Source: Anaerolineae bacterium
GTDB lineage: Bacteria > Chloroflexota > Anaerolineae > Anaerolineales > E44-bin32
Length of the DNA: 39,403 nt
Assembly (NCBI GenBank): GCA_011174845.1
Contig: DUEW01000078.1
Location: 1-39,403, forward strand
Direction of reading: 5' to 3'
Every line of letters starts with the position of its first letter. Position 1 is the first letter of the stretch. The position numbers and the translations under genes are program-made. The notes under the pieces were generated by a model. That model saw nothing but the letters and a program-made list of their open reading frames with translations, made no database searches and was not told the DNA's origin. Below, piece after piece: positions 1 through 39,403 of this stretch.

Positions 1-3000
1 GCTTCTCGCTCGACAGAGAGAGCAAGTCTGCGCGCCTGATTCTGGTACCTCTCCATAAGGTCTCTCTCACCTTTGACGGCCGAGAGTTCAGCAAACCCAT
101 TGAGCACATCTATCAGGAACCAAGCCAACCAGACACTCTCACCCTTCCCCCCATCCCCAACACGATTCATGCCATCGTTCCAGTCACCTATACCGATTAA
201 CGGCAAACCATGAGGTCCGGATGTCAGACCGCGTTCGATCGCACGTTGACAATGCTCAAATAGTGTAGCGGTCTCCATCGCTACCGTTGGCTTAAGAAAA
301 ATCTCCTTCTCGTCTTCTTCTAAACGAGGAGCCTCCAAGAACGAAACCTCCTCGTTAAGGATTTCCTCATCACCCGTGATTTTCACATAATGAGCCACTA
401 CATAAGGCAGCCACAGCAGATCATCAGAAAAACGAGAGCGGATTCCGCCTCCACTTGGTTGATGCCACCAATGCTGAACATCTCCTTCTACGAATTGTCT
501 GCTCGCTGCCAACAAAATGTGCTCCCTTGCGATTTTCGGTGCTGAATATATCAGGGCCATCACATCCTGCAACTGATCTCGAAATCCAAACGCGCCGCCA
601 GATTGGTAGAACGCAGATCGACCCCAGATTCGACAACTCAATGTCTGGTACAAGAGCCAATGATTAATCATGAAATTCACTGCAAGCTCTGGAGTCTCAA
701 CCTGTATGCTCCCTAGAAGGTTGTCCCACCATCTTGTAGTTCGAAGCAGCGCTTCTTCCACCCCGAGATCTTCTCGATATTTTTGCACTAACCGTTGAAC
801 TTCTCCCAAAGAGGTGGTTTGACCCAAAAGACAAATCACATCGGTGCTCTCGCCAGGGGCTAATTCAAGTTTGACCTGCATGGCCGAACATGGATCCAAT
901 CCAGCACCGGTTCGATTAGAAAGATGGAGCCGTTTCATCGCAGCTGGTTCAGATTGCGTGCCGTTACGCCCAATGAACTCAGTACGATCACCAGAGTAAC
1001 TATGCGGCGTGGGATTCATCGTGGCAAACGCGATCCGGTCCCCGTAATCAGCGCTGTACCTATTTCTAGCTATTAACACCTTTGATGCATCATCCCACTT
1101 CGTCTCAATATGTTGCTTGGTTTTTTCACGGTCCTCACCTAATGTCCACTCAAGATAGAATGTGATGGATAAATGTCGCCTGATGGATGAACCATTGCGA
1201 AGATGTAATCGTTGCACACGGATCGGTTCGCCACCGTGTTCATCCATCGGAACAAAGGTGACTAACTCCTGCTCAATCGAGTGGCTATTGTGTTCAAAGA
1301 TCGTAAATCCAACCCCGTGTCTTGTTCGATATGCATCCAACTCTCGAATGGGAAGCGGGGTAGGGGTCCAGAATTTTCCCGTCTCCTCATCACGAATATA
1401 GATCGCATCGGCTGTCGGATCACTTACCGCGTCGTTCGACCAAGCGGTTAACCGATTCTGCTGGCTATTCCCGTACCAGGTGAAGCCGGATCCAGACTCA
1501 CTGATCAAAGTTCCAAAAGTTGGATTGGCAATGACGTTAACCCATGGCGCCGGAGTTTGATCCTCGGGTCCGAGATAAATCGCATAGACTCGACCGTCGT
1601 GCGTAAATCCACCCAAGCCATTGAAATACGCCAGGTCCATGTAAGGAAGCGGTGTTGATGGCTCTTCAGGGACGAATGTAGGAGACAAGATTTTAGGATA
1701 TTCGGTTGTCTTAGACCGAGCAGCCAGCTGCTGGTGCAATGAACCTCGAGAGGCTACCAAGGATACACGTGCAACGGTCAATAAAAGGGTAAGATCCTCT
1801 TCTGGGATCTGATCTATATTAAGCAGGAAGACACCATCAGGTTGATCGACGCCCGTCAGTGAAGACTGAGCTTGGATCAGTCTTTTCAGTTCCTCATTCA
1901 GCGGCTGCTCATAACCACTTGATTCCTCATTAAGGATGACCAGATCCGCCTTCAAACCATGCTGGTGCCAGTAGGTATGAGCTTGCAGTATTTGCCGAAC
2001 GAAACTTATATCGAGTGATTCAGCGATGCTGATGACAGCGATTGGCTTATCTCCTGAAATGCCATAAGGCCAAAGTCGGGATTGATCTAGCTCATTTTGC
2101 CTCAGCACCTCTCCTGGTGGACGAAATGTGGCGCTTGGAAATAATAAATAACTAGCCAACTGCTGGAAACGACGGGCATCATCCGGCTGAATACGTAATT
2201 GACGTAACTCTACCTGAGCTTGGACCCAGGCTAAATCCAAGGCGCGGTCAACAGATTGAGATTCCCTATACCTATCGATAAGTTTGAGCAGTTGGTCGCG
2301 GGTTTCAGCAGCACAAAGGATCAGCGAAAATCGAGTTCGCTGTCTCGGCTCCAAAGCCACTTCACGACGCAGGCTAAAAATCGGATCTAATACAGGTCCT
2401 TCTGTATTGGATAAACCTTGTTTTATGGCTATCGGATTCGCTGTTGTATGGCCACGACCGATAAAGCGTCGTCGATCGGTCTCAAATTGCATCGAGTCGA
2501 CTTTAACGGAATCATAGTTTATTAGGTGGCCAACCCATATTGGAGGATCATCTTCGTCACGTGGTCGTCGCGAGGCGATTAACGCTCCCCGATCGGAAAT
2601 AGCTTCCGTTTCGATAAAAAGCTTGTTGAAAGCTGGGTGTTGACGGTCCGCGTCGTGAGGCGCCATTGCTAGCTCAAGATAACTAGTAATCTCCAACTTC
2701 CGCCGGCGGTTCGTACGATTAATGAGCGTGATACGACGGATCTCAATATTGTCTTCGGGCGAGACTGTGATCACACTCTCGCTTTCGATACCCTCATCGG
2801 AGCGTCGTATCTCAGCACGATCGATGGTGAAGCTTATGGCATAATTATCCATCCCTCCACCTACAGGCTGATAAGCGTTGCTCCAAGCTTTATCCGTCTC
2901 CGTATCACGGAAGTAGCAGAAGATTCCCCAATTATCACGAGTGGTGTCCGACCTCCAGCGAGTGATATCAAAATTGCGCCAGCGGCTATAACCTCCACCT

Positions 3001-6000
3001 GCCCCGGTTATCATCAAGCTATATTCTCTGTTACTTATGAGCTGAGTAACGGGTGTTGGAGTGTGTGGCGTGTCAAATTTACTGACCGAGGGTGCCACCT
3101 CGGCGCTCACTGCTAGGGATCCTGCATGTTCCCGGCTTGGAAATTCATTCACTGGAGGGGCAATCGGAATCCGCTCATACAAGAGTGGTTCTGTTGCCCT
3201 GACGCGCGCATCGGAATGAAATCGTCTCTGCAATGGCTGATCATTTACCAGGCTGTTGATCGCTAGAAATCCCATTGCTTGGTGGTGAGCCATATACGTT
3301 CGCGCTGGGACGCCACGTTTCCCATCACGACTGCGATGTCGGCTAAAGTCAATGGCATCATAGTAACCGTAACTGTCATGGAGCCCAATCTGATCTAACC
3401 TTCTCAGGTTACGAATCGCTGCCTCCGGTTTGATCATGAGGGCCAACATCGTGGCATACGGGGCGACCACCAACTCATCCCCGAGACCTCGTTTTAAACC
3501 TAAGCCCGGTACCCCAAATGCCTTGTACTGATAGATCTTATTGTTATCTAGATCACTAAAAGCCGATTCGGATATTCCCCATGGAACACCACGTTGGCGC
3601 GCATAATCGATTTGCTGCGCTACTGCCTCACGAGCGGCCATATCAAGCAGTGAATTTCCAAACCTCCGCTGAAGAAGCATCGGCATTAGGTATTCAAACA
3701 TCGTCCCTGTCCAACTGAGCAACAGATGACGATTGCCTACTTTGGCGAATGGTCGTGCCAACGCTAGCCAATGGTCGCTTTTCACATCGCCTCTGGCAAT
3801 AGCGACAAAACTGGCTAATCGAGCTTCACTTGCTAGCAGATCGTAATGGGATGGATCTAAATGCTGCTCGTTGAGGTTGTACCCTATAGAGAATAGCCGG
3901 CGGTTTTTGTCATAGAGGAACCGCATATTAATGCCATCGCTCAGATCACGAATTCGATGGATTAGGTTTTCTGCATCTGAGAGCATCTCACCAGCAAACC
4001 ACTTTGCTCGCGAAAAATCCTCCCTGATTCTATTTACCCACTCTTTAAGATGATCCGGGGGGGAGTTAGATAATTGCTCATATTCGGTTTCTAAGAGCGT
4101 AATGAAATGAACGTTTCCAGAAGCTATATCTCTTAACGATAGGGGATCTCCTAAGCATTTGCGGTAGGCTTCCTTAACCCTGTTGTTGAAATAATTTAAG
4201 TTGTCCTTTGGCTCTTGTAAAATAAATTCGACCCAGGGAAGGTAGCGATTAATGATTTCCACCCAAGCCCTCAACTGTTGTTGTGCCTTACCAGCCCAAT
4301 ATCTTGCTTCACCGTCCAGCTGCGAATCCTGCGTCAGAAGGCGGACGAGCTCATCAACAGAATTGACTGCTGACCAAGTTTGCAGAATTAATTCTTCGAG
4401 ATTTTTCGATTTTGTTAGGAGCATCCCTTCGAGTCTCTCAAAGATTTCGCTGTATCTCACCCGATGACCGGTTTTCTTTAACACCTCCTGTATGATTCGC
4501 AGTATGTCCATCAAACCCTGAGAAGCTTGTTCCCCGACAAGTGGAGATTCGATCACTTCTTGAATTCCTTGATCGAGCGCCCAAAGGCTTCCTAATAGGT
4601 TTCCACTATCGACTGTGGAGACATATCGAGGAGTTAGTGGCTTAAGATCGTGAAGTTCATACCAATTGAGCAGATGTCCTTCAAACCGTTCGAGATGATC
4701 CAAAGAGTTGAAGGTCTGGATCACCCGTTGAACGAATTGATCACCAGTCACATATCCCAAATCGTAAGCTCCTAAAGCACTCAGCAGCCAGAGCCCAATG
4801 TTGGTTGGGCTGGTTCGCATCGCCAGTTCTTTGCGATGCGAGATTTGGTAGTTGTCTGGTGGCAACCATTTTGTATCTGGGTTTACAAAATCATCGTAGA
4901 AGCGCCAAGTCTCTCGGGCGATTTGCCTCAGCTCTTGGGTTTCTGAAGCCCCGATCCGCACTTGGCGCGGTGTTCGGTCAGGCTTGACGCTCAGCCACCT
5001 AGCAATGAAAGGACTGATAAACCAAAGGCACAAATAGGGTGAAGCGAAAATCAAACTCATGGGTTCAACCCGCCAAAGGATTCCCGTCAATCCGATCGAA
5101 AGGGCACTGATCAGCCCCATGTGGATATAAAACGCGCGCGCGTGGCCGGAAGCTTCCCATTGTGCCATTTGAGCCGTTGTCCATTCCAAGAGTCTTTGGT
5201 GGCTGATTAATCGTCGATACCAAACCCTGCACATAGCATCGATGGCCAGGGTAGCTTGATGGGGTAGAAACGCGACTTCTATAGAGGCGTGAAGGAAATC
5301 ATGAACTAACTCTTGCCATGAGATGTTACCTGATCCGGTTGATAGGGTTATCCAAGTTATGAGCTTTGATATCGGTCTGAAGAGAAATAATAAACCAGCA
5401 AGCATACTAGCGATTGCGCCAATAATCGGTGAAACCAGCCAGCTTACTGTAAGCATGAGGACGGAGGACGGCGAAACCAAGCTCCGACGCAGGTTATCGA
5501 ACACCTTCCAACGGTTCAACGTACTTAGCCGATTCTGTACCCGTCGACCCTTTGGCCCTGGTATCCAAGATGTCACCCAATCCGCGATCTGCCAATCACC
5601 CCTGATCCATCTATGCTGTCGGATGGAGTAAGCCATATAATCGGCGGGAAAATCATCGAACAGCTCAATATCGCTAGCAAGCCCCACCCTCATGTGAGCG
5701 CCCTCGATCAGATCATGGCTGAGGATCCTGCCCTCCGGAAATCTACCACCAAGCACACGATGGAAGACCCTTGGATCATAAATGCCCTTGCCGTGATAAG
5801 AGCCCTCTCCTGAAAGATCTTGATATACATCTGAAACGGCTTTGGTGTACGGATCAGCTCCAACGGGATCGGTGAAGAAGCGGCTAAATCGTGTTGCGGT
5901 GGCGCTTGGTAAAGAAGTGCTGACACGGGGTTGGATGATGGCATAGCCCTCACGAATCGTATCGCCCTCTGGCGAGAGTCGTGGTTGGTTCAAAGGATGA

Positions 6001-8387
6001 GCCAGTGTTTCGACAAGTCGTCGAGCACTGTTAACGGGGAGCTGAGTATCGCTATCCAGTGTGATAACAAAACGGATATCTTTCAAACGGTCAGGTAAGC
6101 CGGCATGAAGAATCCTTTCACTAGGGCCTGGCGTTTCACTTATAAGCAATCGATTGAGATCTTCTAACTTGCCCCTTTTACGTTCCCTACCGATGAAACA
6201 GCCTTCAGACTCCGACCACTCACGATCGCGATGGAAGAGATAAAATCGATCCTCACTATAGAACTGATTAAGGTTCTCAATTCGCTCAACAGCTAATGCC
6301 AGTAATGCATCATCCCCATCCATCCGCTGCATATCAGCATCGGTGAAATCACTAAACAATCCATACAATAGGTTTGGATCAGGATTTGCTAAGTAACGGA
6401 TTTCCAACTTAGATACTTCATCAAGGATTGTCTCTTGATCGACCAGCAGGATAGGCACTACAACTAACGTGCGATACTCTACAGGAATGCCTTTTTCCTC
6501 AAAGGATAATTTTGGTAATGTTCTCGGCGGTAATACCCGTGTTATTAGGTAATTAACGAGAAGAATGGCAAATTGACTGGCTGGTAAAACGGTAACTAAG
6601 GAAATAGCCACATACAAAAACGGGGACCGAATTCCAATCAAATTCAAGATTCCAAGTGCAAAGCCGACGGCAATGACATTAATGAAGCTGATGGAGGTGA
6701 TATATAAAAGAGAATGATTTCGATAGACCCACTGTAGTGCACGATTTCTGCGACTATCTCGGCAGGTTAATCGATCAATCAGTTGGTCACGACCCTTATC
6801 TACCAAGTAATAACCGATGTGGTGGAATAGTGAATCTACAGGATGTTCGGCAGCTATCTCAACCACAATCTTAGCCACCTGTTCCTCAGTAATACCAGCG
6901 CAGAATGCGAGTTCCTCCACCGAACGACGATAACGATCGCGTGTTTCAAAGTCCATTTGATGATAGACACCAGCAGGGTCCATACGTAACGCCACATCAA
7001 CCCGACTCTGATCTTCAAAGATTTCGCGCCAATCTAAGAGTGCTAACTGACGTAGACTTGTGATCGCGTTTCCGATTGAGGTCTGATCGGATGCTTGGCG
7101 AATCTGTTCCTGATAAATGATCTCATCCAGCTCAATACTTAATTTCCGTTCAAGCCAACTTTGAACCAGAAGAAGGGCTGTTTCCTCGTCGTATAAATTT
7201 CCGGTAAGCTGAGCCGCGAAATACATGCTCGGCTCAGGAACTTCACTAATCACTTCATTAAAGAGTGAAAATAGCTTATCCGGATCTCGTCGGGTAAAAG
7301 TGAGAAGCCGATTGGACCAAAAATCAGCGATTTCATTTTCACGCAGACGCTTGCTCACCTGTTCCACAAGCTGTCGCAGACTATCGATCAAGGCAATACG
7401 AAGCATTAATGGTAATGCCCACAATTCCCCAATTGTTAGGGGGGCAACCGATTGATAGGCTTCAAGAAAATCTGTTATGTTATGACGATCGAGCATACCA
7501 TCTGTATGGCGTATCAACTCGACTGATAGCCGATAGACCCTTGGCTCAACCTTCTGACCGTCTGTCGTTAAAACTGGAAGCTGACGGTAAAATTTCTTCG
7601 GAAGATTGAGCCTTACGTCGTTTATATGCCTCTGTACAATGTAGGAGTTATCCAAAATCCATTCGGCTGAGGTAGAAATTCCCAATTCCATGTGGGATGC
7701 ATCCACTAATTCTGAACGGATCGATTCGATAACGTCTTCACAAATCTCAAGTTGCTTATAAAGTGTTTCATCATGAGAGGTGTCTGATCGAAATAGGTGA
7801 CTAGCGGCAAGGTTTGTCGCATGTTCCTTGAGTTCAACTGTTGGCAGCGCCTCAACTTGAAGTGGCTCCTGATCAGTTTCGATCTCTCGTTCTGGGTGAA
7901 TGACAAAGATTGGAGGTTGAGATTCAGCAAAATCTTGAAGTGTGTGGAATGCGTTATCCATCGATTCCGGGAAGGTTTGGACAATAACGACCGTTTCTCC
8001 CGAAACTAAGAATCGCATAGTCCTTTCGATGAGCTTCTCATCAATACCAAGTCGGAATACGCGAAAGAGAATTCCCCCGGACAAACCACCTTGCAGCCCC
8101 CCCAACAAACCCATTACGGAAAGAAATAAGAAATCTGAAACTGTCCATTGGATTCCTTTGAACAGGATCAACCACACACCTACCAACACCCCAAGAATCG
8201 ATCCAAGGATGATTCCCCAAAAGACAAATTGTCTTGTAGAAAGCATATTGATACTATGGTTCTCATTTGGGAATTTATGCATGAGACATGAACGGCGGAA
8301 TCGATTCCGACGAAGCTGTCGATAAGCCACCCTGCCGTCTTCCAGGCTTGTGTAAAAACCGATGAGGATGCCCATCTTGCCCATCAT
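1..8387 (-). CDS. Cyclic beta-1,2-glucan synthase-like giant protein (glycosyltransferase + glucoamylase-like + GH94 phosphorylase domains), 3' end truncated by window edge
   Basis: Reading the minus strand from ATG at 8387 (MMGKMGILIGFYTSLEDGRVAYRQLRRNRFRRSC...) gives an apparently open frame to position 1. The C-terminal part contains GH94 hallmarks FYQSGGAFGFRDQLQDVMALIYSAP (about 610-540) and GDWNDGMNRVGDGGKGESVWLAWFL (about 195-110), in frame with the start (8387-602 divisible by 3). Middle region reads ...VVVPILLVDQETILDEVSKLEIRYLANPDPNLLYGLFSDFTDAD..., a glycosyltransferase-like segment. Small ORFs listed inside it are shadows. Confidence 0.88.
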   Translation of the reverse strand, partial: MMGKMGILIGFYTSLEDGRVAYRQLRRNRFRRSCLMHKFPNENHSINMLSTRQFVFWGIILGSILGVLVGVWLILFKGIQWTVSDFLFLSVMGLLGGLQGGLSGGILFRVFRLGIDEKLIERTMRFLVSGETVVIVQTFPESMDNAFHTLQDFAESQPPIFVIHPEREIETDQEPLQVEALPTVELKEHATNLAASHLFRSDTSHDETLYKQLEICEDVIESIRSELVDASHMELGISTSAEWILDNSYIVQRHINDVRLNLPKKFYRQLPVLTTDGQKVEPRVYRLSVELIRHTDGMLDRHNITDFLEAYQSVAPLTIGELWALPLMLRIALIDSLRQLVEQVSKRLRENEIADFWSNRLLTFTRRDPDKLFSLFNEVISEVPEPSMYFAAQLTGNLYDEETALLLVQSWLERKLSIELDEIIYQEQIRQASDQTSIGNAITSLRQLALLDWREIFEDQSRVDVALRMDPAGVYHQMDFETRDRYRRSVEELAFCAGITEEQVAKIVVEIAAEHPVDSLFHHIGYYLVDKGRDQLIDRLTCRDSRRNRALQWVYRNHSLLYITSISFINVIAVGFALGILNLIGIRSPFLYVAISLVTVLPASQFAILLVNYLITRVLPPRTLPKLSFEEKGIPVEYRTLVVVPILLVDQETILDEVSKLEIRYLANPDPNLLYGLFSDFTDADMQRMDGDDALLALAVERIENLNQFYSEDRFYLFHRDREWSESEGCFIGRERKRGKLEDLNRLLISETPGPSERILHAGLPDRLKDIRFVITLDSDTQLPVNSARRLVETLAHPLNQPRLSPEGDTIREGYAIIQPRVSTSLPSATATRFSRFFTDPVGADPYTKAVSDVYQDLSGEGSYHGKGIYDPRVFHRVLGGRFPEGRILSHDLIEGAHMRVGLASDIELFDDFPADYMAYSIRQHRWIRGDWQIADWVTSWIPGPKGRRVQNRLSTLNRWKVFDNLRRSLVSPSSVLMLTVSWLVSPIIGAIASMLAGLLFLFRPISKLITWITLSTGSGNISWQELVHDFLHASIEVAFLPHQATLAIDAMCRVWYRRLISHQRLLEWTTAQMAQWEASGHARAFYIHMGLISALSIGLTGILWRVEPMSLIFASPYLCLWFISPFIARWLSVKPDRTPRQVRIGASETQELRQIARETWRFYDDFVNPDTKWLPPDNYQISHRKELAMRTSPTNIGLWLLSALGAYDLGYVTGDQFVQRVIQTFNSLDHLERFEGHLLNWYELHDLKPLTPRYVSTVDSGNLLGSLWALDQGIQEVIESPLVGEQASQGLMDILRIIQEVLKKTGHRVRYSEIFERLEGMLLTKSKNLEELILQTWSAVNSVDELVRLLTQDSQLDGEARYWAGKAQQQLRAWVEIINRYLPWVEFILQEPKDNLNYFNNRVKEAYRKCLGDPLSLRDIASGNVHFITLLETEYEQLSNSPPDHLKEWVNRIREDFSRAKWFAGEMLSDAENLIHRIRDLSDGINMRFLYDKNRRLFSIGYNLNEQHLDPSHYDLLASEARLASFVAIARGDVKSDHWLALARPFAKVGNRHLLLSWTGTMFEYLMPMLLQRRFGNSLLDMAAREAVAQQIDYARQRGVPWGISESAFSDLDNNKIYQYKAFGVPGLGLKRGLGDELVVAPYATMLALMIKPEAAIRNLRRLDQIGLHDSYGYYDAIDFSRHRSRDGKRGVPARTYMAHHQAMGFLAINSLVNDQPLQRRFHSDARVRATEPLLYERIPIAPPVNEFPSREHAGSLAVSAEVAPSVSKFDTPHTPTPVTQLISNREYSLMITGAGGGYSRWRNFDITRWRSDTTRDNWGIFCYFRDTETDKAWSNAYQPVGGGMDNYAISFTIDRAEIRRSDEGIESESVITVSPEDNIEIRRITLINRTNRRRKLEITSYLELAMAPHDADRQHPAFNKLFIETEAISDRGALIASRRPRDEDDPPIWVGHLINYDSVKVDSMQFETDRRRFIGRGHTTANPIAIKQGLSNTEGPVLDPIFSLRREVALEPRQRTRFSLILCAAETRDQLLKLIDRYRESQSVDRALDLAWVQAQVELRQLRIQPDDARRFQQLASYLLFPSATFRPPGEVLRQNELDQSRLWPYGISGDKPIAVISIAESLDISFVRQILQAHTYWHQHGLKADLVILNEESSGYEQPLNEELKRLIQAQSSLTGVDQPDGVFLLNIDQIPEEDLTLLLTVARVSLVASRGSLHQQLAARSKTTEYPKILSPTFVPEEPSTPLPYMDLAYFNGLGGFTHDGRVYAIYLGPEDQTPAPWVNVIANPTFGTLISESGSGFTWYGNSQQNRLTAWSNDAVSDPTADAIYIRDEETGKFWTPTPLPIRELDAYRTRHGVGFTIFEHNSHSIEQELVTFVPMDEHGGEPIRVQRLHLRNGSSIRRHLSITFYLEWTLGEDREKTKQHIETKWDDASKVLIARNRYSADYGDRIAFATMNPTPHSYSGDRTEFIGRNGTQSEPAAMKRLHLSNRTGAGLDPCSAMQVKLELAPGESTDVICLLGQTTSLGEVQRLVQKYREDLGVEEALLRTTRWWDNLLGSIQVETPELAVNFMINHWLLYQTLSCRIWGRSAFYQSGGAFGFRDQLQDVMALIYSAPKIAREHILLAASRQFVEGDVQHWWHQPSGGGIRSRFSDDLLWLPYVVAHYVKITGDEEILNEEVSFLEAPRLEEDEKEIFLKPTVAMETATLFEHCQRAIERGLTSGPHGLPLIGIGDWNDGMNRVGDGGKGESVWLAWFLIDVLNGFAELSAVKGERDLMERYQNQARRLALSVERE

Positions 8388-8558
8388 TTTGTGCTACACC
8401 CAAACCATCATAGTGTCATTAATACTCTATCGATCGGACCCAAATTATTATGCTGACACCCTACGTTAGACTTTGATAATTTTTTTTATTTTTTGAATCG
8501 CATCTAATCCATGGAAGACTTTTCAAGTCCGGAGCCTGATGAGATTTCTATTGCGTCC

Positions 8559-9275
8559 TTAGCTTGTTCCGTAAACAGGAATTGTTGCACCATGGATCGC
8601 ATATGCTGTATCTGAAGCCAAAAAAAGAATAACGTCTGCGATGGCTTCAGGTTTTACCCAACGATCATAGTTTGCATCTGGTGTCGATTTTCGATTCTCT
8701 TCCGTATCAATCGTCCCGGGCAGAACACAATTAACGTTGATGCCATGCAACTTAAGCTCAGCAGATAAGCTCTCGGTTAAACGGATTAAAGCGCTCTTTG
8801 ACGCTCCGTAGGCAGCTGCATTGGCGACGCCTTTCAAACCTGGTCGCGCACCGATGTTTATGATCGCGCCCAAACCTGCTTGGAGCATGAACGGGATCAC
8901 AGCTCGACAGGTGATGAAAGCGGTTCGCGCATTAAGATTGAGCATAAAATCCCACATTTCCAGGGAAGTTTCATGAACGGGGGTTCCTGCACGGTAACCT
9001 CCAGCGGTGTTCACCAAGACATCGATCCGTCCATGATGTTCAATCACTCGGCTGACCGCGTTCTCAACCGAATCTGGATCCGTGAGGTCGACGGAACCGA
9101 TTAGAAGATGGTTGGGAGATTTGCCTAAATCACCACAAACTTCTTCGAGACGATCTAGACGCCGATCAAACAACGCGAGATTCGCTCCAGCGCGATCAAA
9201 CTTGTACGCGACGGTACTCCCCAAATTCCCTGCCGCGCCGGTCACAAGGATTGTGCGATCTGCGAAATTAAACAT
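8559..9275 (-). CDS. SDR family NAD(P)-dependent oxidoreductase
   Basis: 238 aa; ILVTGAAGNLGSTVA cofactor motif, NTAGG, YGASK catalytic YxxxK, PGTIDTE. Confidence 0.93.
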   Translation of the reverse strand: MFNFADRTILVTGAAGNLGSTVAYKFDRAGANLALFDRRLDRLEEVCGDLGKSPNHLLIGSVDLTDPDSVENAVSRVIEHHGRIDVLVNTAGGYRAGTPVHETSLEMWDFMLNLNARTAFITCRAVIPFMLQAGLGAIINIGARPGLKGVANAAAYGASKSALIRLTESLSAELKLHGINVNCVLPGTIDTEENRKSTPDANYDRWVKPEAIADVILFLASDTAYAIHGATIPVYGTS

Positions 9276-9440
9276 TGGATCCGAATTCCTCCTTACGTGT
9301 GTCGCCCTAAACCTTGAACGCTAGGAGCGATACGCTCTCCATGGAATAGGCACCTCGTCATGTTACTTCCATTAACACTCAAAGAATGGATTATAACAGA
9401 CCAAGTTGACCCTTCTAGCGAAATATCTGAGGATCCCTGA

Positions 9441-9517
9441 GTCACAAGTCGCAAGTCACAAGCTACAGGCTACAGGCTACAAGCCTCAAGCTTCAGGCTG
9501 CAAGCTTAAAGTCACAT
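9441..9517. repeat. Degenerate heptamer tandem repeat, left arm (about 10 units, consensus G-Y-Y-N-C-A-R)
   Basis: gtcacaa|gtcgcaa|gtcacaa|gctacag|gctacag|gctacaa|gcctcaa|gcttcag|gctgcaa|gcttaaa|gtcacat in strict 7-nt register. Confidence 0.85.
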
Positions 9518-9561
9518 TCCGCAGGTCAATTTCAATGGCCATGAACAAACCGCTGATATAA

Positions 9562-9610
9562 GACTTGTGACTTGCGACTTGAAGCATGTAGCTTGAAGCC
9601 TGAAGCTTGC
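9562..9610. repeat. Degenerate heptamer tandem repeat, right arm, inverted relative to left arm (7 units)
   Basis: gacttgt|gacttgc|gacttga|agcatgt|agcttga|agcctga|agcttgc; reverse complement gives units acaagtc, gcaagtc, tcaagct, tcaggct, matching the left array. Confidence 0.85.
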
Positions 9611-9794
9611 AGTTTTTTAAGTTAGAGATATATGACGATTTCATCATCTAAAAGAGATCATAATCCTACGACATTTGAAGCATAGCTTGGTAATATTTTT
9701 ATACAATTTCGAATACAATGACCTCCGAGCTTGGGGTTGAAAACCCGAAAATTTACAATATTTATCAGTCTGAGATTATTGGATAATTCTTTCC

Positions 9795-12716
9795 ATGGTC
9801 CATGAACAAGTAGCAGAAGCAAACCGCGAATTCATACATGAAATGGGTCACGCTATATGCGAGATGCATTTCGACCGAATGACTCGATTGCTCTACAGCA
9901 CCGATGCGAGCATTTACCAGATGATTCCGGTAGGGGTCGCGATCCCCCGAGATGAAGAAGAGATCGCTGCTGCAATTGAGATCGCCGATCGTTACCATGT
10001 TCCGATCCTCGCTCGTGGTGGCGGAAGCAGTCTTGCTGGACAAGCAGTTGGTCATGCGTTGGTACTTGATTTTTCCCGCTACCTCGATCACATCCTCGAG
10101 ATCAATCCCGAAACAAGAACTGTTCGCACACAACCAGGCATCACCCTCCATGCGCTCAACAAATCCCTTCGTCCTTACGGTCTTATGTACGGCCCAGACC
10201 CGGCCAGTGGCGAACGTGCGACCATGGGGGGTATCTTAGGAAACAATTCGACCGGTGCTCACTCCATCGTCTATGGCATGACAGTCGATCATGTTCTCAC
10301 AACCGACGTCATCCTTGCTGATGGCGCTCGCACCCGTTTCGAGGCGCATGATTTAAAAAATTGGGAAACCCGCAGTAAACGTCCCGGTATTGAGGGTTCG
10401 ATTTATCATGCCATTCCAGACATTCTGGAACGCTACGGACATCAAATCGCGACGAGGTATCCAAAAATATTTCGCCACGTTGCGGGTTATAACCTAAATC
10501 AACTGGCTGGAAGTGATGCGCCAAATCTTGCCAAATTAATCGTGGGCTCTGAAGGAACGCTGGGCGTCATCACTGAGATGACCCTAAACCTCGTTCCCAT
10601 CCCTACATTCAAGCGATTGGCCATGGTCCACTTCTCCGAACTAACTGCCGCAATGGATGCGGTACCGATCCTTCTTGAGAGTGATCCCACGGCCATCGAA
10701 GTGCTCGATAAGATGCTGTTCAGATTAACGAGAGACCGAATTGAATATAAACGCTTGTTGACCTTCGTCGAGGGTGATCCAGAGATTGTACTCCTCGTCG
10801 AGTATTCAGGAGAAACCGAATCCGAGCTTGATGCCGGTATCGAAAGATTACAAGAAAAGCTGAACCAGATACACCAACACGACCCGGTGATCATCGTCGC
10901 TGATCCTGAAGGTCAAGCCAATGTCTGGTTTGTGCGTAAGGTTGGATTGGGCATTCTGATGAGCATCCGGGGTGATGCTAAACCGATCCCCTTCATCGAA
11001 GATGCCACCGTGCCTGTCGAGCATCTCACAAACTACGTCACCAGCATTTTCGACTTCGCACACGACGTGGGTGTGGAACAGGTGGCGATGTACGCGCATG
11101 CGAGCGCTGGTTGTCTACATATCCGCCCACTTGTGAATCTGAAAAATGCTGATGGTGTGCGACAACTGCGTCAAATCGCTGAAAAGTCCGTGGAGCTGGT
11201 GACCGAGTATGGGGGCACGACGAGTGGCGAACACGGCGAAGGATTGGCTCGGGGAGAGTTCTCAGAAAAGTTATTTGGACCGGAGCTCGTCCAAGCTTTT
11301 CGTGAAGTGAAGCAGGCATTCGATCCCAAAGGACTCATGAATCCCGGCAAGTTGGTCGACGTGCCCAGGATGGATGATCAGGCTCTGCTTCGCTTCGGTG
11401 CAGACTATGCTGTGCCCCACGAGCCTCGTGAAACGGTCTTCAGCTTCGCAAGCGATGGCGGTTTCGCCGCGGCGGTCGAAATGTGCAACGGGGCTGGCGT
11501 TTGCCGACAGTTGGAACTCGGCGTGATGTGTCCCTCCTTTCAGGTTACGCGCCAAGAGGCACATAGTACACGTGGTCGTGCCAACGCACTGCGTGCGGCT
11601 ATGATGGGTCTCCTCGGACCAGAGGGGATGACTGCCCAAGAACTGTATAAGGTATTGGACCTGTGCCTTTTGTGTCATGCATGTAAAGCTGAGTGCCCTT
11701 CAGCTGTGGATATGGCTAAGCTCAAGGCCGAATTTCTTCACAATTACTATCAACATCACGGCATCCCTCTCCGTTCACGACTTTTCGGAAACATCGCTAA
11801 AATCTACAAAATGGCTCATACCTTTGCACCATTTGCAAACGTGGTACTAAATGGACCGGCAAAATGGTTCATGATGCATTTAGGTGTTCACCCAAAGCGA
11901 CCAATGCCACAGCTTTCTTCACAACGCTTCAGCACCTGGTTTCAGCAGAACTATGGCTACACGAAAGGGCCAAGTAGCGGGGATAGGAAGGTCGTCTTTT
12001 TCCACGATACCTTCACCGAACATAACCACCCTCACATCGGACAAGCCGCGATTAAAGTGCTACAAGCTGCCGGTTATGAACCTATTCTGTTACCTGATAA
12101 AGCTTGCTGTGGACGTCCCGCTGTGTCAAAGGGGCTTCTCGATGAAGCCGCACGTTTAGCACGTCACAATATTCGATTGCTCGCCCCTTATGCAAGGGAG
12201 GGCATTCCAATTGTTGGAATCGAGCCAAGCTGCATGACGATGCTGGTAAACGAATATCTTGATCTTGTGCCCGGAAATGAAGCAAAAGCTGTGGCTGAGG
12301 TCACGACGACGATCGAGGCCTTGATTGTAGAAGCGGCTGAATCGGGGAATCTTAACCTGCGTTTCAAGAATTCCCCACGTAATGTTCTCTTCCACGGACA
12401 CTGCCAACAAAAATCGATTTTCGGAACTGCGACCACCCACAAACTGTTACAACTCATCCCAAATTGTAGGCTCGAGGAGATAGAAACGGGGTGTTGTGGT
12501 ATGGCGGGATCTTTTGGTTATGAGGAAGAACATTACGAGTTATCGGTCAAGTTGGCTGAAATGTCCCTCGCCCCAACCATACGGGGTGCGTCAGAAACAA
12601 CGATCATTTGTGCCAGCGGAACCTCGTGTAGAGAACAGATCGAACATACGACAGGCCGCCAGGCATTACATCCCATCGAGGTGTTTGCTGAAGCAATGAT
12701 CGTAGACGAGTCATGA
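9795..12716 (+). CDS. Fused FAD-binding (GlcD/D-lactate dehydrogenase type) and Fe-S/CCG-domain (GlcF type) oxidoreductase
   Basis: 973 aa; PCMH-type FAD motif (ARGGGSSLAGQAVG, GGILGNNSTGAHS), Cys-rich Fe-S region CLLCHACKAECP, and two CCG motifs (KACCGRPAVSKG, TGCCGMAGSFGYE). Confidence 0.93.
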   Translation: MVHEQVAEANREFIHEMGHAICEMHFDRMTRLLYSTDASIYQMIPVGVAIPRDEEEIAAAIEIADRYHVPILARGGGSSLAGQAVGHALVLDFSRYLDHILEINPETRTVRTQPGITLHALNKSLRPYGLMYGPDPASGERATMGGILGNNSTGAHSIVYGMTVDHVLTTDVILADGARTRFEAHDLKNWETRSKRPGIEGSIYHAIPDILERYGHQIATRYPKIFRHVAGYNLNQLAGSDAPNLAKLIVGSEGTLGVITEMTLNLVPIPTFKRLAMVHFSELTAAMDAVPILLESDPTAIEVLDKMLFRLTRDRIEYKRLLTFVEGDPEIVLLVEYSGETESELDAGIERLQEKLNQIHQHDPVIIVADPEGQANVWFVRKVGLGILMSIRGDAKPIPFIEDATVPVEHLTNYVTSIFDFAHDVGVEQVAMYAHASAGCLHIRPLVNLKNADGVRQLRQIAEKSVELVTEYGGTTSGEHGEGLARGEFSEKLFGPELVQAFREVKQAFDPKGLMNPGKLVDVPRMDDQALLRFGADYAVPHEPRETVFSFASDGGFAAAVEMCNGAGVCRQLELGVMCPSFQVTRQEAHSTRGRANALRAAMMGLLGPEGMTAQELYKVLDLCLLCHACKAECPSAVDMAKLKAEFLHNYYQHHGIPLRSRLFGNIAKIYKMAHTFAPFANVVLNGPAKWFMMHLGVHPKRPMPQLSSQRFSTWFQQNYGYTKGPSSGDRKVVFFHDTFTEHNHPHIGQAAIKVLQAAGYEPILLPDKACCGRPAVSKGLLDEAARLARHNIRLLAPYAREGIPIVGIEPSCMTMLVNEYLDLVPGNEAKAVAEVTTTIEALIVEAAESGNLNLRFKNSPRNVLFHGHCQQKSIFGTATTHKLLQLIPNCRLEEIETGCCGMAGSFGYEEEHYELSVKLAEMSLAPTIRGASETTIICASGTSCREQIEHTTGRQALHPIEVFAEAMIVDES

Positions 12717-12766
12717 GGGTAATGCGTACAATTTCTAGCTTCACAAGATAAGGATTTTCATAAGTT

Positions 12767-13966
12767 ATGTCCACCGCACGAGAGAAATGGACCATGCGTC
12801 AGCGGGTTTTAGCCACGCTCCAGGGGAGGAAACCCGATCGCATTCCTTTCATCGATCGGATTGATTTCTGGTACAAGGGTCGAAATCACCAAGGAAAAAT
12901 GCCTGAAGAGTTTCAAGGTATGTCCTTGCCCGAGGTCCATCGTGCGATCGGTTTCGGCCACCAGGATTGGGATTACCCCTATACCATCAAATACAGGAAT
13001 GCTGAAATCATCCTTACTTTTGAAGGGGAAAGGATATTTCACGAAGTCGATCCTGAGTTCACAAACTTCCCTACCCTCTGGGGATGGATTCCAATCGATA
13101 AAGCAGGTGTCACAACGACTGAACTGATCACACCTGCGGGCAAGTTATCCTATCACCATCGTTTGCTTGAAGAGAGCATCTCTTCAGGCACCACGCGGCC
13201 TCAAATGATCTCTCATCCGATTAAGGAATTAGACGATTTCAACACCTACGAGTACATCATCGAACATGCAGAATTTATACCCCGGTATCAAGATTTTTAT
13301 CAGCGCGAAGCAGAAATTGGGGATCATGGATATCTCGTTCCAATCATCGAACGCATCCCGTTTCAGCATATACTTATCGATGCAATTGGCGAGATTGAAA
13401 CCTTTTACACATTGCATGACAGCCCTAAGCAATTCCAACGATTGCTTACCGTCCTCGACGAACAAGTTACCGACAAGCTCAAGAAACTAGCCGATTTCTC
13501 GGCACCCTATGTTGAATTTACCGACAATCTTGATGGTTTCATGACCAATCCCAGACTCTTCCAAAAGTATGTTCTTCCTGCATATCAGCGATATTGTGAT
13601 ACCCTACACGACCAAGGAAAGAAAGTGGGAGACCACACCGATGGGGACCTCAAGAATCTTGTGCATCTACTACATGATACGGGCTTGGATGTATGTGAAT
13701 CGTTCACACCAGCTCCAACCACCAGCTGCACCTTTGAAGAGGTTTGGGAGGCGTGGCAAGGCGGTCCCTTGATATGGGGCGGGATCGCATCCTATTATCT
13801 CGAGCAAAGGGTGAGCGATTCAGAGTTCCTCCAACATATCGAGCATCTATTACAGCTCATCGGTAAGCGTCCCATCATCCTCGGTGTGGGTGACGCAGTG
13901 ATGAGCGATAACGACCTCGAGCGAGTAAGATATATCGCAGAGAGAATCGAGAACCATCCGCTGTGA
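12767..13966 (+). CDS. Uroporphyrinogen decarboxylase (URO-D)-family protein, probable corrinoid-dependent methyltransferase component
   Basis: 399 aa; MRQRVLATLQGRKPDRIPF opening, KKVGDHTDGDLKNLVHLLHDTGLDVCESFTP; immediately upstream of a corrinoid protein gene. Confidence 0.82.
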   Translation: MSTAREKWTMRQRVLATLQGRKPDRIPFIDRIDFWYKGRNHQGKMPEEFQGMSLPEVHRAIGFGHQDWDYPYTIKYRNAEIILTFEGERIFHEVDPEFTNFPTLWGWIPIDKAGVTTTELITPAGKLSYHHRLLEESISSGTTRPQMISHPIKELDDFNTYEYIIEHAEFIPRYQDFYQREAEIGDHGYLVPIIERIPFQHILIDAIGEIETFYTLHDSPKQFQRLLTVLDEQVTDKLKKLADFSAPYVEFTDNLDGFMTNPRLFQKYVLPAYQRYCDTLHDQGKKVGDHTDGDLKNLVHLLHDTGLDVCESFTPAPTTSCTFEEVWEAWQGGPLIWGGIASYYLEQRVSDSEFLQHIEHLLQLIGKRPIILGVGDAVMSDNDLERVRYIAERIENHPL

Positions 13967-14026
13967 GGATGATTCTCGTTACAGGATCGCGACTGAAGCA
14001 ACAACTTGATCGCTAGGAGCATATGT

Positions 14027-14662
14027 GTGAACGAAATTTTGGAATCCATCCAAACCGCAGTGTTAAAAGGGAACTTGAAAGATGCTCAGGAACAAGTCGA
14101 ACGGGCGCTAGGATCCGGTTTATCTCCAGCTGACATCTTGCATGAGGGATTGATCTCTGCCATGACAGAAGTCGGGCGGCTCTTTGAAGAGGGAGAGTAT
14201 TATGTGCCCGAAATGCTCATCGCGGCCAGAGCGATGAAAGGGGGCTTAGCGATCCTCAAACCACTTCTTGCCGAAACGGATGTCCAACCGCTTGGAAAGA
14301 TCGCCCTCGGAACAGTTAAAGGCGATTTACACGACATCGGCAAAAATCTGGTGAGTATGATGCTGGAAGGTGCCGGATTTGAGGTCGTGGACTTAGGCGT
14401 AGATGTCGCCCCTGAAATATTCGTCGATACGATAGAATCTGGAGGGATCGATATCCTCGGCATGTCGGCTTTGCTCACGACCACGATGCCACTTATGAAA
14501 GCCACAATTGATGCTTTAGTTCAAGCTCAGTTGCGCGACCAAGTAAAAGTTATCATCGGGGGCGCGCCAGTAACCCAATCCTACGCAGATGATATCGGCG
14601 CTGACGGGTACGCACCGGATGCCAGCCGAGCCGCCTCCCTAGCAAAATCGCTCTTAAGCTGA
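14027..14662 (+). CDS. Corrinoid (B12-binding) methyltransferase protein, MtbC/MtaC-like
   Basis: GKIALGTVKGDLHDIGKNLVSMMLEGAGFEVVDLGVDV contains the DxHxxG B12 motif. The listed ORF begins with TTG at 14006; GTG at 14027 with AGGAGC at 14015-14020 is the more likely start. Confidence 0.92.
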   Translation: MNEILESIQTAVLKGNLKDAQEQVERALGSGLSPADILHEGLISAMTEVGRLFEEGEYYVPEMLIAARAMKGGLAILKPLLAETDVQPLGKIALGTVKGDLHDIGKNLVSMMLEGAGFEVVDLGVDVAPEIFVDTIESGGIDILGMSALLTTTMPLMKATIDALVQAQLRDQVKVIIGGAPVTQSYADDIGADGYAPDASRAASLAKSLLS

Positions 14663-14696
14663 TTCGAGGGCGATTCATCATTTCAAAGGATGTGCG

Positions 14697-15614
14697 ATGA
14701 TGACACAAGTCCAGTATAGTGAACCGACGATTGCTAAAGCAAATGACATCGAAATCGTCTTCGACACCTTTGGCGACCCAAACAATCCCCCCATCTTACT
14801 CGTCATGGGACTCGGCGCCCAAATGATCGATTGGAAAGAAGAATTCTGTGCTGAATTGGCTTCACGCGGCTATTGGGTTATCAGGTATGACAACCGAGAT
14901 ATCGGTCTGTCTACCAAGTTTGACGATGCCGGGGTGCCAAATATTTTAAGCATGTTGCTTGCGCCTAGTCAAGATCAACCGCTCGAATCGCCCTACACGA
15001 TACGGGATATGGCGGATGATGGTGTCGGATTACTCGATGCCCTTGAGATCGAGAAGGCGCACGTTGTTGGTGTATCGATGGGAGGCATGATCGCTCAGTC
15101 GATGGCCATTCATCATCCTACGAGACTGGCCTCTTTGATCTCGATCATGTCTTCAACCGGTGAGCCAGACCTCCCTCCCCCAACACCCGAGGCCCTGGCG
15201 GTTCTTACGACTCCTGCTCCGACTGACCGCGCAGGTTACATTGAAAACTCAGTCGAGAATTCGAGAGTGCTTAGCGGACCTAAGTTCCCCCTCAATTTGG
15301 ATCTAATCCGTGAACATGCGGGGCTCAAGTTCGATCGCGGGATTCATCCGACCGGGATTGCCCGCCAATTAGCCGCCATTTTAACCTCCGGAGGGAGGAG
15401 GGAGATGCTGAAATCCGTTACCATTCCAACCCTGGTTATCCATGGAGATGCTGATCCTCTCGTGCCTCTCGAGGGAGGGAAAGATACCGCCGACGCAATC
15501 TCCGGAGCCGAGCTGATCATCATGGAAGGGATGGGGCATGATTTGCCCTTACAGTTGTGGTCCCAACTCATCGATGCGATCGTGAAGCATGTATCTAAAT
15601 TCGAGATCTTATAA
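14697..15614 (+). CDS. Alpha/beta-fold hydrolase
   Basis: 305 aa; GVSMGGMIAQSMA nucleophile elbow, HGDADPLVP, GMGHDLP. Confidence 0.92.
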   Translation: MMTQVQYSEPTIAKANDIEIVFDTFGDPNNPPILLVMGLGAQMIDWKEEFCAELASRGYWVIRYDNRDIGLSTKFDDAGVPNILSMLLAPSQDQPLESPYTIRDMADDGVGLLDALEIEKAHVVGVSMGGMIAQSMAIHHPTRLASLISIMSSTGEPDLPPPTPEALAVLTTPAPTDRAGYIENSVENSRVLSGPKFPLNLDLIREHAGLKFDRGIHPTGIARQLAAILTSGGRREMLKSVTIPTLVIHGDADPLVPLEGGKDTADAISGAELIIMEGMGHDLPLQLWSQLIDAIVKHVSKFEIL

Positions 15615-15786
15615 TGTAAACTACTCATAGACACATTTCACGAACTGATTTCCTATGAGACATGAAGAGGAGTTATTCGGAAAAGTCTCAAGAAACTCCC
15701 ATTTGTCGTGTACCTAGAGTATGGTTCTATAGTTAAAATTCTAAGATGCCACACCAAAGGGAATCACAAACCACCAATTCCAGATC

Positions 15787-16899
15787 ATGAGCCTACTCTT
15801 TTCCCCTTTCCAAATGGGTTCTCTCGAATTGCCAAACCGTTTGGTTAGATCCGCCACGGCTGAAAGGATGGCCGACGCGGATGGTCGTCCTTTGCCCCTG
15901 CTGAAGAACCTTTATGCTGAGTTAGCGAAAGGTGGGGTTGGTCTGATCATCACCGGACATATGTACGTCCATCCTTCTGGTAAGGCTCACGTAGAGATGA
16001 CCGGCGTCCACAGCGATGATCTCCTCCCCGATCTGGCACAATTAGCCGATGCTGTTCATCATGAAAACGGGCGGATCATCGTCCAGATCAACCATGGAGG
16101 CATGAATTGCAGCCGGGAGACGGTTGATGAAACATTCGCTCCTTCAGCGGTTGACCAGCCGTATGTGAGCAGACCTGCTCGAGAGATCACTCTTAAAGAA
16201 ATTGATGACCTCATCCAAGCATACGCGAATGCCGCTCGAAGGGTGCAAGAGGCTGGTTTCGATGGCGTACAGATTCACGCTGCACATGGTTACTTGATCA
16301 ACCAATTCCTATCTCCCCTGATAAATCATCGTACCGATGAATGGGGAGGAGAGATAACGAAGAGGATGCACTTCCTAAGAGAAGTCTCTGGAGCCATGAG
16401 AGTCCAAGTCGGATCTGACTATCCCATATTGATTAAGCTCGGCATGATTGATGGTATACAAGGTGGCTTGGCACTTGAGGAGAGTTTGCAGGTAATCGCC
16501 GCGTTGAACGATATGGGCATCGATGGAGTGGAACTTAGCGGTGGCATTAGCGGGGATCGAAATCTAAATATCGGAAAGGGAATTCGATCAGAATCTGACG
16601 AAGCCTACTTCCTTCCCTTGGCACAGAATGCGCGAGAAGCCACGCAACTCCCCATCATCTTGGTTGGGGGATTCCGATCACGATCGGTTATGGAACGTGT
16701 TCTGACGGACGGACACGCGGATCTTATCTCTCTCAGTCGACCATTAATATCTGAACCTGACCTGCCAAATCGACTACGTCTAGGTCTACAAGACAAGTCC
16801 AGATGTCTCTCATCAAACAACTGTTGGCCAAAAACAGTGGGGGAAGGGATTGCATGTAAGTGTCCACATGAAAAGGTGATCGATAAAGCCAAAGTTTAA
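15787..16899 (+). CDS. NADH:flavin oxidoreductase / Old Yellow Enzyme-family TIM-barrel protein (FMN domain only)
   Basis: 370 aa; FSPFQMGSLELPNRLVRSATAE, DGVQIHAAHGYLINQFLSPLINHRTDEWGG. Confidence 0.92.
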   Translation: MSLLFSPFQMGSLELPNRLVRSATAERMADADGRPLPLLKNLYAELAKGGVGLIITGHMYVHPSGKAHVEMTGVHSDDLLPDLAQLADAVHHENGRIIVQINHGGMNCSRETVDETFAPSAVDQPYVSRPAREITLKEIDDLIQAYANAARRVQEAGFDGVQIHAAHGYLINQFLSPLINHRTDEWGGEITKRMHFLREVSGAMRVQVGSDYPILIKLGMIDGIQGGLALEESLQVIAALNDMGIDGVELSGGISGDRNLNIGKGIRSESDEAYFLPLAQNAREATQLPIILVGGFRSRSVMERVLTDGHADLISLSRPLISEPDLPNRLRLGLQDKSRCLSSNNCWPKTVGEGIACKCPHEKVIDKAKV

Positions 16900-16974
16900 G
16901 GATACGATCCATCTGGATAACATTTATCCGCTCCAAACACTACATATAAACAATGGAGCCACAAGGAGGAAAAC

Positions 16975-18114
16975 GTGATCGACTTCTCTCTCACCGAAGA
17001 ACAAAAGGCCTGCCAGAAGTTGGTCCGCAACTTCGCTAAAAAAGAGATCGTACCCGTTGCTCATGAATTGGATGAAGAACAACGTCACAGCCCCGAAATC
17101 GTGGAAAAGTACCACACGATCGGACTGCTCCATTACGCCGTACCGGAGGAGTATGGAGGAGCTGGATTAGGCTCTTTAGATGGGTGCATCATTAGTGAGG
17201 AATTAGGCGCAGCTTGTGCGGGGGTCGCTGCTAGCCTTGGAGGCAGCATCTTAGGGCTTACCCCGTTTCTTATCGCTGGCAGCCCTGAGTTGAAAGAAGA
17301 GTTGCTCACTCAGCATACATCAGGGCCGAATTTAGGTGCCTTTTGCTTGACCGAACCTGATGCTGGATCAGATGTAGCTTCGTTGCGTACTACTGCGGTC
17401 CTTGAAGGGGATGAGTACATCATCAATGGCTGTAAGCGCTTCATCACCAATGGCGGTGTGGCAAGCCTCTATTCAGTCTTTGCCAGCGAGAACCCAGAAT
17501 TAGGGCACAGAGGTATCTCGGCCTTCATGGTCCCCGCTAGCACGCCCGGTGTCTCCAGCGGGAAAAAAGAGAACAAGATGGGCCAACGCGCCACGGACAC
17601 CCGAGAAGTGATCTTTGACAATGTTCGCATTCCCGCTCGATACCGACTCGGAGAAGGCTTTGACGGCTTCAAGATCGCGATGAAGACTTTGGATGACTCT
17701 CGCGCAGGGGTTGGCGCAGCAGCGGTGGGCATCGCCCGCGCCGCCTTAGAAGCCGCGAGCGCTTATGCCAAAGAGCGAGTGCAATTTGGCAAGCCCCTCG
17801 CCGCCCTGCAAGCGATCCAATTCATGTTGGCTGACATGGCGATAAGGGTTCACGCTGCTCGATTGCTTTGTTGGCATGCAGCCTGGTTGCATGACAACGG
17901 ACAACGCAACACGATGGAATCAGCGATCGCTAAATGCTTTGCCGGCGATACCGCCATGGAGGTGACCACAAACGCGGTCCAGGTGCTGGGGGGCTATGGG
18001 TATATGAAGGAGTACCCTGTGGAGAAATATATGCGCGATGCAAAACTGCACCAGATCTATGAGGGCACCAATCAGATCCAGCGTCTGGTGATCGCGCGGC
18101 AGATTCTCAGTTAG
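16975..18114 (+). CDS. Acyl-CoA dehydrogenase
   Basis: 379 aa with GTG start and AAGGAGGA upstream; AFCLTEPDAGSD, RVQFGKPLAALQAIQFMLADMA, QVLGGYGYMKEYPVEKYMRDAKLHQIYEGTNQIQR including the catalytic Glu region. Confidence 0.95.
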   Translation: MIDFSLTEEQKACQKLVRNFAKKEIVPVAHELDEEQRHSPEIVEKYHTIGLLHYAVPEEYGGAGLGSLDGCIISEELGAACAGVAASLGGSILGLTPFLIAGSPELKEELLTQHTSGPNLGAFCLTEPDAGSDVASLRTTAVLEGDEYIINGCKRFITNGGVASLYSVFASENPELGHRGISAFMVPASTPGVSSGKKENKMGQRATDTREVIFDNVRIPARYRLGEGFDGFKIAMKTLDDSRAGVGAAAVGIARAALEAASAYAKERVQFGKPLAALQAIQFMLADMAIRVHAARLLCWHAAWLHDNGQRNTMESAIAKCFAGDTAMEVTTNAVQVLGGYGYMKEYPVEKYMRDAKLHQIYEGTNQIQRLVIARQILS

Positions 18115-18422
18115 GTTGCGTTATTTTCAAACTTGAGTAGAACAAGATTTAGATGACAAAGCTCAATATCGGGTGCATTATAAACTGGCTAACTAGAGAA
18201 GAAGAGATTCACTAGGTTCAACGAGGAGGTGGTTTCGGCGATCGATCACCATGAACATGAAAGTATCTCCGGGATAACCGCATAAGCTGCAACGGAGAAC
18301 GCGAAGGTGTATTCAGAAGCCCATCGATAAGGCAACGAAAACGATCGATCAAAGACTGATTGATCGACAAATACATCTCGGATTTCTATTCTATGCAGCT
18401 CAAGCCACTGAGGAGGCGTACC

Positions 18423-20129
18423 ATGCACCAAGACAAACCCTGGCTCAAATTCTATGAGCCCCATGTACCGGAGCACATTGATTATCCCGAAATGACTTTG
18501 CCAGAGGCTATGGAAAAGACTGCCACCAGCCATCCGGATCACGTAGCTCACATTTATAAGGGCAATAAAATCACCTATCATGAGTACTATAAGGCGGTAA
18601 AGCGATGCGCTGCCGCATTGCAGGAGCTGGGTGTCAAGAAGGGTGACAGGGTCGCAATCCACTTACCCAACTGCCCGCAATTCCCAATTTCTTACGCTGC
18701 CGCTTTGATGATCGGAGCTATCGTCGTTCCTTGCAATCCGGTTTACACGGCCCGTGAGTTGAAACATCAGCTTAACGACTCCGGCGCTGAAGTCATCGTT
18801 ACCCTCAGTGCAATGTATCCCATCATCAAGCAGATCCGAAACGAAACCAAGTTACGTCATGTCGTCGTCGCCAAGGTCAAGACGTATTTCCCAACCCTGA
18901 CTAAATTACTCTTCACACTATTGTTGGAGAAAAAAACCGGTCACAAAGTTGACATCTCTGGCGACGAAAACACCTACTGGTTTTCAGATCTGCTGGCTAA
19001 GGCGCCTGAGGAACCTCAACCGGTTGATATCTCGTGGGATGACACTGCGGTGTTGATGTATACGGGCGGCACAACGGGTGTTTCAAAGGGTGCCCAACTC
19101 ACGCACAAGAACATCTTCGTCAATGCCTACCAGGTGATCACTTGGGTCAATGGAATGGAGGCGAAAAACACAGTGCTCACAGCCCTTCCTCTTTACCACA
19201 GCTATGGCATGACCTGCTGTATGAATCCAGGCGCCATCACCCCCGGTACAACGATCCTGGTACCCGATCCACGAAACGTGGAAGACATCTTACAGAGTAT
19301 CCATAAGTATCGACCGGATCTTTATCCCGGTGTCCCTGCACTGTACATCGCCATCAACAACAATCCGAATGTGAGCAAGTATGACCTTACCTCACTAAAA
19401 GCCTGCAACAGCGGTGCCGCTCCACTTCCCGTGGAGGTTCAGCAGCGCTTCCAAGAACTCACGGGCGCGCGTTTGGTTGAAGGCTACGGCTTGAGTGAGG
19501 CTTCACCGGTGACGCACGCCAACCCCATTTATGGCGATTGCCGCCTCGGCACTATCGGCCTACCCTACCCCGACACCGAGGTCAAAATCGTCGACGCTGA
19601 TACCGGCGAGCGGGTGCTTGGAATTGGCGAGGTAGGTGAACTCTGCATCCGGGGACCGCAGGTGATGAAGGGTTACTGGAACATGCCGACCGAAACTGCC
19701 AACACCCTTCGACCCGGTCCAGAAGGCGGTGATCCCTGGCTCCACACTGGTGATATCGCCATCATGGATATAGATGGTTATTGCCAAATCGTGGATCGAA
19801 AAAAGGACATGATCCTTGGCGCAGGTGGTTATAACATTTACCCACGCGAGATCGAGGATGTCCTCTTTGAACATCCAAAGGTTCTAGAGGCCGGGGTCGC
19901 TGGAGTTCCGGTGCCCGGTAAGGGCGAACGTGTTAAAGCCTATATCGTTCTGAAACCTGGAGAGACAGCGACCGAGGAAGAGTTCTTCGCCTTTCTCAAG
20001 GAGAAAGTTGCTCCCTACAAAGTCCCAAGGTATATCGAATTCCGCGGGGAACTTCCCAAGACGATAACCGGCAAGGTCCTCCGTCGCGCCCTGGTTGAAG
20101 AGGAGACCAAGAGACAGACCGAGGAGTAA
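18423..20129 (+). CDS. Long-chain acyl-CoA synthetase / AMP-dependent acid-CoA ligase
   Basis: AMP-binding motif YTGGTTGVSKGA, EGYGLSEASPVTH, HTGDIAIMDIDGYCQIVDRKKDMI. Start moved from the TTG at 18360 to ATG 18423, preceded by AGGAGG at 18411-18416. Confidence 0.93.
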   Translation: MHQDKPWLKFYEPHVPEHIDYPEMTLPEAMEKTATSHPDHVAHIYKGNKITYHEYYKAVKRCAAALQELGVKKGDRVAIHLPNCPQFPISYAAALMIGAIVVPCNPVYTARELKHQLNDSGAEVIVTLSAMYPIIKQIRNETKLRHVVVAKVKTYFPTLTKLLFTLLLEKKTGHKVDISGDENTYWFSDLLAKAPEEPQPVDISWDDTAVLMYTGGTTGVSKGAQLTHKNIFVNAYQVITWVNGMEAKNTVLTALPLYHSYGMTCCMNPGAITPGTTILVPDPRNVEDILQSIHKYRPDLYPGVPALYIAINNNPNVSKYDLTSLKACNSGAAPLPVEVQQRFQELTGARLVEGYGLSEASPVTHANPIYGDCRLGTIGLPYPDTEVKIVDADTGERVLGIGEVGELCIRGPQVMKGYWNMPTETANTLRPGPEGGDPWLHTGDIAIMDIDGYCQIVDRKKDMILGAGGYNIYPREIEDVLFEHPKVLEAGVAGVPVPGKGERVKAYIVLKPGETATEEEFFAFLKEKVAPYKVPRYIEFRGELPKTITGKVLRRALVEEETKRQTEE

Positions 20130-20169
20130 AACCTTCGGAAGTTGGTCGATATTAACGCAGGGAGAGTCG

Positions 20170-20261
20170 GACCTCCGAGGTCTTTGTGCTTAGCTCCGCA
20201 AGCTTTGTAGTTATTTGCGATCTGCTCATGAATGACGGCATGGTGTAAGGCCTCGGAGGTC
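20170..20261. repeat. 11-bp perfect inverted repeat (GACCTCCGAGG ... CCTCGGAGGTC), 70-nt spacer, in leader of the AbfD-like gene
   Basis: GACCTCCGAGG at 20170-20180, its exact reverse complement at 20251-20261; both arms followed closely by TTT. Confidence 0.7.
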
Positions 20262-20341
20262 TTTACCATTACATCATCGACGAGGAGGAGCACCAGGATA
20301 TACATTATCAACCCCACTTGACTTGATCAGGAGCAAATCCC

Positions 20342-21796
20342 ATGACCTTGATGACGGCGGACGCGTATATTGATAGTCTACGACAAATGAAAAAACGGGT
20401 TTTCATGTTCGGTGATGAGATCGAAGATCCTACCGATCACCCGATGATACAGCCCTCTGTAAATGCTGTATGCATGACATACGAATTAAGCCATCATACC
20501 GACCATGAAGCCCTGCTCACTGTCGAATCGAGTCTCACCGGGGAAAAAATCAACCGATTCACACACCTCCATCAAGGCACGGACGATTTGGTACAGAAGG
20601 TTAAAATGCTGCGCCTGTTGGGACAATGCACTGGATGTTGTTTTCAACGATGTGTCGGGATGGATAGCTTCAATGCCCTAGATATCGTCACAACCAAAAT
20701 GGATCAAGCATTAGGGACCGAATACAATGTAAGGTTCAGAGAGTATCTGAAACATGTCCAAGCTGAAGACTTGGTGGTGGATGGTTGTATGACCGATCCC
20801 AAGGGAAATCGAGGTCTTCCACCAGCAGAGCAATCAGATCCCGACTTATTCGTCCGCATCATCGATGAGAACAATGAAGGGATCACGATCCGCGGCGCGA
20901 AAGTCCATCAAACAGGCGCTATTAATTCACATGAGATCTTGGTGATGCCCACACGATCTCTCAAAGAAGCTGATGAAGATTACGCTGTCGCTTGTGCTAT
21001 TCCCGCAGATGACGAAGGGATCCTCTATGTTTACGGCAGGCAAGCTAGTGACACGCGTAAACTAGAAGGTGGCAACATCGATGTAGGAAATATTCGCTTT
21101 GGAGGACACGAGGCCGTGGTGATTTTCAATGATGTATTTGTTCCATGGGAACATGTGTTCATGAGCGGTGAATACCCGTATGCAGGTGAACTCGTTGAGA
21201 CCTTTGCTGCATATCACAGATCGAGTTATGGGGGGTGCAAAGTCGGCGTGGGTGATGTTCTCATTGGCGCGACAAAGCTCATCGCCAAATACCACGGCGT
21301 TGAGAACGCGTCCCATATCAAGGACAAACTCGTTGAGATGATCCATCTCAATGAAACACTCTATGCGTGCGGATTAGCATGCTCTACCGAGGGGGCGAGA
21401 ACTTCCTCGGGGACTTACCTCGTCGATATGACTCTGGCAAATATCTGCAAGCTAAACGTGACACGTTTTCCCTATCAAATCGCCAGCATCGCTCAAGATA
21501 TCGCTGGCGGGCTGATGGTCACAATGCCCTCTGAAAAGGATTTTTCCCATCCCGAAGTTGGACCCTTGCTGAAAAAATATTTGGTCGGCGCAGAACCATA
21601 CCCCACCGAATGGCGTCAACGTATCCTACGATTGATTGAAAACTTAACGCTTGGACTTGGTGCGGTTGGTTATTTAACTGAGTCAATGCACGGCGCCGGC
21701 TCGCCCATGGCTCAGAGGATCATGCTCTCCCGTTTAGCCGATTTGGAGCATAAGGAAAAACTTGCGGCAGCTATCGCTGGGATTAATGACCATTAA
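20342..21796 (+). CDS. abfD: 4-hydroxybutyryl-CoA dehydratase / vinylacetyl-CoA delta-isomerase (AbfD type; HpaB superfamily)
   Basis: 484 aa; near full-length resemblance to the clostridial enzyme as recalled; SLTGEKINRFTHLHQGTDDLVQKVKMLRLLGQ, CFQRCVGMD and YHRSSYGGCKVGVGD keep the expected Cys/Cys/His/Cys [4Fe-4S] ligand pattern; ESMHGAGSPMAQRIM. Confidence 0.92.
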   Translation: MTLMTADAYIDSLRQMKKRVFMFGDEIEDPTDHPMIQPSVNAVCMTYELSHHTDHEALLTVESSLTGEKINRFTHLHQGTDDLVQKVKMLRLLGQCTGCCFQRCVGMDSFNALDIVTTKMDQALGTEYNVRFREYLKHVQAEDLVVDGCMTDPKGNRGLPPAEQSDPDLFVRIIDENNEGITIRGAKVHQTGAINSHEILVMPTRSLKEADEDYAVACAIPADDEGILYVYGRQASDTRKLEGGNIDVGNIRFGGHEAVVIFNDVFVPWEHVFMSGEYPYAGELVETFAAYHRSSYGGCKVGVGDVLIGATKLIAKYHGVENASHIKDKLVEMIHLNETLYACGLACSTEGARTSSGTYLVDMTLANICKLNVTRFPYQIASIAQDIAGGLMVTMPSEKDFSHPEVGPLLKKYLVGAEPYPTEWRQRILRLIENLTLGLGAVGYLTESMHGAGSPMAQRIMLSRLADLEHKEKLAAAIAGINDH

Positions 21797-21921
21797 AGTA
21801 TGCTACATTTGGTATGAGCGCTTGCTCGCATTGGCACCGCCTGTCTATCAGTTAAAGACAATATCCGTTAATGCATAATGCTCGTTTCTTGAAGATTCCT
21901 CACGGGATTTGGAGTGAATCT

Positions 21922-23505
21922 ATGGCAGTTCTTTGTCGAAGGAAAGATCATCAGTACTACGACTCAGTGACATTGATGACCGTAGCCCGTCAATTAAAAT
22001 CCCTCCCGGGGATCGAAGACGCCGCGCTTGTGATGGGGACGATTGCCAATAAAGATCTACTAAGACAAGTTGAACTCTTTACGCCCGAGGTGGAAGATGC
22101 GACTTCGAGCGACCTGATTATTGTACTCAAAGGGGATGGGGCAAGTGTTCGCCAGGCGATTGACAAGGCTGAAGTCCTTCTGACTCGTAGGACAATTCAA
22201 ACGAAGACGATCGAAGAACATCTGCCTCGAACATTGCGTAGCGCGATTCGATTGTATCCAGAGTCAAATCTGGCGGTGATCTCCCTTCCTGGGCAGCACG
22301 CCGTGTCTGAAACATGGCATGCCCTACACCATGGATTGCATGTCCTTCTCTTCAGCGATAATGTATCGCTTGCCGACGAAATTGCCTTGAAACGCTATGC
22401 TGTTGATAACAACTTGCTCATGATGGGACCTGGGGCAGGCACAGCCATTATCAACGGTGTGGCGCTTGGTTTCGGAAACGCCCTTCCACGTGGACCCGTA
22501 GGTATTGCCTCCGCAGCCGGGACCGGATTGCAAGAGGTAAGCACCCTGCTCGCTAAACAAGGGGTTGGGATCTCACAAGGTATCGGTGTTGGCGGTCGTG
22601 ATCTCTCCGACGAAGTCGATGCCATGATGATGATCCAGGCTATAGAAGCATTGCAGACGGATCAGGAGACCGAAGTCATCGTCGCCATCTCGAAGCTCCC
22701 CACACCAAGGGTGGCTGAAAAGGTGGGGGCAAAGTTAAACGCAGGGAAACCCGCAGTGGTGATTTTCATGGGAGAGAGCCTTACACCATCCCCCTACGCA
22801 AAGCAGATCGATCAAGGAAGGATTATCTATACGAGCACTTTGCAGGAAGCTGCCTTGAAAGCAGCGATGTTGGCCACAGACGGTGATCTCGCTACAGTGG
22901 AGTCCCAGCTTGCCCAACAGATGAGCGATCTACAGAAACAGGCACGTAATCTGGCCTCCTTGATCAAACCCGAACAGAAATTCCTGCGGGGTTTATTTAG
23001 CGGTGGTACGCTTTGTGAAGAGGCGATGCGAATATGGGATGAAAAGGTCCGGCCTGTGTGGTCCAATCAACCATTGAAGCAAGAATGGAAATTACCTGAC
23101 TCGAAGAGCAGTTATCAACATTGTGCCTTGGATTTAGGAGCGGAGGAATTTACTGTGGGACGCCCCCATCCGATGATCGATCATGATCTGCGAATCACAC
23201 GTTTGCTAGAAGAGGCCAGCGATCCTTCCGTGGCAGTGATCCAGATGGACGTCGTGCTCGGATACGGCGCACATCCTGACCCGGCCAGTGAACTAAGTCC
23301 CGCCATCGAGAAGGCGAACGGAATCGCGCTTGAGAATGAGCGATCCTTGATAGTCGTGCTCTCAATCACCGGGACAAATGAAGATCCGCAAAACGTGGGG
23401 GACCAACAGGATGCCTTCCAGAAAGCAGGGGCGATCGTACTTGAGAGTAATGCAGCAGCATCATGGCTTGCAGCAATGGTAGTCGAAGAACTCATCCTAG
23501 AATAA
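21922..23505 (+). CDS. FdrA (AllF)-family protein, succinyl-CoA-synthetase-alpha-like fold
   Basis: QYYDSVTLMTVARQLKSLPGIEDAALVMGTIANKDLL, LLFSDNVSLADEIALKRYAVDNNLLMMGPGAGTAI, GIGVGGRDLSDEVDAMMM, VGRPHPMIDHDLR, AVIQMDVVLGYGAHPDPASEL. Listed start is 21871; ATG 21922 with GGAG at 21911 fits FdrA N-termini better. Confidence 0.9.
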   Translation: MAVLCRRKDHQYYDSVTLMTVARQLKSLPGIEDAALVMGTIANKDLLRQVELFTPEVEDATSSDLIIVLKGDGASVRQAIDKAEVLLTRRTIQTKTIEEHLPRTLRSAIRLYPESNLAVISLPGQHAVSETWHALHHGLHVLLFSDNVSLADEIALKRYAVDNNLLMMGPGAGTAIINGVALGFGNALPRGPVGIASAAGTGLQEVSTLLAKQGVGISQGIGVGGRDLSDEVDAMMMIQAIEALQTDQETEVIVAISKLPTPRVAEKVGAKLNAGKPAVVIFMGESLTPSPYAKQIDQGRIIYTSTLQEAALKAAMLATDGDLATVESQLAQQMSDLQKQARNLASLIKPEQKFLRGLFSGGTLCEEAMRIWDEKVRPVWSNQPLKQEWKLPDSKSSYQHCALDLGAEEFTVGRPHPMIDHDLRITRLLEEASDPSVAVIQMDVVLGYGAHPDPASELSPAIEKANGIALENERSLIVVLSITGTNEDPQNVGDQQDAFQKAGAIVLESNAAASWLAAMVVEELILE

Positions 23506-23672
23506 CCAGACTTTGCGCGGGAGGTGCATCCTAGTACGGATGATCAAAATGAAGAAAGGCAAACATCGTCACATTGAAATCAATCTCAAACGATCGAATC
23601 CTGCGATCCACTTTCGTTGTAAAAATCTCTGTCAGAATTGCGTCCATCCACGGACACACTGGAGGACAAAAC

Positions 23673-24365
23673 ATGGATATGGATATTGAAATCTATCTAA
23701 GACCGCCGGAATTGGAGACACCACCTTACCCACCAAAGGTGATCACCTTGTCTACAGGCAAGAAAATGATCGTTCGTCAGGTGGATCGTGAGGCGGTTCC
23801 AATCCTGCTCCAAGCGGTAAAACCTACGCTTGAGATCGAACGTGATTATTACGACATCGTCGGTGCCCGAGTGTACGCAGAGCTTCTGGGTTGGTATCGT
23901 TACCGCGTTCGAGACGAATTCTGTCTCATCGGACAGATCGATGGATTGCTCGTGGGGATCGTGAATACTAGAAGTTATTCCCCTCAGGTCGATATCAGTT
24001 TACATACGTTGGCCATAGAACGCGGTCTACGCATCGGAGCTCATCTTTTCGCCGCCAAGATGGAATACTCGATCGAATATTTGGGGCGTGAGGAAGTTCT
24101 CATCACAGCCGAAAGTCCAATTGGTTTCCGACGCTGGATGATCGAATACGAACTAGAGATGCGTGATGGTCAACATGAATTAGGCGGTGCTACACCCTAT
24201 GCCCTGACTCGAGAATTGTATTTCCGCAATAAGGATCGGTTGGTAGCTGGTGAGCGACCCGTGCCTCCTGAATTGATGGAGTTCGCTGAGAGGGAGATCA
24301 TCGTTGCCAGTGAAGATGACATCCTTGAGAAAATATTAGGTGCAAAGAGGAGGGAGATCCGATGA
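23673..24365 (+). CDS. Uncharacterised protein, possibly GNAT (N-acetyltransferase)-like
   Basis: About 230 aa; ATG 23673 preceded by GGAGG at 23661-23665; layout FCLIGQIDGLLVGIVNTRSYSPQVDISLHTLAIERGLRIGAHLFAAKMEY is GNAT-like but divergent. Overlaps the next gene by 4 nt (ATGA). Confidence 0.75.
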   Translation: MDMDIEIYLRPPELETPPYPPKVITLSTGKKMIVRQVDREAVPILLQAVKPTLEIERDYYDIVGARVYAELLGWYRYRVRDEFCLIGQIDGLLVGIVNTRSYSPQVDISLHTLAIERGLRIGAHLFAAKMEYSIEYLGREEVLITAESPIGFRRWMIEYELEMRDGQHELGGATPYALTRELYFRNKDRLVAGERPVPPELMEFAEREIIVASEDDILEKILGAKRREIR

Positions 24366-25546
24366 GACCCGTCGTAGTAGCAGGCGTGGGTATGATCCCG
24401 TTTGAACGACGGGATGAGGACAGTTTGGTCGATATGCTGGCCATGGCAGGTTGGAATGCCATGGAGGACGCACAACTGGGTGACCGATCGATCGATGCTG
24501 TGTACGTTGGAAATATGGCCTCGGGCCTCTTCAACCATCAAGAATCCGTCGCGAGCGCCCTTGTTGACCGACTTGGCTTGATGCCAGCGGCGGCAGAAAG
24601 GATTGAAAACGGTCCCGCATCAGGCGGTTCGGCTGTAAAGAACGGTTTCCTTGGAGTAGCTTCTGGATTTTACGACATCGTATTGGTCGTCGGTGGTGAG
24701 AAGATGCGAGAGGTGATCGGGCCAAAGGCGACGGATGTCGTCGCCTGCATGACCCATCCGCAGGCTGAGTACATCTACGGTGTAACCCTGCCAGCGTTGG
24801 CCGGGATGTTTACGCGTCTCTATATGGAGAAGTACGGTGTCACCCATGAGCACTTGGCCATGGTGGCGATCAAGAACCAAGAGAATGGGCTGCTCAACCC
24901 CTACGCACACATCCAAATGAAGATCACCATGGAAGGTATTCTCACCCACCCACAGGCACACATTAACAGTCCGATCGTCGCTGATCCGTTGCGACTTTAC
25001 GACTGCTGCCCAGTCAGCGACGGTGCTGCCGCGATTTTGATAACCACGGAAGAGATCGCGCAAAAGCTCAAGAGACCCATCGTGACGATCGCCGGTGTGG
25101 GGCAAGCCACCGACACCCACACCCTTCAAGAGCGAAGCGATCCCACTGATCTAAGAGCGGTGAGGATCTCTTCACAACAGGCATTTAAAATGGCCGGGTT
25201 GAAACCTAAAGACATCCACGTTGCTGAGTTACATGACGCTTTCACAATTCTCGAGATCGCAGAAAGCGAACACGTAGGCTTCTTCTCCAAAGGAAAGGGT
25301 GCCAAAGCACTGGCGGATGGAGAGACCCGTATCGATGGCAAGCTCCCCATCAACCCTTCCGGCGGGCTGAAAGCTCGAGGCCATCCGGTCGGTGCGACCG
25401 GCGTAGCGCAAATCGTGGAGCTTGTCTGGCAACTTCGTGGCGAAGCGGGTGAGCGTCAGGTTAAGGATGCTTCCAATGGCTTTTCGCTGAACTTCGGTGG
25501 GTTTGGTAACAACGTGCTCGCTTTCGTTCTGAGGAGAGAAGCATGA
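24362..25546 (+). CDS. Thiolase-fold protein (SCP2/lipid-transfer-type), atypical active site
   Basis: 394 aa; AELHDAFTILEIAE, GGLKARGHPVGATGVAQ; but IENGPASGGSAV has Pro where thiolases have the nucleophilic Cys. Confidence 0.92.
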   Translation: MRPVVVAGVGMIPFERRDEDSLVDMLAMAGWNAMEDAQLGDRSIDAVYVGNMASGLFNHQESVASALVDRLGLMPAAAERIENGPASGGSAVKNGFLGVASGFYDIVLVVGGEKMREVIGPKATDVVACMTHPQAEYIYGVTLPALAGMFTRLYMEKYGVTHEHLAMVAIKNQENGLLNPYAHIQMKITMEGILTHPQAHINSPIVADPLRLYDCCPVSDGAAAILITTEEIAQKLKRPIVTIAGVGQATDTHTLQERSDPTDLRAVRISSQQAFKMAGLKPKDIHVAELHDAFTILEIAESEHVGFFSKGKGAKALADGETRIDGKLPINPSGGLKARGHPVGATGVAQIVELVWQLRGEAGERQVKDASNGFSLNFGGFGNNVLAFVLRREA

Positions 25547-25881
25547 AAACCATAACAGCGTACAAATGCAAGGATTGCGGTCATGTGATGTACCCACATC
25601 ACTATCGCTGCCTAAATTGTAATGGTCTTGACTTCAAAGAAATCTCACCAACAACCAAAGGCAGGTTGTTGACCTATACCATTGTCGATCAACTTCCATG
25701 GGGTATTGATGAACGAGGGCGCGTATTAGGTGTTGTCGAGTTCGACAACGGTGTGAAGGCGTTGGGCGTGATCAAAACGGCAAAACCTAGAATTGGGATG
25801 AGACTTAAAGTCGGTTGGCAACCGGTCCGCGTAATCAGCGGCGAGAAGGTATATGGCCTCACATTCCGAAAAACGAAGTGA
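25543..25881 (+). CDS. DUF35 / Zn-ribbon OB-fold protein
   Basis: 112 aa; CKDCGHVMYPHHYRCLNCN zinc ribbon then OB-fold; overlaps upstream thiolase (ATGA) and the downstream gene. Confidence 0.92.
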   Translation: MKTITAYKCKDCGHVMYPHHYRCLNCNGLDFKEISPTTKGRLLTYTIVDQLPWGIDERGRVLGVVEFDNGVKALGVIKTAKPRIGMRLKVGWQPVRVISGEKVYGLTFRKTK

Positions 25882-27259
25882 TCTCTTCGATCAACCGATC
25901 ACAGTTATCAATATCGGTCTGACCGGATTTTCTGAAAGCCTACGTCAACAAGGGGTTCCGGTTATCGATGTAGATTGGCGTCCCCCTCCCGAGGGTATCC
26001 CCCGGTTAACCCACACCAAATCGGGTGCTTCGATCGAGGAAGCCAACAAAGAAACCGCGAGACGTATCATGGCAGGGCGTCCCGAGATCGTCGGCTTAGA
26101 TCTCGCGAAGCATGTGATCCCAGGCATGAGCGAACGGACCATCCTTCATGCAGGTCCTCCAATCCATTGGGAGCGGATGTGCGGTCCGACTCGTGGTGCA
26201 GTGATGGGCGCGTTGGTCTACGAGAGATTGGCTCGATCACCAGAGGCTGCGGCTGAACTTTCCGCAAGCGGTGAAATCACATTCGACCCTTGCCATCATC
26301 ATCACGCTGTAGGGCCGATGGCGGGAATCATCTCACCCTCTATGCCGGTTTGGATCATCGAGAACGCTGAGTTCGGTAACCGTGCTTATTGCACGTTGAA
26401 CGAGGGGCTGGGCAAAGTACTCCGCTACGGGGCTTTCGGCGAGGATGTTTACCGACGCCTTCGATGGATGGCCGATGTGCTGTATCCAACTTTGGCAGCC
26501 GCGTTCGAACGAGCGGGTCCGATCGATCTGAGAGCGATGATCGCTCAAGCCCTGCATATGGGAGACGAGTGTCATAACCGCAATCGTGCAGGAACATCTC
26601 TCTTCCTTCGAGCCATTACCCCCGCAATGGCTCGAACATGTGAGGACGGCGAACGCCTGGCACAGGTCATCGAATTTATCAACGAGAACGACCACTTCTT
26701 CCTCAATCTCTCGATGCCGGCGGCAAAAGCCATGCTTGAACCGGCTGAGGGAATTGAGGGATCGACCATTTTAACCGTGATGGCTCGCAATGGGACAGAT
26801 TTTGGCATCCGAATGGCAGGAGACCCGGATCGTTGGTTCACCGCACCCGCCGGGATCGTTGAAGGATTATTCTTGCCCGGCTTCAGCGCTGATGACGCCA
26901 ATCCAGATATTGGGGACAGCACGATCACCGAGACCGCTGGTTTTGGCGGCTTTGCTATGGCGGCTGCTCCGGCGATCGCCAGTTTCGTCGGCGGTACTGC
27001 TCAAGATGCCCTCAACTCGACTTTCGAGATGTACGAGATCTGCTACACCGAGCATGAACACTTCTCCATCCCGACGCTCGACTTTCGCGGTACGCCGATG
27101 GGAATCGATGTCCGGTTCGTGATGGAAACTGGGATACTTCCCAAACTCAACACCGGTATTGCCCACAAGGATCCCGGCATCGGCATGGTCGGAGCAGGAA
27201 TCTTACGCGCACCGAAAGAATGCTTCATAGAAGCATTTGAGGCGATCAAGAACTGGTAG
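25853..27259 (+). CDS. DUF1116 (YlbE/YahG/AllG)-family protein
   Basis: 468 aa; TILHAGPPIHWERMCGPTRGAVMGALVYE, DPCHHHHAVGPMAGIISPSMPVW, NRAYCTLNEGLGKVLRYGAFGEDV, FTAPAGIVEGLFLPGF, INTGIAHK-like LNTGIAHKDPGIGMVGAG. Confidence 0.93.
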   Translation: MASHSEKRSDLFDQPITVINIGLTGFSESLRQQGVPVIDVDWRPPPEGIPRLTHTKSGASIEEANKETARRIMAGRPEIVGLDLAKHVIPGMSERTILHAGPPIHWERMCGPTRGAVMGALVYERLARSPEAAAELSASGEITFDPCHHHHAVGPMAGIISPSMPVWIIENAEFGNRAYCTLNEGLGKVLRYGAFGEDVYRRLRWMADVLYPTLAAAFERAGPIDLRAMIAQALHMGDECHNRNRAGTSLFLRAITPAMARTCEDGERLAQVIEFINENDHFFLNLSMPAAKAMLEPAEGIEGSTILTVMARNGTDFGIRMAGDPDRWFTAPAGIVEGLFLPGFSADDANPDIGDSTITETAGFGGFAMAAAPAIASFVGGTAQDALNSTFEMYEICYTEHEHFSIPTLDFRGTPMGIDVRFVMETGILPKLNTGIAHKDPGIGMVGAGILRAPKECFIEAFEAIKNW

Positions 27260-27319
27260 CTACATAGGGCTTCGGTTCAGTCTCTGTTAATGCGATCAAT
27301 ATTTGGAGGGATGTAGACA

Positions 27320-28168
27320 ATGAAAATCATCGATCTCACCATACCTCTCGGGATCGGCACCCCACCGTGGCCGACCTATGAACCTTTGCAGGTTAAATAC
27401 TTCAAACGGCTTGCACCAAATGGAGCCAACGGACAGATTGTCACCCACTCAAACCATCTGGGTACCCATTTAGACGGCGAAATTCACTTCTACACCCCTG
27501 GCAAGGATATCGCATCCCTGGATTTTGATTTCCTTTATGGTCCTGCCGTGATCGTCGATCTCTCGGATGTGGCCGGTGATTACGACATTTACACCTCGAA
27601 AATGGTTGAAGAACGGGTGGACGTCCACGAGGGCGACATCCTGATCATCCACACCGGTTACCATCGATACGGTTGGGATCAACCGACCGCCGATGAAATC
27701 CGTTATATGGTCAAGCACCCTGGTCCGGATCGTGAGTTCGCCGAGTGGTGCAAGGCGAAAAAGCTCAAGTGGTTAGGTGTGGATTGTGGTAGCGCTGATC
27801 ATCCGATGAACACCATTGTCCGCACGTGGATGCCTCGGCAAGCGAAGGAAGCGGAGACACATTTCGAGAATAAATACGGGAAACCGCTGGCTGATGTCTT
27901 CACCGACGATAAATATCAACTCATGCACATCGAGTTGTTCCCCCATGGGATCATCCACGCGGAGTGCATGGGAGGTGACATTGATCTCCTGCTAAACGAA
28001 CGAGTGGATATCGGTTGCTTCCCCTGGCGTTTCGTGGACGGTGAATCCTGCATCAGCCGCATCGTCGCATTCGTAGATGATGACCGATACGCCGAGCTTA
28101 TGGAAAAGAAGAAAAGCTTTCCTTTGACCAAATTTGGTGATTGTGTATGCCAGCGACCTCAGATCTGA
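27320..28168 (+). CDS. Cyclase / kynurenine formamidase-isatin hydrolase superfamily metal-dependent hydrolase
   Basis: 282 aa; HLGTHLDGEIHF matches the HxGTHxDxxxHF metal-binding motif; GGAGGG RBS upstream. Confidence 0.92.
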   Translation: MKIIDLTIPLGIGTPPWPTYEPLQVKYFKRLAPNGANGQIVTHSNHLGTHLDGEIHFYTPGKDIASLDFDFLYGPAVIVDLSDVAGDYDIYTSKMVEERVDVHEGDILIIHTGYHRYGWDQPTADEIRYMVKHPGPDREFAEWCKAKKLKWLGVDCGSADHPMNTIVRTWMPRQAKEAETHFENKYGKPLADVFTDDKYQLMHIELFPHGIIHAECMGGDIDLLLNERVDIGCFPWRFVDGESCISRIVAFVDDDRYAELMEKKKSFPLTKFGDCVCQRPQI

Positions 28169-28265
28169 TATTAAAACATTGATGAATAGGATGGATGGAT
28201 ATCATTCTGAAAAGTTTAAAACCTTTCGTCGAGCGCAGGACACTTCACGACTTATACCGAGGGGC

Positions 28266-28301
28266 TCAGGATGACAAACCGAAGAGACAATGTCATTCTG
28301 A
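28266..28301. repeat. Imperfect inverted repeat TCAGGATGACA ... TGTCATTCTGA within a non-coding repeat-rich spacer
   Basis: 28266-28276 and 28291-28301; 10 of 11 complementary positions. Confidence 0.6.
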
Positions 28302-28320
28302 ATACTTGTTAGACAAGCTC

Positions 28321-28358
28321 TCCTCGGCAGGCTCGGGACAAGCAGGACAGGTATTAGG
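28321..28358 (+). repeat. Dispersed non-coding repeat, copy 1 (tcctcggcaggctcgggacaagcaggacaggtattagg)
   Basis: Resembles 37921-37958 (tccttcggcaggctcaggacagggctcggtacaggtagg). Confidence 0.6.
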
Positions 28359-28687
28359 CGTGAAGAAACCCTGTGATTCGACAATTTCTAGGACTTCACT
28401 ATAGGGATCCTGCGCGGAGCCATGGCATCTTTTCTTTGATTCCCTCTCACAAGGAAACGAAAATTCAGTCCGAGAGGCTGCCAAACAAATTATTCTGCTT
28501 GGACACACCTCGGGATCAAACACAATGGCTGGCTTCCTTGCACTATTCAATGGGGTTGAACAAGTCCTTCAACCTTCACGGTTTAGCGATTAAGCTGAGT
28601 GAAAAGAATACTATAGGTACACCCCTTAGGGTACGCAACACAGGCTGAAGCCTGCGTCTACAACATCGTCATTTCGAAGGAATAAGC

Positions 28688-28716
28688 ATGGGGTTGTCTT
28701 TTTGGGACAACCCCAT
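28688..28716. terminator. Strong hairpin in the convergent intergenic region, possible bidirectional terminator
   Basis: ATGGGGTTGTC (28688-28698), 7-nt loop, GACAACCCCAT (28706-28716), perfect 11-bp stem; no good downstream T tract on either strand. Confidence 0.5.
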
Positions 28717-28768
28717 TTCAGCTTCGTCTCCTACACAGTGCAACTTCTCTTAACACACTCAAATGCTT

Positions 28769-29575
28769 TTATTCTACAAGCTCTAACGCTATGAGCGCTG
28801 CACCTAGCGCCCCCATAAGTTGAGGATGGCGTGGGATGATCACCTCCTCACCAGTCTCCTCCTGCAGGATTTGCGGAATCGCCGGATTACGAACCACGCC
28901 TCCTGAAAGCATGAGAGGTGGTCTGAGTCCGACGGTTCGGATCATCGCCACAACGCGTTTAATTAGCGAGCGATGCAATCCTTTGAGGATAGGCTCCGTG
29001 GCAACGCCATGGGCGATGAGTGAGATAACTTCCGATTCAGCGAAGACAGTACAGGTACTGGAAATTGAGACCTCCTCCACTGTCGAGAGGGTCACTTCGC
29101 CCAATCGGTCTAAATGTACACCTAATCGATTAGCGGTGTTCTCGAGAAATCTACCTGTGCCAGCCGCGCATTTATCGTTCATCGAGAAATCTACCACCTC
29201 CCCCTTTGGGCTGATTCCGATGACCTTGCTGTCCTGACCGCCAATGTCAACCAAAGTGCCGCCATGGCCAAGCTCTCGAAATACCCCCCTTGCATGGCAG
29301 GTGATCTCAGTAACCGTACGCGTGGCTTGGTGAACAAGTTTGCGTCCATAACCAGTCGCTATGAGAGGGACGCCGATTTCCCGTTCACCTTCGATAGGAA
29401 CAGAGAGTATTGGCGTGACTTCACGAGCGAGTTCCAGAAATTTCTCAACTTGTTTTCCAACTTGAGGATCTGCTTGCTCCAATACATGCCATATGATTCG
29501 ACCGTCATCGTCAATCCCGACGATCTTGGCGGTCGTGGAACCCACATCGATTCCCAATGCCCGTACCTCGGCCAT
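28769..29575 (-). CDS. BadF/BadG/HgdC-type ATPase, 2-hydroxyacyl-CoA dehydratase activator
   Basis: ALGIDVGSTTAKIVGIDDDG ASKHA motif; MNDKCAAGTGRFLENTANRLG and SSTCTVFAESEVISLIAHG carry the two cluster-ligand Cys. Start ATG 29575 lies two nt past the upstream stop; listed 29641 start is less likely. Confidence 0.93.
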   Translation of the reverse strand: MAEVRALGIDVGSTTAKIVGIDDDGRIIWHVLEQADPQVGKQVEKFLELAREVTPILSVPIEGEREIGVPLIATGYGRKLVHQATRTVTEITCHARGVFRELGHGGTLVDIGGQDSKVIGISPKGEVVDFSMNDKCAAGTGRFLENTANRLGVHLDRLGEVTLSTVEEVSISSTCTVFAESEVISLIAHGVATEPILKGLHRSLIKRVVAMIRTVGLRPPLMLSGGVVRNPAIPQILQEETGEEVIIPRHPQLMGALGAALIALELVE

Positions 29576-29577
29576 CT

Positions 29578-30900
29578 CTATCTCTCCAACATTTCTACAA
29601 AAGCAGCCAGCCGATTGGCGACTTGCTGCTCGGCAAAACAACGGAAATCATTGTGATCCGCCTCCAGCAACAAGGCTGGCTTCTCAAACTCTCGTATCAG
29701 TCGATCGCGCTGATCCATCTGACCGATGGAGTAAGGTTTACAGGATCGATCAGAATGAAGGATAACACCGTCAAGATGATACTCCTCAATCATTCGCTGC
29801 ATGGTTTTTAGTTTATGCCCTGTGCTACGGTTGAGGATGACATAGATGCAAGCGAGGGCTAAAGATTCCAATCCTCTCTCAACATCATAGTAGCGGGCCA
29901 ACTCACCCCAAGCGTTGGTATAAGTTGAAGCCACGATAGCGACGCCGTTTTCTCCTAAGAATTCGGCCAGATACCGTAGCCTGTACCAGATGGGCAAGTT
30001 ATCCCAAAGCAAACGTTTCTTTTCTCCCTTCACAGCCCCGATTCCATTCGCGATACGTTCATCAACCTCCTTCAGCATGGCGGCATAGAAATCAACCGTT
30101 TCAGCATCCCCACGCATTTCTACGATGGGAGCCATCTGGATGAATTGATCGATCACCGAGATCGGCGCAGGTTGATGCTGGTTACGCTCTATAATCTCCA
30201 GCCACAGCTCGGTAGCCATTTTACTTAACCGACCGACCTCCTTTAATTTGCGTTCCTGAAGCGATTTGCCCGCAACCTGTTCAGCCACCGGGATAGCTTG
30301 CTCCAATTGACGCAGCACGAATTGCAGAGCGTGCTCGGTCGCCTCAGAGTGATAAACGAAGGGGGTATCGATGACGATCAGGGGGATGTTGAAATGTCGA
30401 GCCAGCACCCGATACCAGAAGAGAACGGTCTGGCAGATATTCGTACAAGCCAGGAGAAGGTCAGGCCGAGGAAGTTTGCCAACGGGTGTCTTCCCCGAAA
30501 GCAGCGTACCAAAATCTGTGCGGGCGTAGGAACAGATGTCCTGCGAATATCCGGCCTCTTCCGCTACCGACATGATGTCTACTGCAACCCGGGCGGTGCC
30601 ACAGATCGCGGCGTGGTTTTCGGGATAGACGATGAAATAATCAAGTGCTTTGAGTAGCTCGGTTGGAGCGCCCGAGGTTACCCATGCAACTTTATGTCGC
30701 TGGTTTGCGTAATGACCTCGTAACCAATGCCGTGTGACGAGATCCTTATTCAGCCATGAAATCTTAAGTGGGGGGGCCAAATATTTGCTCTTCCAGCTGG
30801 CGCGCGAGATTTCTGCCCTCAACCAGATATTCAAGCGCAGGAGCGAGTGGCTGAGGATATTTACATTCCAGTGATAGAGAAGGGAATCGATGATACTCAT
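29578..30900 (-). CDS. 2-hydroxyacyl-CoA dehydratase / benzoyl-CoA reductase (HgdA/BcrC)-family subunit
   Basis: 440 aa; [54 protein letters not shown]. Confidence 0.9.
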
Positions 30901-31991
30901 CTGATCATCTCAAAGAAAGCCTCAATCCGGGTCGTAGCCTGACTGGATAATGGATCACTGATATCTACTTCGATCGACACTGTGGGAACGCCCAGGTCAC
31001 CCAAACCTTGACGTAGATCCGGAAGGTCGAACAATTCCGGTTCGCAGAACTTAACATTGTAGAAGATCACGCCTCGTGCGTCTGTGGCATCAATCATGCG
31101 GTGAAGATGATCGAGCCGATCTTGGATGGGACTCCCCCTACACCAGTCTGGCGGCCCGCCGAGGATACGTTCAGCCATGCGGAAGAAAGGATCCTCACTT
31201 CTCCCAGCAGGGTATAACCTCCGCCCACAACACGCCAGGTCATCAGCGACGACCCTGGCACCGAATTCGGAGATGGTTTTAAGCAATCCCATCGGTTCAG
31301 GAACGATGCCCGAAAGAATAATGGGAATGCCCTCTTGTTGACCCTCATAATCGGCGTCAAAGATGGATTGAGCAATATCTATGAAATCCTCGGCGGGAAG
31401 ATACTCACGTGTTCGTATGAGGCGGTAAAAATCGTGGTCCTTAAATTGTAGTCTCCCTCGCTGCTTATGCAGTCGTGCCAACAATTCATCCGCTACTTCC
31501 TCCCACTGGATGCTCTTCATGATCGTTTCATTCGATGGCGAGATCCCGGCAATCTCCTCCAAGCGTTGGTATAAAAACCGAAGTTCTTCTGCAAAGAAGA
31601 CCTCTCCTTGTTGACTCCCCCCTCTCGGCAGATAAAAAGGGATGACCGGTTGTTTAGGAGGGAGGAAATCCAACAAGATGCTACCTAAGCCTTGGAGAGA
31701 ATCACAAGCATGGGGGACCATGATGAGATCGGCAACATCTAACCCTCCCCCTAGTATGAAGGAGAGCGCATTGCGAACAACGGAACAAACATAGGGTTGC
31801 AGATGGGCAGATCCAAGGCTGACATCGACTCTAGGAGGACCCCACACCTCCATCGGGAGGATGTTGAACGCGAGCAAGAGGGCACGGGGGTAATGGATCG
31901 GTAACACAGCAGCGACCAATCCGCCTTGCTGTTTGAAGGCGCTCGCTACTTCGGACCGACGGGGAATCAAAACCGCATTTTCAGCTGTCAT
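30897..31991 (-). CDS. 2-hydroxyacyl-CoA dehydratase family subunit (HgdB-like)
   Basis: 364 aa; [87 protein letters not shown] overlap with next subunit. Confidence 0.9.
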
Positions 31992-32155
31992 GTACGTCTA
32001 ATTAAGTGCAACGCAAATGTTAGCACAAATGGAAAGTCCGTTCGAACGGTCATAAAATTATTCTTCGACTGGTTCGATTGTATCGGTTCTACGCATTCTA
32101 TAATAGAGGGTGTTATAATGTGAAAAGCACCAGCATAAAAACCGCGGAGGTGATC

Positions 32156-32350
32156 ATGCGATTGCCAGGTGGATGGGAATGGATCATCATCCTAATCATT
32201 GCACTCTTAATTTTCGGTCCAGGTCGTTTGAGTAAGATCGCGGGTGAAATCGGTCGAAGTATTCGGGAATTCCGATCCGGGATACAAGAGACGGAGGAAG
32301 AGGAAACTTCCCAATCTGAGGAAACAAAAGAAAACGACGACAAGTCATAA
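32156..32350 (+). CDS. tatA: Twin-arginine translocase subunit TatA/TatE family
   Basis: 64 aa from ATG 32156 with GGAGGTGATC upstream; WEWIIILIIALLIFGPGRLSKIAGEIGRSIREFRSG with acidic tail. Confidence 0.93.
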   Translation: MRLPGGWEWIIILIIALLIFGPGRLSKIAGEIGRSIREFRSGIQETEEEETSQSEETKENDDKS

Positions 32351-32371
32351 CTCCATAGTAGATCCTCAATG

Positions 32372-32397
32372 AAACCAGCCTTAAGGCTGGTTTTTTT
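32372..32397 (+). terminator. Rho-independent terminator after tatA
   Basis: AAACCAGCC TTAA GGCTGGTTT followed by TTTT; perfect stem plus T tract. Confidence 0.9.
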
Positions 32398-32459
32398 CAT
32401 GAATTTACAATCGATCTCAACACTCGTAATTTTACTATGCCAATCAACGGAGCATTTCG

Positions 32460-33602
32460 TTATTGCTTGCCCAATACACGTTCCAATGCCGTCAACAGGA
32501 GCAGCACGTTTTCGGCTCGCGAAGAGTATCCCATCAGCCCAATCCGCCAGACTTTCCCTTTCAATTCTCCTAACCCTCCTGCGATCTCGATGTTGAAATC
32601 CTTAAGAAGTTGCATGCTGATCTTGATATCATCTACTCCATCTGGGACCCTCACCGTGGTTAGTGGCTCCAGACGAAACTCCTTCGGAACATGGAGTGAC
32701 AATCCCAATTCCTCAAGTCCCTCCCACAGGAGCTGAGCGTTTCGTCGATGTCTTTCCCAACGGTTCTCAAGTCCCTCCTGCGCAATCAAACGTAGCCCTT
32801 CATAGAGTGCGTAGTTGGAAGAGATCGGGGCAGTGTGGTGATAAGTCCGCTCGGTTCCCCAATACTTCTGCACCATGCTTAGATCGAGATACCAATTAGG
32901 TACCGTCGTCTTGCGCTTACTTAAGATCTCTTCAGCTCTAGGGCTGACGGTGATCGGTCCCAACCCTGGTGGGACGCTGAGGCACTTTTGAGTCCCGCTG
33001 TAACAGACATCGATCCCGATCTCGTCAACCCTCACAGGAACACCCCCGAGTGAGGTAACTGCATCGACAATCAGGATCCCTCCCTGATCATGAACAACTT
33101 CGGCAATCTCGCCTAACGGTTGCTTGGCCCCTGTTGATGTCTCCGCGTGGACAATAGCCACTACCTTCGCCTTATGCGCGACGAGCGCCTCTTTGACTTC
33201 CTCCGGTGTAAAAACCTCACCCCACGATCGGTTGATGGTAACGACCTCACCGCCATAGCGTTGCGCCATATCTGTCAAACGGTGACCAAAGTAACCATTG
33301 ATACATACCAAGACGGAATCTCCAGGTTCTATGAAATTAGCCACCGCAGCTTCCATGGCTGCGCTCCCTGTTCCGGAGATCGGTATGGTAAGTTGGTTTT
33401 TCGTTTGGAATACATGTCGCAGGAGATCTTGGGTCCTGTCCATGATCTTGAGAAAATATGGGTCCAGGTGGCCGACAAGCGGAGCCGCCATAGCTCGCAA
33501 CACCCTAGGATGTACCATACTGGGACCAGGACCGAGCAGGATGCGAGGACCGCTATCCAATTCGGGATACTTTTCTGAGGTGAAATCGCTCCGGTCACTC
33601 AT
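32460..33602 (-). CDS. Class-V PLP-dependent aminotransferase (alanine/serine-glyoxylate aminotransferase-like)
   Basis: LLGPGPSMVHPRVLRAM, ISGTGSAAMEAAVANF, VDAVTSLGGVPVRVDEIGIDVCYSGTQKCLSVPPGLGP with the PLP Lys. Start 33602 chosen for GAGAGGAG RBS. Confidence 0.93.
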   Translation of the reverse strand: MSDRSDFTSEKYPELDSGPRILLGPGPSMVHPRVLRAMAAPLVGHLDPYFLKIMDRTQDLLRHVFQTKNQLTIPISGTGSAAMEAAVANFIEPGDSVLVCINGYFGHRLTDMAQRYGGEVVTINRSWGEVFTPEEVKEALVAHKAKVVAIVHAETSTGAKQPLGEIAEVVHDQGGILIVDAVTSLGGVPVRVDEIGIDVCYSGTQKCLSVPPGLGPITVSPRAEEILSKRKTTVPNWYLDLSMVQKYWGTERTYHHTAPISSNYALYEGLRLIAQEGLENRWERHRRNAQLLWEGLEELGLSLHVPKEFRLEPLTTVRVPDGVDDIKISMQLLKDFNIEIAGGLGELKGKVWRIGLMGYSSRAENVLLLLTALERVLGKQ

Positions 33603-33753
33603 GTTTTGGGTCTCCTCTCTATTCGCACGGCGGATTTCATGCAACGAGATCTTATCAGCGCATGATTAGGACCGCTGATCAAGGTATATCCGATACGTTT
33701 ATTACGATCGGAGAATTCCTTAGAAGAGACATCTGTTCAAGCGAGTGGATCCA

Positions 33754-33779
33754 TCGATTGACCAGACTTCGTCAATCGA
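33754..33779. terminator. Hairpin downstream of the YbhB-like gene, possible terminator
   Basis: TCGATTGAC (33754-33762), 8-nt loop, GTCAATCGA (33771-33779), perfect 9-bp stem; no strong T tract. Confidence 0.4.
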
Positions 33780-33790
33780 AGTGTACCTAC

Positions 33791-34462
33791 TCACCTTGTA
33801 TATGTCCCCATCAATTCAGTCTCAGCTATGATGTGCCCTTCCATCGCTTGCAGTAATTGATCCTTGGTCACTCCTGAGGCCATTTCAAGAAGCGTGTCTA
33901 ACGCGTAAAGCTTGAAGAAATAACGGTGGGTACCTCCAGGAGGGCAAGGTCCTCCGTAGCCTAAACGTCGCCAACTGTTTTCGCCATTTTTAGTGCCATC
34001 GGGTAGCTCCAAGTCTGAGGGGAACGCCTCAGGCAAGGAACGGGTGTCGGCTGGAAGGTTATAGAGCACCCAATGCACCCAAGTACCAACAGGTGCATCG
34101 GGATCATCAGAGATGAGGGCAAAACTCATGATATCTTCAGTCGGATCGGTCCAATATAGCGGAGGAGAAATATCCTCACCGTCGCAAGAATATTTCCTGG
34201 GGATCGGAGCTCCTTCTTCAAAGGCTGGGCTTGATAACACAAATGACATCGGCGAACCTCCTTCCTCGGATTCGATCGTTGGTTCAGGTCCAAGGGTTGA
34301 AATAACTGCGGGTTCAGTTGTCAGCGGCTGTGTAGGAAGTCGTTGTGTAGCCGAGGGGGAAAGCACAATGGGTGTCGGTTCTGAACCACAGCCAACCATC
34401 AAAGCAGTCAGGGACATCAAGAGCATGTAACGTTTAAGAAACACTTTCACATCCCACACCAA
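33791..34462 (-). CDS. YbhB/YbcL (Raf-kinase-inhibitor-like) family lipoprotein
   Basis: 223 aa; lipobox-like LMVGCGSEP; IPRKYSCDGEDISPPLYW, FALISDDPDAPVGTWVHWVLYNLP, GYGGPCPPGGTHRYFFKLYALD. Confidence 0.95.
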   Translation of the reverse strand: MVWDVKVFLKRYMLLMSLTALMVGCGSEPTPIVLSPSATQRLPTQPLTTEPAVISTLGPEPTIESEEGGSPMSFVLSSPAFEEGAPIPRKYSCDGEDISPPLYWTDPTEDIMSFALISDDPDAPVGTWVHWVLYNLPADTRSLPEAFPSDLELPDGTKNGENSWRRLGYGGPCPPGGTHRYFFKLYALDTLLEMASGVTKDQLLQAMEGHIIAETELMGTYTR

Positions 34463-34495
34463 ATTTGGCGACGATGGTTACCACACAGGTTTTAA

Positions 34496-36964
34496 TCAGC
34501 TTTCCTCCTCATCTTCCTTTGTGCTTTCCGAAGGCTCACCCGCTGCCGCACGAACCACCTCTGTAAATTTCGCCAGTCTCTCGCTTGCCACATGGTTGAA
34601 GGAACCCTCCGGGTAAGACCCATCTTCCCTCAGCTTACCTGATTCTTTGCCCGTGAGCAGCGTTAGACCTTCGTCAATCGTGGTGATGGGCCAAATATGG
34701 AACTCGCCGTCAGCTACGGACTGGATGACTTCGTCATCCAGCATCAAGTTAGCGACATTCCCCTTCGGGATGATCACACCTTGGGAACCCGAAATACCCT
34801 TCACTTTGCATGCCTTGAAGAAGCCTTCGATCTTCTCATTGATCCCGCCTACCGCCTGGATCTGACCGTGTTGGTTGACTGAACCGGTGATCGCTAAATC
34901 TTGACGCAAAGGAATCTCTGAAATAGCTGAGAGGAGAGCAAATAGCTCAGCCGCTGAAGCGCTGTCACCTTCGATATCTTCGTAGGATTGCTCGAAAGTG
35001 ACCGCAGCAGAGAGGTTGAGCGGTTGCTTCTGTCCATATCTCGCTCCCAAGAAGCCACCAATGATGAGCACACCCTTGGTATGGATCCGACCGCCAAGCT
35101 TTGCTTCGCGCTCAATATCCACCACACCATCCTGCCCAGGGTGCACGGTAGCTGTCACACGTGTCGGGCGACCAAATGCGTAGTCTCCCATCTGTAAAAC
35201 AGAGAGCGCGTTAACCTGCCCCACGGTTTCACCGGTGACATCGATGAGCAGTGTCTCGTCCGAGATCCTCTCTTGAAGACGTTCCTCAATCAAATTGCTG
35301 CGATAGATGCTTTCCTTAACCGCCTTCTCAACTGCCGTACCGGAGACAATGTCCTCTTCCATCTTCTTTGACCAGTATGCTGACTCGCGTATTAAATCGG
35401 AGATCTCACCAAAACGTGTCGAAAGTTTGCCTTGATCTTCTGCAAGTCGAGAACCGTACTCAATGACCTCGGCCACGGCGGTTGAGGCAAAGGTTGGTAA
35501 TTGATTGGCATCCACCACGGCCTTTACGAAAAGCGCGTATTCATGCTCAGTATCGGTTGTGCGGTCCATGGTGGTCGCAAATTCAGCTTTCACTTTGAAA
35601 AGCTTAGGGAAATCCTCATCATAACCTCGAAGCAGGTAGAAAAGCATCGGAGTTCCGATAAGAACAATCTTCACATCAAGGGGTATCGGCTCAGGCTCGA
35701 GAGAAACGGTACTCATAAGACCCAATTGGGCCCCAAGATTTATGATCCTTATCGATTCCTCACGCAGCGCCCGTTTTAAGCCTTCCCATGCATAGGTATT
35801 GAGAAGCACATCACGAGCCGGAAGGATTAAGTAGCCTCCATTCGCCCTGTGCAGAGCCCCTGGCTGGATCATCGTAAAGTTGGTCCGGGAACCGCCCATC
35901 ACGACCTCATGTTCGATGCGACCGATGAGGTTCTGATAGGAGGGATGATTCTCCACCACAACCGGTGCACTGTCGCGTTCCGAGTTGTCCACGATAACGT
36001 TAACGTCATAGCGTTGAAATAAATTCGGAGCTGCCAATTGTGTGAGAGGACTTTGTGAATCAGGCTCAGGTGACCGCAGTTGATCGATATTGGCGATCAT
36101 ATTCTCTTGAACAGACTCAAGATGAGAGATGACTTGATCTAAACCTTCGTATTTCACTTTCAGTTCATCGATCAAGTGCCCCACGGCATAGAGAGCGGTT
36201 CGAGTATCGAGTTCTCGGATCTGCTCTTGGGTCTCCCTTTCCCCCTTACGAACACGAGTTAGGCTGGATTTCACTTCGTCTTGCAGCTTATTTTCAAGGC
36301 CCCTGAGCTTCTCGCGTTGTTCGGGTGAAAGTTTTTCCAAGTCTGCCGGTTGGATAGGTTTGCCATCAACTGCGGGAACCAGCATGAACCCAAATGGCGT
36401 TCTAGCCAGGAGGAAATTATATTTTGCGGCTTGTTCGTTCAGTTTGGCGAGCTCTTTTTCCGCACTTTCTTCTTGGACCTCTTTGAGCCGGCTTAATTCC
36501 TCGTTGTATTCTTTGCTCTCAAAAATCCGTATGAGTTCCTGTCTACATACCGCCAGCAGAGATTGAATCTCCTTTCGTAGCTCGATACCTCGTCCAGCTG
36601 GTAATCTCAAGGCCTTAGGCTCATGAGGATTGACAAAGTTGTTCACATAACACCAATCATCTGATATCGGTTCGGATGAAGCCTTGCGTTCAAGATATTG
36701 ACGAATCAACGTCGTTTTACCCGAACCGGGTAACCCTAGTACGAAGATATTAAACCCAGGGCCCAAGACTTCTGTGCCAAGTTCCATTGCACGAAAGGCG
36801 CGTGGTTGGCCAATGACCTCAGTCAATGTAGGAAGCTCATCGGTGGTTTTGAACCCTAGCGAGCTTGGATCGCACGTATGATGCAGGTCATCCAAGTTGA
36901 GCTTTGCAATTACGGGTGCTGGATCTGGGCTGGCCTTCTTCGTCCTCGTTTTCGAACGCGACAT
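34496..36964 (-). CDS. Lon-like AAA ATPase/S16 protease
   Basis: 822 aa; Walker A GLPGSGKTTLIRQY; HTKGVLIIGGFLGARYGQ; EGDSASAAELFALLSA Ser and GINEKIEGFF Lys of the S16 dyad. Confidence 0.93.
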   Translation of the reverse strand: MSRSKTRTKKASPDPAPVIAKLNLDDLHHTCDPSSLGFKTTDELPTLTEVIGQPRAFRAMELGTEVLGPGFNIFVLGLPGSGKTTLIRQYLERKASSEPISDDWCYVNNFVNPHEPKALRLPAGRGIELRKEIQSLLAVCRQELIRIFESKEYNEELSRLKEVQEESAEKELAKLNEQAAKYNFLLARTPFGFMLVPAVDGKPIQPADLEKLSPEQREKLRGLENKLQDEVKSSLTRVRKGERETQEQIRELDTRTALYAVGHLIDELKVKYEGLDQVISHLESVQENMIANIDQLRSPEPDSQSPLTQLAAPNLFQRYDVNVIVDNSERDSAPVVVENHPSYQNLIGRIEHEVVMGGSRTNFTMIQPGALHRANGGYLILPARDVLLNTYAWEGLKRALREESIRIINLGAQLGLMSTVSLEPEPIPLDVKIVLIGTPMLFYLLRGYDEDFPKLFKVKAEFATTMDRTTDTEHEYALFVKAVVDANQLPTFASTAVAEVIEYGSRLAEDQGKLSTRFGEISDLIRESAYWSKKMEEDIVSGTAVEKAVKESIYRSNLIEERLQERISDETLLIDVTGETVGQVNALSVLQMGDYAFGRPTRVTATVHPGQDGVVDIEREAKLGGRIHTKGVLIIGGFLGARYGQKQPLNLSAAVTFEQSYEDIEGDSASAAELFALLSAISEIPLRQDLAITGSVNQHGQIQAVGGINEKIEGFFKACKVKGISGSQGVIIPKGNVANLMLDDEVIQSVADGEFHIWPITTIDEGLTLLTGKESGKLREDGSYPEGSFNHVASERLAKFTEVVRAAAGEPSESTKEDEEES

Positions 36965-37257
36965 TGGTTCCTACCTCCTTCTGGACTTCTCATTGTACGT
37001 CGATTTAACATTCCATCAAAGAATCCGAAGGATCTCGTCTTTAATATTCGCCCTTTCACTCTTCTCCTTAAGGGTGTATGGAAAAGGAACACAATCGAGA
37101 ATGCTGTATCAGCAAAAAAGAGCAAATAACCGTCTAGCTATCATCTTTATTTTGTGTACTTCTAGAATGACCAAGAATAGAGGAGTTAGAAATCGGCACC
37201 TTCAGCTTATTTCTATGATTCCCTTGACAGCTACCTTTTGGTTTGTAGATATGAGAA

Positions 37258-37281
37258 AGGGCCGGACTTCTGCCCGACCCT
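37258..37281 (-). terminator. Possible rho-independent terminator after bacterioferritin gene
   Basis: Minus strand AGGGTCGG GCAGAAGT CCGGCCCT followed by TTCTC; 8-bp stem with one mismatch. Confidence 0.45.
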
Positions 37282-37312
37282 AGGGATGGCGTAATGGTTC
37301 AGCCAGCTACCC

Positions 37313-37786
37313 TTACTCGTCTCCAGTTTGCAATGCAAGATAATTCTCTAAGCCCATCTGTTCAATTTGTGCCCGCTGTTTTTCAGCCCATTCAACATGG
37401 TCTTCTTCCATACCGAGAATCTTCACCAACAGATCACCGGTGTTCTCGTCCGCGACATCACTTGCGAGCGCAATGGCTGCGTTGTAGGCTTTCACTGCAT
37501 CGAGTTCGGCTTTTTCATCGTTGGCGATCATCTCGGGGACCGTCTTGCCAATCTTCATGGGGTGAAGCTTAGAAACAATCGGTATACCCTGGAGAAAGAG
37601 AATGCGTCCAATAAGCCACTCAGCATGATACATCTCGTCTTTGGCGCGCGCTTCAATAGCCTTGTGAAGAGCATTAAAACCCCAATGGTCACACATCTCC
37701 GAATGGACCATATATTGGCTGATGGCGGTCAGCTCATCCGCTAAGAGTTGATTTAGAACCTCAATAAGTTTTTCGTCGCCTTTCAT
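37313..37786 (-). CDS. bfr: Bacterioferritin
   Basis: 157 aa; LNQLLADELTAISQYMVHSEMCDHWG, EARAKDEMYHAEWLIGRILFLQGIP, EEDHVEWAEKQ ferroxidase-type residues. Confidence 0.94.
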   Translation of the reverse strand: MKGDEKLIEVLNQLLADELTAISQYMVHSEMCDHWGFNALHKAIEARAKDEMYHAEWLIGRILFLQGIPIVSKLHPMKIGKTVPEMIANDEKAELDAVKAYNAAIALASDVADENTGDLLVKILGMEEDHVEWAEKQRAQIEQMGLENYLALQTGDE

Positions 37787-37920
37787 GAGTTCACTCCTTA
37801 CCCTGATGGAAGTTTGTACACTTAGATTATACGCTGAGGTCTCTAGTTTGTGAAATGATACACGATAAACTGGGGTGAATTTCTTGTCAGAGGGTACATC
37901 TGGTCGATGAGCATGTTGGG

Positions 37921-37958
37921 TCCTTCGGCAGGCTCAGGACAGGGCTCGGTACAGGTAG
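37921..37958 (+). repeat. Dispersed non-coding repeat, copy 2
   Basis: tccttcggcaggctcaggacagggctcggtacaggtagg; see 28321-28358. Confidence 0.6.
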
Positions 37959-38324
37959 GACTGACCCTTCGACCAGTTCCCCTTGGCAATCCCGGGGCGG
38001 GCAGGATAAAACCTGTCGAAGCACGCTCATCGGCGACCTTCGATGGCTCGAATCAGCGTTCGACCAGGCTTACGCTGAAGGCTCGACGAAATCAAGCCCA
38101 AGCTGCACCGTTTTGCAGAACTACCCGCTCCTATGGAATGTGCCCGAAAAACCTTCCATCTTAATACAATTAACCGATGTGCAATCCTGAAACATGACCT
38201 TTATCGATACAGCATCACGATTTATTTCGATCTACCTTCACGGACAGACGGTCACGAAAATGGTTGTAGTATATACACAAGGTTCATAGTTAAAAATAAC
38301 ATCTTCGAGTAAAGGGGATCATCA

Positions 38325-39257
38325 ATGCCCAAAATCGCAGTCATTGGTAGCATCATCACTGACTTGGCCGTGCAGACCACGCGTGTGCCTAACGTAGGGG
38401 AGAACATACAAGCGAAGAATCTAAGGATTGGTCCGGGCGGCAAAGGTGCAAACGCTGCAGTGGCTGTCGCTAGAGCGGGAGCCGAGGCGGTGTCAATCGG
38501 CTGTATCGGCGACGATGAATTTGGACGCATGGAGATGGCCTATTTAGATCAAGAAGGTGTCGACCTGAGCGGGGTCACAATTCACCCAGAAGCCGCCACA
38601 GGTGCAGCTATTATTTTGATCGATGCGCAGGGTGAAAATACCATCTTGGTTGCTAATGGCGCTAACGATCACCTGAGCAGCGAGGCTGTTGTCAAAAAAA
38701 TAGAGGCTCAACACGATACACTCGATGGGATCTTGATCAACTTTGAGATCCCTGAAGCTGCAGTGGCAGCTGGTGCGCGGATTGGTATGGATCTCGGGAT
38801 ACCCGTTCTTATTGATGCAGGTCCCCCCAGAAAATATGCCCCCGAAACATGGGCTCATTGCACGATTCTGACGCCAAACGCTCTAGAAGCTGCGACCTTG
38901 GTAGGTTATCCGATCGAGGATGAGATTAAAGCTGAGCAAGCAGCTCGAGAATTGCTGGCCGCTGGACCTCAAGCGGTAGTACTCAAACTAGGCGGTCGAG
39001 GCGCGATGATCATAACAGCTGAGCTGACTGCGATCATCCCATCTTTCCCCGTGGAAGTCGTCGATACAACCGGAGCAGGAGATGCATTCTCTGGAACGTT
39101 GAGCGTAGCAATCGGGAAGGGACTTTCCTTAGAGGACGCGGTTGGGCGAGCTAACGCCGCTGGTGCTCTAACCGTCACTCGCTTGGGAACCATGTCCGCC
39201 ATGCCAACTCGTCAAGAAGTGGATGCGCTTCTTAAACAACATGAGAAGGCGTCATAA
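38325..39257 (+). CDS. PfkB-family sugar kinase, ribokinase-like
   Basis: 310 aa; GPGGKGANAAVAVARAGA and VVDTTGAGDAFSGTLSVAI signatures. Confidence 0.93.
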   Translation: MPKIAVIGSIITDLAVQTTRVPNVGENIQAKNLRIGPGGKGANAAVAVARAGAEAVSIGCIGDDEFGRMEMAYLDQEGVDLSGVTIHPEAATGAAIILIDAQGENTILVANGANDHLSSEAVVKKIEAQHDTLDGILINFEIPEAAVAAGARIGMDLGIPVLIDAGPPRKYAPETWAHCTILTPNALEAATLVGYPIEDEIKAEQAARELLAAGPQAVVLKLGGRGAMIITAELTAIIPSFPVEVVDTTGAGDAFSGTLSVAIGKGLSLEDAVGRANAAGALTVTRLGTMSAMPTRQEVDALLKQHEKAS

Positions 39258-39403
39258 CTGCTCTCGGTGAATACATGCATGCTGATGGACGGATTCTTAT
39301 CGTCGAATGATGAGCTATTGCCTCACGAATGAACCATATCCTGCAACATTGTAGGGACAATTCGCGCAGTCTCGCACCCCGTTCGGACCGCGAGCCCCGT
39401 CTA

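Follow-up and report, generated by a model that had tools for sequence, protein, structure and literature searches.

We find that six genes at positions 21,922 to 28,168 of a 39,403-nucleotide stretch of Anaerolineae DNA (this whole stretch is the window) are an eroded, truncated copy of an operon that is widely conserved among anaerobic bacteria. As the best reading of the intact operon, to which we give an even chance, it encodes a phosphorolytic, oxidative catabolism of pyrimidines. The gene families, the conservation of the operon, the deletion in this copy, the loss of a catalytic Cys from the thiolase-fold protein and the assignment of a uracil permease in one isolate are all observed directly.

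All six open reading frames are present in the sequence on the forward (+) strand, with the overlaps that the original prediction reported. The first (21922..23505) encodes a homologue of AllF (FdrA) with CoA_binding and Ligase_CoA domains (Pfam) and a CoA-ligase fold; comparison with relatives places its start better at 21922. It matches the FdrA profile PRK06091 at 425.6 bits (profile positions 7-495 of 555) and the structure 3dmy, 'Protein fdrA', at E 4.8e-68, and lacks the ~50-aa element with which E. coli FdrA ends. That element is fused to the N terminus of AllG (DUF1116; 25853..27259; PF06545, 344 bits; structure 3clq, E 6e-132): AllG residues 5-52 match FdrA profile positions 501-547, and aligning it with YlbE and FdrA of E. 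coli puts the element at residues ~14-52. Between these two genes lie those for a GNAT-fold protein (23673..24365; AlphaFold model and Foldseek), for which the better start at 23673 gives 230 aa as in relatives, a thiolase-fold protein (24362..25546; PF00108/PF22691) and its DUF35 partner (25543..25881; PF01796, PF12172), a ChsH2-like zinc ribbon plus OB fold with a weak match to BbsA. The GNAT and thiolase genes, like the thiolase and DUF35 genes, share a 4-nt ATGA overlap (at 24362 and 25543, respectively), the DUF35 and DUF1116 genes overlap by 29 nt at 25853, and a 60-nt gap separates DUF1116 from a gene for a cyclase-family metal-dependent amidohydrolase (27320..28168; PF04199, 109 bits) with an intact metal motif, HLGTHLDGEIH.

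The operon has homologues in Chloroflexota, Spirochaetota, Bacillota, Atribacterota and Bipolaricaulota, in agreement with the earlier view of a conserved operon separate from the allantoin operon. Loci were selected by AllG similarity, and the counts given here describe the AllG family rather than all genomes; they were annotated by a six-frame profile search, since simple ORF picking gave antisense frames in GC-rich loci. The usual order is NCS2 permease, Mo hydroxylase, AllF, AllG, cyclase, GNAT, Cys-less thiolase, DUF35 and AllH. Among the 59 loci of at least 12 kb, the cyclase is found in 55, the MoCo subunit in 47, AllH in 42, GNAT in 32, thiolase in 31, DUF35 in 29 and the NCS2 permease in 23. 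The three genes of the window's middle block (GNAT, thiolase and DUF35) are conserved companions, as had been supposed, and the thiolase-DUF35 pairing is itself conserved, but in most genomes the block follows the cyclase instead of separating AllF from AllG. Relatives of the same genus and family (Chloroflexota, Anaerolineae) do share the window's order, FdrA-GNAT-thiolase-DUF35-AllG-cyclase, followed by the FAD, 2Fe-2S and MoCo subunits of a xanthine-dehydrogenase (XDH)-type Mo hydroxylase, which is absent from the window, and then by an intact AllH. The predicted neighbourhood of FdrA, DUF1116, thiolase and DUF35 does recur in other genomes.

Some operons carry further genes, for carbamate kinase, a cytosine-deaminase-like protein, an amidase (GatA in L131), a dicarboxylate CoA-transferase or a Na+ malonyl-type decarboxylase. 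Carbamate kinase lies within only a few clusters (above cut-off in L121 and L134, and matched also in L128 and L131), and it is present in 7 of 7 close genomes, one copy being split over two contigs. CoA-transferase III is nearest to oxalate, glutarate and mesaconate enzymes, and genes for MmdA, a biotin carrier and OAD-beta adjoin AllF in some loci; the best MmdA model is methylmalonyl-CoA decarboxylase, which equally suits thymine. GNAT and CoA-transferase/amidase genes never occur together (0 of 59 loci; Fisher p 1.3e-4, an exclusion that is partly phylogenetic), and a tree of AllG implies six or more swaps between the two modules. Genes for HpaB-like, acyl-CoA synthetase and acyl-CoA dehydrogenase proteins lie upstream and were considered as parts of the pathway, but they are common only to the sister genome L041 and not to other homologous loci, and we regard them as mere neighbours. 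A search of viral contigs with the cyclase gave no match. Carriers in culture include Anaerospora hongkongensis and Longilinea arvoryzae, so that the operon is directly testable.

The original prediction saw no sign of AllH or carbamate kinase here, which is not confirmed, and its central claim of an FdrA/DUF1116 pair without AllH was mistaken. A relic of AllH (DUF2877; PF11392), the last 50 codons of the lost gene, lies inside the window at 28405..28554 (+) and scores 28.1 bits, above the Pfam cut-off. Across 50 aa it shares 70% identity with the AllH that L041 keeps intact; an in-frame TAG stands just upstream, and a longer alignment, one TAG included, gives 57% over 63 aa. The relic adjoins a deletion scar of interspersed-repeat fragments (28212..28404, +), a stretch with 16 other partial matches in the genome, and the flanks of the scar align to L041 at 10424 and 15893. 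By comparison with relatives, ~4.9 kb is gone from the window, and with it the genes of the Mo hydroxylase and the greater part of AllH. Profile searches of the genome for DUF2877 and carbamate kinase returned, besides the relic, a second AllH-AllG-AllF set, which is intact, on contig C190, and on contig C213 a carbamate kinase above the TIGR00746 cut-off. Two findings had been named in advance as fatal to the original prediction, and they divide: AllH and carbamate kinase do exist elsewhere, but the arrangement is not unique to this contig.

One explanation for this state of affairs is that the operon is dead or dying in this genome, the pathway having ended when permease, Mo hydroxylase and AllH were lost, with the rest to follow. 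We consider this quite possible, if somewhat short of even, and it is compatible with our best explanation for the intact operon. The deletion scar and AllH relic speak for it, the assembly contains no NCS2 permease and no orthologous Mo hydroxylase (best match 38-39% identity), and the sister genome G004 has neither AllF nor GNAT adjoining its thiolase gene; however, the six remaining genes are intact and under strong purifying selection (dN/dS 0.03-0.12, not raised on the window branch), the genome encodes an AllH and Mo hydroxylases at other sites, and the assembly is only 80.8% complete. Because the permease, Mo hydroxylase and AllH of the operon are gone, we conclude that the window genome has a complete pathway only if the AllH of C190 or a different Mo hydroxylase substitutes.

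The notion of a CoA-pathway substrate, also part of the original prediction, is now doubtful, as CoA, if used at all, would not come in before the final stage. Because the conserved upstream genes encode a nucleobase permease and a Mo hydroxylase, a free nucleobase is the more likely substrate. In the cluster of Anaerospora hongkongensis (L132), the NCS2 permease scores 701 bits as a uracil permease, where the equivalog cut-off is 477 bits, the Chloroflexota permeases score 212 bits as uracil permease vs 123 bits as xanthine permease, and aligned NCS2 permeases keep a T-x-Y-x-E-N motif. The same machine might instead serve a purine (hypoxanthine or xanthine) or another N-heterocycle, which would be hydroxylated, opened and cut by AllFGH, giving carbamoyl phosphate together with some amide or amine acid that is not malonamate. 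Although purines too are served by Mo hydroxylases and NCS2 permeases, the Frackibacter permease is closest to xanthine permease and PucR-type (purine catabolism regulatory-like) regulators occur in Bacillota clusters, we think this somewhat unlikely given the uracil-type permease and motif, the malonyl/methylmalonyl-type decarboxylase genes in the loci, and the absence from the recurring annotated families of SsnA, HyuA, YgeX and YgeW, the markers of the anaerobic urate cluster (PMC12507026). Dihydropyrimidinase of the reductive route is above cut-off in 7 of 12 genomes and may already offer uracil a different way out.

The cyclase carries the HxGTHxDxxxH metal motif of PF04199; its residues H46, G48, T49, H50, D52 and H56 are invariant in 37 homologues, and its model matches the folds of kynurenine formamidase and isatin hydrolase. 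PF04199 enzymes differ from known barbiturases, which counts against our best reading. A search of 12 genomes for an AtzD/TrzD-family barbiturase (PF09663), run without a positive control, gave no match. In the thiolase-fold protein, Pro replaces the nucleophilic Cys (ENGPASG, where the aligned 6esq/7yvy motif is ACASG), so that it lacks the N-terminal-domain nucleophile of Claisen-type thiolases, but the His of HDAF and GHPVGATG are kept. ENGPASG is found in 35 of 37 cluster members, and Pro occupies the Cys position in all 35 operon copies. The GNAT-like protein has no Pfam, NCBIfam or PDB sequence match; its AlphaFold model (pLDDT 88.9) has the GNAT superfamily fold, with Foldseek matches to GNAT N-acetyltransferases (best E 1.1e-7).

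From these families we infer the substrate, every reaction of the Mo hydroxylase, cyclase and AllFGH steps, and the whole of the malonamate-to-acetyl-CoA step in a pyrimidine route that would run from uracil through barbiturate, ureidomalonate, carbamoyl phosphate plus malonamate and malonyl-CoA to acetyl-CoA. Uracil would be imported by the NCS2 permease, or made by the cytosine-deaminase-like enzyme, and oxygenated to barbiturate by the XDH-type Mo hydroxylase; the cyclase-family amidohydrolase would then open barbiturate to ureidomalonate. This compound is an acylurea, oxalurate plus one CH2, which AllF-AllG-AllH and phosphate may cleave to carbamoyl phosphate and malonamate, with ATP made by carbamate kinase. 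The early guess of a related carbamoyl transfer or phosphorolysis with a ring-opening cyclase fits well here. Malonamate would pass via malonyl-CoA to acetyl-CoA and CO2, in some lineages probably by an amidase or nitrilase-type amidase with the dicarboxylate CoA-transferase, and in some by the Na+ decarboxylase. In the window lineage the GNAT-fold protein and the Cys-less thiolase/DUF35 pair stand in that place, the former perhaps for thiolysis of the amide and the latter perhaps for a KSQ-like decarboxylation.

More tentatively still, and we think rather improbably in its full form, the operon would be an energy-conserving anaerobic pyrimidine route in which AllFGH acts on ureidomalonate, a thiolytic GNAT and a Cys-to-Pro thiolase/DUF35 malonyl-CoA decarboxylase convert malonamate to acetyl-CoA, and the Mo hydroxylase gene is that of a uracil/thymine dehydrogenase. 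If this is true, GNAT thiolysis and thiolase/DUF35 decarboxylation would be activities new to both families. If our best reading of the operon is right, AllFGH, whose oxalurate role dates from 2024, would gain a second substrate, uracil oxidation to barbiturate would have a candidate gene set, and many uncultured anaerobes (Anaerolineae and others) would possess an undescribed nucleobase degradation. What an enzyme of thiolase fold does once its catalytic Cys is lost is a clear question that the operon raises. The suggestion of an undescribed pathway stands in so far as a literature search, with subscription journals mostly outside its coverage, found no published description.

In E. coli, AllFGH catalyses oxalurate + Pi <-> oxamate + carbamoyl phosphate, and this oxamic transcarbamylase requires all three subunits (PMC11326118). 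A second such enzyme for oxalurate from the allantoin route is very unlikely, even though the AllF, AllG and AllH families are all there, AllF and AllG motifs are conserved in alignment with the E. coli enzyme and carbamate kinase is encoded elsewhere in the genome: AllB/AllC/AllD/AllE-type genes are missing from the recurring families that were identified across the loci, the Mo hydroxylase and cyclase are conserved in place of allantoin genes, and E. coli AllG (its position unsure) and the C190 set fall on long branches outside the cyclase-linked group. On account of the gene neighbours, we set an oxalurate duplicate aside as the main reading. Equally hard to credit is the original model of an AllH-independent FdrA-DUF1116 enzyme acting with GNAT, thiolase and DUF35 on an acyl-CoA substrate, for despite the tight gene overlap in the window lineage, purifying selection on all six genes after AllH loss and the CoA-ligase fold of FdrA, AllH belongs to the ancestral operon, the window relic and the intact AllH of most homologous operons led us to reject an AllH-free two-subunit enzyme, and the thiolase block mostly lies outside the AllF-AllG interval.

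Aerobic actinobacteria have an oxidative pyrimidine pathway of uracil dehydrogenase, barbiturase and ureidomalonase. The intermediates proposed here are shared with it as far as ureidomalonate, but the ring opener is PF04199 and not of the AtzD/barbiturase family, and phosphorolysis with ATP gain would replace hydrolysis to urea and malonate. With isatin hydrolase and kynurenine formamidase (PF04199), the cyclase shares the fold and the HxGTHxD metal motif, but it differs in its 14-22% identity (structural alignments), long C-terminal part and AllFG linkage. Likewise, the thiolase-DUF35 pair has the fold, adjacent DUF35 gene and HDAF and GHPxG motifs of archaeal acetoacetyl-CoA thiolase (6esq), benzoylsuccinyl-CoA thiolase (BbsAB) and the Ltp2-ChsH2 aldolase, with Pro instead of the catalytic Cys in the operon copies. 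The anaerobic urate cluster, with its YgeW carbamoyltransferase and carbamate kinase (PMC12507026), also combines an XDH-type Mo enzyme with phosphorolytic carbamoyl removal for ATP, but its carbamoyltransferase family is unrelated. Finally, the same three families as in E. coli AllFGH (FdrA-YlbE-YlbF) are present, with a counterpart of the carbamate kinase AllK in the genome and in some clusters (PMC11326118), but the neighbours are permease, Mo hydroxylase, cyclase and CoA-type genes rather than allantoin genes, the FdrA C-terminal element sits at the AllG N terminus, AllH in the window is a relic, and the substrate is probably ureidomalonate.

Six ORFs form a single operon, with family profile searches giving FdrA/AllF, a GNAT-like protein, a thiolase, a DUF35 protein, AllG (DUF1116) and a cyclase; their layout and overlaps in 21922-28168 were as originally described (neighbouring genes overlap by ATGA at 24362 and 25543 and by 29 nt at 25853, and 60 nt separate AllG from the cyclase). 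The GNAT-like protein had no family match by sequence in these searches; it was predicted to adopt a GNAT fold (pLDDT 88.9, Foldseek matches to GNAT structures). The closest homologues of the window are in Anaerolineae MAGs.

Elsewhere in the window, an HpaB-family protein (20342-21796) has CTGCC...C and H...C patterns that recall the [4Fe-4S] ligands of 4-hydroxybutyryl-CoA dehydratase and not a monooxygenase. A UROD-type methyltransferase adjoins a B12-binding corrinoid protein (12767-14662), likely forming a methyl-transfer system, and a 2795-aa ORF (3-8387, minus strand) is open at the contig end, near which its sequence may resemble cyclic beta-glucan synthases.

Eighty genome-contig loci and the neighbourhoods of relatives were annotated with profiles in six frames. 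The recurring gene order was NCS2 permease, three molybdenum hydroxylase subunits (MoM, MoS, MoL), AllF, AllG, cyclase, GNAT, thiolase, DUF35 and AllH, unlike that of the window's family, in which the GNAT-thiolase-DUF35 block lies between AllF and AllG. Of the 59 loci that are 12 kb or longer, 57 have AllF, 55 the cyclase, 47 MoL, 42 AllH, 32 GNAT, 31 thiolase, 29 DUF35 and 23 NCS2. The operon occurs in Chloroflexota, Spirochaetota, Bacillota, Atribacterota and Bipolaricaulota, among others, and the isolates Anaerospora hongkongensis and Longilinea arvoryzae carry it. Some clusters additionally contain a PucR regulator, a cytosine-deaminase-like protein, an amidase, a nitrilase-type amidase, a type III CoA-transferase or MmdA/biotin carrier/OAD-beta genes; carbamate kinase was above cut-off in two (L121 and L134), with a profile match in two more (L128 and L131).

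The idea that the module lacks AllH by design was not borne out. A Pfam AllH search identified two places in the window genome, an intact gene on contig C190 and a fragment at 28390-28542, above the curated cut-off, that shares 70% identity across 50 residues with the C terminus of the intact AllH in a sister genome (locus L041) and has a TAG stop upstream. Between the cyclase and the 2-hydroxyacyl-CoA dehydratase activator, L041 encodes CoxM-, CoxS- and CoxL-type molybdenum hydroxylase subunits and AllH; these flanks are about 5.5 kb apart in L041 versus about 600 bp in the window, where the scar is filled by pieces of an interspersed repeat (28258-28382) that has 16 more partial matches elsewhere in the genome. 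The shortened stretch may be a misassembly, but the decay of the AllH remnant speaks in favour of a genuine deletion. The activator belongs to a 2-hydroxyacyl-CoA dehydratase-like set with two HGD-D subunits (28769-31991, minus strand).

The draft assembly (3.13 Mb, 233 contigs, completeness 80.8%), of which the window makes up one entire contig (C210), contains no NCS2 permease and no ortholog of the operon's molybdenum hydroxylase, only paralogs of up to about 40% identity. Carbamate kinase, originally noted as missing alongside the module, is present above cut-off on contig C213, and in 6 of 6 close relatives examined (split across two contigs in one). For the six operon genes, dN/dS versus the sister genome was 0.03-0.12 and distances to the outgroup were not elevated on the window branch; thus, either the loss was recent or the remaining enzymes still function, perhaps using the C190 AllH. 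In a second sister genome (L042/L056), AllF and GNAT are missing beside otherwise present thiolase, DUF35, AllG, cyclase, molybdenum hydroxylase and AllH genes, either through independent erosion or sequencing error; the operon is thus probably being eroded in the window's genus.

Alignment revealed motifs common to AllF/AllG of the window and of E. coli, making the same chemistry plausible. An element of ~50 residues is mobile between subunits. In E. coli it ends FdrA, in the window (25853-26010) and in A. hongkongensis it lies at the N terminus of AllG, and on C190 it is a stand-alone ~60-aa ORF behind AllF (~12571-12702, minus strand).

Judged by alignment, normal thiolase chemistry would be closed to the thiolase-fold protein, which carries ENGPASG where active thiolases have ACASG. 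ENGPASG is common to 35 of 37 cluster members (a few being two readings of one genome), and both exceptions look like unrelated thiolases. GNAT never occurred together with CoA-transferase or amidase genes in the 59 loci (Fisher p 1.3e-4), the AllG tree required 8 changes for the GNAT-DUF35 label and 6 for the CoA-transferase/amidase label, and three loci (L081, L083, L125) have GNAT with an MmdA/OAD-beta decarboxylase and no thiolase/DUF35. From this phylogenetically uneven sample, these results suggest, as a hypothesis only, that GNAT stands in for amidase plus CoA-transferase and thiolase-DUF35 for the decarboxylase.

The A. hongkongensis permease is a uracil permease, above the equivalog cut-off (701 versus 477 bits); those of Chloroflexota are under the cut-off yet nearer uracil than xanthine permeases. 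The exception is the permease of L131. A T-x-Y-x-E-N motif, known from UraA-type uracil permeases, is kept across the aligned NCS2 proteins. The cyclase, whose metal motif is invariant, has a ring-opening amidohydrolase fold related to isatin hydrolase and kynurenine formamidase, and the AllFGH enzyme family splits acylureas (PMC11326118). Because these features and the molybdenum hydroxylase occur together with enzymes that would handle a dicarboxylic monoamide, a dicarboxylate and a CoA ester of malonyl type, we infer that the simplest path would convert uracil to barbiturate, barbiturate to ureidomalonate, ureidomalonate to malonamate plus carbamoyl phosphate, and malonamate via malonate/malonyl-CoA to acetyl-CoA. 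These data would fit thymine, with intermediates of methylmalonyl type, just as well, and purines may also be the substrate.

The window genome has a second, divergent AllH-AllG-AllF set (C190, 12718-16659, minus strand), probably an oxalurate-type enzyme, which adjoins a BMP-type ABC transporter and resembles the contigs with allFGHK and bmpA-nupABC of ammonia oxidisers (PMC12625717). In the literature searched, AllFGH was described for oxalurate alone, and an anaerobic oxidative uracil pathway using AllFGH did not turn up. A related principle is known from the urate cluster, in which ureido removal by phosphorolysis yields ATP, but through an enzyme unrelated to AllFGH (PMC12507026).
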